From the NCBI GenBank assembly GCA_014155875.1, contig JACEFZ010022429.1:248001-312000 (forward strand): a DNA stretch of 64,000 bases, read 5' to 3'. The position numbers were made by a program, and so were the translations under genes. The notes below the pieces were generated by a model. The model had not been told where the DNA came from. It did not search any database and saw only the letters and a program-made list of their open reading frames with translations. Source of the DNA: Cepaea nemoralis (taxonomy: Eukaryota; Mollusca; Gastropoda; Stylommatophora; Helicidae). The first letter of the stretch is position 1; every line of letters begins with the position of its first letter. Of this stretch, positions 1 through 64,000 are shown one piece after another.

Positions 1-20
1 GAAAAAGCATTTGATAAAGT

Positions 21-1937
21 ATGGAAGGAAGGACTGAAAGTAAAACTGCAAAACATGCATGTTTGTGGAAAATGTACAATTGGATCAGCCACTACCTTGA
101 GAACAGAACTGCCAGGACAAAAGTACAAGGACAAACCAGCAAAATGATGCTGTTGGAGCAAGGTGTCCCCCAAGGAGGAGTTCTTTCACCAACATTATTC
201 CTAGCATATATAAATGACATCACAGACAATTTTCCAGCCAGAGTACACACATCATCCTTTGCAGATGACCTAGCCATATGGACATCTGAAGAATATATTA
301 GTACAGCTAACAGCAGAATACAGCAAGCCCTATTAGCGCTAGAGGACTGGTCAAAATCATGGCTAGTGAAGATAAGTGAGGAGAAAACAACATGCACAGT
401 GTTCTCCCTCTCAACTAAAACTCAGCAACCTAAGCTGGTATTGAATGGAAAAATATTGCGCCATGAAGAAAATCCAAACTATCTAGGAGTCACATTTGAT
501 CGTCGCCTGACATGGAAAACACAGGTTGAGAAAAATCGAACAAGAGCAAGGCAAAGAATGGCAATCATGAAAAAGCTTGCTGGTACAACGTGGGGAGCAG
601 ATGAGAAAGTTCTCAAGAAGTTATATACTGGACGGGTGAGGCCAGTACTGGAATATGGCATTGCAGCTTGGGCAACAGCAGCTAAGTCAAACTTTAACAA
701 AATAAGTAGAGTCCAAAATCAAGGAATGCGAATCATAACTGGAAGCCTGAAGACAGTGCCTATTAATGAATTAGAAAAGATCACTTGTTTACAACCAATG
801 CAGGATAGAAGAGATAGCAGAGCCCAGCAACAAGCTGAAAAATTTAGAAGATTGACAGACCACCCTATGTATAAAAGGTTTAGTGGTTTTGGAAAGGGAA
901 GACTGAAGCGTAGCAACTTTGTAGAAACTGCAAAACGAAAGATTAGGGCAGATCCCATACTTAACATGTCAACAGTCAGACCCATTTACAGTGCAGACAA
1001 GTTCCCAGCTTGGAGACAGCAGCAACTGCCTGAGATGATAGAGAACATTCCTGGTATTGAGAAAAAGAACACTCAGCATGAAACCGAAAGAAGAGAAATA
1101 ACCCTAAACTACATAAAAGAACATTACCCAAGCAGCAATTGGACCCATGCATATACAGATGGATCAGCCAAAAATTCAGTAGAGAATGGAGGAGGAGGAA
1201 TTCTCCTAAATTTAAAAAATGGAGTGAAAAAAACAAATTCAGTGGCAACTGGAAAGTTTTCAAGTAACTTCAAAGCGGAGGTAGAGGCTCTGAAAACTGC
1301 AGCAGAAATGCTCTTGATGGAGGAAAATAAAGAGAAGCAAATAGCTATCTTCACAGATGCAAAGTCAGCTGTCTCAATACTGAAGAGCAATAACAGCACA
1401 GAAATAGCTGACCTAAGAGCAGCACTCCATGGGCTATGCCAGAAATCCAAAAAAGTTGTAATACAGTGGATCCCATCACATTGCAGTATACCTGGAAATG
1501 AAGAGGCTGACAGACTGGCAAAAGAGGGCGGACGACTACCACAGCCTGACATAGACATAACCTATAATGAGGCAAAGAGGTTGATAAAAAGCACTTATAG
1601 AACCAAATGGGAATCAGAGCATCCAGGCCACCAGAAGGATGATGCATATTACAAACTCGACCGAAGAGAACAAGTAACAATCTTCAGACTCCGCACAGGA
1701 CATAACAGGCTGAAATACCACTTGTTCAACAAACTAAAGATAGGAGATACAGATGAATGTAATTGTGGAACTGGTAAAATGACAGCTAAACATTTGCTGC
1801 AAGAGTGCCCAATATATGCAGAACAGAGAAAGATATTTTGGCCCACACCTGCTTCATTCGAGGACAAGCTCTATGGAGATATCAACAAGCTCAAGTCGAC
1901 TGCAGCTTACTTTAACTGTATTCAGGTTGACATTTAA
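21..1937 (+). CDS. LINE ORF2, partial: reverse transcriptase and RNase H
   Basis: Copies the LINE transcript into DNA by target-primed reverse transcription; the RNase H removes RNA from the hybrid. The catalytic FADD box (RT motif C) is at residues 80-83 of this reading frame. RT motif A (AFDKVW) lies in another frame at bases 7-24, so one base has been gained or lost near 70-75 and the true ORF extends left beyond the window. RNase H follows at about 376-505 with D380 (YTDGS), E420, D446 and D497 (EEADRLA). A C-terminal Cys-x-Cys...His...Cys motif (C580, C582, H591, C596) is usual for this group. The endonuclease domain lies outside the window. Apart from the frameshift it is open for 638 codons, so it is fairly young. 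Confidence 0.88.
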   Translation: MEGRTESKTAKHACLWKMYNWISHYLENRTARTKVQGQTSKMMLLEQGVPQGGVLSPTLFLAYINDITDNFPARVHTSSFADDLAIWTSEEYISTANSRIQQALLALEDWSKSWLVKISEEKTTCTVFSLSTKTQQPKLVLNGKILRHEENPNYLGVTFDRRLTWKTQVEKNRTRARQRMAIMKKLAGTTWGADEKVLKKLYTGRVRPVLEYGIAAWATAAKSNFNKISRVQNQGMRIITGSLKTVPINELEKITCLQPMQDRRDSRAQQQAEKFRRLTDHPMYKRFSGFGKGRLKRSNFVETAKRKIRADPILNMSTVRPIYSADKFPAWRQQQLPEMIENIPGIEKKNTQHETERREITLNYIKEHYPSSNWTHAYTDGSAKNSVENGGGGILLNLKNGVKKTNSVATGKFSSNFKAEVEALKTAAEMLLMEENKEKQIAIFTDAKSAVSILKSNNSTEIADLRAALHGLCQKSKKVVIQWIPSHCSIPGNEEADRLAKEGGRLPQPDIDITYNEAKRLIKSTYRTKWESEHPGHQKDDAYYKLDRREQVTIFRLRTGHNRLKYHLFNKLKIGDTDECNCGTGKMTAKHLLQECPIYAEQRKIFWPTPASFEDKLYGDINKLKSTAAYFNCIQVDI

Positions 1938-2019
1938 ATGTACATGAAGAAGTATTTAGACTGCCACACTTCATACCACAGGCATGTCGGTTACACAAGC
2001 CTCCCAGAGGCATGAAATG

Positions 2020-2290
2020 GAATATTGCTTGGATAGCAAATCCATTACGTGGAAAGTCCGAATCGAAAGCTCACTGTGTGGGCTTCATAAAAGGTGGAAA
2101 AAGTGTCCTTGTGGCACAAAATTGAATATTGCTCGGATAGCAAATCCATTACGTGGAAAGTCCGAATCGAAAGCTCACTGTGTGGGCTTCATAAAAGGTG
2201 GAAAAAGTGTCCTAGTGGCACAAAATGGAATATTGCTCGGATAGCAAATCCATTACGTGGAAAGTCTGAATCGAAAGCTCACTGTGTGGA
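2020..2290 (+). repeat. 104-bp tandem repeat in LINE A 3' UTR
   Basis: The string GAATATTGCT recurs at 2020, 2124 and 2228, giving a 104-bp period over about 2.6 units. Units contain ATTACGTGGAAAGTC and TTCATAAAAGGTGG blocks. As 104 is not a multiple of 3, short open frames across it are unlikely to be coding. The same array sits in the same place in the copy at 30022-32013. Confidence 0.85.
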
Positions 2291-2589
2291 TGTCATCTGC
2301 AAACTGCATTCTTCTGGCTTCTGGAAGAACAGCCTATGGTGAACGGAAGGCCCAATATACGGAAGTGAGGCTAAGCAGCCATGTGCAGGACGTGACGATT
2401 CCTTGGGTGAGCCCAGTACCAGAGCGCTGTGTGATGGCTCTGCAATTATGGAAGCCTCCTTGGATGGCGGGGAATGCCCATGGTCTGCCCCTGCCTTCCC
2501 TTGAGGGCTGACCAGGATGCCTTTGGCTGTTCTATATGGGCCAAGATGGGATGGGAGATAACACCACAACAGTGAGTCTAACGTCCTAA

Positions 2590-2749
2590 GAAACCCCCGG
2601 GAAGGTTAACCCGGTCAACAAATGCCCGCAGAAGTCGGATGTGTCGGCCTAACGGCGCAAGAACGCAGCTCTGCTGTAAACAGGCACAACGCAATCACGT
2701 CCGAAAAAAAACTCCGGATGAACGAAGAAGAAGAAGAAGAAATAAGAAT
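2590..2749 (+). repeat. Conserved 3' terminal segment of LINE A with (GAA)n tail
   Basis: About 140 bp running from the CCCGGGAAGGTTAACC block through AACGCAATCACGTCCG to a short GAA repeat. The same block ends the LINE copy at 30022-32013 and occurs alone at 26088-26229 and 32596-32755. It is probably the RNA end recognised by the LINE reverse transcriptase. Confidence 0.75.
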
Positions 2750-2787
2750 GCACCATTACTTTAAAATGCTCCAATAGCTAATTATCT

Positions 2788-2875
2788 ATTATAGGAGCCT
2801 TGATAGTATAGTGGTTATTGCACGTCCGACCTTGGCAATGATCTGGATTCAATCTCTAGAAGTGGCAGGGTTCTG
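2788..2875 (+). mobile_element. tRNA-like SINE head fragment
   Basis: Contains an A-box-like TAGTATAGTGGTTA segment and, about 40 bp later, a B-box-like GGATTCAATCT, as in Glu/Asp/Gly-type tRNAs. It lacks a paired acceptor stem and a CCA-proximal consensus, so it is read as a SINE head and not a tRNA gene. The rest of 2876-3640 shows no feature I can support. Confidence 0.4.
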
Positions 2876-3649
2876 TTTCAACAAGCATGATGCTGGGTTT
2901 CTGCACATCTTTACAGCTCAGTCGGTCCATCTTCATCAAATGGTTACCTTACAGTTTCAGAATTACTTGGCACAAGTGGTAGAAAAGGAACTGGTCATCT
3001 CAAATCCTTACCCTGTAAAGTACACATCATTGTGGCATTATCTGCTATGGGTTAAAACCATTACCTGAACCCAATTATACACAAGGCATGTTAGCAACAA
3101 TGCAGATTTGCATATATCTGTGTCTGCTCTATTTTACTTCTGATAGCTGCGGACTATGTTAACACAATGTTATTAACTATTACAAATTTCACAGCTAACA
3201 AAGAAGCTATTCAAATGGTATATTAACGAGTTGGTTTCACAATTTCCCGACTTATTAGCAGTGTGTGATTTGGAAGCAGAATGATGTATGTAAATTATTA
3301 TGGAATGAGGTGTCGGGTGTTTAGAAAGCAAAGGCAAACTACCAAGCATAAAACTGTCAAGTAAATCACCAACAGCCAATAAATGCTGGGGTTCATTGCA
3401 ACGCCCTGTAAAAGATAGGCAACAAATTTTTTTTTTACATCATAACCACCACCAGCGCACAAAGGTTGTCATCAACATCAGCATTTTCCTCAGAAACCAC
3501 ATTTCTGCAGCCATCAGATGTTTTTTCAGCTTGACTGCACCTTGTCCAAGTTTCACATCCATACAAAGTGTGCCTCTATAACCCCCCACAATTTTGCCAT
3601 TGTTAGCTGAATTACAGGCAGGGTTTCCCTTAGACAGGAAAGTTGAAGT

Positions 3650-3735
3650 GGTTCCAGTGGTTCCACAGAGCTCGGCATGACAAGAACCCAGTAGAATTGT
3701 TGCTCCAACATGGCAATGCAGGCCCTCACTAGGTG
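3650..3735 (+). mobile_element. Short mariner fragment duplicated from the relic at 4300-5165
   Basis: About 75 bp from GTGGTTCCACAGAGCT to ATGGCAATGCAGGCCC are almost identical to 4900-4975 in the mariner relic. There they correspond to the transposase segment around an HDNA-like motif. Nothing else recognisable lies between 3736 and 4300. Confidence 0.5.
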
Positions 3736-4299
3736 TGAAGACAAGACATTATCCTGGTACCTAACTAGCAGTCGCGAGATAGTCAAAGACGCATCCTATA
3801 TAAATCTGTGCTGCAATTAGCAGTATTAGCCTACAGTTCTACCAGTAGTACAACAAAATTCACACTGATAAGAACTCTACAATGAAGAACATAACATTCT
3901 TGTTGTAGTCTTCAACAGTTCAGAAGCTTAAATATTTATAGCAATTTTCGCAACATGAGACACTATTTTCTCATCAAAATATGCTGACATTCCTAATGAG
4001 GACTACAGATATTAAAATTATCTGTTTGCTCTAGAAACTTCAATATGTAAGTATGAGGACCAGTAAGAACGTAATGCACCACATGTCATATTATCAGCGA
4101 AAATACAACAGAAACATACCATTTTGCATAATTAACGTTAGAAATATTTCTAGTATGTGTATGAAAATGTATCACATTTGACAATTAGAACAACTGCAGT
4201 AATCTGTTAAACTGGTGTGTGTGAACAACTTGCGTTACAAACATCAAATTGAATCGATTTTCTAGTTGCAGAAAAGGAAACGTGAACATTCACAAATGC

Positions 4300-5165
4300 C
4301 TATGTACTGTGTATGAAAGTGGTGCAGTCGATTGGAGTAATGTCAGTCGCTGGCCTTAGAAAGTTACAGGCTTCAAAAAGTGAAGAGGTGGATCTGTGTT
4401 CCCTTCCTCGCCCTGGAAATCATCCAGGTTACCGTCTCAGACATGTTGAACTGCTCTGATGCTATTCATCATAATGGCAGGCGCATTGCCAGTCAACAAT
4501 TGGCTTTTCAGCTGTTAGTCAGCAAGGGAAATGTCATTAAAATATTCAAAACTCTTGCATAGTCAAAGTTTGTGCAAGATGGGTTCAGCAAAGTCCACAT
4601 AAATTAGCACAGATTTGAATGCAAAACAATCTATTATGAAATGGAGCATTTCGATTCTGAGGATGTGCCCTTTATATCTAAGATCGTTACATGTGATGAA
4701 ACTTGGGTGTATCATTTCAAGCCTGAGATGAAAATGTAGTCAACAGAGTGGCATCATCCACAATCACCAAATAGGAAGACATTCCAGACAACTACATCAG
4801 CAGGTCAGGTTATGATGGCTCTTGTTAGGGGGAAATTGATGGTGTGATTCTTAAATCAATTCTGAAGCTTACACCATAACACTAAAAATAACCCAAACAG
4901 TGGTTCCACAGAGCTAGGCATGACAAGAACCCAGTAGAATTGTTGCTCCAACATGGCAATACAGGCCCCCACACAAGTCAGACAACAGGAGGCAATTGTC
5001 AAACTGGGCTGGACTGTACTCCGTTATCCACCCTATAGGCCGATCTGGCTCCCTCTGATATTCATCCCTTTGGTCCAGTTAAACATGCAGTACTTGAGCT
5101 AAGGTATGATGATGATTATGTGATTAATGCAGTAAGGAAATGGCTATGCGAGCTGATTAAAACCT
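4300..5165 (+). pseudogene. Mariner-type transposase relic
   Basis: A cut-and-paste transposase gene decayed by stops and frameshifts. Recognisable pieces in order are a helix-turn-helix region (SQQLAFQLLVSKG around 4490-4535), CDETWVYHF at about 4696-4722 carrying the first catalytic Asp, WHHPQSPNRK at about 4750-4779, a LLLQHGN-like segment near 4945, and LGWTVLRYPPYRP at about 5005-5045. These match the family's conserved order. The last catalytic block (DLAPSD in the family) is degraded. It ends close to the truncated LTR element at 5178. TIRs are not visible. Confidence 0.8.
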
Positions 5166-5177
5166 GGTCACTTGCAT

Positions 5178-7945
5178 GCAACGTAGCGGGTGGTAGTCCT
5201 GTTGAGCCATGAGGAACTTCCTCGATAGGCAAAGAGTGCTGCTGGGATATATTCATCCCACCTATCAGGTTTTTCCTGCGCTAGTTTCCTGAGCATTGTC
5301 ATCAATGTGCCATTGAAACGCTCCACTTGTCCATTGGCTTGAGGGTGGTAAGGGCTGGTATGTATGTAATTAGAGTGAAACACCCTAAATACCTCCTCCA
5401 TGAGTTTTCCACAAAACTGAGATCCATTGTCCGTCAGAATTTGATCCGGAAAGCCTAATCTGGTAAAGGCCTCCATCAGTGCGTCCGCCACTCTTTTCGA
5501 GTCAATCGTGGTCAACGGTATAGCCTCACCCCACATTGTACAGCAATCCACCATTGTGAGTATATACATGTTCCTCTTCCTAGTCCTGGGAAGTGGACCC
5601 ACGATATCGATGGCTACCCTCTCGAAAGGAGAGTTCATGATGGGCATCTCACCCAACACCACCGGTGCTGTCCAGTGTTTCGGTGCCACCCTCTGGCACT
5701 CAGGGCATGACTTCACATACCGACGCACATCATCTGTCATTCCCGGCCAATAGTAGTGGCAGGAAATCCGTTGCATGGTGGCGGCAATACCCATGTGTCC
5801 ACTAAAGGAGATGGTATGCCCCATATGAAGAATCTGGGACCGGTGAGCTTTCGGGACGACCAACTGACCGTATAGGTTGTCTCCCCTTCCTGCTCTCCTG
5901 TAGAGTATCCTATTCTTCATGTAGTACTGCCCCCGTCCTGGTGGATCAGCACTTTTCTGCAGCTTTTTGTAGCAAGGACGTAAAGTATCATCCTCACTCT
6001 GGGCAGTTCGTAGCTCCCCCGGCATTGGGTTAGTCACAATTGCATCTGCCTCTTCCGTTTTCGTCTGAGAGCGAGTCTGCATTGCTCCCATATGGATTGG
6101 CTCCCTGGGCATTCCCAGAAAGACATACCGGCAACCTAGGATGACTGGAAAAATGGGATCGGTCAATACAGCGGCCTTGATGGTGCCGGTGACGTACCTT
6201 GACCGAATCTCCACATTAGCAATGGGCAACTTCATGACTACAGCACTCTTCTGTGCAGGCTGTATATCCAATGTCTCACCTGTGAATTGTTCTGGATGTA
6301 CCAGATCCGCAGAAATCACGGCCTCTCCGTCCAGTCCTGTGTCGTATAAACACTCCACTTGACGACCGTTAACCTCTACCAATTCCACTACAGGTGGTTT
6401 TTCCTGGTCTGGAGTCTCTTCCTCGGCCTCGACCTGTTCGGTGGGCTCCACCTTAGGTTTCCCTGAGCACCCGACGAATTGAGTGTCTCCTGACTTTCCC
6501 CGGCAGTCAATAGCATTGTGCGTATTCGACTGGCATTGGTTGCACCATTTCCCTGTCCTAGATTTTCTAGTGCCGGACTTGAGTGAGCTCTCCTGGTGGT
6601 GTGCTTCCTTGTTGACCTTGGCATTTTCCGTGACAACCTCCTTGGAAGTCACTTGACATGCTGCGAAGTGAGGGTTCTTAGCCTTCGATTTGCAGTCCCT
6701 CGTATTGTGAGAGGGTGACTTACATATTGAACACCACTTCTTCGACCATGGTCGTTTTGGTGTAGAGCTTGGAGTGCTCTTGCTTCCCTCCTTCTTCTTC
6801 TCTGAACTATCCTCTGATTTTTGCACATAAGGTTCCCACTTTTTGGATCCTGAGGTTTTGGCTTTCTTCTTGTCATGTTTCTCTTGACTTTTGGTGTTGG
6901 TGGAAAGGTTCTCCCCTGCCTCCCCATGTACCTCGACGAACCGTTCTGCTAATTTAGTCACGAGGTCAATACTTGCCCCTTTCTGCCCCTTGACCGTTCT
7001 GCCCCTTGTTCTCCCAGGAACGTCCTGAGAGGTTTAGACATTTGCTTCTTCAGCTGGTCGACCACCATGAGCTCTTCCAGACTCTCATAGTCATGTGCGA
7101 ACCCAGCCAAATCCATCCACTTATGGAGATAAGATTTTAGACGCAAACTGTAGGCGGCAAACAATTCCCCCGGTTCTCGTTTCGCTGCTCGAAATTTTTT
7201 CCAGTGGGTATGTGACGTAACCTCGAATCGTTTCAGCAGAGCCGTCTTTAACTCGCCGTAATTGTTCTCATGTCCTGGTGGCAGGCGAGAATAAAACTCG
7301 TAACCGGTCCTGCGCAAACCCTGGGATAGCTTAAGATTCCATTTGTTACACTCCAGGCCCATAGCAACAGACATGGCCTCAAAGCGTTGAAGGTACTGGT
7401 CAATCTTCTCTTTGTCCTCCTCGTAGACCGCCAAAGGAAACTTCATAGCATGGTACCCATGTCCACCTACTGGTGTTGAGCCTGGGATGGAGGAACCTCC
7501 AACTGCTCCCTCAGTTTCTCCATTAGATTGACTCTTCAACTCGAGTTCCCGTCATCCGGTACTCGTGCTCCCTTTTCTGTGCTTCCTGTTCAGCTTCTAA
7601 TTTCCTAGCTGCTTGCTCAGCTTCAAATTTCCTAGCTGCTTGCTCAGCTTCAAATTTCTTAGCTGCTTGCTCAGCTTCCAATTTCTTAGCTGCTTGCTCA
7701 GCTTCCAATTTCTTAGCTGCTTGCTCAGCTTCCAATTTCTTAGCTGCATGCTCAGCTTCCACTTTCTTAGCTGCTTGTTCCAACTCCATCCTTCTCAATT
7801 CCAGCTCGGCCTTTCGATCTTCCCGTTCTGCTTGACGATACTCTCTCTCCACTTCCTGTATGTAATCCGTTAGAGCAGAACCCGCCAATCCCATTTCTTC
7901 CCCCTTTGCCTTTAATTCTAACGAGCTTAGTTTAGGGGTGGCCAT
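5178..7945 (-). pseudogene. Gag-Pol pseudogene of copy 1 (gag, protease, partial integrase)
   Basis: Colinear with the intact Gag-Pol of copy 2 but broken. The start is the ATG at 7945 (MATPKLSS). One extra base near 7550 shifts the frame just after the coiled coil. A 23-bp insertion near 6975-7000, a partial duplication of neighbouring sequence, disrupts late gag. Another extra base near 5217 shifts the frame in integrase, and the gene is cut off about 40 bases further on. The two zinc knuckles, the DTG protease site and the integrase zinc-binding and DDE-type residues are still readable in the fragment at 5168-6961. The coiled coil has one more 9-residue repeat than copy 2. It cannot make a full polyprotein. 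Confidence 0.88.
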
Positions 7946-8199
7946 TATACAGAGAGGTAAGCTAGCAGGTCTAGTACAATATAACTGCAAATTACTATAC
8001 AGATATATGAACAAGTACTATAAATCTAGATATTACCACACACAGCACATTCACTCAGTGACAAGAGTAGAATCAGGACCACAGACCTATGCAGACGTGT
8101 GAAGTGTGAACAGGTCAGATATTTGTCCTAACCCCTATCCACATTCACTCTAGCTGGATTCTCCAAAATGATATCTCCCTCTTATAACTAAGGATCCCA

Positions 8200-8409
8200 T
8201 GTCAAAAGACCCCGTTGTCAGAAGATCCCACTGTCAAAGGTTCCTGCTTGCAGGAGATCTCGCTGTCCAAGGATTCCGTTTACGGGAGATGTCGCTGTCC
8301 AAAGATCCCGTTTACGAGAGATCCCGCTGTCCAAAGATTCCGTTTACGAGAGATCCCGCTGTCCAAAGATTCCGTTTATGAGAGATCCCGCTGTCCAAAG
8401 ATTCCGTTT
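8200..8409 (-). repeat. 32-bp tandem repeats in leader of copy 1
   Basis: Five or so degenerate units of about 32 bp between the gag start and the primer binding site. Each holds CGTTTACGAG followed by AGATCCCGCTGTCCAAAGAT on the plus strand. The last unit runs directly into the primer binding site, so CGTTTACGAG is shared between the array and that site. The equivalent array in copy 2 is at 15442-15651. Confidence 0.75.
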
Positions 8410-8420
8410 ACGAGCCCCCA
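8410..8420 (-). promoter_or_regulatory. Primer binding site, tRNA-Pro type (copy 1)
   Basis: On the minus strand this reads TGGGGGCTCGT, complementary to the 3' end of tRNA-Pro and matching the start of the well-known retroviral tRNA-Pro site. It lies 4 nt (TTAT) downstream of the LTR end, as expected for a minus-strand primer site. Confidence 0.8.
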
Positions 8421-8424
8421 ATAA

Positions 8425-10485
8425 TGTCGTGTCCTCCTTTACAGTGTCGTCCCTGGAGTGAAGAGATTCAACACTCACATTATAATATTTTTTTTCCTCT
8501 CAATATTCTGGAGAATCCACCAGCTTCCGTCCAACACACTCCCTCAGCCCGTGGACACCTTTTCCTGTCACTCTCTCACTGTCGTACTATGCCCCCTCTC
8601 ATACTTCCCAACGCAACATACTCAACAACTCTTGCTTCTAAAAATTAATAAAGATTAATTTATTAAAAGAAACGTGTAACGTATATGAGACGTGTATGTG
8701 AAGAAAATGTGTGACGTGTTCTATAAAGTGTGTAGAATCGGACTCTCAGACAACAACCCAGTCAGCTGATCCCAGCAAGGATAGACCACAGCACGTTACG
8801 TCAGAACATGTACATCTCACCCAGTGCCGAAACCATCTTGCTGGATACTGATGTGCCTCTGTAGACCTCTGGTAATCCCATTTCATGATCATCAGAAATA
8901 GACACCGGTGGTATTAACAGTTAATCATGGACCGGTTGCACCCTACACAATGTCCGTTCCTATAGTTCCTAAAACAATGCACAAGTCCTTTGTAGTGTGT
9001 ACACAGTTATTAATGTTAATTGTTAATGTACTTGATCCTCACTCGTGTCTATCTAGCCTCAAGTATCATGTCTTGTGTTCTATTACACGAGATTATATCA
9101 CACTAGGTAACTATTCTCATTAATGTTCTCAGTTAGTTACTACTGTCTGATGCTGTGTGGTGCATCAGTAATCATCACCCCTCTTTGGTGAATCATCTTC
9201 CTTCTAGCTTTAGTTACGTTCTGTACGCAACTTTATTTACTGTTCCACTGGTGTTCTTCCGAATGGGATTTTAACCTTTCCTAAAAACTTGTTGAGTTTC
9301 CTCGGATCTGGTAGGGAACCTAGGATAGAAACAACACATCTGGTGATAGTACTAGTCACTGATCCTATCGGCTGAGTGTAAGCCTATTGCCTTGCTTAAT
9401 GATCTTTAGCTAACTAAACTTAGTCATAGAGCAGATTAGCTACCCACCTAGAGCCGAATCAGGCTATGACAAAGAAAGACCCATACAGAGTGCAAAACCC
9501 CAGCGGGCAATTTCCCCGTCTCCCAATTATCCATCATTACTCTATTCTTAACTAGCATAGCTTATCACCACTACACTACTCTATTCTTAACTAGCAGAGC
9601 TAATATCACTATTCTACTCTAACTAGTTTCCACTAACAGTGCTAATCATCACACTATAGTTTTAACAAGGCTACAGTCTATATTAATTAGAACTAATATA
9701 AGAATAGGTTATACCTTAAATGGCACTACTGCAGTCCTATCAATCATATCTACATCTGCCATGATAGGCACGTGTAAAATTAAGTCACTAATTAACACAC
9801 GGTAGATATTATTTCCACTAAGCACTGCAGTGCCATTGCACTCCGACTAGAGCCACATTTTCAAGTCCCCCTAGTTGGCCCCAACTCGGGTTTATATGGC
9901 AAACTACCAAAGTTGGCCACGTGACGTTATCCTTTATGCCCCCACACAGGTGGCACATTGGCAGATCATCCCCTGTCAGGGATCCATCCCCCCTCTGGCT
10001 CCCTCAATGTTAGATTTGTCATCACTGGTTTAGACATCCAAAACAATCTAGAGAGTTACTGTAGAGTTCCAACAAAGAGTTTCGATACCAAGCTGCCAAT
10101 CATGGTTTTCCAAACAAGCTTACATTGTGCACGTGACGTTGTTCATGTCCGGCAGGTGTTCCACTGTTTTCAATAACAAGCCCTTAACTTTCTGTCATGT
10201 GGTGACAGTAAAAACCTCCATTCCGTCTGATGTCCGGAACTATAGATGACAGCCGGAACTATTCCATATCCTGAGCGGGCAAGGCTATGTGATTTCAACT
10301 GTTTATGAACTGCCAACGCGGTGTATCCATTCCTTCTCACTCACCACCAAATGTGTATATGGGCTGCCCCGATGTAACCCGTGCAGCTGTGTTTACTCTG
10401 TTAGTACGACTGTTGTGGCCTAGAAAATATACGCCAAGCAAACGTCGGTATTATTATCTGGTTAACTCATGGCGATCTCGTGACA
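8425..10485 (-). repeat. LTR, left (3' LTR of copy 2, 5' LTR of copy 1)
   Basis: A 2061-bp direct repeat of 15667-17728. On the minus strand it begins TGTCACGAG and ends CGACA, giving TGTC...GACA ends. The right edge is fixed by divergence from the other LTR after 10485 and by the adjoining polypurine tract. The left edge is fixed by the primer binding site. By eye the two LTRs differ at about nine substitutions and one 1-bp indel, under 1%, so insertion was recent. A minus-strand TATAAA is at 9891-9896 and a minus-strand AATAAA at 8659-8664. Short open frames inside it are not considered genes. Confidence 0.88.
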
Positions 10486-10500
10486 TAGGCCCCCTCTTAA
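10486..10500 (-). promoter_or_regulatory. Polypurine tract
   Basis: On the minus strand AAGAGGGGGCCTA sits directly before the TGTCAC start of the 3' LTR. This is the expected RNase H-resistant primer for plus-strand synthesis. Confidence 0.75.
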
Positions 10501-10549
10501 GAGAGTAGTCCATCTCACTCTTCTCCACCATGAGTTTAATCCAGATGAT

Positions 10550-13500
10550 TCATTCCACTTCTTCAGGAGCTGGGTGTCTTGACAAGAAATCCGCTCCAAC
10601 ATTTTCCTTCCCAGGAATGTACTCCACTGTGAAATTATAGGGTTGAAGTAACAACGACCACCGCATCAAACGTGCGTTGAGCTTCTGAGAAGTAGCCAGG
10701 AACATCAGGGGCTGATGATCCGACTGGACCCGAAACTTAACTCCATACAAATAGGGCTGAAATTTTTGCACTGCCCAGACGAGGGACAAGCACTCTCTCT
10801 CGACGGTTGAATAATTCCTCTCCGCCTGTAGAAGTTTCTTACTTGCGTATGCCACAGGTTTCAAAACCGAAGCATCGTCTTTTCCTTCCTGTAACAAAGC
10901 GGCTCCAATTCCAATCGCACTCGCATCCGTTCTCAACACAAATTGTTTGGAAAGGTCAGGGAGCTGTAATACAGGTTTGCTGACCAAGGCCTCCTTTAAC
11001 TGACTATAGGCATTCTCACATTCTGGTGTCCAAATGATTTGGTCCGGGAATCCCTTTTTCAAGGTTTCCGTCAACGGAGCTCCCAGTTCCGTGAAATGTG
11101 GGATAAATTTGTGGTAGAACCCACACAACGAGAGAAAAGATCGCACATCCTTCTTCGTTTTTGGCCTTGGTGCATTTCTGATTTTCTCCAGGTTCTTCTC
11201 TTCTGGGACAATGTGTCCTGGAGTGATGGTGTGACCTAGAAATTCCAGAGTCTGGTAACCAATCATGCACTTGGTTGGACGAGCGGTAAGCCCTGCTTCC
11301 TTGAGCCTATTAAACACTCTCTCCAAGGATTGTAAGTGGTCATCCAAGCTGTCACTGGAAATCAGAATATCATCCATGAAAGAGATGATGGACGAATCCT
11401 GTAACGGATCTAGTAAAGTCCTCATCATGCGTGTAAACACACTAGGTGCATTGCTGAGTCCAAAGGGCATGACCTTGAATTCGTAGTGTCCACTGGGTGT
11501 ACTGAAAGCTAACAGTGGTCGAATCTCCGGTTTGACTGGTATCTGATAGTACCCCCGACTCAGATCCACCTTTGAAAAGTACCGAGCCTTATGGAGCCTA
11601 GCGAATAACTGAGTTGGATTCGGCAAAGGTTCCACCTGAAACTGTGTATGACTGTTCAGAAGTCGGTAATCTATACACAACCTGTGTTCTCCACTTGGTT
11701 TGCGTAACAAAACTACCCCCGCATTGTATGGGGATGTGGATGGTGCAATCACGTCATCCTCCAGCAGTTTTTGTATTTCCTCCTCCAGGGCCTTTTCTTT
11801 AGAGAATGGCACTGGGTAAACCTTTTGGTGAACAGGCTCCTGTGTGGTCAAAGTCATCTCGAACTCAACCAACCTCGTTCGTCCTGGTTTATCAGTCAGT
11901 ATCTCCTTATGAGACTTGAGAACCTGGGTTATCCTTTCCCTCTCCTGGGAGGTCAGATCAGGGTTCACTTGCACATCCCTATAGGTTTCCTGGTGTTCCA
12001 AGGGATATTCCCTGCCCTCGCTGGTTCCCACTTCTGTCTCCACTGCAACTGCCATTGCCATGAGGTGAGCTGCCTTGTCTCCGGGTCTCTCTTCGTATTT
12101 CCGCAAGAGATTGATATGGAAAATCTTCGACTTTCCCCGGATCCGGATCTGATAGTTGGTTCTGGATATTACCCTTTCCACGGGAAATGGTCCTTGCCAA
12201 CCTATCTCCAGTTTGTTGTTTCCCGTTGGGAGTAGCAACAAGACTTTGTCTCCCACCTCTAGAGATCTTTCTTTAGACCTACGGTTGTAGTAAGCCGCAT
12301 GTCTTTTCCTGGCCTTTTTCAAGTTTTGATTTGCCAGAGTCCATCCCTTGTGGAGTTTTTCTTTCAGTTCCTCCACGTATTTGTAGGATGAGATCACTTC
12401 TTCTGACGTCCCCTCTTCAGTCCAACTCCTCAACATGGCTTCCAACGGTCCTTTGATTGGACGACCAAACAGCAACGTAGCGGGTGGTAGTCCTGTTGAG
12501 CCATGAGGAACTTCCCGATAGGCAAAGAGTGCTGCTGGGATATATTCATCCCACCTATCAGGTTTTTCCTGCGCTAGTTTCCTGAGCATTGTCATCAACG
12601 TGCCGTTGAAACGCTCCACTTGTCCATTGGCTTGAGGGTGGTAAGGGCTGGTATGTATGTGATTAGAGTGAAACACCCTAAATACCTCCTCCATGAGTTT
12701 TCCACAAAACTGAGATCCATTGTCCGTCAGAATTTGATCCGGAAAGCCTAATCTGGTAAAGGCCTCCATCAGTGCGTCCGCCACTCTTTTCGAGTCAATC
12801 GTGGTCAACGGTATAGCCTCACCCCACATTGTACAGCAATCCACCATTGTGAGTATATACATGTTCCTCTTCCTAGTCCTGGGAAGTGGACCCACGATAT
12901 CGATGGCTACCCTCTCGAAAGGAGAGTTCATGATGGGCATCTCACCCAACACCACCGGTGCTGTCCAGTGTTTTGGTGCCACCCTCTGGCACTCAGGGCA
13001 TGACTTCACATACCGACGCACATCATCTGTCATTCCCGGCCAATAGTAGTGGCAGGAAATCCGCTGCATGGTGGCGGCAATACCCATGTGTCCACTAAAG
13101 GAGATGGTATGCCCCATATGAAGAATCTGGGACCGGTGAGCTTTCGGGACGACCAACTGACCGTATAGGTTGTCTCCCCTTCCTGCTCTCCTGTAGAGTA
13201 TCCTATTCTTCATGTAGTACTGCCCCCGTCCTGGTGGATCAGCACTTTTCTGCAGCTTTTTGTAGCAAGGACGTAAAGTATCATCCTCACTCTGGGCAGT
13301 TCGTAGCTCCCCCGGCATTGGGTTAGTCACAATTGCATCTGCCTCTTCCGTTTTCGTCTGAGAGCGAGTCTGCATTGCTCCCATATGAATTGGCTCCCTG
13401 GGCATTCCCAGAAAGACATACCGGCAACCTAGGATGACTGGAAAAATGGGATCGGTCAATACAGCGGCCTTGATGGTGCCGGTGACGTACCTTGAGCGAA

Positions 13501-15187
13501 TCTCCACATTAGCAATGGGCAACTTCATGGTTACAGCACTCTTCTGTGCAGACTGTATATCCAAGGTTTCACCTGTGAATTGTTCTGGATGTACCAGATC
13601 CGCAGAAATCACGGCCTCCCCGTCCAGTCCTGTGTCGTATAAACACTCCACTTGACGACCGTTAACCTCTACCAATTCCACTACAGGTGGTTTTTCCTGG
13701 TCTGGAGTCTCTTCCTCGGCCTCGACCTGTTCGGTGGGCTCCACCTTAGGTTTCCCTGAGCACCCGACGAATTGAGTGTCTCCTGACTTTCCCCGGCAGT
13801 CAATAGCATTGTGCGTATTCGACTGGCATTGGTTGCACCATTTCCCTGTCCTAGATTTTCTAGTGCCGGACTTGAGTGAGCTCTCCTGGTGGCGTGCTTC
13901 CTTGTTGACCTTGGCATTTTCCGTGACAACCTCCTTGGAAGTCACTTGACATGCTGCGAAGTGAGGGTTCTTAGCCTTCGATTTGCAGTCCCTCGTATTG
14001 TGAGAGGGTGACTTACAAATTGAACACCACTTCTCCGACCATGGTCGTTTTGGTGTAGAGCTTGGAGTTCTCTTGCTTCCCTCCTTCTTCTTCTCTGAAC
14101 TATCCTCTGATTTTTGCACATAAGGTTCCCACTTTTTGGTTCCTGAGTTTTTGGCTTTCTTCTTGTCATGTTTCTCATGACTTTTGGTGTTGGTGGAAAG
14201 GTTCTCCCCTGCCTCCCCATGTACCTCGACGAACCGTTCTGCTAATTTAGTCACGAGGTCAATACGTTCTGCCCCTTGTTCTCCCAGGAACGTCCTGAGA
14301 GGTTTAGACATTTGCTTCTTCAGCTGGTCGACCACCATGAGCTCTTCCAGACTCTCATAGTCATGTGCGAACCCAGCCAAATCCATCCACTTATGGAGAT
14401 AAGATTTTAGACGCAAACTGTAGGCGGCAAACAACTCCCCCGGTTCTCGTTTCGCTGCTCGAAATTTTTTCCGGTAGGTATGTGACGTAACCTCGAATCG
14501 TTTCAGCAGAGCCGTCTTTAACTCGTCATAATTGTTCTCATGTCCTGGTGGCAGGCGAGAATAAACCTCGTAACCGGTCCCGCGTAAACCCTGGGATAGC
14601 TTAAGATTCCATTTGTTACGCTCCAGGCCCATAGCAACAGACATGGCCTCGAAGCGTTGAAGGTACTGGTCAATCTTCTCTTTGTCCTCCTCGTAGACCG
14701 CCAAAGGAAACTTCATAGCATGGTACCCATGTCCACCTACTGGTGTTGAGCCTGGGATGGAGGAACCTCCAACTGCTCCCTCAGTTTCTCCATTAGATTG
14801 ACTCTTCAACTCGAGTTCCCTCATCCGGTACTCGTGCTCCCTTTTCTGTGCTTCCTGTTCAGCTTCTAATTTCCTAGCTGCTTGCTCAGCTTCAAATTTC
14901 CTAGCTGCTTGCTCAGCTTCAAATTTCTTAGCTGCTTGCTCAGCTTCCAATTTCTTAGCTGCTTGCTCAGCTTCCAATTTCTTAGCTGCTTGCTCAGCTT
15001 CCACTTTCTTAGCTGCTTGTTCCAACTCCATCCTTCTCAATTCCAGCTCGGCCTTTCGATCTTCCCGTTCTGCTTGACGATACTCTCTCTCCACTTCCTG
15101 TATGTAATCCGTTAGAGCAGAACCCGCCAGTCCCATTTCTTCCCCCTTTGCCTTTAATTCTAACGTGCTTAGTTTAGGGGTGGCCAT
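10550..15187 (-). CDS. gag-pol: Gag-Pol polyprotein, intact, order Gag-PR-IN-RT-RH
   Basis: One 1545-aa ORF with no gag/pol frameshift. The start chosen is the ATG at 15187 (MATPKLST); the upstream in-frame ATG at 15256 adds 23 residues shared with copy 1. Domains: coiled coil with six EAEQAAKK(L/F)-type repeats (about 30-125); gag core (about 155-320); two CCHC knuckles (C388-C401, C451-C464); aspartic protease with D518-T-G; integrase zinc finger (H693, H700, C730, C733) and a DD35E core with D763, D822 and E858; a GPF module near 999; RT with motif A D1208 and FMDD 1270-1273; RNase H with D1421, E1465, D1490 and D1533. Placing integrase before RT is the Gmr1 arrangement. All catalytic residues checked are present, so the copy may be functional. 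There is no chromodomain and no env. Confidence 0.95.
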   Translation of the reverse strand: MATPKLSTLELKAKGEEMGLAGSALTDYIQEVEREYRQAEREDRKAELELRRMELEQAAKKVEAEQAAKKLEAEQAAKKLEAEQAAKKFEAEQAARKFEAEQAARKLEAEQEAQKREHEYRMRELELKSQSNGETEGAVGGSSIPGSTPVGGHGYHAMKFPLAVYEEDKEKIDQYLQRFEAMSVAMGLERNKWNLKLSQGLRGTGYEVYSRLPPGHENNYDELKTALLKRFEVTSHTYRKKFRAAKREPGELFAAYSLRLKSYLHKWMDLAGFAHDYESLEELMVVDQLKKQMSKPLRTFLGEQGAERIDLVTKLAERFVEVHGEAGENLSTNTKSHEKHDKKKAKNSGTKKWEPYVQKSEDSSEKKKEGSKRTPSSTPKRPWSEKWCSICKSPSHNTRDCKSKAKNPHFAACQVTSKEVVTENAKVNKEARHQESSLKSGTRKSRTGKWCNQCQSNTHNAIDCRGKSGDTQFVGCSGKPKVEPTEQVEAEEETPDQEKPPVVELVEVNGRQVECLYDTGLDGEAVISADLVHPEQFTGETLDIQSAQKSAVTMKLPIANVEIRSRYVTGTIKAAVLTDPIFPVILGCRYVFLGMPREPIHMGAMQTRSQTKTEEADAIVTNPMPGELRTAQSEDDTLRPCYKKLQKSADPPGRGQYYMKNRILYRRAGRGDNLYGQLVVPKAHRSQILHMGHTISFSGHMGIAATMQRISCHYYWPGMTDDVRRYVKSCPECQRVAPKHWTAPVVLGEMPIMNSPFERVAIDIVGPLPRTRKRNMYILTMVDCCTMWGEAIPLTTIDSKRVADALMEAFTRLGFPDQILTDNGSQFCGKLMEEVFRVFHSNHIHTSPYHPQANGQVERFNGTLMTMLRKLAQEKPDRWDEYIPAALFAYREVPHGSTGLPPATLLFGRPIKGPLEAMLRSWTEEGTSEEVISSYKYVEELKEKLHKGWTLANQNLKKARKRHAAYYNRRSKERSLEVGDKVLLLLPTGNNKLEIGWQGPFPVERVISRTNYQIRIRGKSKIFHINLLRKYEERPGDKAAHLMAMAVAVETEVGTSEGREYPLEHQETYRDVQVNPDLTSQERERITQVLKSHKEILTDKPGRTRLVEFEMTLTTQEPVHQKVYPVPFSKEKALEEEIQKLLEDDVIAPSTSPYNAGVVLLRKPSGEHRLCIDYRLLNSHTQFQVEPLPNPTQLFARLHKARYFSKVDLSRGYYQIPVKPEIRPLLAFSTPSGHYEFKVMPFGLSNAPSVFTRMMRTLLDPLQDSSIISFMDDILISSDSLDDHLQSLERVFNRLKEAGLTARPTKCMIGYQTLEFLGHTITPGHIVPEEKNLEKIRNAPRPKTKKDVRSFLSLCGFYHKFIPHFTELGAPLTETLKKGFPDQIIWTPECENAYSQLKEALVSKPVLQLPDLSKQFVLRTDASAIGIGAALLQEGKDDASVLKPVAYASKKLLQAERNYSTVERECLSLVWAVQKFQPYLYGVKFRVQSDHQPLMFLATSQKLNARLMRWSLLLQPYNFTVEYIPGKENVGADFLSRHPAPEEVE

Positions 15188-15441
15188 TATACAGAGAGGT
15201 AAGCTAGCAGGTCTAGTACAATATAACTGCAAATTACTATACAGATATATGAACAAGTACTATAAATCTAGATATTACCACACACAGCACATTCACTCAG
15301 TGACAAGAGTAGAATCAGGACCACAGACCTATGCAGACGTGTGAAGTGTGAACAGGTCAGATATTTGTCCTAACCCCTATCCACATTCACTCTAGCTGGA
15401 TTCTCCAAAATGATATCTCCCTCTTATAACTAAGGATCCCG

Positions 15442-15651
15442 TGTCAAAAGACCCCGTTGTCAGAAGATCCCACTGTCAAAGGTTCCTGCTTGCAGGAGAT
15501 CTCGCTGTCCAAGGATTCCGTTTACGGGAGATCCCGCTGTCCAAAGATCCCGTTTACGAGAGATCCCGCTGTCCAAAGATTCCGTTTACGAGAGATCCCG
15601 CTGTCCAAAGATTCCGTTTACGAGAGATCCCGCTGTCCAAAGATCACGTTT
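15442..15651 (-). repeat. 32-bp tandem repeats in leader of copy 2
   Basis: Same array as at 8200-8409, with CGTTTACGAG recurring every 32 bp or so and the last unit merging into the primer binding site. Small differences from copy 1 (for example ATCACG in place of ATTCCG in the last unit) show that the units mutate independently. Confidence 0.72.
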
Positions 15652-15662
15652 ACGAGCCCCCA
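15652..15662 (-). promoter_or_regulatory. Primer binding site, tRNA-Pro type (copy 2)
   Basis: Minus-strand TGGGGGCTCGT, 4 nt from the end of the 5' LTR, identical to the copy 1 site. It matches the 11 terminal bases expected for pairing with the 3' end of tRNA-Pro; beyond that the match weakens. Confidence 0.82.
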
Positions 15663-15900
15663 ATAATGTCGTGTCCTCCTTTAAAGTGTCGTCCCTGGAG
15701 TGAAGAGATTCAACACTCACATTATAATATTTTTTTTCCTCTCAATATTCTGGAGAATCCACCAGCTTCCGTCCAACACACTCCCTCAGCCCGTGGACAC
15801 CTTTTCCTGTCACTCTCTCACTGTCGTACTATGCCCCCTCTCATACTTCCCAACGCAACATACTCAACAACTCTTGCTTCTAAAAATTAATAAAGATTAA

Positions 15901-15906
15901 TTTATT
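15901..15906 (-). terminator. Candidate polyadenylation signal in LTR
   Basis: Minus-strand AATAAA about 235 bp before the 3' edge of the LTR, conserved at 8659-8664. It fits the usual place of the poly(A) signal near the R region. Motif only. Confidence 0.4.
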
Positions 15907-17133
15907 AAAAGAAACGTGTAACGTATATGAGACGTGTATGTGAAGAAAATGTGTGACGTGTTCTATAAAGTGTGTAGAATCGGACTCTCAGACAACAACC
16001 CAGTCAGCTGATCCCAGCAAGGATAGACCACAGCACGTTACGTCAGAACATGTACATCTCACCCAGTGCCGAAACCATCCTTGCTGGATACTGATGTGCC
16101 TATGTAGACCTCTGGTAATCCCATTTCATGATCATCAGAAATAGACACCGGTGGTATTAACAGTTAATCATGGACCGGTTGCACCCTACACAATGTCCGT
16201 TCCTATCGTTCCTAAAAAAATTCACAAGTCCTTTGTAGTGTGTACACAGTTATTAATGTTAATTGTTAATGGACTTGATCCTCACTCGTGTCTATCTAGC
16301 CTCAAGTATCATGTCTTGTGTTCTATTACACGAGATTATATCACACTAGGTAACTATTCTCATTAATGTTCTCAGTTAGTTACTACTGTCTGATGCTGTG
16401 TGGTGCATCAGTAATCATCACCCCTCTTTGGTGAATCATCTTCCTTCTAGCTTTAGTTACGTTCTGTACGCAACTTTATTTACTGTTCCACTGGTGTTCT
16501 TCCGAATGGGATTTTAACCTTTCCTAAAAACTTGTTGAGTTTCCTCGGATCTGGTAGGGAACCTAGGATAGAAACAACACATCTGGTGATAGTACTAGTC
16601 ACTGATCCTATCGGCTGAGTGTAAGCCTATTGCCTTGCTTAATGATCTTTAGCTAACTAAACTTAGTCATAGAGCAGATTAGCTACCCACCTAGAGCCGA
16701 ATCAGGCTATGACAAAGAAAGACCCATACAGAGTGCAAAACCCCAGCGGGCAATTTCCCCGTCTCCCAATTATCCATCATTACTCTATTCTTAACTAGCA
16801 TAGCTTATCACCACTACACTACTCTATTCTTAACTAGCAGAGCTAATATCACTATTCTACTCTAACTAGTTTCCACTAACAGTGCTAATCATCACACTAT
16901 AGTTTTAACAAGGCTACAGTCTATATTAATTAGAACTAATATAAGAATAGGTTATACCTTAAATGGCACTACTGCAGTCCTATCAATCATATCTACATCT
17001 GCCATGATAGGCACGTGTAAAATTAAGTCACTAATAAACACACGGTAGATATTATTTCCACTAAGCACTGCAGTGCCATTGCACTCCGACTAGAGCCACA
17101 TTTCCAAGTCCCCCTAGTTGGCCCCAACTCGGG

Positions 17134-17139
17134 TTTATA
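17134..17139 (-). promoter_or_regulatory. Candidate TATA box of the 5' LTR
   Basis: Minus-strand TATAAA about 590 bp inside the LTR, conserved at 9891-9896 in the other LTR. The assignment rests on the motif and position only. Confidence 0.35.
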
Positions 17140-17824
17140 TGGCAAACTACCAAAGTTGGCCACGTGACGTTATCCTTTATGCCCCCACACAGGTGGCACA
17201 TTGGCAGATCATCCCCTGTCAGGGATCCATCCCCCCTCTGGCTCCCTCAATGTTAGATTTGTCATCACTGGTTTAGACATCCAAAACAATCTAGAGAGTT
17301 ACTGTAGAGTTCCAACAAAGAGTTTCGATACCAAGCTGCCAATCATGGTTTTCCAAACAAGCTTACATTGTGCACGTGACGTTGTTCATGTCCGGCAGGT
17401 GTTCCACTGTTTTCAATAACAAGCCCTTAACTTTCTGTCATGTGGTGACAGTAAAAACCTCCATTCCGTCTGATGTCCGGAACTATAGATGACAGCCGGA
17501 ACTATTCCATATCCTGAGCGGGCAAGGCTATGTGATTTCAACTGTTTATGAACTGCCAACGCGGTGTATCCATTCCTTCTCACTCACCACCAAATGTGTA
17601 TATGGGCTGCCCCGATGTAACCCGTGCAGCTGTGTTTACTCTGTTAGTACGACTGTTGTGGCCTAGAAAATATACGCCAAGCAAACGTCGGTATTATTAT
17701 CTGGTTAACTCATAGCGATCTCGTGACATACATATAAGAATACAATGAAGAAAAAATTATCAATGACCCCGTTTCTATATCACTGTGACAAATTGAAGGT
17801 AACGCCCATTAATTCTTGATAAAC

Positions 17825-18125
17825 AAGATTTTTTTCTTCCCACTTGCTTGCTTTAACTCTAGCATGGTCCATACAAATTTCACTACTAGTGAGTGCACTG
17901 GACTGATTTTTGCAGGTGGATTAGCTTTCCCTATTACCAGTGTCTCTAGCCACCAGACAAACCCACTCCGACTTCTGAGGTACTTGTAATTTACGTCCCC
18001 AAGTCAAATTCAGGAAGTCAACATTTTAGTCCAACTGTCCAGTGTAGAGGTTGAATATGCTCACTCGGCATCAGCACTGGAAGTTTAAGAGCAAGCAATC
18101 TTATCTATTTGGTCATGATGACCCG
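17825..18125 (-). mobile_element. Divergent tRNA-derived SINE copy
   Basis: Minus-strand copy of the SINE at 20974-21171. It shares the head (CATGACCAAATAGATAAG...) and the tail block around GGACCATGCTAGAGTTAAAGCAAG, with about 90 bp of extra unrelated sequence in the middle. Divergence is high and I see no clear target duplication. Confidence 0.55.
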
Positions 18126-18139
18126 CAACCAGAACTTGA

Positions 18140-19450
18140 TGTGTTCAGTTGACGTTTTGAATAATAAATCTTTGTAAACAATTCAATAAAGATACTACAT
18201 GTTTCTATTAACAAACTTTTGGAAACAATTCAATGAAAACACTACATCCTTTACCAGGCAGAACATCCATTTCCGTCCGACCGCTTAAACGGGCAGACCG
18301 CCTCAACACGGACGATGCTATTATGCATTGTAAAAACGCGATCTCTCAGCTTTCCGATACTTCCGACGGCTACTTTCGCTTTTGCCCATAGCTTTACAAC
18401 ATGGCCACCATTTGCAAGCGCCTACTATGAATTTGAACGGATGTCTTTTTTGATAATTTTTGGGGTATTTACGCTAAGTTCTTCAAAATGGATTTCGGGG
18501 ATTCTTCAAGTGATAGCCGAGATTTCGCTAGGTTCAATTTAAGTGACATTGAAGGGCACGAAGTTGACTATTAATTGGAGCTAGCTATCAGTGAAAAGTG
18601 TTACTTTGCATTAGAAGTCTTGAGTCAGACTTTAAAGAAAGTGATTATGATTCTGAAAATATGTTTGTAAATTGCCGTATAGATGACTGAAAATCACAAA
18701 CAATATGCTGTATTTGGTAAATATTTGTGTTCATATATGGATTAACCGGCAACAATCATGTGAGTAACATATTCTGCATGCTTTTCTCCTTCATTGTGTT
18801 GTTTATTTAACTAAAATCGGTTGACTAACACCTTATTTGTGATGTTTTTACTAACGTAAGCAGAAATTTTACCGAACCTGAAAAAATCTTGCCCGTTCAG
18901 GACAAGTGTCTGCCCGGTAAAGGGTTAAAAAACTTTTGGAAATAATTCAATGAAGACACTACATGTTTCTATTAACAAACTTTTGGGAACAATTCAATGA
19001 AGACACAACATGTTTCTATTAACAAACTTTTGGAAACAATTCAATGAAGACAGTGGATGTGTCTATACTCAAAACTTTGGAAACTATTCAATAAAGACAC
19101 TACATGTGTCTATAATCAAAACTTTGAAACAATTCAATGAAGACACTACATGTTTCTATTAACAAACTTTTGGAAACAATTCAATGAAGACACTACATGT
19201 TTCTATTAACAAACTTTTGGAAACAATTCAATGAAGACAGTGGATGTATCTATAATCAAAACTTTGAAACAATTCAATGAAGACAGTGGATGTGTCTATA
19301 ATCAAAACTTTGAAACAATTCAATGAAGACAGTGGATATCTATTATCAAAAATTTAGAAACAATTCAATGAAGACAATGGATGTATCTATTATCAAAACT
19401 TTGGAAACAATTCAATGAAGACCGCAGATGTGTCTATCATTAAAACTTTG
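18140..19450 (+). repeat. 47-bp minisatellite, split by a MITE
   Basis: Units of about 47 bp built on AACAATTCAATGAAGACACT plus ACATGTTTCTATTAACAAAC occupy about 18140-18247 and 18925-19450. Later units drift to GTGGATGTGTCTATAATCAAAA. The array was one block before the element at 18248-18924 inserted at a TTAA inside a unit (TCTATTAACAAAC). Confidence 0.8.
18248..18924 (+). mobile_element. piggyBac-like MITE (deletion derivative)
   Basis: Ends CCTTTACCAGGCAGA and TCTGCCCGGTAAAGGG are inverted copies of each other, and the right end is followed by TTAA (18925-18928). The surrounding minisatellite shows that the target was TTAA; the left TTAA is lost in a small deletion. TTAA targeting and CCC-starting ends fit piggyBac. 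An internal stretch from about 18487 reads MDFGDSSSDSRDF followed by acidic residues, like the N-terminus of piggyBac transposases, and then stops. So it derives from a larger element by internal deletion. The short frame at 18315-18542 is not taken as a gene. Confidence 0.72.
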
Positions 19451-19884
19451 AGGTGTATTGGGTATGTAGTGCATATTTGTATACACCAACTAGTTGATGA
19501 GTTTGGGTTTGTTAATGATTTGAACCATGAAATCATTTAACATAATGTGACAAGAGTAAAAATAGGACAAGAGGGAGTCATCATGTTATATAACCATTAT
19601 TTCTGTTTTCTTGTTATTCAAGGAAAGTCTTTTTTTTTTTGGCACTCAAAATTGCTATAATATCCTACAATTATTGCACATAGTGTTTTGAGTTATCAAA
19701 GGTGTGTTATCTTAACAGCACAGATTGTTTATAACCTCCAACTCATCTGTTCATAACTGCCCACTTTACTTCCCATTTTAAATACTGATGCTTGTTTCCA
19801 GTAAATATTGTTATTATTTTGAGATCTTTCCCATCAATTTTAATATCCTCTAACATTTTTTATTATTTCATATTTGACTTGATC

Positions 19885-20130
19885 ACACATGATGAAATTA
19901 TGTGGGACCAGGTGGAGAAAGTGGTGGAACAGACAGCACCTGTAAGTGGAGAGAATGATATGGCGGTGAATCGGCAAGGGCTCTGGACGAACTTCAAAAC
20001 AGAGAGAGAAGACCTGGAGAACTTTCAATGGCAGTTGGAACCAGTATGACTCTTCACTGGTTGTTGAATGAGGGGACGGAGCACGTATGGGAATGTCCTG
20101 AGTGCAGCGATGGCATTTCTTAGCTCAACT
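19885..20130 (+). mobile_element. LINE family C, 3' end fragment
   Basis: Closely matches the last 250 bp or so of the LINE at 21285-22535, from GGGACCAGGTGGAGAAAG to the (CTCAA)n tail. It is strongly 5'-truncated. The open frame at 19792-20049 begins in unrelated AT-rich flank, so it is not a separate gene. AT-rich DNA at 19451-19884 shows nothing recognisable. Confidence 0.7.
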
Positions 20131-20425
20131 CAACTCACCTGACTTCATCAAATGCTTTCGTGTAATCTATAAAGCACAAGTATAGGTCTTTCTGTTTTAA
20201 TTGATCTATTAGGTAAGGAATAATTTAATTATTTGTGCCTTTCTCTTCCACAAAGCCATACTGTTTTTCATTGCTACCTTTATTTTCCTTCTTATTTTTC
20301 TCATTATAATTCTGAGTAGAATTTTGATGAAATGATTTATGAGCCTAACTGTATGAAATACTTTGCATTCAATTGCTCCTGGTCTCTTGGGAAAAGCAAT
20401 AAATACAGATTTCAGCATATCACTA
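20125..20425 (-). pseudogene. Decayed LINE reverse transcriptase fragment (endonuclease-RT type)
   Basis: On the minus strand an FIAFPKRPGAIEC segment (about 20405-20367) leads to LLRIIMRKIRRKI, then, after frameshifts, a YTKAFDE-like motif A near 20175. This order (FxPIPKK...HRTISL...IRxKI...DYTKAFD) is typical of animal LINE RTs of the RTE/jockey-like kind. Related fragments lie at 34676-34985, 60399-61423 and 63885-64000. Confidence 0.65.
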
Positions 20426-20655
20426 AATATGCATCCAAATTATAATACAACAGTATAGTTAATTATATTCCAAATTCTCCCAGCACTTATAATTCCACTA
20501 CCACATTTTCAACTGGGACTGCCGTTTTTCCTTTCTTCATGTTTAACAGTATCAGTGACTTCTTCATTTAGTAAATATGAACCTTCTAACTTACTTTTTC
20601 TGTTCATTCTGCTTTTTCTTCATCATATAATCTTTTATGTATTCATCTGATCTCT

Positions 20656-20779
20656 GCAGGTCCACATGGCCGAATGGATAAGAATGGTATTCTTAAACAT
20701 CCGATGTGCTGATGTCGAGGTTAGCGGTTCATCCCCTACACCAGACAGCTGGACTAAAATGTTGAGCACCAAAAAAAAA
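20656..20779 (+). mobile_element. tRNA-derived SINE with perfect 11-bp TSD
   Basis: Flanked by ATCTGATCTCT at 20645-20655 and 20780-20790. The head reads TGGCCGAATGGATAAG (A box) and GGTTCATCCC (B box), Ser/Leu tRNA-like with a long spacer between. The body is short and ends in a run of A. Compared with 20974-21171 it lacks the distal part. Confidence 0.82.
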
Positions 20780-20973
20780 ATCTGATCTCTTTTTCACAGC
20801 ACTTCCTTCCATTAATACCTTTCCTGTCTTTGATGTCAAACACTAATGTTATGTTTCAACCTGTCAAATCACTATTTGTTTGTACATACTTGTCTCTTTA
20901 ACAGAATGTAATTTAAATGTTGTTGCACTGCTTGCTGAACCAATTTTCCTATGCTTTAATGCATCTACTGCTT

Positions 20974-21171
20974 TCTTTTTTTTTTGCGCTCGCTTGCTTT
21001 GAACTCAAGCGTAGTCCATACACACTATTTACAGTACTCATGGACTGAATTTTGCGTGTGGATTAGCTTTCCCTATTATCAGCCGGTATAGGGGTTGAAC
21101 CGCTAACCTCGGCATCAGCACAACAGATGTTTAAGAACACATGTTATTACCCATTTGGCCATGCGAACCTA
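20974..21171 (-). mobile_element. tRNA-derived SINE, longer form, with 12-bp TSD
   Basis: Flanked by CATCTACTGCTT at 20962-20973 and 21172-21183. On the minus strand it starts with the same tRNA-like head (TGGCCAAATGGGTAATAA, GGTTCAACCCC). It continues through GGGAAAGCTAATCCACACGC and ends GCAAGCGAGCGC plus poly(A). Same family as the SINE at 20656-20779. Confidence 0.82.
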
Positions 21172-21284
21172 CATCTACTGCTTAATTCTTTATTATATAT
21201 TCTACTTTGTTATATGTACATTTTTTCTTGTGACAATCAACTTTATGATTTCTTGTTATTCATTTCTTCTTAGCTTTTTGTATT

Positions 21285-22535
21285 CTTTCTGGTGGTGAAG
21301 GTTGGTAGCGGACTTAATGCATTGAGGGCTATGGCAGCAACCGGGGTTGATCAGAGGATGCTGTACATTCTCTTTCAGCAGCTAATAATTTCTGACATTG
21401 AGTATGGTTTGGGGCTGCTGACGGTATCAAAGAGCCAGCTTGAAAGGTTTGAGCGCATACAAAACGCTGCCATGCGGTTAATCTTGGGGTGCACAAAGGA
21501 CACACCAATTATATGCATGAGGAGGCATATCCTGGAGCTACCAACAATGACGGATAGGCATAGGGTCCTTCAGGCCAAATGGTACCTGAGAGTTGCTGCA
21601 GATAGGGATCACCCGCTGCATGCAGCCGTGGATATAGTCATGGGTCATAGACTAAGATGAGGCAGATCCTGGATGGTACAGGCGGAACTTTCTATACATC
21701 AGGTGTGTGATCTAGAGACCATCAATCGTGACAAAGAGTGGGTTGAAGTTCCAGAAGACATGATGGACTGGCACAAGATAATAATAACACTGGGTCGTGA
21801 GTGCAGGGAATGGGCAGTGGGCTGCACTGAGTTTGAAATGCAAAGCTGATCCAGAGTAACACACATCTAGGCAACATGGTTATCTACACCGATGGGTCAG
21901 TGGTCAGAAACAGACGTAGTGGTTGGGGTTTTATTGCAAAGGCTAATGGACTTGTCTTGAAAAAGGAGTCTGGCATATGAGACTACGACCTCCAGCATGA
22001 GAATGGAGGTGGAGGCAGTCACAGCGGCATTCCGTTGGCTGGAGGAGACTACTGCAATTTGTATTCATTACGGATTCAAAGAGTATGCTTAGTAAAGTGG
22101 AGAAAGGAATGTTTCGTGTGGAATGGCTATTGTCGCTTCAGAGGTCACAGATTGTGAGAATTGTATGGATATTTTGCCCTGGCCATGCGAGGGTGTGGGG
22201 GAATGAACAGGCTGATAGGCTAGCAGGGAATGCACCTCTTGGTGGTAGACTGCCTATGGACAAGGGGGAGGTAGGTCGTGCGCTTGTGGGACCAGGTGGA
22301 GAAGGCAGAGGAACAGACTGAGAACCCATATGTGGAAAGAATGAGATTGCAGGGGAATCGGCAGAGGTTCTGGAAGAATCTCAAAACTGAGAGGGAAGAC
22401 CAGGAGAACTTTTAATTAGATAGCGGTGGGAACAATTAGTAGTATGACTCTTTGCTGGCTGTTGAACGAGGGGACGGAGCATGTATGGGAATGCCCTGAG
22501 TGCAGTGATGTCGGTTCTTAACTCAACTCAACTCA
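21285..22535 (+). mobile_element. LINE family C, 3' part (RT thumb plus RNase H, decayed)
   Basis: The first 370 bp (21292-21660) encode an RT C-terminal region. It contains ISDIEYGLG, LERFERIQNAAMRLILGC and RRHILELP, the thumb region of RNase H-bearing LINEs. After frameshifts an RNase H remnant follows: YTDGSV near 21887, EVEAV near 22005, and CPGHARVWGNEQADRLAG at about 22180-22230. The 3' UTR has TGGGACCAGGTGGAGAAGG and ends in a (CTCAA)n tail. It is distinct in sequence from family A. 5'-truncated; no clear TSD. Confidence 0.75.
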
Positions 22536-22847
22536 ACATTCTTTTTGGTAATATATCTTTGTGTTTATTTGATGGATTGAGTTTCCAGCAATTCGGATTG
22601 CTCATTTCTGCTTAATTTTAATTGGTGTATTATATATGTTTCTTATAAGTATTCTGTATCATTCTTAAATTTCATATCTGTTCTTAGAATATCTGTGATA
22701 AGTTTCATGGTTTTAACCTCGTTTTTCTTTTTCTCTTGTCAGTCATACTCTTAATTGCCCACATTTTGGGTCATGATCATTATTACAATCATCATCAGGC
22801 ATCGTCTTCACATTTGTTAAAGCACTTTTAAATATGACAATAATCAG

Positions 22848-25584
22848 TAGGGGTGTACCGGATTTCGGCTCCCGCCAAATCCGGAATCCGGCCATTTTTA
22901 CAAATCCAGCTTCGGCTCCGGTCCAGTTTTGCCGGATTTGTGTTGCCTAGTCACGTGAATTTTCTGTACATGTTTCATGAGGCCACGTCGAATTTTAGGC
23001 AATAGCACAGTAGCACTTCCGGTTTACTATTTCTCGCTGATGTAAATAAGAATTTTAAGAAAAAAACACTCATTTTGAATTTTAATGGTGCATTACTTCA
23101 TGAGTTTGTGGGACTTGAATATTTATTTTCGTAAATTTCTTTGGTCTTGCCCATAAAATAAAATGGCATCAAAATCTAAGTCATACAGCGCCGTTTGGGA
23201 TTACTTCAAGGTTAAAGACGATGATTCAGCGAAGGTAATATGTAAGTTGTGTGACAAACAGTTATCGCGTGGACGATCAGATCGCCCCAAAGACTTCTCA
23301 ACATCATCAATGCAGACCCATTTGCGATCGATGCACAAGAAAAGCTATGATGAAATGATGGAAAAGAAAGCATCACTGAAGGCCAGTGTATTGGCGACCA
23401 CATCTATGATGAATCTGGGACCGTGTTTGCACAAAGCAAGCAGCAGTACCCAGCAGTCAATTGTGCAGGCATGGGACCGGGCCAAAATTTGGGACATCAA
23501 CAGTCCCAATGCTAAACGCATTCATGCTGCCGTAGCCCGAATGATAGCCATAGATATGGAGCCTTTTCAAGTAGTGGAACGACCAGGTTTCAGAGAGTTG
23601 ATGCATACAATGGAAAAAAGGTATGAATTGCCTTCAAGAAAGTACTTTGCTGAACATATCATTCCTGACATGTGTAAACGTCTGAAGGTAAAAATTGCAG
23701 CAATGATATCTGACACTGATTACATATCATTCACAACAGATACGTGGACAGCTGAACACACCACTCAGTCATTTATGGGCCTCACTGGCCATTGGTTAAC
23801 AGACTCCTTCGTTCTCCGCAGTGTAGTCTTCCATTGTACTGCATGTGATGAACATCACACGGCCACAAACTTGCTTGCACATTTTGAAATGATGCTGGAT
23901 GAGTGGTCAATTGCACGTGAGAAGTGCCATGTTGTTGTGAGAGACAATGCATTCAACATTGCCAAATGCTTTCGTGATGGCAGCTATTCAAGTGTTGGAT
24001 GTTTTGCACACACACTGCAGCTGTGTGTGCATGATGGTCTTTTGAGTCAAAAGTATGTTGCTGGCATCATCAGTACTGGAAGAAAATTGGTAGGACATTT
24101 CAAACACTCTTCTTCAGCAACCAGTCGTTTGCATGAACTTCAAAATGAATTAAACCTACCACAACATCAGCTTATACAGGACGTGACAACACGATGGAAC
24201 TCAACGTTCTATATGTTACGACGTCTGTTAGAACAACGGCGCAGCATCAGCCTGTACTGTGTTGAAAATTTTGAAATTGATTCGGTAACTGGGCTAACGG
24301 CACAACAGTGGGCAGTCACGGAGAATGTGGTAGCTACTTTGGCACCATTTGAAGAAATCACACGTGAAATAAGTGCAGCTCAGGCATCAATATCAGTTGT
24401 GATCCCATTAGTGAAAACACTCATGGCTTTCCTCCAGAAAGAAGGTAGTGATGCTGGGATCAAAACTATGAAAGCAGCCCTGCTTGAAGCTGTTAGCAGC
24501 AGATTTGCGGACATTGAATCCAACAGTATTTACACCTGTGCCACACTACTGGATCCTCGATTCAAGCTGTGCTTCTTCTCCGAACGTGGTAGAAGTGATG
24601 CACGAGCCCATCTGCTGTTAGCAGCTAACTCCATTATTGATTCAGCAAACACAGTCAGTCCACAGGATCCATCAGCTACTATTAGTAGTAGTAGTACTAG
24701 TGTTTTGACTTCTGTGAGCACTGCCACACAGTACGAGTCCAGCCTATGGAGCTGTTTTGACACAATTGTCGAGGAAAATCCCACCGCAGATCGTTCTGCA
24801 AGTGCCGAAGGCAACAGCATTAACACTGAGGTGACACAGTACCTGTCAGAGCCACTTCAAACTCGACAGTCAGATCCAGTTTCATGGTGGCATGCCAATA
24901 AGCAAAGATTTCCAAGCATGGCTAGACTGGCGCAGGTATTTCTTGCACCACCACCTACAAGTGTGCCATCGGAAAGGCTGTTCAGTACTGCAGGAGACAT
25001 TATCACTGACCGCCGTAGTAGCCTTTTACCAGAAAATGCGGAGACGATTTTCCTGAAATACAACTCGTCTCTTCTTGACTCTGAGAGTTCAACTTCACAG
25101 CCATAATGAAGACTGACTGAAATAGTGAAATTACTAAATGAATGTATTTCAATAAATTCAATCTGTTCAGTGTACTGTTGTTGTGAGTTGTAACTGAGCT
25201 GATAATTTGCCAACTGAAAACAATGTGAAAACTAAAAACTGAAACTGAAAACTAACAATTAAAATTACTAAATTAGCATTATGTGCTTATGTATTATGTT
25301 TCATCTTGAACTTATGGAACTTAATATTACTTAATTACTTATTCTACTGTGAATGTAATTATTTTACATTTAAATGATTTAATATGAGTATATGTCATCA
25401 TTGTCATGTCTATAGTAATGAACTGCAGTAATGAACAGTCGAGTGACTCCACTCACTTAAGTCAAGTGATGTAGTATGTTATTTTATTTTTATGTTTTTA
25501 TTTGTAAATCCGGCTCCGGCCGGATCTCACTTCATAAATCCGGCTCCGGCCGGATTTCAAAAATTTGAATCCGGTACAGCCCTA
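22848..25584 (+). mobile_element. Complete hAT transposon with 8-bp TSD
   Basis: A 2737-bp element with ends TAGGGGTGTACCGGATT (22848) and its inverted partner TAGGGCTGTACCGGATT (ending 25584). It is flanked by perfect 8-bp duplications ATAATCAG at 22840-22847 and 25585-25592, the size expected for hAT. Subterminal CGGCTCCGGCCGGAT motifs occur near both ends and may be transposase-binding repeats. It holds one intact transposase gene. Confidence 0.93.
23163..25106 (+). CDS. hAT transposase, BED finger type (ZBED-like)
   Basis: A 647-aa intact single-exon ORF; the ATG at 23163 is in good context (AAAATGG). An N-terminal BED zinc finger has C27, C30, H53 and H58. The RNase H-like core shows TTDTW with D193 and VVRDNAFN with D261. 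CFAHTLQL and TTRWNSTF follow at about 280-350. The C-terminal dimerisation region includes WWHANKQRFPSMARLAQVFL and PSERLFSTAGDI, whose Glu is expected to be the third catalytic residue. This layout matches Hermes/Tramp/ZBED1-like proteins. With TIRs and a TSD around it, it is best read as an active-type transposase and not a domesticated gene. Confidence 0.93.
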   Translation: MASKSKSYSAVWDYFKVKDDDSAKVICKLCDKQLSRGRSDRPKDFSTSSMQTHLRSMHKKSYDEMMEKKASLKASVLATTSMMNLGPCLHKASSSTQQSIVQAWDRAKIWDINSPNAKRIHAAVARMIAIDMEPFQVVERPGFRELMHTMEKRYELPSRKYFAEHIIPDMCKRLKVKIAAMISDTDYISFTTDTWTAEHTTQSFMGLTGHWLTDSFVLRSVVFHCTACDEHHTATNLLAHFEMMLDEWSIAREKCHVVVRDNAFNIAKCFRDGSYSSVGCFAHTLQLCVHDGLLSQKYVAGIISTGRKLVGHFKHSSSATSRLHELQNELNLPQHQLIQDVTTRWNSTFYMLRRLLEQRRSISLYCVENFEIDSVTGLTAQQWAVTENVVATLAPFEEITREISAAQASISVVIPLVKTLMAFLQKEGSDAGIKTMKAALLEAVSSRFADIESNSIYTCATLLDPRFKLCFFSERGRSDARAHLLLAANSIIDSANTVSPQDPSATISSSSTSVLTSVSTATQYESSLWSCFDTIVEENPTADRSASAEGNSINTEVTQYLSEPLQTRQSDPVSWWHANKQRFPSMARLAQVFLAPPPTSVPSERLFSTAGDIITDRRSSLLPENAETIFLKYNSSLLDSESSTSQP

Positions 25585-25592
25585 ATAATCAG

Positions 25593-26075
25593 TAATATTT
25601 TACACTGTTGATGAGCATGTAATACATATTACTGAATGTTTTCTTATCAGGAGTTTCCATGAGTAAAGTCCATATTTAATTTTATTTGAAACACAACATA
25701 TAATAAATGTTTTTCTCCCTTATATCAGTTTTCTCCTCTTTTGTTTCTTATTTCTAAACCAAAGTCCCTAACCACATCTTCCTTACACTCCTTACTTATT
25801 TTTTGCATTGAAATGAATCTCCCTGTATTTTTTAAAATTTATTATTTGATTTGAGATACTGCCATATTTATTTCATTACACAATATGTGTATTTTCTTTA
25901 TCAATATTGCTTGTTGTTAGTGCATATACTTGCACAGTATTTATATGTGTTGGTTAGCCTTAATGTAGCATAACAAATAAATCAAGATGGCTTTGAGAGA
26001 TTGATGCTGCGGAGATCATACAAATCTGGACATATAATATGGTGGTTTCCCCCCTGACTTCCATATCCATTCAGA
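25593..26075. other. AT-rich region, nothing recognised
   Basis: AT-rich DNA after the hAT element with no ORF, tRNA-like or repeat structure that I can support. Confidence 0.5.
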
Positions 26076-26087
26076 GATATGTTATCT

Positions 26088-26229
26088 TCTTCTTCTGCTG
26101 CGTTTATCCAGAGTGTTTTTTTGGACGTAGTTGCGTTGTGCCTGTTTGCAGCACAGTTGCGATACTTGCGCCTCTCGGCCGACACATCCGACTTCTGCTG
26201 GCATTTCTTGACCGGGTTAGCCTTCTCAG
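26088..26229 (-). mobile_element. Solo 3' tail of LINE A with 12-bp TSD
   Basis: 142 bp matching only the terminal segment of LINE A (AACGCAACTACGTCC..., GAA-type tail), flanked by GATATGTTATCT at 26076-26087 and 26230-26241. It is either an extreme 5' truncation or a SINE that borrows the LINE A tail. Confidence 0.78.
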
Positions 26230-26241
26230 GATATGTTATCT

Positions 26242-27584
26242 CAGCCTTTGCAACACCTATTCAAATTTGAAAATTGGCCCAAAAATGAATATTTATAGCA
26301 TGTGTGATTCTGGTGTAATATGCATGTATAATTATGGTATACACACATATGTATGGCCTTGGATCTCACCAGTGTTGTGGAATTTGTGCACTGTGTTGAG
26401 ATTCTCCTTGTGCGATCCGTGTAGGTTTCACTAGACACTACACTTCCTCAAAAACAATAACTTATCCGTGTGCAGTTAACACAAAATAAAAGAAACTGAT
26501 TGATTATTATTACTGATTTGATTACTAAATTGAGTATTAATAGTATAGTATTATTCTTAATTTCTCTCCAGGATCGCAATCTACTTTATCTGTTACATCA
26601 TTTTATGATGACTCTCTTAAAACGCAGAATAATCATGCACCAGCTACAGAAAAATGTTTATTTAGAATACCAGATTCAGAGATGAAGACGCGATAACGAT
26701 AGTAGTAATCATAAATCATTATTAATAATTGATACTGAGATATAGTAGACACTGTGATGATACAGAGTGAGATGAATAAAAAAAAAAAAAAGACAAATGT
26801 GCCGATTCAATAACATTAGATAAACAAAGTAGTCTCATAAATGGCTCACTCATACGAACTTGTAATTACAAAAACAAAGTATCTTATCTAGATACTCACG
26901 TGAGACATGTACTACTCTAGTCTGGCTGTCTATTATGACGGCTGAAAAAACGTTTCGTCTTTCGCTCCAGTTATAATCTTCGGTTAAACATCCTCCTAGA
27001 TTGCCATTAATGACAGTGTCACCTTGCCAGGGTTCTCGGTGCTGTATGCCTAATCCGGGTCATTGAAGACCAACGTTTAAATTGTGATTCCGGCCTGAAG
27101 TAGTATAGCAGTGACAATAATGAGGAATTAATGGTAGAACTGTTTTATTTAAGATATTGACTCATTGACTCGGTTATGTATCTCCCTATACTACGTATGT
27201 CATTGTTAGTCTGCCTGATACTGAAATAAGATTCCTTGAAATTAAAATACACAATTCAATTGACTTCTTTAAAGAATGGTTCGTTAAAGTATTAAAAATG
27301 TAGCTGCTATGAACGTACACAGAAATATATATTGATTGTCAATCGAAGAACATTAAAGAAATAGTTGGACAACAAGCTCTGTATTGCACAATAGTACTCA
27401 TCCCACATAAGTATTTTAAAGTACTCCGTGACTTGTTGCACGTACTCATGTTGAAATCAAATACGTTTTCTGCGGGTTAAGGTAAATAGAGGTGCCTTCT
27501 GGATTAGCTCGCCAAACAAAAGTTCATTAGGTAGAAACTGGGACGCTTTTGCCACCCTTGAAGACACCCACGCCATGATCTTTC
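26242..27584. other. Unassigned AT-rich DNA
   Basis: AT-rich, with an A run at 26779-26792 and no recognisable gene. Short open frames at 26241-26685 have no family features. Confidence 0.4.
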
Positions 27585-27700
27585 TATTCAGATTTTCCAC
27601 GTAATGGATTTACTAGCCAAATAATATTCCATTTCGTAGCAAATGTGACGTTTTTGCCACCTAAATGTCTGCGGCATGAAGTGATGCACGTCAGAGGCAT
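27585..27700 (-). repeat. Decayed copy of the LINE A 104-bp unit
   Basis: TTTCCACGTAATGGATTTAC...AATATTCCATTTCG matches the unit of the array at 30480-30760 with many changes. It is the only family A trace in this stretch. Confidence 0.55.
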
Positions 27701-28640
27701 TCGGTTCCTTTCTATTTTGAGAATCGTGCACAGGAAACGTTTTTTTTTTTAAATCTCATATTAATATAACACCGATAACCCGCTTCGTAGACTACACGTA
27801 GTGGGCTCTTGAACCGAGTTGTAATTTAGTAGGGTTTTCGCTTGGTGGACATATAAACCTTTCACATAGTAGGAATCAGTTTTGGTGGACATAAACGCCG
27901 CTTTGTCAGTTTGGTAGAGCATATCTTTAATCAACTTTAATGGGCAACATTTATCCATGCGTGCCGATGAGTGCCTGAAAACCAAGGGGTCACCAACACC
28001 GGACAGTTTTGTTTTATTTAGATAATTGTGACAATTATCTGTGGTTTATGGACCTATGACAGAAGTCGTGTAAAGGGTTCCGTAAAACCAGCACAGAGTT
28101 CGCTGGCACCCGAGGTGTAGTAAAGGGTATTCCTTCATACAAATCTCAACGGCCTTAACTTTCCCCCATGACTGTGACCGTAGTCACCACGCCACACTTG
28201 TCTTGTATTATGCTAATATGTTGTTATATGTACGTTTCTTTTTCAACCTACTATTCTATTAGTTTGATGTTTTGTCCGAATCGTTCATTTAATTTTGCCT
28301 CTTCATCACCTATTAATAAAAGCAGTCTATTTCTAAAAACTTAGCATTGCAGGGGAAACAATTCTGGTAATTCTGACAACGGATAGCATGACCAAAGTTA
28401 TAAACCCTTCTTAATTAGCAAAATTAGGATGATACGAGGAAAAGTCATTCACTATTAATTTTATAATGAAATACATGGAAGAGTATGGGAAACGGAAAAT
28501 CTTATTTCAGGACACAAACTAGCTCTTAAGCAATACCCAATGTATGGGTCGAGCTGTTTGTGCACGCGGAATAGCGATTACATGCTGCCTTGTTATCGAC
28601 TTGCACCATGGGAGAACAACGAGGCGATTTTTTTCATATT
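27701..28640. other. Unassigned region
   Basis: No supported gene. A mixed-composition stretch around 28040-28200 may be an old repeat, but I cannot place it. Confidence 0.35.
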
Positions 28641-28655
28641 GTGTGCGCGCATGCG

Positions 28656-28786
<131 letters not shown>

Positions 28787-29254
28787 TTGTAAAATCTCAA
28801 AAATAATACTTAAAACAACGCATTAACCATTACAAACATAGTTTTGTTTCTATATAATATGTGTGTTTGGAAACTGACAGGCGGACAGTTAGAGTATTGC
28901 TCTACCGATCCGGCAGCTTCTGCAGCTGGTCTTGTTCAAGATGTATTGGTGTTACTTTACTATGAAGGAAACTAGGCAGACTGAGAGAGGGATCATGCTG
29001 CAAGGGCAACCGATAGTCTCTACAATTCAGCCTACTTTTTGTGCTAGGGAAAGAACGTCTACTATCTGCAGTCTCGAATGCTTGTTATGAATTTAGTTTA
29101 ACAATTAATAAAAATAAAACAAATTATGACACAAAGTGCAAATGGGGTACCATCAATCTTTATTGACGACATAGAGCTGGGGATAATAGGTCTTTTCACA
29201 AATCTAGGATCAGAGGTAAACAATAGAGTATACCTAGATCATGAAACAAACATC

Positions 29255-29775
29255 AGGATTGGTAAGGAGTAACAAAAAAGAAAATGTTAACAAAAACAAC
29301 CTGGGAGAACAGGAAGCTTACTGCCAAAACAAAAGTCCTGGTCTATCAAGCCTGTGTCCTTAGTACTCTTCTTTATGGCATTGAAGGCTGGCCATTTTAA
29401 TCACAACAAGAGAAACTATTAAACAGCTTTCATATGCGGTGTCTGCGAAGAATACTTGGTATTAAGTGGCAAGACAAGATCATAAATACTGAAGCATTCG
29501 AAAGATCGGGTTGTAGTCTTCGTAGACTTGGATGGATAGGACACATCAAGGGGATGGACGACAGTAGAATACCAAGAGACATCTTTCTTGGTGAATTACA
29601 GATGGATAACTGATTTCGGGATCGGATTCTGCTATGGTACAAAGATGTGTGTAAGCGGGACATGATTGATACAGACATTCATATTGCACCTTGGGAGCAA
29701 GTCGCCGCTGATCGCGTTGCATGGAGGGCACATATCAGAAATGGAATAAAGACAAAGGAAAAAATAATTGCATAT
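29255..29775 (+). pseudogene. LINE RT C-terminal relic (endonuclease-RT type, family B)
   Basis: Frames with a few stops read KLTAKTKVLVYQACVLSTLL, then HMRCLRRILGIKWQDK at about 29430-29478, RRLGWIGHIKGMDD near 29520-29560, and WYKDVCKRDMID at about 29636-29670. This is the conserved C-terminal series of a common animal LINE. It lacks the palm and nuclease and ends where a CR1/L2-like LINE begins. Confidence 0.75.
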
Positions 29776-30479
29776 CTAAAATCTATGTTAATAGGAACCA
29801 GGCAAAGACTTCACGCTCTAAACTCGCAGAGAACTCTTCAGCTGCACATTGGTAGCACGTCTATAGAAAGTGTAACCGAGCACAAGGCACTGGTCTTATC
29901 ATATATCAAAATCTAACCTTTAATTCCCATGTTCATGCTCTAGTTAAACAAATAGCCAAAAAAGTATACCAACTTGCCAAAATTAAAAATTTCCTCGACG
30001 AAAACACAAGAAAGATATTCTTCTTCTTCTTCTTCGTTCATCCGGAGTTTTTTTTTTTCGGATGTGATTGCGTTGTGCCTGTTTACAGCAGAGCTGCGTT
30101 CTTGCGCCGTTAGGCCGACACATCCGACTTCTGCGGGCATTTGTTGACCGGGTTAACCTTCCCGGGGGTTTCTTAGGACGTTTGACTCTCACTGTTGTGG
30201 TGTTATCCCCCATCCCAGCTGGTCCATATAGAACAGCCAAAGATCCTGGTCAGCCCTCAAGGGAAGGCAGGGGCAGACCATGGGCATTCCCCGCCATCCA
30301 AGGAGGCTTCCATACTTGCAGAGCCGATACATAGCGCTCTGGTACTGGGCTCACCCAAGGAATCGTCACGTCCTGCACATGGCTGCTTAGCCTCACTTCC
30401 GTATATTGGGCCTTCCGTTCACCATAGGCTGTTCTTCCGGAAACCAGAAGTATGCAGTCTGCAGATGACATCCACACAG

Positions 30480-30760
30480 TGAGCTTTCGATTCGGACTTT
30501 CCATGTAATGGATTTGCTAGCCAAGCAATATTCCATTTCGTGCCACTAGGACACTTTTCCACCTTTTATGAAGCCCACTGTAGTGGGCTTTTGATTCAGA
30601 CTTTCCACGTAATGGATTTGCTATCCAAGCAATATTCCATTTCGTGCCACTAGGACACTTTTCCACCTTTTTATGAAGCCCACACAGTGGGCTTTTGATT
30701 CGGACTTTCCACGTAATGGATTTGCTATCCAAGCAATATTCCATTTCATGCCTCTGGGTC
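30480..30760 (-). repeat. 104-bp tandem array, LINE A copy 2
   Basis: Three near-complete units, each ending in the CACGTAATGGATTTGCTA and CAATATTCCATTTC blocks, in the same place as the array at 2020-2290. Confidence 0.82.
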
Positions 30761-30771
30761 TTCATGCACCT

Positions 30772-32013
30772 TTAAATGTCAACCTGTATATAGTTAAAGT
30801 AATCTGCGGTCAACTTTAGCTTGTTGATATCTCCATAGAGCTTGTCCTCAAATGAAGCAGGTGTGGGCCAAAATATCTTTCTCTGTTCTGCATACGTTGG
30901 GCAATCCTGCAGCAAATGTTTTGCTGTCATTTTTCCAGTTCTACAATTACATTCATCGGTATCTCCTATCTTTAGTTTATTGAACAAGTGGTATTTCAGC
31001 CTGTTATGTCCTGTGCGGAGCCTGAAGATTGCTACTTGTTCTCTTCGGTCGAGTTTGTAATATGCATCATCCTTCTGATGGCCTGGATGCTCTGATTCCC
31101 ATTTGGTTCTATAAGTGCTTTTTATCAACCTCTTTGCCTCATTATAGGTTATGTCTATGTCAGGCTGTGGTAGTCGTCCGCCCTCTTTTGCCAGTCTGTC
31201 AGCCTCTTCGTTTCCAGGTATACTGCAATGTGATGGGATCCACTGTATTACAACTTTTTTGGATTTCTGGCATAGACCATGGAGTGCTGCTCTTAGGTCA
31301 GTTAGTTCTGTGCTGTTATTGCTCTTCAGTATTGAGACAGCTGACTTTGCATCTGTGAAGATAGCTATTTGCTTCTCTTTATTTTCCTCCATCAGGAGCA
31401 TTTCTGCTGCAGTTTTCAGAGCCTCTACCTCCGCTTTGAAGTTACTTGAAAATTTTCCAGTTGCCATTGAATGTGTTTTTTTCGCTCCATTTTTTAAATT
31501 TAGGAGAATTCCTCCTCCTCCTCCATTCTCTATTGAAATTTTGGCTGATCCATCTGTATATGCATGGGTCCAATTCCTGCTTGGGTAATGTTCTTTTATG
31601 TAGTTTAGGGTTATTTCTCTTCTTTCGGTTTCATGCTGAGTGTTCTTTTTCTCAATACCAGGAATGTTTTCTATCATCTCAGGCAGTTGCTGCTGTCTCC
31701 AAGCTGGGAACTTGTGTGCATTGTGTATGGGCTTGACTGTTGATATGTTAAGAATAGGATCTGACCTAATCCTTAGTTTTGCAGTTTCTACAAAGTTGCT
31801 ACGCTTCAGTCTTCCCTTTCCAAAACCATTAAATCTGTTGTACATAGGGTGGTCTGTAAATCTTCTAAATTTTTCTGCTTGTTGCTGGGCTCTGCTATCT
31901 CTTCTATCCTGCATTGGTTGTAAACAAGTGATCTTTTCTAATTCATTAATAGGCGTTGTCTTCAGGCTTCCAGTTATGATTCGCATTCCTTGATTTTGGA
32001 CTCTACTTATTTT
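30772..32013 (-). pseudogene. LINE A copy 2 ORF2 C-terminal part (RNase H)
   Basis: Open from the truncation point to the stop at 30772 and highly similar to residues 229-638 of the ORF at 21-1937. The RNase H residues are retained (YTDGSAKI, KAEVEAL, FTDAKSA, NEEADRLA) and the C-terminal Cys/His motif is present. RT palm and nuclease are absent, so it is a dead fragment despite the open frame. The first 35 or so codons of the longer frame to 32112 are flanking DNA. Confidence 0.88.
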
Positions 32014-32595
32014 GAAAGATATTCTATACTTCCCACATAAAAACGCATATTGATTATTGCTCCACAATCTGGGATGGATGTTCCAAATCAATAGCAAAAC
32101 GCCTTTATTCACTCCAGAAAAGGACAGTGCATTTAATCAATGGTGATAAGCTTACAGACAATTCTAACCTACACGAACGTCTTCAGTTACTGCCACTCCA
32201 CAAACGCCTACTTTTTAATAAGGCTAAACTAAGTCACAAAATCCTATTTCAAAATGCTCCCAGCTACTTTTGACCATTGTTTAAATATAATGCAAGACAT
32301 AGCGAACGACTAAATATACTTCGTGTCCCTAAACCTAGGATAGACTGAATATAAAACAAGCTTAGCATACTCTGCCACGCAGGTGTGGAACAATCTCCCA
32401 CAAGAAATCAAAGACACCACCAATAATTATACATACAGTCGCAACCTGTTTGAACACTACCTCAGTACAGACTACATGCCCCCCCCCCCCCCCCTAAACA
32501 CAATAGCACAGTTCGGGGCGACTGCACTAGCCAGGCGGCCTTAATTTCTCAGGCTCAAGACTTCCTCAAAAAATACACCACAAGGAATTATATAT

Positions 32596-32755
32596 TCTTC
32601 TGCGTTCATCTCATCCGGATGTTTTTTTTTTTCTTTTTTCCGGACGTGATTGCGTTGTGCCTGTTTACATCAGAGCTGCGTTTCTGCGCCGTTAGGCCGA
32701 CACATCCGACTTCTGCGGGCATTTATTGACCGGGTTAACTTTCCTGGATTGGGGG
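32596..32755 (-). mobile_element. Solo 3' tail of LINE A
   Basis: Matches the terminal 140 bp of LINE A (CCGGACGTGATTGCGTTGTG, GTTAGGCCGACACATCCGAC). It ends at a run of about 16 G (32751-32766), an odd 5' boundary. No clear TSD. Confidence 0.7.
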
Positions 32756-32849
32756 GGGGGGGGGGGAGAACTATATATAGGCAGTAAATGACAGTTTGCC
32801 AGTTGTTTTATTTTTTCATACATCTGTATTAGCTGACCATGCTTTAAAC

Positions 32850-33205
32850 GGTGGTAGTTGAGCTCCGTGGCGAAGTATTCAAGTCATCTACCTCGCTCTG
32901 TGAAGTGGCGCTCCGTGGCGAAGTATTCAAGCCATCTGCCTCGCTCTATGAAGTGGGGCTCCGTGGCGAAGTGTTCAAGCCATCTGCCTCGCTCTATGAA
33001 GGTTGCTGGTTCGTTTTCGGACTCCCACATTCGGTTCACGCGTGTAATTTTTTGCAGAGACTCATGGGAGTCGTCGCTGAAGCTGCGGTGTTCGTGCTCT
33101 GCAATACACAGGCTTCTCTGCGAAAAGAAGTTTTAGCTACACGGGATAGAACCAGATGCAATGAAGTCGCTTTTCTTGCCTTTAACGCATCTAGCTATTT
33201 GTAAC
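32850..33205 (+). mobile_element. SINE-like element with triplicated tRNA-like head
   Basis: A 48-bp unit (CTCCGTGGCGAAGT...CATCTGCCTCGCTC) is repeated three times at 32861-33002. Then come GGTTCGTTTTCGG (B-box-like) and a body with GTCGTCGCTGAAGC and ACGGGATAGAACCAGATGCAA. The TGGCGAAG part resembles an A box. The body recurs at 41895-42115. Open frames over it arise because 48 is divisible by 3. Confidence 0.6.
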
Positions 33206-33254
33206 GCCCCATGTTCCAGGCTGTTATTCACTAATATTTTACTGTAAACTTTTA

Positions 33255-33490
33255 CTGGTCCCGATCATCATCATCATCATCATCATCATGTGCCATACCG
33301 ATAAGCGTAGGCGGTCATGTTTCGCCATCTCATGAGGTCACGAGTGTCGTGGATCATATCAGTGTTCTTGCCTCGACCATACTACGTGGCCAAGCCATCC
33401 AGGTATTTACTTCTCTGCCATCCCCTCAATCTTGCCATTTGTCACCAAGTTTTCCAATTTATTTCTTCTCATATTCCGATATGAATTGAA
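33255..33490 (-). mobile_element. LINE 3' end with (GAT)n tail
   Basis: Minus strand reads a short RT C-terminal remnant (DTRDLMRWR-like residues) and ends in ATGATGATG repeats at 33268-33290. Low-complexity tails of this kind mark LINE 3' ends. Confidence 0.5.
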
Positions 33491-33535
33491 AATACAATTA
33501 ATTTGTTCACAATGTCATTGCTTATTTCATATAAA

Positions 33536-33626
33536 CACACATAAACACACACGCGCGTGAGCGCGCGCACACAAACACACACACGCGCGCACGCACACAC
33601 ACACACACACACACACATGCGCGCGC
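33536..33626 (+). repeat. (CA)n/(CG)n microsatellite
   Basis: Alternating CA and CG dinucleotides, a potential Z-DNA-forming run. Confidence 0.9.
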
Positions 33627-33734
33627 ACAATTATAATATTAGTTTAATATCTGAAACCAGTACTTCACGTAAAGATAAATAAATAAATGATGTTTAAATA
33701 TTGGTCTTTTATTGATTATTTCATTCAATCAATC

Positions 33735-34380
33735 AGGTGCCGTCTCCACGATGAATGATGGCTGCAAGTGATCTCCAGAACTCCATGTCACTCACTCTGG
33801 TTGTACGCTCTGACAGATTGCTCTTCCTTCATCTCATGGTGCTATCTTCCCACTTGTATCGCTATCTACATCTTGCTCGCTTGCCTTCGACTTTTCCGCA
33901 AGTCAGTGTTGTAGCTGGGGATGTGGGTGTGGTGTGGGGGATATGGAAGCGATAGCTCTCCTGTGCCCTATTCTTAAAAAGTGACGTCTAGTTAATTTTT
34001 GTGATAAAAGTCATACTGGGTGCCGTTTTATATGTGTCATGGCTCCGTGTTATATGACCGCTCCCTCAAACGTTAAAACCTTGCTCCGCCGTTGTCTAGT
34101 TTACCTCAGAGACAAGATACAATCGATACATCTGGAACACTCGTCATCTCACACGGTCACCTGTCTCGAATCAGGTCTGTGTTCTTGTCCCGACCATGCC
34201 ATGCTGTCAAACCTTCCTCTTGCTCTTTTCCCACCAAGCTTGTCAGTTGTCACTAGATTGTAAAGTCCATTTCTCCTCATGTGCAAAAACATCTTGCTGC
34301 CTACGTCTAATTTCTCCAATAAATCTTCATTTTTCATGTATCTCTTGGAGAACTGTCGCATTTGATTTTCTGACATAGGT
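33735..34380 (-). mobile_element. Decayed LINE C-terminal fragments
   Basis: Minus-strand segments read EFWRSLAAIIHRGDGT near 33740-33790 and RRNGLYNLVTTDKLGGKRARG near 34200-34270. Both resemble the last coding residues of RTE-like LINEs. Frames are broken. They are probably two insertions or one rearranged copy. Confidence 0.5.
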
Positions 34381-34675
34381 TTCCTCTAATAGTTTTAGAT
34401 ATCTCATTGTCAACCAACTCTAATTAATTGCTTAGGATTAGTGGGGAAAGTTTGCTCATAATTGTCAGTAAAGATAGACTGTTAAAGCTTTTCATATTTA
34501 CAAAGTTCATCAACCTTAAATAAATAAAAATTTTATCATGTTAATATATTTTGTTATTGTGCATTATAATTTCATGTTTATATGGATGTGGTGGGTGTTA
34601 ACTTTACCGTGGACCTGAAATTGGTCAACCATATATCCGTGTATGCTATAATTAACAGATAAACATAACCATATG
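34381..34675. other. AT-rich DNA, nothing recognised
   Basis: AT-rich, with no supported feature. Confidence 0.4.
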
Positions 34676-34985
34676 AAAACTGGCAAGACCCCGGGCCCAG
34701 ACAACATCACAACAGAAATGGCCAATGTTTTAGAAGACAATGGAATTAGATCAGGTCACAAGACCGCTGAACACCATATATGATACTGGGGATATAGGCT
34801 ACCTCCTAAATTATGTAATTCTATATTTATTGCAATCCCGAAGAAATCAGGATGCCTTGGAATGTGATCAACATCGAACAATTAGTATAATGAGCAACAT
34901 CACAAAGATTTTGCTATGAATCATCATGTAAAGAATTAGGGAGAAAATACAATCCGAAATAGGAGATGAACAATGTGGAATTGAA
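34676..34985 (+). pseudogene. LINE RT palm fragment (family B type)
   Basis: Reads KTGKTPGPDNITTEM, then FIAIPKKSG, then after frameshifts a TISxMSNITKIL-like segment and IRxKIQSEIGDEQCG. These are RT domains 0-2 of an endonuclease-RT LINE. Stops and shifts throughout. It is the same family as the fragments at 20125-20425 and 60399-61423. Confidence 0.7.
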
Positions 34986-35009
34986 GAGAAGACGTTTCTG
35001 CACTTGACT

Positions 35010-35360
35010 CTGCTATAGGGTTAGCATTAGCTGCTGAAGTCGTTGGATTGTTTCCTAATTCCATTCTCCTAAGTTTCATCTCATTCTCTAACTTCTTCAT
35101 TTTGATAGCATGCTGGTGATCTTTCTCTTTATTCTCTAATCCAGCGTGTAGCTTTTTCTCTTCCTTGTCTAGTTCAGCCTGACAATCTTTCTCTTTGTTG
35201 TCTGTTTCAGCCTCTAGCCTTTACTCTTCTAATTTCAACTTTTCCTCTGAAAGTTCCTTTTCCATCCTCAGCTTTTCATGTTTTTCAAATTCCTCTGATA
35301 CATACTTCGCTAATTCTGAGCCTTGGAAACCACACAGTTTCCCAGTTTCCATTCAATTTA
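35010..35360 (-). pseudogene. Gag-like coiled-coil relic of an LTR element
   Basis: Minus strand reads KLCGFQGSELAKYVSEEFEK followed by a long Glu/Lys-rich stretch ending in KLRRMELGNN. The layout resembles the N-terminus of Gag in the element at 8425-17728 (short head, charged coiled coil, LRRMEL), but the sequence is different. A stop interrupts the coil. Likely another Ty3/gypsy family; no LTR was found. Confidence 0.5.
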
Positions 35361-35654
35361 GCTGCTTCCATCATTCTCTAAAATGTTTATCTACTCTGCG
35401 AACAGTCGTTAAGATCTGCTTAAAATTCTATTCAGAGATAGATATTCTAAAACAGAATGGATATTTCAAAACATAATAGATATTCCAAAACAGAACATGC
35501 CCTTGTTTAGTAGGCAGAAGCGTTAGCAAGCTAATCAATCAAAACAATTTACACAGTGGTTTCTAATATGCACATATATGATAATCACTCCTGGCCAACA
35601 ATAAATCAATCCTAAAATACTCTAGGAGTAGGTAATATACTGACATTTATCATA

Positions 35655-35752
35655 AACTAGCTGACCCGGCCCGGCTTCGCCCAGTCCTTGGTGGGGAGCA
35701 TCTCATTTAATTCATATAAGTAGTCATATAAGTTCCCGTTCCCGTTACCGAC

Positions 35753-35821
<69 letters not shown>

Positions 35822-36036
35822 GACCCGGCCCGGCATTGCCCAGCTCCTGGTGTGGAGCATCTCATTTAATTCATATAAGTAGTCATATAAGTTCCCGTTC
35901 CCGACTGTCTATCTGTCTGTCTATCTGTTTGTCTATCTGTCTGCCTGACCCTGCCCGGTTTCGCCCAGTCCCTGGTGGGGAGCATCTCATTTAATTCATA
36001 TAAGTAGTCATATAAGTTCCCGTTTCCGTTACCGAC

Positions 36037-36073
<37 letters not shown>

Positions 36074-36316
36074 GACCCGGCCCGGCATCGCCCAGCTCCT
36101 GGTGTGGAGCATCTCATTTAATTCATATAAGTAGTCATATAAGCTCACGTTCCCGTTCCCGACTATCTATCTGTCTGTCTGTCTGTCTGTCTGTCTGTCA
36201 GTCTGTCTATCTGTCTGTCTATCTGTCTGATCCGGCCCGGCTTCGCCCAGCCCCTGATGGGGAGCATCTCATTTAATTCATATGAGTAGTCATATAAGTT
36301 CCCGTTCCCGACTGAC

Positions 36317-36374
<58 letters not shown>

Positions 36375-36375
36375 A
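35655..36375 (+). repeat. Tandem units with (TGTC)n runs
   Basis: Five units, each with a GACCCGGCCCGGCTTCGCCCAG block and a GGGGAGCATCTCATTTAATTC block, then CATATAAGTTCCCGTTCCCG and a TGTC microsatellite of varying length. Period is roughly 110-190 bp. The first block is preceded by ACTAGCTG. Confidence 0.85.
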
Positions 36376-36439
36376 TCATTTATTGGTTGCAGTTAGAACA
36401 ACCTTAGATAAACGAAGACCAACTTGGTAATATATTAAC

Positions 36440-36645
36440 TTGGGTAAATGGAGCAGCGGCAGCAGCAGCAGAAGAAGAAGAAAAAGGAGGAGTAGGAGCT
36501 GGGAGGAGGAAGAGGGAGGAGGAGGGAGGAGGAGGAGAAAGAGAGAAGAGGAGGATGGAGGAGGGAGAGGGAGGAGGGGGAGGAGAAGAGGAAGAGGGTA
36601 GGAGGTGGAGGAGGGGAGAGGAGGAGGAGGAGGAATATAACGCAT
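36440..36645 (+). repeat. Polypurine GGA/GAA-rich block (short)
   Basis: About 200 bp of almost pure purine (GGAGGAGGA, GAAGAAG). Open frames on the other strand are Pro/Ser/Leu low-complexity artefacts. Confidence 0.9.
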
Positions 36646-37059
36646 ATGCCTGTAGATTTAATAATGGCTGAGGTTGTTCCATGTCTTCTTAGAGTTGGCG
36701 ACAGTGTAAAGAAATATAAAATCTTCAAACTTGATAGAGATAAGGTAACTATTATTTATTCATTCTTTAAGCAAAAAAAGATGAGTTACAATGTTATGCA
36801 TTATGCATTATTTTTATGAAAACTTTGAAAATGCCTTACAGATTGTATCATTATTTATTATAACTCATATGCCGGTACATAACTATGGACAAAGAGTTTA
36901 TAAATCTTTGAAAACGATGCCACAATATGACTATAAGTTATACAGAAAAGTTATGCCCCTTGAAATAACTTTTACAGAGTTAAGTCCCCTGAGATAGATG
37001 AAATTATAATGAAAAATGAAATAATTTTGGGTAAGCAGCCGATTTCATACTAAAAAAAT

Positions 37060-37195
37060 ATGACAGTGGGCTGCGCTGGAATGAAAGGAAGACGTGTAAA
37101 AAATTTCATCTCAATGGGATGGGCCGTTCGCGAGCGCATTAGGGACATATAGACAGACAGACAGACGGACGGAGATCGCCTTTTATATATAAGAT
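37060..37195 (+). mobile_element. Dispersed repeat 3' end (GACA/GACG tail)
   Basis: Contains CTGGAATGAAAGGAAGACGTG, then AATTTCATCTCAATGGGATGGGCCGTTCGCGAGC and CAGACAGACAGACGGACGGAG. A second copy with a different simple-repeat end is at 39695-39850. A widespread type of animal repeat end whose class I cannot name with certainty. Confidence 0.55.
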
Positions 37196-37379
37196 ATACC
37201 CATCCATGTTGGGTTTTCCTCTTGTCCGCTTACTCGTTAGGCCTCCCTCCATATACATCTTTTCCAGACTCTACACGCCCAAAGTATTTCATTTCCCTCA
37301 CTTTCGTTTGTCTTAATAACCACATTTCTTTGACAATGAATCCCTGTTGAACGGTTCAGTGTGTTCTCTATTTCGCCCA

Positions 37380-39345
37380 TGCAGGAGGAGGAGAGGGAGG
37401 AGGAGGGAGGAGGAGGAGAGAGTAGGAGGAGGGAGGAGGCGGAGGGAGAAGGAAGAGGGAGGAGGAAGAGGGAGAAGGAGGAGGGAGAAGGAGGAGAAGG
37501 AGGGGAGGAGGAGGAGGAAGAGGAGGAGGGGAGGAGGAGGAGGGAGGAGGAGGAATGTGAAGGGAGGAGGAGGGAGGAGGTAGAGGGAGGAGGAGGAGGG
37601 AGGCGGAGAGAGGAGGAGGGAGGAGGAGGAAGAGGGAGGAGGAGGAATGTGAAGGGAGGAGGGGGAGGAGGTAGAGGGAGGAGGAGGGAGGAGGAGGGAT
37701 TAGGAAGGAGGAGGGAGGAGTAGGGTGGAGGAGGAGGCGAGGAGGAGGGAGGAGGAAGAGGGAGGAGGAGGGAGAAGGAGGGAGGAGGAGAACGCAGGAG
37801 GAGAAGGGAGCAGGAGGAGGATAGGGAGGAGGAGGGAGAGGGAGGAGGAGGGAGGAGGAGGAGAGAGTAGGAGGAGGGAGGAGGCGGAGGGAGAAGGAAG
37901 AGGGAGGAGGAAGAGGGAGAAGGAGGAGGGAGAAGGAGGAGAAGGAAGAGGGAGGAGGAAGAGGGAGAAGGAGGAGGGAGAAGGAGGAGAAGGAGGGGAG
38001 GAGGAGGGAAGAGGAGGAGGGGAGGAGGAGGAGGGAGGAGGAGGAATGTGAAGGGAGGAGGAGGGAGGAGGTAGAGGGAGGAGGAGGAGGAGGGAGGCGG
38101 AGAGAGGAGGAGGGAGGAGGAGGAAGAGGGAGGAGGAGGAATGTGAAGGGAGGAGGGGGAGGAGGTAGAGGGAGGAGGAGGGAGGAGGAGGTAGAGGGAG
38201 GAGGAGGAGGAGGAGGAGGGAGGAGGAGGGAGGAGGAGGAGGGAGGAGGCGGAGAGGGAGGAGGAGGAAGGAGGAGGGGGAGGAGGGAGGAGGAGGGAGG
38301 AAGAAGGAGGAGGAGGGAGGAGGAGTGATGAGGAGGAGGAGGAGGAGGAGGGAGGAGGAGGATGAGGAGGAGGGAGGAGGAGGAAGAGGGAGGAGGAGGA
38401 ATGTGAAGGGAGGAGGAGGGAGGAGGTAGAGGAGGAGGAGGAGGAGGAGGAGGAGTGAGGAGGAGGAGAGGGAGGAGGAGGAAGGAGGAGGGGGAGGAGG
38501 GAGGAGGAGGGAGGAAGAAGGAGGAGGAGGGAGAAGGAGGGATGAGGAGGAGGAGGGAGGAGGAGGAAGAGGGAGGAGGAGGAATGTGAAGGGAGGAGGA
38601 GGTAGAGGGAGGAGGAGGAGGGAGGAGGAGAAGGGAGGAGGAGGGATGAGGAGGAGGGAGGAGGAGGGATGAGGAGGAGGGAGGAGGAGGAAGAGGGAGG
38701 AGGAGGAATGTGAAGGGAGGAGGAGGGAGGAGGTAGAGGGAGGAGGAGGAGGAGGAGGAGTGAGGAGGAGGAGAGGGAGGAGGAGGAAGGAGGAGGGGGA
38801 GGAGGGAGGAGGAGGAGGAGGGAGAAGAAGGAAGGAGGAGGAGGAAGGAGGGAGAGGAAGGAGGGAGAATGAGGAGGGGAGGAAGGAAAGAGAGGTGGAA
38901 GGGGAGGAGGAGGGAGGAGGAAAGAGGTAGGGGGAGGAGGAGGTAGAGGGAGGAGGAGGAGGAAGGAAAGGGAGGAGGAAGAGGAGGAGAAGGGAGGAGG
39001 AGGGTGGAGGGAGGAGGAGGAGGGAGGAGGTAGGAGGAGGAAGAGGGAAGAGGGAGAAGAAGGGAGAAGGAGGAGGGAGGATGATGAGGGAGAAGGAGGC
39101 AGGAGGAGGAGGAGGGAGGCAGGAGGAGGAGGGATGAGGAGGGAGAGGGAGGAGGAGGGAAGATGAGGGAGGAGGGGGGAGGAGGCGGAGGGAGTAGGAG
39201 GGAGGAGGATGGAGGAGGAGGGGAGAGGAAGAGGGAGAAGGAAGAGGAGAAGGAGGAGGAGGAGGGAGAGGGATGAGAGGGAGGAGGAAGAGGAGAAGGG
39301 TGGAGGGAGGAGGTAGAGGGAGGAGAAGAGAGGGGGAGAGAGTTC
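37380..39345 (+). repeat. About 2-kb GGA-rich polypurine tract
   Basis: Nearly 2 kb of G and A on the plus strand, with few pyrimidines, built of GGAGGAGGGA-type units. Longer sub-repeats such as GGAATGTGAAGGGAGGAGG and GGTAGAGGGAGGAGG recur at intervals, showing higher-order duplication. Very long open frames (up to 660 codons on the minus strand) result from stop-poor sequence and are not genes. Such tracts can form triplex or G-quadruplex structures. Confidence 0.95.
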
Positions 39346-39694
39346 GCCATTCCGAATTCATACTCGTCTAGTTCTTCCCTTCTACACGACTGTAGATAAC
39401 TTCCTTACACATAAAAAGATGAATTGTTATTGATATTGCCGTGGCATGGAGGAATATCAGCAGCAGAGTTGATCCAAAAAACCAAAGACTGAGATCTACG
39501 GAGAGCCATGAACGCCTACGCCAGCCGGCACGGCACTTGATGATGATGATTGCCGTGTGACGATTCTGTGTAGTCACGTCATTTTCTTCCCTTTCCCTAG
39601 CGTTTTGGTTCGGGGATTCTTTCATCATCATCATCATATATTTACGTACGTATTTTGGGAGGGGGAGGAGGGAGGAGGAGGAAGAAGAAAAAAA
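39346..39694. other. Mixed DNA with LINE-end-like piece
   Basis: 39430-39550 resembles a short LINE C-terminus followed by (GATGAT)n (39540-39550). Not strong enough to classify. A short GGA run at 39660-39690 echoes the adjacent tract. Confidence 0.3.
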
Positions 39695-39850
39695 AACTAT
39701 GACAGTTGACAGCTCTGGAATGAAAGGAAGGCGTGTAGAAAATTTCATCTCAATCGGATGGGCCGTTCGCGAACAAATAAAGGACATACATATTTACATA
39801 CATACATATATACATACATATTTACATACATACACTTTGTTTTATAAATA
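39695..39850 (+). mobile_element. Dispersed repeat 3' end, second copy
   Basis: Shares GGAATGAAAGGAAGGCGTG and TTTCATCTCAATCGGATGGGCCGTTCGCGA with 37060-37195 but ends in a (CATA)n repeat. Confidence 0.55.
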
Positions 39851-40416
39851 TAGATATGTAAAACTATTCCGATGTGTATCGGACGACACCCACAATTCTT
39901 CCACAGTACGTAAACCAACAACCATAATAGACCGGATGACAGACCCCAATTTGCGGCAAAGTAGATTAGGAACAGGGAGAAAGATATCCCTATTCGAAGA
40001 GGCCAACTACTATAGAAAACCTGAAATGGCTCATAAGACTCCCTAGTGGTGGAGACATGTTGTAGAGTGGGGTTCATATAGATATAAGAAAGGTTTTCCA
40101 GTAGAGGGCCAGGAGAGCCAGTAAAGTCACCACAGTCAAGAGAGGGGGAAGCTCACTCTGGATAACTTGACGCGTGTTGTCTCACTGCCACCTTCTGATC
40201 TCCTCTATATTTAATGTCAAATTATGTAACAATATTAGATTTAACATCACAAAACCTTACATCAATCAACACGGAAAGAGAAGAACACTCATTATTGTAA
40301 ATTATGACAATATATTGGGATAATAAGGGGGGGGGGGGTAGATGGGGGTGACAAATGAGAAATTACACATCTCAAAAATAATGCATGAATAAAGATATAC
40401 GTGACCACTAATTATC
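39851..40416. other. Unassigned region
   Basis: A frame across 39850-40046 has no recognised domain. A G run is at 40328-40338. Nothing else supported. Confidence 0.3.
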
Positions 40417-40424
40417 TCCTGGTA

Positions 40425-40429
<5 letters not shown>

Positions 40430-40457
<28 letters not shown>

Positions 40458-40928
40458 CTTCTTCTTCTTCTTCTTCTTCTTCTTCTTCTTCTTCTTCTTC
40501 TTCTTCTTCTTCTTTCGTTCGCTTGAAATATGTCTATAACTGCAGTGCTGTCTCTTGTATGAATTGAAATGTCTTTTTCAGTTCACACAGCGGTCCATAG
40601 AGTTTATCTTCCACTGTCGTCTCTCTAGGCCAGAAGGTTTGCCTAGATATGTTATATTTTGGGCAGTCTTGGAGTATGTGCTCTGCTGTCTGCGGCGCCA
40701 ATCCACATGTACACATGGCTGTTTCACCAATCTTGAATTTTGTATACATGTGGTTGCGTAATCTATTGTGCCCTGTTCTGAGGCGCAGAATAATGACTTG
40801 TTCTGGTCTATCCATAACGTGGTAGTCATCTTGAGCAGGTTTTGGTGGCTTTCTGACTGATTTGATCATTCTTTTCTTTGCGTGGTATGTTAGAGGCACA
40901 TCAGGCTGTTCTTCTTTGGTGGTATTCT
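40430..40928 (-). mobile_element. LINE 3' fragment with long (GAA)n tail and 13-bp TSD
   Basis: 499 bp flanked by perfect TCCTGGTATTACT at 40417-40429 and 40929-40941. On the minus strand it begins inside the ORF after RNase H, reaches a stop at 40534, has almost no 3' UTR and ends in about 27 GAA units (40430-40513). It is related to LINE A but is a separate subfamily lacking the 104-bp array. Confidence 0.88.
40534..40928 (-). pseudogene. C-terminal tail of a LINE ORF2 (family A relative)
   Basis: About 130 residues aligned with the end of the ORF at 21-1937: LRTGHNRLRNHMYTKFKIG, a C-x-C...H...C motif (MCTCGLAPQTAEHILQDC), FWPRETTVEDKLYG. No RT or RNase H remains. The open frame to 40965 includes flanking DNA beyond the TSD. 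Confidence 0.82.
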
Positions 40929-41014
40929 TCCTGGTATTACTAAAAATAGGTTCCGGTGTTCTCACAAAGGATTATCTAAATAAATATTGTTCAAACACCA
41001 CTGTTAATTTATAA

Positions 41015-41150
41015 AAAGTCCCTTTGGTCACACGGACTACTAAAGAGAAAAGTCCATTCGGTCACACAGACTACTAACATAGCAAACTCCATTGGGTCAC
41101 ACGGACTAGAAAAGTTAAAAGTTCATCAGTCACACGGACTACTAAAATTG
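41015..41150 (+). repeat. Degenerate tandem repeat of about 40 bp
   Basis: Four imperfect units of GTCACACGGACTACTAA plus AAAGTCCATT. No function evident. Nothing is supported at 41151-41440. Confidence 0.7.
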
Positions 41151-41445
41151 AAACAAGAGTAGACACTTCCATCAACAACAAAAAAGGATATTGATATTTT
41201 ATTTAGCTGGTTGTCATATGCTGAGGTTGCTGTGTAATCTGAGGAGTCACTGGGGGGTAATGGAAATTCGCACTTGAGGCAATAACAAGGCGAATCCCTT
41301 CATCTTTGATAGATGACTTTGGTCATCCTGATAACAAGATACAGCTTTCTGGTATATACCCCAGTAATCAGCCAAAATAAAGACCACCTTTCCCTGTGGA
41401 AAACATGTGCCGAACATATAGCCATACTCACAGAAACAGTGCGGG

Positions 41446-41550
<105 letters not shown>

Positions 41551-41894
41551 CAAGAAACGAAAAAAAACAGAGAGAGAAAGGGAGAAAGGGGAGAACAAGG
41601 AAGATGGAAGGTGAAGGGATGATTACTAAGGGCAGGCTAGCCCGACCTGACCATGTTGGGTCTCATCTCTCCAACATATGATGCCGCTCTTCTCCCTTTA
41701 TATTGACATAATATGTCTCCCTCACGACTGCCTTATGGAGGCGAATTATCCTCATGCTGTCAAGGCTCTGTCGTCGAGAATATCTGGTGACTATCTGCAA
41801 GGGTGATATCATTACACTGTCATGGCATTGCCTCTATTCTCCGGGATAAATGGTAGGTAACATCATATCATGTTTATAATGTAACATCACAACA

Positions 41895-42115
41895 TATCGC
41901 GTGTGTGCGAGGTAGACGGCTTGACCACTTCGCCACGGAGAAAACCTCATTCGCGGTAGTATCAATTCGATTCCGAGCTACGTCTTTCGCTTCACGGGTG
42001 CATTTTTATCGGATACTCCTTGAGGTCGTCGCTGAAGCTACGGAGTCCGAGCCATACGGGATAAAACCTTGTGCAATGAAGTAGATCCTCGCTATTTTTA
42101 AGACTTTTTTAAGCT
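41895..42115 (+). mobile_element. SINE-like copy with inverted head
   Basis: The body (GTCGTCGCTGAAGCTACGG, TACGGGATAAAACC, GCAATGAAGT) is on the plus strand as at 32850-33205. The head (CTCCGTGGCGAAGTGGTCAAGCC) is on the minus strand at 41898-41943. 42116-42790 holds nothing I recognise. Confidence 0.5.
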
Positions 42116-42789
42116 TTGAGAACCAATTACCATAGTTCTAACATATCCAACTATTTTGTCGGATGACTGGTTGTTACTGGCAGTTGTTTAATATCACGAA
42201 AAGATGATGGAGGAGAAGGAATAGGGGACTTGTGAATATGGAGCGGGGAAATACAGAAATCAAGACAGACAACAACATTCGTTTCATACGTCTATTGAGA
42301 AAAGGGCATAATGAAGACAATAATGTAATAACTTATGTGGCAGTTTGAAATGATGTAACCCAGGCTTCTAGAAAAGAAGGCAATTGCACTGATGACCTTC
42401 AACCTCAGAAACAACTTGTGCTGTAGCTTGTTGCAGACCACGGAGCTCAGCGTGCGTCAAACAATGCTACACACTAGGTTTAATTTTGTGGACTGGCTCC
42501 CAAACATGTCAGGATACCAGCCCTTGCCTCCAACTCTCCTACCCACAGCGGCCCCACACGTGCACAAATCTCATATCTTGTCGTTAAATCACCACAAGTA
42601 CGAGCTTACTACCCTGTGCGCCTTTACATCACTCCCAACGGAGTCATTACCGATCAGTGTCGGAAGCACTGTTATACACTGAACTGAACTGCTAACCAAA
42701 GGTTAATTGCCTCTTCTCCTTCGGGTGCCTGGTCTGGACTATACACCGGGGATCGCGATACTGTTATATAACATTTTGATGAGGATTGT

Positions 42790-43060
42790 GTTGCTTATGT
42801 TATTATTCTTTGCCTATCACTATAAGCTGCCCACGTACCTCTTTCTCTCTTCACCTAAATCTTCTGTGTAGTATGTTTCCATTTATTTCGTCTCTAGTCC
42901 ACCTCATCCGTTGATAAGCAAAGTAAATTTCAAGTGTCTTTTCCTGATCGTTTTTATGTGTTATCTGGCAACACCTACATATCTCAATACCTCAGCGTTT
43001 GTGTTCATTAGTTACGCCACTCAAATCGCGCTTAGAAGATCACTGAGTGTTATGCAAGGC
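42790..43060 (-). pseudogene. Possible LINE C-terminal relic
   Basis: Minus-strand frame reads NAEVLRYVGVAR, then TIRKRHLKFTLLINGxGGLE with stops, close to the EVLRxVG...RKRQLKFLGHIxRxxGLE series of animal LINEs. The plus-strand frame at 42911-43249 is therefore probably a shadow. Confidence 0.45.
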
Positions 43061-43230
43061 GCACAGGCGATCATGTTCTTCCACAGTCATCTGTATTCTT
43101 CATCACGTCGGTCTCTGATTGTCCTCCGAGCCACTCTGCAATCTGTTAAGCATATAGTCCTTCGATTTCTAATACTTTCAGTTTTCCATAAGTTACGGTG
43201 TTCTCGAGATTTTCGTTTGTTAGAAAGTGA

Positions 43231-43637
43231 ACAAAAAAGTGAGTTTTAGTTTAGTCGATCGATCAACATCACGGCACACGGGTGCAACCCATAAGTGCTC
43301 CGTTCTCCTCCTAACTCACACCTGAGTCTGGAGAAACTCAGCTCAGTGCACGAACTCCGTTGCACCGGCGAGGATCCTGAAATACTTTGGGTAGATTTTT
43401 AACTCGAAATTGTGTCCGGGCAACGCCGTTAGCTACTCTTTTCGATTTCCAACTGCCAAGGGATTTTTTACGTGCGCAACAATACACACGGGCGTCCGAT
43501 CTCACTACCCAGAGACCAGGGGACATTTTATTACTAGAAGTCCACGAGAAAAAATCCCGGTCATAAACGGGGCTTGAACCCGGGACCTCCAATACTCGAG
43601 GCGGACACCATACGTCGAGACCACGCAGCCCACGAAC
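43231..43637 (-). mobile_element. tRNA-derived SINE candidate
   Basis: Minus strand starts near 43637 with GGGCTGCGTGGTCTCGA (A-box-like) and GGTCCCGGGTTCAAGCCCCG (strong B box at about 43565-43585), then a non-tRNA body. A possible 9-bp TSD AGAAAGTGA lies at 43222-43230 and 43638-43646. No functional tRNA fold was found. Confidence 0.55.
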
Positions 43638-43682
43638 AGAAAGTGAGGATCGTCGCATCCATATATTTGTAATTATTTATCT

Positions 43683-44172
43683 TTGTGAACTTTCCCTCCT
43701 GTGGTACTTGGAGAGTGAGAAATTAAATACATGCAACTGCGGTAAAGCTGTAAAAATATAAAAAGTAAATCAACGAAAACGAGAAATGGAATTGACAGCT
43801 TTACAAGAACACAATAACAAGTGACAACATGGACGTTGTGGGAACAACCAACGTCAGCACACAGATAATATACAGCCATTTGCACGCCCATTGGGTGTTA
43901 CAGGTTTTACTTATGATAGATCAACACCATATTAGTAACATTTGAATATATGTATAAAGTTATAACAGTGTCTGTATATTGTTTGAGTGCTGAGGTTGGC
44001 TGTAGCCGCAACGTACATTTTGTCACTTGTGATTGTGTTCTAGTGAAGCTTGCCAATCCCATTTCTCGCTTTCCTTGATTTACTCATTGTATTTTTACAG
44101 CTTTAATGTGGTTCCACGCATTTAATTGCTCACTATCCAAGTACCAAAGGAGGGAAGCTCACAAATATCAAG
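43683..44172. mobile_element. Foldback (inverted-repeat) element of about 490 bp
   Basis: Left arm about 43683-43905 and right arm about 43983-44172 are inverted copies. Shared blocks are TTTCCCTCCTGTGGTACTTG versus CAAGTACCAAAGGAGGGAAG, and CATTTCTCG...GATTTACT...TTTTTACAGCTTTA. Arms are diverged. No coding region. Confidence 0.65.
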
Positions 44173-44859
44173 ACACGACAATCGACACTTTTTGTTAACT
44201 TTATAATAAGAGAAAGTCTCGAGAACACCATGACTTCTGGAGAACTGAGAGTATTCGAGACAGAGAGAGGTTATTCTTGACAGATTGGCAGAATGACTCG
44301 GAGGACAATCGGAGGTAGAAATGATCAAGAATACAGATGGCTGCGGAAGAACATTGTAAAGTTTACCAATTGCACTTCTTGTTTTAGTTGATTTACTCAC
44401 TGTGTATGGATAGTGCGGGCTTGTAATTGATTTCTTTTAATGGACCTAGCGGAAGTGGTATCTGAAGCTCGATAGACGAGGCACAGGCATAGTTGCCATT
44501 CTAGATATTTTATATCCAGATCTAGAGGTTTTTGCCGGCATCTGGATACCGTTTTCTGACGTTTGGATGCTGGATGCAATTCTAGATACTTTTCATTTGG
44601 AGTCGGATATTTTGAATACTTTCTTCTAGATTTTACTTTTCTTTCAGTGTCATTTACCCATTTTATGTTTGGCCTGGACGCGCGTAAAATATGGTAACTG
44701 CCATTATTTAAACTTTGAACTGACTTTGGTCAACGCTCAACAATCTGGCAACCTCCTGGTAATGAGTAAAACGGCGCATAAATTATAATAACATTATTTG
44801 AACTGTAAACACACTGTGCTGCGACTTACTGCTGTAATGCCGACTTTGTGATTCTTTTC

Positions 44860-46060
44860 ACTTGAATTTGGCTGCAACTGGTACAGATAATACCTCGATA
44901 ATGGTTGATATCAACCATAGCGTTTATATAAAATTTAAGGAAGATATCCCATCTTTAATCCTCATAAAATGTGCGTGTCATTCCTTGCAGCTAGCATTAT
45001 CACATGCCTCATCAGAATGTTTACTAAGGAATTTGCAATTCCTTATTGCTGAAACACATAACTGGTTCTCCAAATCATCTGTCAGACAACAGCAATAACA
45101 ATTTATATAAAGCATTAAAAGATAGTTCCCCAGCACTGAAAATTCTGTCATATTGCAAAACCAGATGGTTATCAATTCAACCAGCTGTTGAAGTAACTGT
45201 GAACCAATGATTGGAGTTAAAGACGCACTTCGAAATAACAAGACAAAGTGAAAAATGCTACACAGCTGAAATACTATATAGAATGTACAGTGATGAAAAA
45301 AATTTGGCATTCCTTCTCTTTTTACAACCCATTTTAAGTGAAGTGCAAAAAGTTAATAAACTATTTGAATCTCAAAATGTTGATAAAGTTAAATTACTTG
45401 ACGACCTCATTGTGCTATTTCACTCAATTGGTAAAAGACTTACATTGCCAACTTGTAAAGCTGACTTGTTCACTTGCACTATAGAGAGCTATTTGGCTCC
45501 TAAGCCATACCTAGGATACCAAATCGAATAAAAAATTGATGATTTAAAAACAAAAGGACTGTTAACAGAAAATGAAGAGTACAACTTAAGAAAGCGCTGT
45601 CAAGATTTTCTTGTCTCATTATTCAATCAACTGAAGCAGAGACTTCCTGAAAATTTAGATGTATTGAAAAATATTTCATTCTTTTCTATTAACAACATAT
45701 CTCAGCCAGTAAAGGACATACCTAAATATTGTCAAGTTATTACAATTTTAAGGGCTACTGATAATAGTGTGGGGGAAGCAGAATATTAGTTAACCAAAAT
45801 AAATTTGGTATGACTGGACAAACAAAACAGAAACTTAAGCTTTTTGGAGTGAAGTAAGACAATTTAAAGATGCCTCAGGAAACAGTCCATTCTGTAAGCT
45901 CTTTGAATATGCGATGTCTGCCATGATTCTACCCCATTCAAATGCTGATGCGGAAAGAGTTTTCAGTACTGTGAATTATACAAAACTAGCTGACCTCTTA
46001 AATGCTATCTTGACAATAAGATAGCCTGATGAGAGCAGGAAAATGCTGTTCAACTTATCA
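44860..46060 (+). pseudogene. hAT transposase relic
   Basis: Readable pieces separated by stops and shifts: KCACHSLQLALSHAS near 44965-45010, KTRWLSIQPAVE near 45155-45195, then a long open piece at 45211-45531. The C-terminal box follows (AMILPHSNADAERVFSTVN, about 45910-45975), with the conserved Glu in the ERVFS motif. It belongs to a different hAT lineage from the gene at 23163-25106. The BED finger and first catalytic Asp are not seen. Confidence 0.75.
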
Positions 46061-46627
46061 GCTCCCTGATCGTGTATTTAAAGAAATTGGAACAGCTAAA
46101 GCATACCAGAGTCATTTTGAATCTGAAGTTTTAACTTCATCATCCAAACTAAGTGCATCTTGTGAGAGTGCATCATCAGTGAAGATGAGGACATGATTCT
46201 ATAGGTAAGTCACATCAATTTTTTTTAATGTTGTATATCCGTTACAGGACGTTGCAGTTAACATCAGAATTTTTCAGCTGCTGTTGATGTACTATGCAAG
46301 ATTATGCTCAGTAGTTTGCGATTGCTTTCTGAGCGACCGGTTCACAGCGTATTATGAGTAGTATGTAATGATGCCTACACCCCCCCCCCCCCTGGAGAAG
46401 GTGCGCACCTATTTTACTAAGAATAAAGAAGGAGGTGCCGGTAGGTGCTGTCGTTTTTAGTAAGCGCAAAGAAGGAGGTGCGGGACATAACTCAGGAGTA
46501 AATAATCGTCTGTTTTTGTGATATTACCTCCCCTTTTTTTAGACTTTTTTTTTTTTAAAGAATTACAATTTTATTATTCCTGGTATCGTAGGTTGTAGTG
46601 GGCGGGGCTTCGTGTTATTTGTTGTTA

Positions 46628-47010
46628 AGGTGTGGTTGAGTGGCCGAGTAGTTAAATATCTGCATCGAAACACTATCATCATATCATTTTAGAGCTTCAA
46701 ATGAAATCCTTACAAAGGTCAAGATGGCCAGTAGTATTGATTTTAATGGGTATGGCTTAGCGTAAGTCGGTGTTAAGGAGTGGGTAGCAGTTACTAGTGA
46801 GCCGTAGAGGGTCGTAGTGGTTTAAACAATATCATCATACAGATTAAAAATGAAAACCTTAAAAAAGTAAAGATGACCGGTATTATTGCATTTAGTGGGT
46901 ATGACTTTGTGATATTCGTTGTTAAGGGGTGGGGTGAGTGGATGAGTAACCAGATAAACGCTTCCGAACACTATCATCGGGTTCGAACCCCAGTGGGGAG
47001 GTCTAGTGGT
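46628..47010 (+). repeat. tRNA-like subterminal repeats, left arm
   Basis: Three related units. The first has GGTTGAGTGGCCGAGTAGTTAA (A-box-like, Ser/Leu style). The third, at about 46930-47005, has GAGTGGATGAGTAACCAGA and a full B box GGGTTCGAACCCC. Blocks of the type ACACTATCATC link them. Not a credible functional tRNA array. Confidence 0.5.
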
Positions 47011-48109
47011 AGAAGAAATATTTATGTTTTTGTTACTTAGTTGTGATGGAGAGCTCTGGTGTTATTAACCCGGCTATGTTTAAGGGTACCCCAGACACTG
47101 TGGAAGTGACAGGTTCGAATCTCGGTACTTTGTCGTTGGTAAAATTGCCAGTCATCAACAGGTGGGTGTCTAGTTGATTATAGGGGTTAGTGCCGCTTTG
47201 TCCGGCCGTGTCGCCGCAGCCACAAGTCCCACCGCTGATGAAAAAACATAGGCATCAAATTTCACCCTTGTACCTATGCGTCACAAAATATAACATAACT
47301 ATCAGAATATGATATAATCTTAACCTCAACAGGTGTTGCCAAAAATCAATACTCATTTTCATAACGGCTAATCCAGGGGCTTATCGTCGTCGTAATGACA
47401 AAGATGGGGTATTGATATTACTAATATCTTCATGGCTGCAAATAGTTCGCGATATTAATAAAGGTTAATATAAAGGCTGGAAGGGGATTAAAGGATTAAC
47501 ACCTATTGTCGGATTATCCACAGAAATCAAAAGCACTGCTCAATCGATTTTACTCATATGTGGCGGTTGGGGATTATGGGTTAGGTGTATGTGTCCTTAT
47601 TCAGTTAAAACAGGTGGTATGAGTAGGAGATATCACAAACAGTATCAGCATATGCCACTCTGATCTTAAATATCAGTAGTTCGTTATTCTTGTGACATTG
47701 AAAACGATTGGGGTTTGAAAAAGGATGGTGTACTATGTGATACAGGTCACCCCTGTCAGCGCATCGTAGCTGTGTTGTGAATTGTTGCCTATTACATCCG
47801 GGTGTGAAAATAATCAAACATATTTCATATCAGATCAATAGGCATGCCTCTATATAGCTGCACTGCGAACTTGGTTAGAGTCTACTTTAGGAAGTATCGT
47901 GTATCTGTGTATGCGCACTTACCACTTCTTATAGATGTGTGTAGTATTATTGGAGAGCAGCCGTTATGTATACATTATCAGAGTATGTTGCCTTACTAGG
48001 GCTGGTGTAGTGTCTTTGTGTCTGCTATGCTGCATGTATTGTTCTGTTGCCTTGTATTATTTGGAGGGAGTTTCATGTGGTTGTCAAGTTAATTTTTCCC
48101 CACTCAGAA

Positions 48110-48290
48110 TCCACATCCCCAGTGTCATTAGATGGTTTTTAACTTGTCTGCCCTATTGTCCTCGCTTCACATTCATACAATAGTATAGGTTCTATGTAGT
48201 ACTTGAACACTCTTTTTCTCCTTGTAATTGACATCTTTATATTAGTCATTATGTTTTCCACCTTACCAAAGACTACCTTCAACATATCGA
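48110..48290 (-). pseudogene. LINE RT debris inside left arm
   Basis: Minus strand carries the same RT C-terminal remnant (RRKRVFKYYIEPILLYE-like) as 57450-57620 in the right arm. The element therefore absorbed an old LINE piece before its arms were duplicated. Confidence 0.5.
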
Positions 48291-48805
48291 AGCTTGGTCT
48301 ATCCTCTTAAAGACAACTACTTCTTTTAGTCTATTTGCTACATTTTTCCCATGTCAAGCTTCATGTCTCTGATCGTCTGTATTAGTGTGTTAGAAGTAAA
48401 CCAACATCACACAAGACAGTCATACACTACCACAATGTATACAAAAAGAAGCAATACACATAATCACAGTATATAAATATAGTACTAAATAGGAAGTAGT
48501 TGAAAGAATTCAAGTACATTATTACAAGGTAAATTAAATACAGTGATATGTATAAAATATCACACACCCGTGTTACATTAGCAAATAAGTACAAAGCACA
48601 AGGGTATGAAATACGTTGGTGTATTAGTTACATACAAATGAACCATACAACATACCGGCAAGTCCGCTACGGGACATAACTCGTGTGAAGTTATGTCTGT
48701 AACCAACAGAAATGTGTGTGTGGTAATAACTACGATGTCTGTCTTTCATCATGTATCTGACCTGTTTGCATACCACTACATTCCTTCGTTCACTTGTTGT
48801 ATACT

Positions 48806-48995
48806 ACCAATCAGGGTAATTATCTTAGAATTGACCCACATTTTATGTTAGACAAGCATTGATTGGCTGTTCACTTGTGGTCTACAACCAATCAGGGTAA
48901 TTGTCTTAGAATTGACCCACATTTTATGTTAGACAAGCATTGATTGGCTGGCAACTATAAGGTGGGCGGGGCTTACTGTATGTAATATATATCCA
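48806..48995 (+). promoter_or_regulatory. Candidate Pol II promoter, left zinc-finger gene
   Basis: Two direct repeats with an 81-bp period (48806 and 48887), each starting ACCAATCAGGGTAATT and ending GCATTGATTGGCTG, so each holds a CCAAT and an inverted CCAAT box. A GC box GGGCGGGGC (48964-48972) and TATATAT (about 48986-48993) follow. The zinc-finger ATG lies about 540 bp downstream. Confidence 0.5.
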
Positions 48996-49090
48996 ACTCA
49001 CTACCTCTCACTCTCTTTGTGATGTACACAAGAACGACGAAAGATTGGATCTTCAGTTTTGTGATTATTCAATGACTATTTGCCTTCAAG

Positions 49091-49335
49091 ATTAGAAAGT
49101 TTGCCATTTACCGTTTTGTCTCAGTATCCACGGACTATCAGCCATATACGGACCTACAGCTTTTGCGGCTCTTTCTTCCAATTTTTGGACATTCACAACT
49201 GCCTTGTAAGAATTATCAGCCAGATTCTTACCCTGACGCATCCGAAGTGTAAGCAACCTCGTTATTCTGCCATAGTTTACAACGTCATCTGCAAAGAAGT
49301 CATCGGCGTTTGAAACAAAGACGAGGAAAAAAGTG
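49091..49335 (-). CDS. Unknown antisense ORF in zinc-finger leader, left arm
   Basis: Mirror of the better-read frame at 56400-56642. It has no upstream ATG after the preceding stop, so it could be an exon or a chance frame. Overlaps the 5' leader of the zinc-finger gene on the other strand. Confidence 0.2.
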
Positions 49336-49538
49336 TTCGGGATTGAAACAGTTTACTAGACTAGTGAATAATACATCTTGTTGTTTGAGTATTTGACTTA
49401 CCTATCTAGCCAACATCGTGTTATCGACCTTTGGTGAAAGATAGAAACTAAATATATTCAACGCTATATTCATCGGCTTCGCTGTGAACGTGTGTCAAGT
49501 CGACAGTTGCTTGTCTCAGTATCAAGTCGCTAGTGAAC

Positions 49539-50384
49539 ATGCCTAAAAATACAAAGATGTCAACTAGGCAATCATCTGAGAACCACTTATGTGCAACTTG
49601 TGGGAAAGGTTTCACTGAAAGGCGCAGTCTGCTTCGCCATACTCGGACCAGTCACAGTACCAAGGAGCAAGTGTATTCGTGTCACACTTGTGGTCATAAG
49701 TTTAACAGAAAAGACAATCTACAACGTCACATTACAAAGGAACACACTACACCAGAAGTATCACCCAGTGTAATACCAACAGACGCTTCAACACCCGCTT
49801 CAGCAACACTACGTAAGAGACATGTGGCTACTAATAGTGATGTGGCAGTCAGCGAGAAGAAGACTAAACAAGACGAAAACTCCCAGCCAGTCAGTGACAC
49901 ACAACCCAAGGATGAAGCGGCTTCTTTACACACTCTTCCAGATGATATTAGACAAGTATACACCGACAACTGGAGTAGTATCAAAACACATCACAAGATA
50001 AACAAATATATGTCTGTCTATACATTTTATATTAGCCCACACACAATCCACCCTAAAGACTGGGCATCTACCTTGAACAAGATCTTTACCATTCAAAAGA
50101 GCATATTCAAAATCAACTTTAGTTATCATATAGTCCTTAGGCACAGCGAAACAGACGCTCTTCGATTGTATCACGCATCTTCAAATAATGCTTCTGTCTT
50201 AGAACTTCCACAACTAATCAAAAATAGACAAGACTTTGACGATTTTATCAAAATAGTACACGAACATGACGTTCTTACCTACGCTATGCAACAACGTCCA
50301 AATACCAAATACACTACAGAGACGATCCAGCTATATGTTTTTATCTCTATCATATCCCAGAATTCCGGCTTGTTTAATAAATAA
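49539..50384 (+). CDS. C2H2 zinc-finger protein, left arm
   Basis: 281 aa from the ATG at 49539 (a GTG two codons upstream is not used as the start). Two C2H2 fingers: C18, C21, H34, H39 and C48, C51, H64, H69. A basic Ser/Thr-rich linker follows (about 70-130; RKRH, EKKTKQ), then a folded-looking domain at about 135-258 with FKINFSYHIVLRHSETDALR and YHASSNN motifs. From memory, similar zinc finger plus FKIN...LRYYHSS regions occur at the N-terminus of large protein-primed-type DNA polymerase ORFs in animal transposons; no search was run. The frame leaves the conserved region after residue 263 and then ends, so it may be the stump of a longer gene or a stand-alone DNA-binding protein. Confidence 0.75.
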   Translation: MPKNTKMSTRQSSENHLCATCGKGFTERRSLLRHTRTSHSTKEQVYSCHTCGHKFNRKDNLQRHITKEHTTPEVSPSVIPTDASTPASATLRKRHVATNSDVAVSEKKTKQDENSQPVSDTQPKDEAASLHTLPDDIRQVYTDNWSSIKTHHKINKYMSVYTFYISPHTIHPKDWASTLNKIFTIQKSIFKINFSYHIVLRHSETDALRLYHASSNNASVLELPQLIKNRQDFDDFIKIVHEHDVLTYAMQQRPNTKYTTETIQLYVFISIISQNSGLFNK

Positions 50385-50610
50385 CCACCCTTTTATGACC
50401 CACTGTGCATGATCATACTAGATATAACATTCCATATTTAACCATCCATTTTGTATATTGGTATTACGCTTGTTCCTTTTTGTGTAAAATTTGCTGGAAA
50501 TACTGTAAAATAAACAGTTTTATGTATTATAAGTGCGTTCACTTGTTGGTTTTTAGTGTTGACGGTACATATGAGTGTCATGTTGTGAGCGGGTGTTACA
50601 TGTTGATGGC

Positions 50611-51660
50611 CAAGTCAAGAAATATCTCAACCATACTTATAAAAATTAGGAAAATATGTTAACCTAATGAGAAAATTATTGACCAAGTGAAGAAATATCT
50701 CAACCATACTTATTAAACGGAGAAAAATGTGTTATCCAATAGGGAAAAATATTGACCAAGTGAAGAAATATCTCAACCATACTTATGAAAAGGAGAAAAA
50801 TGTGTTAACCTAATGAGAAAAATATCGCCCAAGTGAAGAAAAATTTACACAAAACTTATAAAACTTAGGAAAATGTGTTAATCTAATGAGAAAAATATCG
50901 CCCAAGTGAAGAAAAATGTACACAAAACCTATAAAACTTAGGAAAATGTGTTAATCTAATGAGAAAAATATCGCCCACGTGAAGAAAAATTTACACAAAA
51001 CTTATACAACTTAGGAAAATGTGTTAACCTAATGAGAAAAATATCGCCCAAGTGAAGAAATATCTCAACCATACTATGAAAAGGAGAAAAATGTGTTAAC
51101 CTGATGAGAAAATATCGCCCAAGTGAAGAAATATCTCAACCATACTTATGAAAAGGAGAAAAATGTGTTAACCTGATGAGAAAATATCGCCCAAGTGAAG
51201 AAAAATTTACACAAAACTTATAAAACTTAGGAAAATGCTGTTAACCTAATGAGAAAAATATTGACCAAGTGAAGAAATATCTCAACCATACTTATGAAAG
51301 GAGAAAAATGTGTTAACATAATGAGAAAATATCGCCCAAGTGAAGAAAAATTTACACAAAACGTATAAAACTTAGGAAAATGTGTTAACCTAATGAGAAA
51401 AATATTGCCCAAGTGAAGAAAAAATTTACACAAAACTTATAAAACTTAGGAAAATGTGTTAACCGAATGAGAAAAATATTGACCAAGTAAAGAAAAACGT
51501 ACTCCAAACTTCTGAAAATAAAGAAAATTTGTTAACCAAAAGGGAAAAATATATGGGCTAAACTATGAAATATGTTGACCGAAGTAAGAAAATGTGTTAA
51601 CCAAATAGGGAAAAATGTTGGTCAAAACATGAAACATCTCGACCAAACTTATAAATATCT
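50611..51660 (+). repeat. 72-73-bp minisatellite, left arm
   Basis: About 14 units of TGTGTTAACCTAATGAGAAA followed by AATATCGCCCAAGTGAAGAA and an alternating third block (either ATCTCAACCATACTTATGAAAAGG or AATTTACACAAAACTTATAAAAC). AT-rich and free of coding signals. Confidence 0.88.
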
Positions 51661-52622
51661 CGTGTAAACTTCTAAAAAAGTAGGAAGAAATATTGCTTCT
51701 GTATTTATGTCAAACGTGTCTTGAACTTTTATCTGAACAGACATTTCACAAGACATAATCATCAACGTCAACACTTTCCCTCTTTTACATTACTGAAAGC
51801 TTCAACTTATCAGTCCAGAGTATCCACTAAAGAAGCACTTATGCATACTAATCACCCAGCTCTTCACACTCTTGGTTTTTTTTTTTCTTTTCTAACACAA
51901 AGTGTCTCTGTCTTTCATAGATAGCTTCACAACATTTCTATGTAGCACCACTAACAACTCCAAACCTTCGTTGCACATGAGCTCTAATGAAACAGTCATA
52001 ACAACATTTATGGCAATGCAATCGGTGGCTCCACCTGGGATAGTTTCAATAGCATCTGAGTATTCGTCAGCAAAGATCCACTTCCCATGGCTTACATCTT
52101 CAACTTTCTATACCACAATGTCTGCTACACTAACCTTCCATTGGTCCATCTTTCAACAATACAAAGAGTGTTCTCGAAGTCTAGCTAACATAACATTGCT
52201 TACTTTGTCCACCTCTATCACACTTTGTCATTTCACAGCTGCAATAGCGGCAAGTCTGCAACCAACCAACAGTGTCTGTTATGAATTCGACCTTTCTTAA
52301 AGCCACGTCTGCCTTACTGAGCCCTTGAATACCCTCTACCACATCGTCTAACCGACTTTCAACGTTTCATACCAAATAACATTAACATTCTCTTTGATTA
52401 CAGAACAGCTGATTTTCTGCTGACTAGGCAGATTTTCCAACCTCGCGGAGATAAATCATATGCCCCCTAACCTACTAGGCGCTATTCTAGACAACGAATA
52501 TGGTAATCGACCAGCACCCCTAGGCAGAACTTGAAAAAACAACAGAGCTTGGGTTATTGAGACGAATGAGTTGCATTCCTTGGACTAACCAGAAAGACAT
52601 CAAACACAACAAACTCTTTCTT

Positions 52623-52709
52623 ACTAACCCTAACCCTAAGTATACAGCATCTAATCCTAACCCTAACCCTAACTATACATCAACTAACACTAACCCTAAC
52701 CCTAACTAT
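52623..52709 (-). repeat. TTAGGG-like repeats, left arm
   Basis: Three clusters of two or three CCCTAA units on the plus strand, separated by TATACAGCATCTAAT-type spacers. Confidence 0.8.
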
Positions 52710-52818
52710 ACAACAAACTCTTTCTTAAGAGACATAGATACAAGCCAGTGTTAGAAATGAAAAAGTTAAATCTATGTGATTAAAATTTAAAACTAATAAA
52801 TCGCAATTTTATTGCGCA

Positions 52819-52891
52819 AGATGTAAGCTTGATATATATCCTATACCTAACCTATACCTATACTTACCCTATATCTGTATATTAAGTGAAG
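52819..52891. other. Spacer at palindrome centre
   Basis: About 73 bp of non-palindromic sequence, with CCTATACCTAACCTATACCTA telomere-like drift. It would form the loop if the arms pair. Confidence 0.75.
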
Positions 52892-53002
52892 CGCGCAACA
52901 ATATTGCGATTTATTAGTTTTAAATTTTAATCACATAGATTTAACTTTTTCATTTCTAACACTGGCTTGTATCTATGTCTCTTAAGAAAGAGTTTGTTGT
53001 AT

Positions 53003-53095
53003 AGTTAGGGTTAGGGTTAGTGTTAGTTGATGTATAGTTAGGGTTAGGGTTAGGATTAGATGCTGTATACATAGGGTTAGGGTTAGTAAGAAAGA
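53003..53095 (+). repeat. TTAGGG-like repeats, right arm
   Basis: Mirror clusters of TTAGGG. The G-rich strands point outward from the centre on both arms, the reverse of a telomere-to-telomere fusion. Confidence 0.8.
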
Positions 53096-53268
53096 GTTTG
53101 TTGTGTTTGATGTCTTTCTGGTAGTCCAAGGAATGCAACTCATTCGTCTCAATAACCCAAGCTCTGTTGTTTTTTCAAGTTCTGCCTAGGGGTGCTGGTC
53201 GATTACCATATTCGTTGTCTAGAATAGCGCCTAGTAGGTTAGGGGGCATATGATTTATCTCCGCGAGG

Positions 53269-53529
53269 TTGGAAAATCTGCCTAGTCAGCATAAAATCAG
53301 CTGTTCTGTAATCAAAGAGAATGTTAATGTTATTTGGTATGAAACTGTTGAAAGTCGGTTAGACGATGTGGTAGAGGGTATTCAAGGGCTCAGTAAGGCA
53401 GACGTGGCTTTAAGAAAGGTCGAATTCATAACAGACACTGTTGGTTGGTTGCAGACTTGCCGCTATTGCAGCTGTGAAATGACAAAGTGTGATAGAGGTG
53501 GACAAAGTAAGCAATGTTATGTTAGCTAG
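53269..53529 (+). CDS. Unknown small ORF near palindrome centre, right arm
   Basis: 86 aa (MENLPSQHK start, GLSKADVALRKVEF, then a Cys cluster TCRYCSCEMTKC). A second frame on the same strand at 53560-53730 reads MDQWKVSVADIVV, a stop, then ISHGKWIFADEYSDDIE. Both may be parts of one decayed or intron-bearing gene. The left arm carries the mirror copy with a private stop. Family unknown. Confidence 0.3.
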   Translation: MENLPSQHKISCSVIKENVNVIWYETVESRLDDVVEGIQGLSKADVALRKVEFITDTVGWLQTCRYCSCEMTKCDRGGQSKQCYVS

Positions 53530-54044
53530 ACTTCGAGAACACTCTTTGTATTGTTGAAAGATGGACCAATGGAAGGTTAGTGTAGCAGACATTGTGGTAT
53601 AGAAAGTTGAAGATATCAGCCATGGGAAGTGGATCTTTGCTGACGAATACTCAGATGATATTGAAACTATCCCAGGTGGAGCCACCGATTGCATTGCCAT
53701 AAATGTTGTTATGACTGTTTCATTAGAGCTCATGTGAAACGAAGGTTTGGCGTTGTTAGTGGTGCTACATAGAAATGTTGTGAAGTTATCTACTGAAAGA
53801 CAGAGACACTTTGCTGTTAGAAAAGAAAAAAAAAAAACACCAAGAGTGTGAAGAGCTGGGTGATTAGTATGCATAAGTGCTTCTTTAGTGGATACTCTGG
53901 ACTGATAAGTTGAAAGCTTTCAGGTAATGTAAAAGAGGGAAAGTGTTGACGTTGATGATTATGTCTTGTGAAATGTCCTGTTCAGATAAAAGTTCAAGAC
54001 ACGTTTGACATAACTACAGAAGCAATATGTGTTCCTACTTTTTT

Positions 54045-55130
54045 TAATAAGTTTACACGAGATATTTATAAGCTTGGTCGAGATGTTTCATGTTTTGACC
54101 AACATTTTTCCCCTATTTGGTTAACACACTTTCTTACTTCGGTCAACATATTTCATAGTTTAGCCCATATATTTTTCCCTTTTGGTTAACAAATTTTCTT
54201 TATTTTCAGAAGTTTGGAGTACGTTTTTCTTTACTTGGTCAATATTTTTCTCATTCGGTTAACACATTTTCCTAAGTTTTATAAGTTTTGTGTAAATTTT
54301 TTCTTCACTTGGGCAATATTTTTCTCATTAGGTTAACACATTTTCCTAAGTTTTATACGTTTTGTGTAAATTTTTTCTTCACTTGGGCGATATTTTCTCA
54401 TTATGTTAACACATTTTTCTCCTTTCATAAGTATGGTTGAGATATTTCTTCACTTGGTCAATATTTTTCTCATTAGGTTAACACATTTTCCTAAGTTTTA
54501 TAAGTTTTGTGTAAATTTTTCTTCACTTGGGCGATATTTTCTCATCAGGTTAACACATTTTTCTCCTTTTCATAAGTATGGTTGAGATATTTCTTCACTT
54601 GGGCGATATTTTCTCATCAGGTTAACACATTTTTCTCCTTTTCATAGTATGGTTGAGATATTTCTTCACTTGGGCGATATTTTTCTCATTAGGTTAACAC
54701 ATTTTCCTAAGTTGTATAAGTTTTGTGTAAATTTTTCTTCACTTGGGCGATATTTTTCTCATTAGATTAACACATTTTCCTAAGTTTTATAAGTTTTGTG
54801 TAAATTTTTCTTCACTTGGGCGATATTTTTCTCATTAGATTAACACATTTTCCTAAGTTTTATAAGTTTTGTGTAAATTTTTCTTCACTTGGGCGATATT
54901 TTTCTCATTAGGTTAACACATTTTTCTCCTTTTCATAAGTATGGTTGAGATATTTCTTCACTTGGTCAATATTTTTCCCTATTGGATAACACATTTTTCT
55001 CCGTTTAATAAGTATGGTTGAGATATTTCTTCACTTGGTCAATATTTTTCTCATTAGGTTAACATATTTTCCTAATTTTTATAAGTATGGTTGAGATATT
55101 TCTTGACTTGGCCATCAACATGTAACACCC
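54045..55130 (-). repeat. 72-73-bp minisatellite, right arm
   Basis: Inverted counterpart of 50611-51660, with the same order of variant units, so duplication of the arm came after expansion of the array, or the arms have been converted since. Confidence 0.88.
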
Positions 55131-55323
55131 GCTCACCACATGACACTCATATGTACCGTCAACACTAAAAACCAACAAGTGAACGCACTTATAATACATA
55201 AAACTGTTTATTTTACAGTATTTCCAGCAAATTTTACACACACAGAACAAGCGTAATACCAGTATACAAAATGGATGGTTAAATATGGAATGTTATATCT
55301 AGTATGATCATGCACAGTTGTGC

Positions 55324-56196
55324 CTAACGTGGGTCATAAAAGGGTGCGTTATTTATTAAACAAGCCGGAATTCTGGGATATGATAGAGCATAAAAACATA
55401 TAGCTGGAATCGTCTCTGTAGTGTATTTGGTATTTGGACGTTGTTGCATAGCGTAGGTAAGAACGTCATGTTCGTGTACTATTTTGATAAAATCGTCAAA
55501 GTCTTGTCTATTTTTGATTAGTTGTGGAAGTTCTAAGACAGAAGCATTATTTGAAGATGCGTGATACAATCGAAGAGCGTCTGTTTCGCTGTGCCTAAGG
55601 ACTATATGATAACTAAAGTTGATTTTGAATATGCTCTTTTGAATGGTAAAGATCTTGTTCAAGGTAGATGCCCAGTCTTTAGGGTGGATTGTGTGTGGGC
55701 TAATATAAAATGTATAGACAGACATATATTTGTTTATCTTGTGATGTGTTTTGATACTACTCCAGTTGTCGGTGTATACTTGTCTAATATCATCTGGAAG
55801 AGTGTGTAAAGAAGCCGCTTCATCCTTGGGTTGTGTGTCACTGACTGGCTGGGAGTTTTCGTCTTGTTTAGTCTTCTTCTCGCTGACTGCCACATCACTA
55901 TTAGTAGCCACATGTCTCTTACGTAGTGTTGCTGAAGCGGGTGTTGAAGCGTCTGTTGGTATTACACTGGGTGATACTTCTGGTGTAGTGTGTTCCTTTG
56001 TAATGTGACGTTGTAGATTGTCTTTTCTGTTAAACTTATGACCACAAGTGTGACACGAATACACTTGCTCCTTGGTACTGTGACTGGTCCGAGTATGGCG
56101 AAGCAGACTGCGCCTTTCAGTGAAACCTTTCCCACAAGTTGCACATAAGTGGTTCTCAGATGATTGCCTAGTTGACATCTTTGTATTTTTAGGCAT
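55324..56196 (-). CDS. C2H2 zinc-finger protein, right arm
   Basis: 290 aa, identical to the left-arm protein over residues 1-263. Then a single-base difference gives another C-terminus (IPAICFYALSYPRIP...). Both versions keep the two fingers and the downstream domain open. Identical proteins on arms that differ elsewhere suggest recent homogenisation or selection. Transcription would run inward, towards the palindrome centre. Confidence 0.75.
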   Translation of the reverse strand: MPKNTKMSTRQSSENHLCATCGKGFTERRSLLRHTRTSHSTKEQVYSCHTCGHKFNRKDNLQRHITKEHTTPEVSPSVIPTDASTPASATLRKRHVATNSDVAVSEKKTKQDENSQPVSDTQPKDEAASLHTLPDDIRQVYTDNWSSIKTHHKINKYMSVYTFYISPHTIHPKDWASTLNKIFTIQKSIFKINFSYHIVLRHSETDALRLYHASSNNASVLELPQLIKNRQDFDDFIKIVHEHDVLTYAMQQRPNTKYTTETIPAICFYALSYPRIPACLINNAPFYDPR

Positions 56197-56399
56197 GTTC
56201 ACTAGCGACTTGATACTGAGACAAGCAACTGTCGACTTGACACACGTTCACAGCGAGCCGATGAATATAGCGTTGAATATATTTAGTTTCTATCTTTCAC
56301 CAAAGGTCGATAACACGATGTTGGCTAGATAGGTAAGTCAAATACTCAAACAACAAGATGTATTATTCACTAGTCTAGTAAACTGTTTCAATCCCGAAC

Positions 56400-56642
56400 A
56401 CTTTTTTCCTCGTCTTTGTTTCAAACGCCGATGACTTCTTTGCAGATGACGTTGTAAACTATGGCAGAATAACGAGGTTGCTTACACTTCGGATGCGTCA
56501 GGGTAAGAATCTGGCTGATAATTCTTACAAGGCAGTTGTGAATGTCCAAAAATTGGAAGAAAGAGCCGCAAAAGCTGTAGGTCCGTATATGGCTGATAGT
56601 CCGTGGATACTGAGACAAAACGGTAAATGGCAAACTTTCTAA
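56400..56642 (+). CDS. Unknown antisense ORF in zinc-finger leader, right arm
   Basis: Reads NADDFFADDVVNYGRITRLL, then GKNLADNSYKAVVNVQKLEE and PYMADSPWILRQNGKWQTF, then TAA. Composition is protein-like and hydrophilic, unlike the hydrophobic frame on the other strand. No start codon at its head. Family unknown. Confidence 0.25.
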   Translation, partial: TFFLVFVSNADDFFADDVVNYGRITRLLTLRMRQGKNLADNSYKAVVNVQKLEERAAKAVGPYMADSPWILRQNGKWQTF

Positions 56643-56742
56643 ACTTGAAGGCAAATAGTCATTGAATAATCACAAAACTGAAGATCCAATCTTTCGTCGT
56701 TCTTGTGTACATCACAAAGATGAGTGAGAGGTAGTGAGTTGG

Positions 56743-56935
56743 ATATATATTACATACAGTAAGCCCCGCCCACCTTATAGTTGCCAGCCAATCAATGCTT
56801 GTCTAACATAAAATGTGGGTCAATTCTAAGACAATTACCCTGATTGGTTGTAGACCACAAGTGAACAGCCAATCAATGCTTGTCTAACATAAAATGTGGG
56901 TCAATTCTAGACAATTACCCTGATTGGTAGTATAC
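56743..56935 (-). promoter_or_regulatory. Candidate Pol II promoter, right zinc-finger gene
   Basis: Mirror of 48806-48995: TATATAT at 56743-56751, GC box at 56763-56771 (GCCCCGCCC on plus), then the two CCAAT-bearing repeats. Conservation on both arms supports function. Confidence 0.5.
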
Positions 56936-57449
56936 AACAAGTGAACGAAGGAATGTAGTGGTATGCAAACAGGTCAGATACATGATGAAAGACAGACATC
57001 GTAGTTATTACCACACACACATTTCTGTTGGTTACAGACATAACTTCACACGAGTTAGGTCCCGTAGCGGACTTGCCGGTATGTTGTATGGTTCATTTGT
57101 ATGTAACTAATACACCAACGTATTTCATACCCTTGTGCTTTGTACTTATTTGCTAATGTAACACGGGTGTGTGATATTTTATACATATCACTGTATTTAA
57201 TTTACCTTGTAATAATGTACTTGAATTCTTTCAACTACTTCCTATTTAGTACTATATTTATATACTGTGATTATGTGTATTGCTTCTTTTTGTATACATT
57301 GTGGTAGTGTATGGCTGTCTTGTGCTGATGTTGGTTTACTTCTAACACACTAATACAGACGATCAGAGACATGAAGCTTGACACGGGAAAAATGTAGCAA
57401 AGAGACTACAAGAAGTAGTTGTCTTTAAGAGGATAGACCAAGCTTCGAT

Positions 57450-57620
57450 ATGTTGAAGATAGTCTTTGGTAAGGTGGAAAACATAATGACTAATATAAAG
57501 ATGTCAATTACAAGGAGAAAAAGAGTGTTCAAGTACTACATAGAACCTATACTATTGTATGAATGTGAAGCGAGGACAATAGGGCAGACAAGTTAAAAAC
57601 CATCTAATGACACTGGGGAT
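57450..57620 (+). pseudogene. LINE RT debris inside right arm
   Basis: Reads FGKVENIMTNIKMS, then RRKRVFKYYIEPILLYECEA, matching the RKRVLxCYxEPILLYGCE motif of animal LINE RTs. Mirror of 48110-48290. Confidence 0.5.
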
Positions 57621-58764
57621 GTGGATTCTGAGTGGGGAAAAATTAACTTGACAACCACATGAAACTCCCTCCAAATAATACAAGGCAACAGAACAATACA
57701 TACAGCGTAGCAGACACAAAGACACTACACCAGCCCTGTAAGGCAACATACTCTGATAATGTATACATAACGGCCTGCTCTCCAATAATACTACACACAT
57801 CTATAAGAAGTGGTAAGTGCGCATACACAGATACACGATACTTCCTAAAGTAGACTCTAACCAAGTTCGCAGTGCAGCTATATAGAGGCATGCCTATTGA
57901 TCTGATATGAAATATGTTTGATTATTTTCACACCCGGATGTAATAGGCAACAATTCACAATCACAGCTACGATGCGCTGACAGGGGTGACATGTATCACA
58001 TAGTACACCATCCTTTTTCAAACCCCAATCGTTTTCAATGTCACAAGAATAACGAACTACTGATATTTAAGATCAGAGTGGCATATGCTGATACTGTTTG
58101 TGATATCTCCTACTCATACCACCTGTTTTAACTGAATAAGGACACATACACCTAACCCATAATCCCCAACCGCCACATATGAGTAAAATCGATTGAGCAG
58201 TGCTTTTGATTTCTGTGGATAATCCGACAATAGGTGTTACGCTCTTAATCCCCTTCCAACCTTTATATGAACCTTTATTAATATCGCGAACTATTTGCAG
58301 CCCTGAAGATATCAGTAATAGCAATAACCTGACTTGGTCATTACGATGACGATAATCCCCTGGATTAGCCGTTATGAAGATGAGTATTGATTTTTGGCAA
58401 CACCTGTTGTGATTTTGAATCGTATTCTGATTTTTAAGTTATGTTATATTTTGTGACGCATAGGTACAAGTGTAAAATTTGATGCCTGTGGTTTTCATCA
58501 GTGGTGGGACTTGTGGCTGCGGCGACACGGCCGGACAAAGCGACCCTGACCCGTATGATAAACTAGACACCCACACGTTGATGACTGGCAATTTTACCAA
58601 CGACAAAGTACCAAGAGTCGAACCTGTCACTTCCACAGTGTCTGGGGTACCACCTAAACATACTCAGCAACCAGCACACCGCAGCTCCTTTTCTAAATAT
58701 AGCCGGATTAATAACACCAGAGCTCTCCATCACAACTAAGTAACAAAAACATTATCAATATTTC

Positions 58765-59160
58765 TTCTACCACTAGACCTCCCCACTGGGATTCGAACCC
58801 GATGATAGTGTTCAGAAGCGTTTATCTAATTACTCATCCACTCACCCCACCCCTTAACAATGGATATCACAGGTCATACCCACTAAATGCAATAATACCG
58901 GTCATCTTTACTTTTTTAAGGTTTTCATTTTTAATCTGTATGATGATATTGTTTAAACCACTACGGCCCTCTACGGCTCACTAGTAACCGCTACCCACTC
59001 CTTAACACCGACTTTCGCTAAGCCATACCCATTAAAATCAATACTACTGGCCATTTGATATTTGTAAGGTTTTCATTTGAAGCTCTAAAAGGATATGATG
59101 ATAGTGCTCGGAAGCAATTTACCTAGCTACATCGCAACTCACCCATCCCTTAACAACTAA
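58765..59160 (-). repeat. tRNA-like subterminal repeats, right arm
   Basis: Inverted counterpart of 46628-47010, including GGGATTCGAACCCG at about 58788-58801, but more diverged than the inner arm sequence. Confidence 0.5.
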
Positions 59161-59710
59161 CGCCACTAAGACCCGCCGACTACAACCCATGATAACAGAA
59201 TCATTAAATTTTAATTTTAAAAAAATAAAATTCTTCAAAAAGGGGAGGTAATATCACAAAAACAGACGATTATTTACTCCTGAGTTATGTCCCGCACCTC
59301 CTTCTTTGCGCTTACTAAAAACGACAGCACCTACCGGCACCTCCTTCTTTATTCTTAGTAAAATAGGTGCGCACCTTCTCCAGGGGGGGGGGGGTGTAGG
59401 CATCATTACATACTACTATTATGAGGATGATGGTGGACCATTGGAACCTGCTGGTATTAAATTACCAGCGCGGCTCGAACCGCTGCCGGTTCGGGTGCAG
59501 CTGCGTTACTCACGAGAATATACGGGATTACGGCGACAGCAGTAAACTCTTCGCCATGGAGACCGGCAGTCACATCAATACATATGTAATTTCTTACTTT
59601 CTCAATCTGGATATTTTTCCTAGATACTTTCCAACGAAATCTAGATATTTATGGATGTTGTTTGGGCCATTTCTAGATACTTTTGGTCAAAAAAAAAAGT
59701 GGCAACCCTG

Positions 59711-60398
59711 GCCGCACAGGACAGTGTTAATAAAATACAAACACACTGCACAACAATCTGGCTATGACTGATCAGATTTATTATAGTAGCATCCCACTAT
59801 ATCAGGAGATGTGCCAACTTGCTCTTCATCTGGTACCTGCGCACAATAATGGGACTAAAATGGCACTGACAGGCGATTCTATAAGTCCTAACTCATTTAT
59901 TGTCTGTTCACCAGCCAGATTAACTCGCTATCGCCCTATGTCTTGTGTACTTATACACTGACAATACAACACCGACACTATATTGCAAGACAGTCATCTT
60001 AGACGAGCATGGGTTCCTTAGTATTCTACGAAGAAATTACATCGCTGCAATACGTGCTTTTAGAAAAGTGAAACTGTGGCTATGAAAGAAGGAACTGATC
60101 AACATCAGATGTGTAGAATGAATCAACAACGGCAATGAGAACAGTGAATGTAAAATGATCAACTAGTTGGTATATGTTAACACATTTTATTAAAAGGTAA
60201 TAAAATCCAACTCATCATCATCATCATCTAGTGATTTATCCTGTGCAGAACTGTGGCACTTTAACAGTCGTTGGAAAACTATATAGTAATTCTAATGTCC
60301 TGCATCTGTTGCTATCACATACTGAAACCATGGATGTTCCGGTCTTCAACTTCTCCTCTTCCCCGGTGGTACACCTCTTTCCATAACGGCAGAAAATA
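59711..60398. other. Unassigned region
   Basis: No supported gene. An ATC repeat is at about 60215-60230. Confidence 0.3.
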
Positions 60399-61423
60399 TG
60401 TCAGGGATTCTGGTTGGTGGACAATATCAATAACCTACGTTATGCCGATGATACAGTCTTGATAACAAGTTAGAAGAAACTAAGGGAAATGATAGATACG
60501 GTGGTTGTAGAAAGTGAAAAAAAAAACATACTCTTGGGCCTTATTTTGAATAATAGAAAGACAGAAGTCATAGTGGGACGCAGAGGTGTTTCCAATGCAC
60601 CAGGGCTGGGTTATATACTGGCCAAGCCAAGACCTATTGACGCGTCCTCGTCGAGCGTCCTGGGCAGCAGGTCCCTGACTAAAGTCAGTAGGATCGCCGA
60701 TTCCTCCGAAGTCGGAGAGTGTCTGACTGTACGGAGAGGAACCACCAGTCTGCACACCAATAAGATAGACATGGGACAACGGATACTCACGCAAAACCTC
60801 AGGTCCTTGTATGACATCACACTGATGTTGGACAACAGGATGCCTTCATCCAACATACAGGACTTCACGTTGGAGCTCAAGCCAACGAACACAAGCAAGC
60901 AAGCAAGAAGTCATAGTGACATCAAAGAAATAGGTTGTGCGTAAATATGCAATTGAAGTAAATGACGTTATTTTGGAGCAAAATATCTAGGCACATGGAT
61001 AACATTAGACAGAAGATGCATCACGGAGATAAAGAGCAGAATAGGACAAGCAAAACCTGCATTCTATCCAATGAAGAACGTTGTGTACTCGTACAATAAG
61101 TCATTGTCCTTGAAAGTTAGAACAAGAGTTCTTGCATGTTACATAAAACCAGTTTAACATATGGCTGTGAATCCTGGACAATTAGTAAGCAGGCGCGGGG
61201 GAGGGGGGTGTCCATGGAAGCCTTGGAGATGTGGTTTTATAGAAGAACGCTGAAAATTAATTGGACAGCCAAAATGAGCAATCTGGACGTTTTGAGGGAA
61301 GCTGAGTCGCATAGACAACTTATCACAAACATCAAAAAGAAGCAGCCATCATATTTTGGCCACATTATGAGAAGACAAGAACTGGAACATGTGACAAAAG
61401 AGAGACAGAGAAAGGCCGCGTGA
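60399..61423 (+). pseudogene. LINE RT relic (family B type), interrupted
   Basis: Reads LRYADDTVLI at about 60440-60465 (RT motif C), then RKTEVIV at the insertion point. After the insert it reads KYLGTWIT and SRIGQAKPAFYPMKN, then MEALEMWFYRRTLKINWTAK at about 61210-61275, VLREAESHRQL and FGHIMRRQELEHV. Colinear with animal LINE RT C-termini; a few stops and shifts mark it as dead. Confidence 0.85.
60576..60905 (+). mobile_element. 330-bp insert with 13-bp TSD (SINE-like)
   Basis: Flanked by perfect AGAAGTCATAGTG at 60563-60575 and 60906-60918, inside the LINE relic. It ends in a short (CAAG)n repeat. No clear A or B box. It may be a SINE or a 5'-truncated LINE end of an unknown family. Confidence 0.78.
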
Positions 61424-61605
61424 GAAGAGTCTTGACATAACACAAGACGGTCACGAATCTTCTCACGCTCTCTTTCCATAAATCTTTCCGGTTGTCACAT
61501 GTTCCAGTTTGTGTTTTCTCATAATGTAGCCAAAAATGATGGCTGCTTATTATTGATGTTTGTGATAAGTTGTCTTTGCGACTCAGCTATCCTCAAAACG
61601 TCCTA
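61283..61605. repeat. Inverted repeat of the LINE C-terminus
   Basis: 61283-61440 (GGACGTTTTGAGGGAAGCTG...GTCTTGAC) is followed by its diverged inverted copy at about 61450-61605. The arms of about 155 bp are nearly adjacent. Confidence 0.75.
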
Positions 61606-62480
61606 TATATACAGGCAGATATACAAAGAGATGGTGAAATAGGGATCATAATCTGTTCAAGACGTGCCCATTATATGAAATAACTTTGATGGAAACAGAT
61701 CAGAAATGTTCAGCGAAACACTTAAAATGACCAGTTTGACACAAGTGGATAGATAATCACATTATGACAGCGGTAAGTGGGTGAAAGTTGGATCCGGTTT
61801 TAGTTTGGCTTTCCTAGGACTAACAAGCACAGATTTTCGGAAATAACGGTTCTCTAAGGAGGCCATTGACCTACTGACACACAACATAGATATTCTGTCG
61901 ATGAGGTTTTCTATATTAAAAATTAACAATTTAATATTCACGGAGAACAACTGAGAAAATTAATAAAAATGTGTAAACATTTCATAAATTAGAAATATAT
62001 AAAGGCCACCTAAGGGTGTAAGCAAATACATTTACCGCTACAATTTTTAAATTAAAGAATTAATGGTGCATTGTTTATTGAGCTGTTACAATAATTATAC
62101 TTACACGATTGTTTGAATTGTCCATTACGAGTTACGAAACTCTTCCCTACCTATCTATGCCATTGTCATACATATTTCTGTAAGCTTTTAGAAACATGCA
62201 GATGAAATTTCTGTACAGGGAGAGAGTTATCTAATCACACACTTTGTTTAATGACTTTTTAGATATGGTTGTTCTATCTAACTTCTAACTAAAAATTTCT
62301 GCCTAAACTTCCAGCGTTAGAATGAGTTAAAATAGTAGTTGGGCTTACCAGGGTTAAAGCAACACCTGCGCAAGGCAGACCAATTTATATTAACAACTCA
62401 AGTAAAATGAGCTAATGTACCATCTGGTCGGGACAGAATGAGTTAATGAGGTCGCCTGCTAAATATAGATGTGAACATTT
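61606..62480. other. AT-rich region, nothing recognised
   Basis: No repeat, ORF or RNA feature that I can support. Confidence 0.4.
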
Positions 62481-62564
62481 TTGATTTCACCGGGGGCCTC
62501 CCTAAGCCGCATGCCTGCAGACGTGAGACCAGCACAGCACACTTCTAGCGGGAGAACGTTGGGG
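62481..62564 (+). other. Candidate non-coding first exon of a host gene
   Basis: GC-richer than its AT-rich surroundings (CCGGGGGCCTCCCTAAGCCG...) and ends at a consensus donor, GTAAGT at 62565-62570. The 5' edge is not defined. It pairs well with the acceptor before 63473. Inference from splice signals only. Confidence 0.3.
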
Positions 62565-63472
62565 GTAAGTTGGCCTTCTCCGTGTTCGTATTCATGTTTT
62601 CTCTTCTAACCGCTGACGATTTGAATACACATTTATAACAGGTACTTAATTAAATTCCGCAAGAACGTGATTAGTAATATATGCATTACAACAAGATGTG
62701 TTTGTATTCTATAACTTGCTAAGTGGAAGTTTGCAAAGTAGCAGTTAACAGTTAAACTCAGTGGTGACTTACCAAAGAGAAAGATGCCGAGTATGTAGTT
62801 TTGTAAGTGAAACTTTCCGTACTGTCAGGCGCTGCCAAACCAAATATTCTGCCAGAGAATAGCCGCAGAAGAGAAGTATATGTCTAGATTCTAATATTAT
62901 GCTATGCATATGTGTTAACTATTAACTTAAGTATTAACATTAATAAATATTAAATATATATTATTATTAAGAATAAATCTTTGGTCTACAAAAATAATTA
63001 TGTTTTTTAATATTAATAATTAAAAGGTTTCTTATGGTTATGATTATTATTTTAAAAAAAAACTAACATGTTTCAACGACTATTCAATTATAAACACAAA
63101 CTTAAACCGTGTTTTTACTGTAATTTAAATTCTAATTAAGTAATGATGGATTATTGAAGACTAAAAGTACCGAATCTAGTTTAAGTTCTAAAGTGACTTT
63201 TTCAGGCCTGCTGAATGAAGTTTTCCAGGAAAGTATTAGTATATTAGTATTAATTAGTATAGCTGGAAAATAAACACATATCTTCTAAATACTGTTTCCT
63301 TGGTGAATTGAAACACAGAAGCCTCAAACAATTAACTTGCATGATTTATTGCCAGGAATATTTTACCTAACTTGTTTATGGAATTATAACTGTTTTAACT
63401 TTAGTGCTTAATAAATTTACACACAATAATTAACATTATTTTCACATTTATTCTTTTTTTATTTATCCACAG

Positions 63473-63756
63473 GAAAAACAAAAAGGTGATGTTCTGGACC
63501 ATTATCTGCAGTCAGTAGAGTAGACAGAACAAAATGTGGTTCAGGTTCTAAGGCAGCACTTTAACGGAAACATTGGGCCGAATTGGCCCCGGTTTTGTTC
63601 TCATCCAGCCTCTGTGATATTCGTAGGAGTAACCAAGTTGTTTTTTTTAACTGCAAGTGTCAGTTTGATGCATGGATGTAATGTCAGCGCAACAGACTAG
63701 TGCAATGGATAAATCATCAGTTTTAATTCTAATAGTGATATGTGCAGCATTTCAAG
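63473..63756 (+). other. Candidate host-gene exon encoding a signal peptide
   Basis: Preceded by a pyrimidine-rich tract and acceptor TTTATTTATCCACAG (AG at 63471-63472) and ending at a donor GTGAGT (63757-63762). From the ATG at 63705 it reads MDKSSVLILIVICAAFQ, a textbook signal peptide that ends right at the donor, as is common for first coding exons of secreted proteins. An in-frame upstream ATG at 63672 would add 11 residues. The rest of the gene lies outside the window, so the product is unknown. Confidence 0.4.
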
Positions 63757-63884
63757 GTGAGTAACGTTCTTTTTAATCTCACTTTTTGTCTTGACTTTTT
63801 GTGTCATTCTTTTGATCCAATTGTTAAATAGTTTATACATTTTATGAACATACTTACTATAAACAAAGTAGTAAAAACAGCAAA

Positions 63885-64000
63885 GGTTAATAGAAAAGAA
63901 CACCCCCTGAAACAAGTAAAGAGCTTCAAATGCCTAGGAAGTATAAAATCATCAAATGGCAAATCAAATCAGAAGATGAGATCAAAAATAGATGCAATAA
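63885..64000 (+). pseudogene. LINE RT fragment, cut by window end
   Basis: Reads LKQVKSFKCLGSIKSSNGKS, then RSKIDAI, the RT block after motif C of a family B-type LINE. It would lie in an intron of the candidate gene. Confidence 0.65.

What the first reader, a model, noticed from the sequence alone, without database searches (positions are those of the whole stretch)
46357..59417. 13-kb palindromic mobile element with 6-bp TSD and 6.5-kb inverted arms
The whole element is an inverted repeat around a loop of about 73 bp. Its ends are symmetric (AGTAGTATG/CATACTACT) and a perfect ATTATG duplication flanks it, so it inserted as a unit. A 6-bp TSD with AG ends fits Polintons/Mavericks, but their TIRs are far shorter and no Polinton core gene is present. 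It could be an inverted dimer formed by fold-back replication of a protein-primed linear genome, or an undescribed element type with giant TIRs.
Basis: partly seen in the sequence, partly recalled or inferred. Interest (0 to 1): 0.92.

Follow-up and report, generated by a model that had tools for sequence, protein, structure and literature searches.

The report
Palindromic Maverick-like mobile DNA with Bcl-2
This is one copy of a large family of jumping DNA elements whose entire length reads the same on both strands around a tiny fixed loop, which suggests that they copy themselves through a giant hairpin, and related copies carry genes of a type that can block cell death.

Summary
A 13,061-bp element (46357-59417) is one inverted repeat around a 75-bp loop, with AGTAGT/ACTACT ends and an ATTATG duplication. 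It belongs to a family in a 3.47-Gb, probably molluscan, genome: a 24-base loop word occurs 599 times (control 0). Of 12 copies examined, 12 have perfect, different 6-bp duplications and 9 are full 13.0-13.5-kb palindromes with the same loop; the palindrome stops at the duplication, so an assembly artefact is unlikely. Inner arms differ by up to about 17% between copies, but 1,998 of 2,165 differences are present in both arms: the arms evolve in concert. Ends and duplication are those published for Maverick/Polinton elements; no Maverick core gene was found. Each arm carries a C2H2 zinc-finger ORF and a broken Bcl-2-like gene; related elements with the same ends, or the same loop, keep that gene open. 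Best reading: a non-autonomous Maverick derivative, protein-primed at its ends, passing through a hairpin, and inserted by a Maverick integrase in trans. Helper, hairpin and terminal protein are inferred.

The parts
46351..46356 (.). left target-site duplication ATTATG
   Evidence: 12 of 12 copies examined have a perfect, different 6-bp TSD
46357..52817 (+). left arm of the palindrome, beginning AGTAGTATGTAATGATGCCTAC
49095..49525 (-). broken Bcl-2-like gene, left arm, in pieces, reading outward
   Evidence: (tblastn with the open Bcl-2-like ORF of L061), coordinates; the L061 ORF is Pfam PF00452 at 54.6 bits
49539..50384 (+). 281-aa ORF, two C2H2 zinc fingers and a C-terminal part of unknown kind, reading toward the centre
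   Evidence: 138 scored relatives in the genome; ORFs of five other copies against the relative in L061 give dN/dS 0.54-0.59
50610..51552 (+). tandem array, 73-bp unit, 13 copies (left arm)
52623..52716 (+). telomere-like CTAACCCTAACC repeats (33-bp unit), left arm
52818..52892 (.). central 75-bp loop, the same by eye in 9 of 9 full palindromes; a 24-base word of it occurs 599 times in the genome
52893..59417 (-). right arm of the palindrome, ending CATACTACT
52994..53088 (-). telomere-like repeats, right arm
54169..55111 (-). tandem array, 73-bp unit, 13 copies (right arm)
55324..56196 (-). mirror copy of the zinc-finger ORF (open frame 55324-56247)
56210..56639 (+). mirror copy of the broken Bcl-2-like gene
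58200..59417 (-). outer about 1.2 kb of the right arm, partly from another sublineage: at alignment columns 600-1200 it matches the left arm of copy C23537 at 97.6-99.7% and its own left arm at 90-95%
59418..59423 (.). right target-site duplication ATTATG

Best explanation
A non-autonomous derivative of a Maverick/Polinton whose whole length became one inverted repeat around a fixed 75-bp loop, inherited as such and amplified to what may be several hundred copies. Proposed cycle: (1) terminal protein and a Maverick PolB supplied in trans start at the AGTAGT ends by jumping back; (2) the displaced 13-kb strand folds into a 6.5-kb hairpin with one duplex end that still carries the origin, and mismatch repair or copying of one arm from the other in this hairpin makes both arms alike; (3) synthesis from the single end, round the loop, restores the palindromic duplex; (4) a Maverick integrase in trans inserts it with a 6-bp duplication. 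Shown: anatomy, TSDs, ends, shared loop, concerted arms, mixed outer ends. Inferred: helper, terminal protein, hairpin stage and order of steps.
For: 12 of 12 copies examined: AGTAGT/ACTACT ends and perfect different 6-bp TSDs. Intact vertebrate Mavericks have (AGT)2//(ACT)2 ends as their commonest type, 6-bp TSDs and sizes of 12.7-24.6 kb, and the end repeat is ascribed to jumping-back initiation (PMC8097293, passages and sections read). PolB genes of Maverick type are in the same genome (95 matches on 87 contigs). Same loop in 9 of 9 full palindromes (the 3 other copies were left out); 599 exact loop words, control 0. Among the 100 listed loop places (contigs up to C5521), all 7 zinc-finger pairs and 3 of 5 elements with both ends in that range have the loop within 230 bp of their centre. 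Concerted arms: 1,998 of 2,165 inner differences are shared by both arms; the tree gives four lineages each holding both arms, and an all-left-arms clade is rejected, p-AU 6e-57. Of 91 contigs with zinc-finger hits, 47 have two, all in + then - order.
Against: No helper with the same ends was found: none of the 87 PolB contigs is among the listed zinc-finger, Bcl-2, end-pattern or loop contigs, though the PolB list is truncated. The zinc-finger ORF shows no significant kinship with Maverick PolB. The outer 1.2 kb of this copy is asymmetric, and only 773 of 1,549 outer differences are symmetric, which pure fold-back copying would not leave. Within lineages the two arms of C6419 and of C16066 are not sisters. 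Concerted arms can also arise by gene conversion in the chromosome. No extrachromosomal form could be looked for.
Confidence: 0.6

Rival explanations
1. The arms are kept alike by gene conversion between them in the chromosome (as in sex-chromosome palindromes); the element itself moves by ordinary Maverick-type integration without a hairpin stage.
For: Any long chromosomal palindrome can convert (established knowledge, recalled); outer parts, far from the centre, are the least symmetric in this copy and in C23537.
Against: TSDs are perfect in 12 of 12, so the copies look young; three copies at different sites (C13270, C10451, C21007) have six identical inner arms, so the symmetric state travels with the element. 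Conversion in source copies before transposition is still allowed.
Confidence: 0.22
2. A cut-and-paste DNA transposon or foldback element of another superfamily with 6-bp TSD (for example Dada or IS3EU types, recalled) that grew giant TIRs.
For: No Maverick gene among the element's ORFs of 100 aa or more; foldback elements with long TIRs exist.
Against: The tandem AGT end motif with 6-bp TSD is the published Maverick signature and is present in 12 of 12; no transposase matched either.
Confidence: 0.12
3. Each locus made its own inverted dimer by a separate fold-back event from a non-palindromic parent.
For: Adenovirus-type genomes can give such dimers (recalled).
Against: Same loop at the same centre in 9 of 9 and 599 loop words.
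Confidence: 0.04
4. Assembly artefact (for example a missed adapter giving inverted reads).
For: Palindromes are a known read artefact (recalled).
Against: Palindrome ends at the TSD in 12 of 12 with unrelated flanks; many loci.
Confidence: 0.02

Closest known systems
Maverick/Polinton elements (protein-primed PolB, retroviral-type integrase)
   Same: (AGT)2//(ACT)2 ends, 6-bp TSD, size within 12.7-24.6 kb
   Different: No polymerase, integrase, ATPase, protease or capsid gene found; TIR is the whole half element (6.5 kb against 46-1,447 bp in intact vertebrate Mavericks); fixed central loop; many copies
Foldback elements and Galileo (P superfamily)
   Same: Very long inverted repeats (PMC4168063, search listing only; details recalled)
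   Different: TSD length and ends differ (recalled); here the palindrome is complete with one conserved loop
Hairpin or snap-back genomes: parvoviruses, Bidnaviridae, palindromic defective adenovirus genomes
   Same: Proposed passage through a hairpin or self-annealed strand; Bidnaviridae are ssDNA viruses with a protein-primed PolB (PMC4061559, abstract start in a listing; rest recalled)
   Different: Those are viral genomes; this is a chromosomal element without a polymerase, and its hairpin stage is inferred
Bcl-2 domains in viruses and mobile elements: adenovirus E1B-19K (recalled); giant Gypsy retroelements of planarians (PMC6431247, passage)
   Same: A Bcl-2-type gene carried by mobile or viral DNA is not new as such
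   Different: Here the gene sits in mirror pairs in palindromic elements with Maverick-type ends; in the window's copy it is broken

Membership tests
Maverick/Polinton | 6-bp target-site duplication | tested here: met
   12 of 12 copies examined; chosen because both ends were among the 40 best hits, so biased to intact ends
Maverick/Polinton | tandem end motif (AGT)2//(ACT)2 | tested here: met
   12 of 12; motif as given in PMC8097293
Maverick/Polinton | protein-primed PolB, rve integrase, ATPase, protease, capsid genes encoded in the element | tested here: not met
   the six ORFs of 100 aa or more touching the element scanned against Pfam: zinc-finger and weak chance matches only, four of six with none; shorter or spliced genes not scanned
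Maverick/Polinton | TIR of tens to about 1,500 bp flanking a unique core | tested here: not met
   TIR equals the whole half element, 6.5 kb; range
Maverick/Polinton | element size 12.7-24.6 kb | tested here: met
   13,061 bp here; 27 elements with both pattern ends span 7.7-18.7 kb, 18 of 27 between 12.1 and 14.2 kb
Maverick/Polinton | an autonomous relative with the same ends in the genome (for a non-autonomous derivative) | tested here: inconclusive
Maverick/Polinton | protein covalently bound to 5' ends | not testable with these tools
   needs DNA from the animal
Foldback/Galileo | P-superfamily transposase or its ends | not tested
   no transposase matched in the element's ORFs of 100 aa or more; ends not compared
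Parvovirus-like hairpin DNA | single-stranded or hairpin replicating form | not testable with these tools
   inferred only, from concerted arms and shared loop

The most novel reading that the evidence does not exclude
The palindrome is not a degenerate derivative but the normal form of a distinct, virus-like group: the travelling genome is a 6.5-kb hairpin with one protein-primed end, carrying a zinc-finger gene and, in sister lineages, an open Bcl-2 homologue, and it doubles to the palindromic duplex only to integrate.
Probability: 0.3. Interest if true: 0.93.

Novelty: new variant of a known kind. Interest (0 to 1): 0.8.

Why it matters
Up to about 600 loci (599 exact loop words; whole elements were not counted) of a palindromic element whose two arms evolve in concert would be natural evidence that Maverick-type DNA can live through a hairpin stage, and would make an inference about Maverick replication testable in an animal. 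It also points to a way in which Bcl-2-type genes have spread through a genome: 150 scored Bcl-2 hits of 1,516 candidates, 145 without stops, and 47 of 48 close pairs in mirror orientation. In the nine paper searches made no palindromic Maverick and no Bcl-2 gene in a Maverick appeared among the titles and abstract starts listed, nor in the passages or sections seen of PMC8097293, PMC12220804 and PMC6431247; one search held 7,569 papers of which 15 were listed, and subscription papers and preprints are not held.

Tried and rejected
Helper search: the PolB family search scored 91 of 296 candidates; two PolB loci read (L059, L060) have another N-terminus, and a third, AT-rich PolB (L062) looks unrelated to the ORF. 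My recalled idea that the zinc-finger ORF is the start of a Maverick PolB gene was not confirmed: profile comparison with 24 PolBs gave probability 9.9% and only a zinc-finger-like overlap; a database search with the ORF gave 3 hits, by their Pfam domains C2H2 proteins, and a length-padded one none. Viral contigs: no relative. PHROGs: weak matches only, mostly zinc-finger or of unknown function. The AlphaFold model of the ORF was poor, mean pLDDT 39.9, so no fold search was made. Two long elements with the same ends (18.7 and 17.6 kb) were taken as candidate helpers; 801 bases of the first showed a retroelement RNase H piece next to inner-arm sequence about 90% identical to other copies, so it is probably a palindrome with an insertion, although it lacks the exact loop word; the second was not read. 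Pox_A32 ATPase: one match with three stops, on a contig not otherwise met. No tRNA by ARAGORN; one Rfam match far below its cut-off over the central hairpin. Separate dimer formation at each locus was rejected because of the shared loop. Host: the highest-ranked PolB relative with a species name is from the land snail Bradybaena similaris, 67% identity, after nine unnamed ones; host identity is not established.
Full report
Observation. Innermost arms leave 75 nt in the centre. Aligned arm to arm there are 6,333 matches, 133 mismatches and 129 gap columns; from about 47.56 kb inward the arms are about 99.4% identical, while the outer 1.2 kb are 88-96%. ATTATG flanks the ends AGTAGTATG and CATACTACT. 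The flanking 3 kb on the two sides share nothing by blastn.

A family, not a single locus. The window is contig C20799:248001-312000 of a 3.47-Gb assembly. The first 301 bases gave 40 scored hits of 654 candidates; 24 of the 40 form 12 inverted pairs, this element included, and 16 are single. I fetched the 11 other pairs and none of the 16 as whole elements. 12 of 12 have perfect 6-bp duplications, all different, outside AGTAGT...ACTACT. 9 of 12 are palindromic through to the loop, 12,964-13,495 bp; C22237 is palindromic for 5.2 kb and has a non-inverted centre; C23268 (9,389 bp) and C22617 (7,508 bp) keep TIRs of 2.8 and 0.93 kb. The sample is biased to elements with both ends intact. In the whole genome the 22-base end pattern AGTAGTATRTAATGNTGCNTAC, one of several end types seen, occurs 80 times (control 0); 27 contigs have both ends, spans 7.7-18.7 kb, and 26 contigs one end. 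A 24-base word of the loop occurs 599 times, 305 and 294 on the two strands, control 0. Only the first 100 places were listed, contigs up to C5521. In that range all 7 contigs with a zinc-finger ORF pair, 3 of 5 elements with both ends, 2 of 6 widely spaced Bcl-2 pairs and 0 of 9 closely spaced Bcl-2 pairs have the exact loop word at their centre (C5339 has a loop word elsewhere on the contig). Elements C3564 and C5446 have the ends but not the exact word; a diverged loop there was not looked for.

The palindrome is ancestral and its arms evolve together. The 9 full palindromes show the same 75-bp loop, compared by eye (the three others were left out). The inner arm differs between copies by up to about 17% in pairwise searches of 1.3 kb, yet of 2,165 left-left differences in the inner 1.15 kb, summed over 36 pairs of copies, 1,998 are the same in the right arms (the pairs overlap, so these are not independent events). 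The tree of 18 inner arms has four lineages, each holding left and right arms of its copies; an all-left clade is rejected (log-likelihood 685 lower, p-AU 6e-57, one set of identical rows left free). Within lineages the arms of one copy are not always sisters (C6419, C16066). In the outer 4.15 kb copies are much more alike and only 773 of 1,549 differences are symmetric, with this copy (107 left-right differences of 4,080) and C23537 (55 of 4,100) the least symmetric. The right outer end of this copy matches the left arm of C23537 at 97.6-99.7% in alignment columns 600-1200, and its own left arm at 90-95%; I read this as exchange of ends between lineages.

Genes. Each arm holds a zinc-finger ORF, 281 aa on the left, with two C2H2 fingers, reading to the centre. 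The genome has 138 scored relatives of 10,356 candidates, most without stops, on 91 contigs: 44 have one hit and 47 two, all 47 in + then - order, 45 of them within 8 kb, the other two 8.1 and 17.5 kb apart. ORFs of five other copies compared with the relative in L061, which is 80% identical to the window's ORF, give dN/dS 0.54-0.59, mild constraint. Among those five the ORF differs by at most 5 changes, too few for a ratio. Upstream and reading outward lies a broken Bcl-2-like gene, at 2.74-3.17 kb from the left end; 22 of 24 arms examined show it broken in the same two ways, one arm holds only its tail and one has no match. L061 carries an open Bcl-2-like ORF (Pfam 54.6 bits against a cut-off of 31.4; Bcl-xL chains first among solved structures). 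In the genome 150 Bcl-2 matches were scored of 1,516 candidates, 145 without stops; 51 contigs have one; of 48 close pairs on one contig 47 are - then +, 25 with spans of 1.0-1.3 kb and 22 with spans of 3.3-8.7 kb. Some of the 150 are surely host genes. In C3564 and C15012, which have the 22-base ends, the left Bcl-2 gene lies 2.8 kb from the left end and points outward, as here; its mirror lies 2.8 kb from the right end in C3564 and 3.6 kb in C15012. In C4135 and C4677 the loop lies midway between two Bcl-2 genes. C500 and C12672 have both the zinc-finger ORF and a closely spaced Bcl-2 pair. So the window's group appears to have lost a gene that relatives keep; no single element was shown to have ends, loop and open Bcl-2 genes together.

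Kinship. Intact vertebrate Mavericks have (AGT)2//(ACT)2 ends in their commonest type, 6-bp duplications, sizes of 12.7-24.6 kb and TIRs of 46-1,447 bp, and the end repeat is ascribed to jumping back in protein-primed replication (PMC8097293; passages, sections 7 and 8 and part 1 of section 14 seen). The element meets ends, TSD and size, and fails TIR length and gene content. PolB genes of this kind are in the same genome, with an integrase-like frame beside one of them (named by eye only). None of the 87 PolB contigs is among the listed zinc-finger, Bcl-2, end-pattern or loop contigs; the PolB, zinc-finger, Bcl-2 and loop lists are truncated.

Mechanism. I hold most likely that the element is primed by protein at its ends with Maverick proteins in trans, that the displaced strand folds into a 6.5-kb hairpin, where the arms are made alike, and that an integrase inserts the duplex form. 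What is shown are products: ends, duplications, loop, concerted arms. The rest is inference. Gene conversion in chromosomes is the main rival. The asymmetric outer ends fit template exchange near the origins, and count somewhat against pure fold-back copying.

Verdict. Real, abundant and unusual: by its ends a Maverick derivative, by its form a complete palindrome with concerted arms. I file it as works like a Maverick, not as a full member.

Noticed in passing
G000 C9089:269423(+)/274745(-) and C19005:341275(+)/348250(-): Two pairs among the 95 PolB matches are inverted pairs 5-7 kb across, reading toward each other; PolB-bearing palindromes may exist too. The search to test this did not complete.
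   Followed up: partly
L061 (C9304:34400-38900), 3414-3896 (-): Open Bcl-2-like ORF near the centre of a related element; the genome holds 25 mirror pairs of Bcl-2 matches about 1.0-1.3 kb across, a second arrangement of the gene.
   Followed up: partly
window 52623-52716 and 52994-53088: Telomere-like CTAACCCTAACC repeats close to the centre of the palindrome in both arms.
   Followed up: no
window 36000-40000: Strongly G-biased, purine-rich stretch (GC skew 0.46-0.75) with long overlapping open frames, perhaps low-complexity repeats.
   Followed up: no
window 5168-7551 and 10550-15259 (-), 18-1937 (+), 30772-32136 (-): Gypsy-type and other retroelement frames (RT, RNase H, integrase, gag by Pfam).
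   Followed up: partly
window 23157-25106 (+): 649-aa open frame with BED finger and hAT dimerisation domain, a possibly whole hAT transposase.
   Followed up: no
L062 (C215:369700-371900): AT-rich PolB of a different type in the same genome, perhaps another virus-like element or a contaminant.
   Followed up: no
G000 C5446:613302-632016: 18.7-kb element with the same ends; a retroelement RNase H piece sits next to family inner-arm sequence; no exact loop word on this contig.
   Followed up: partly
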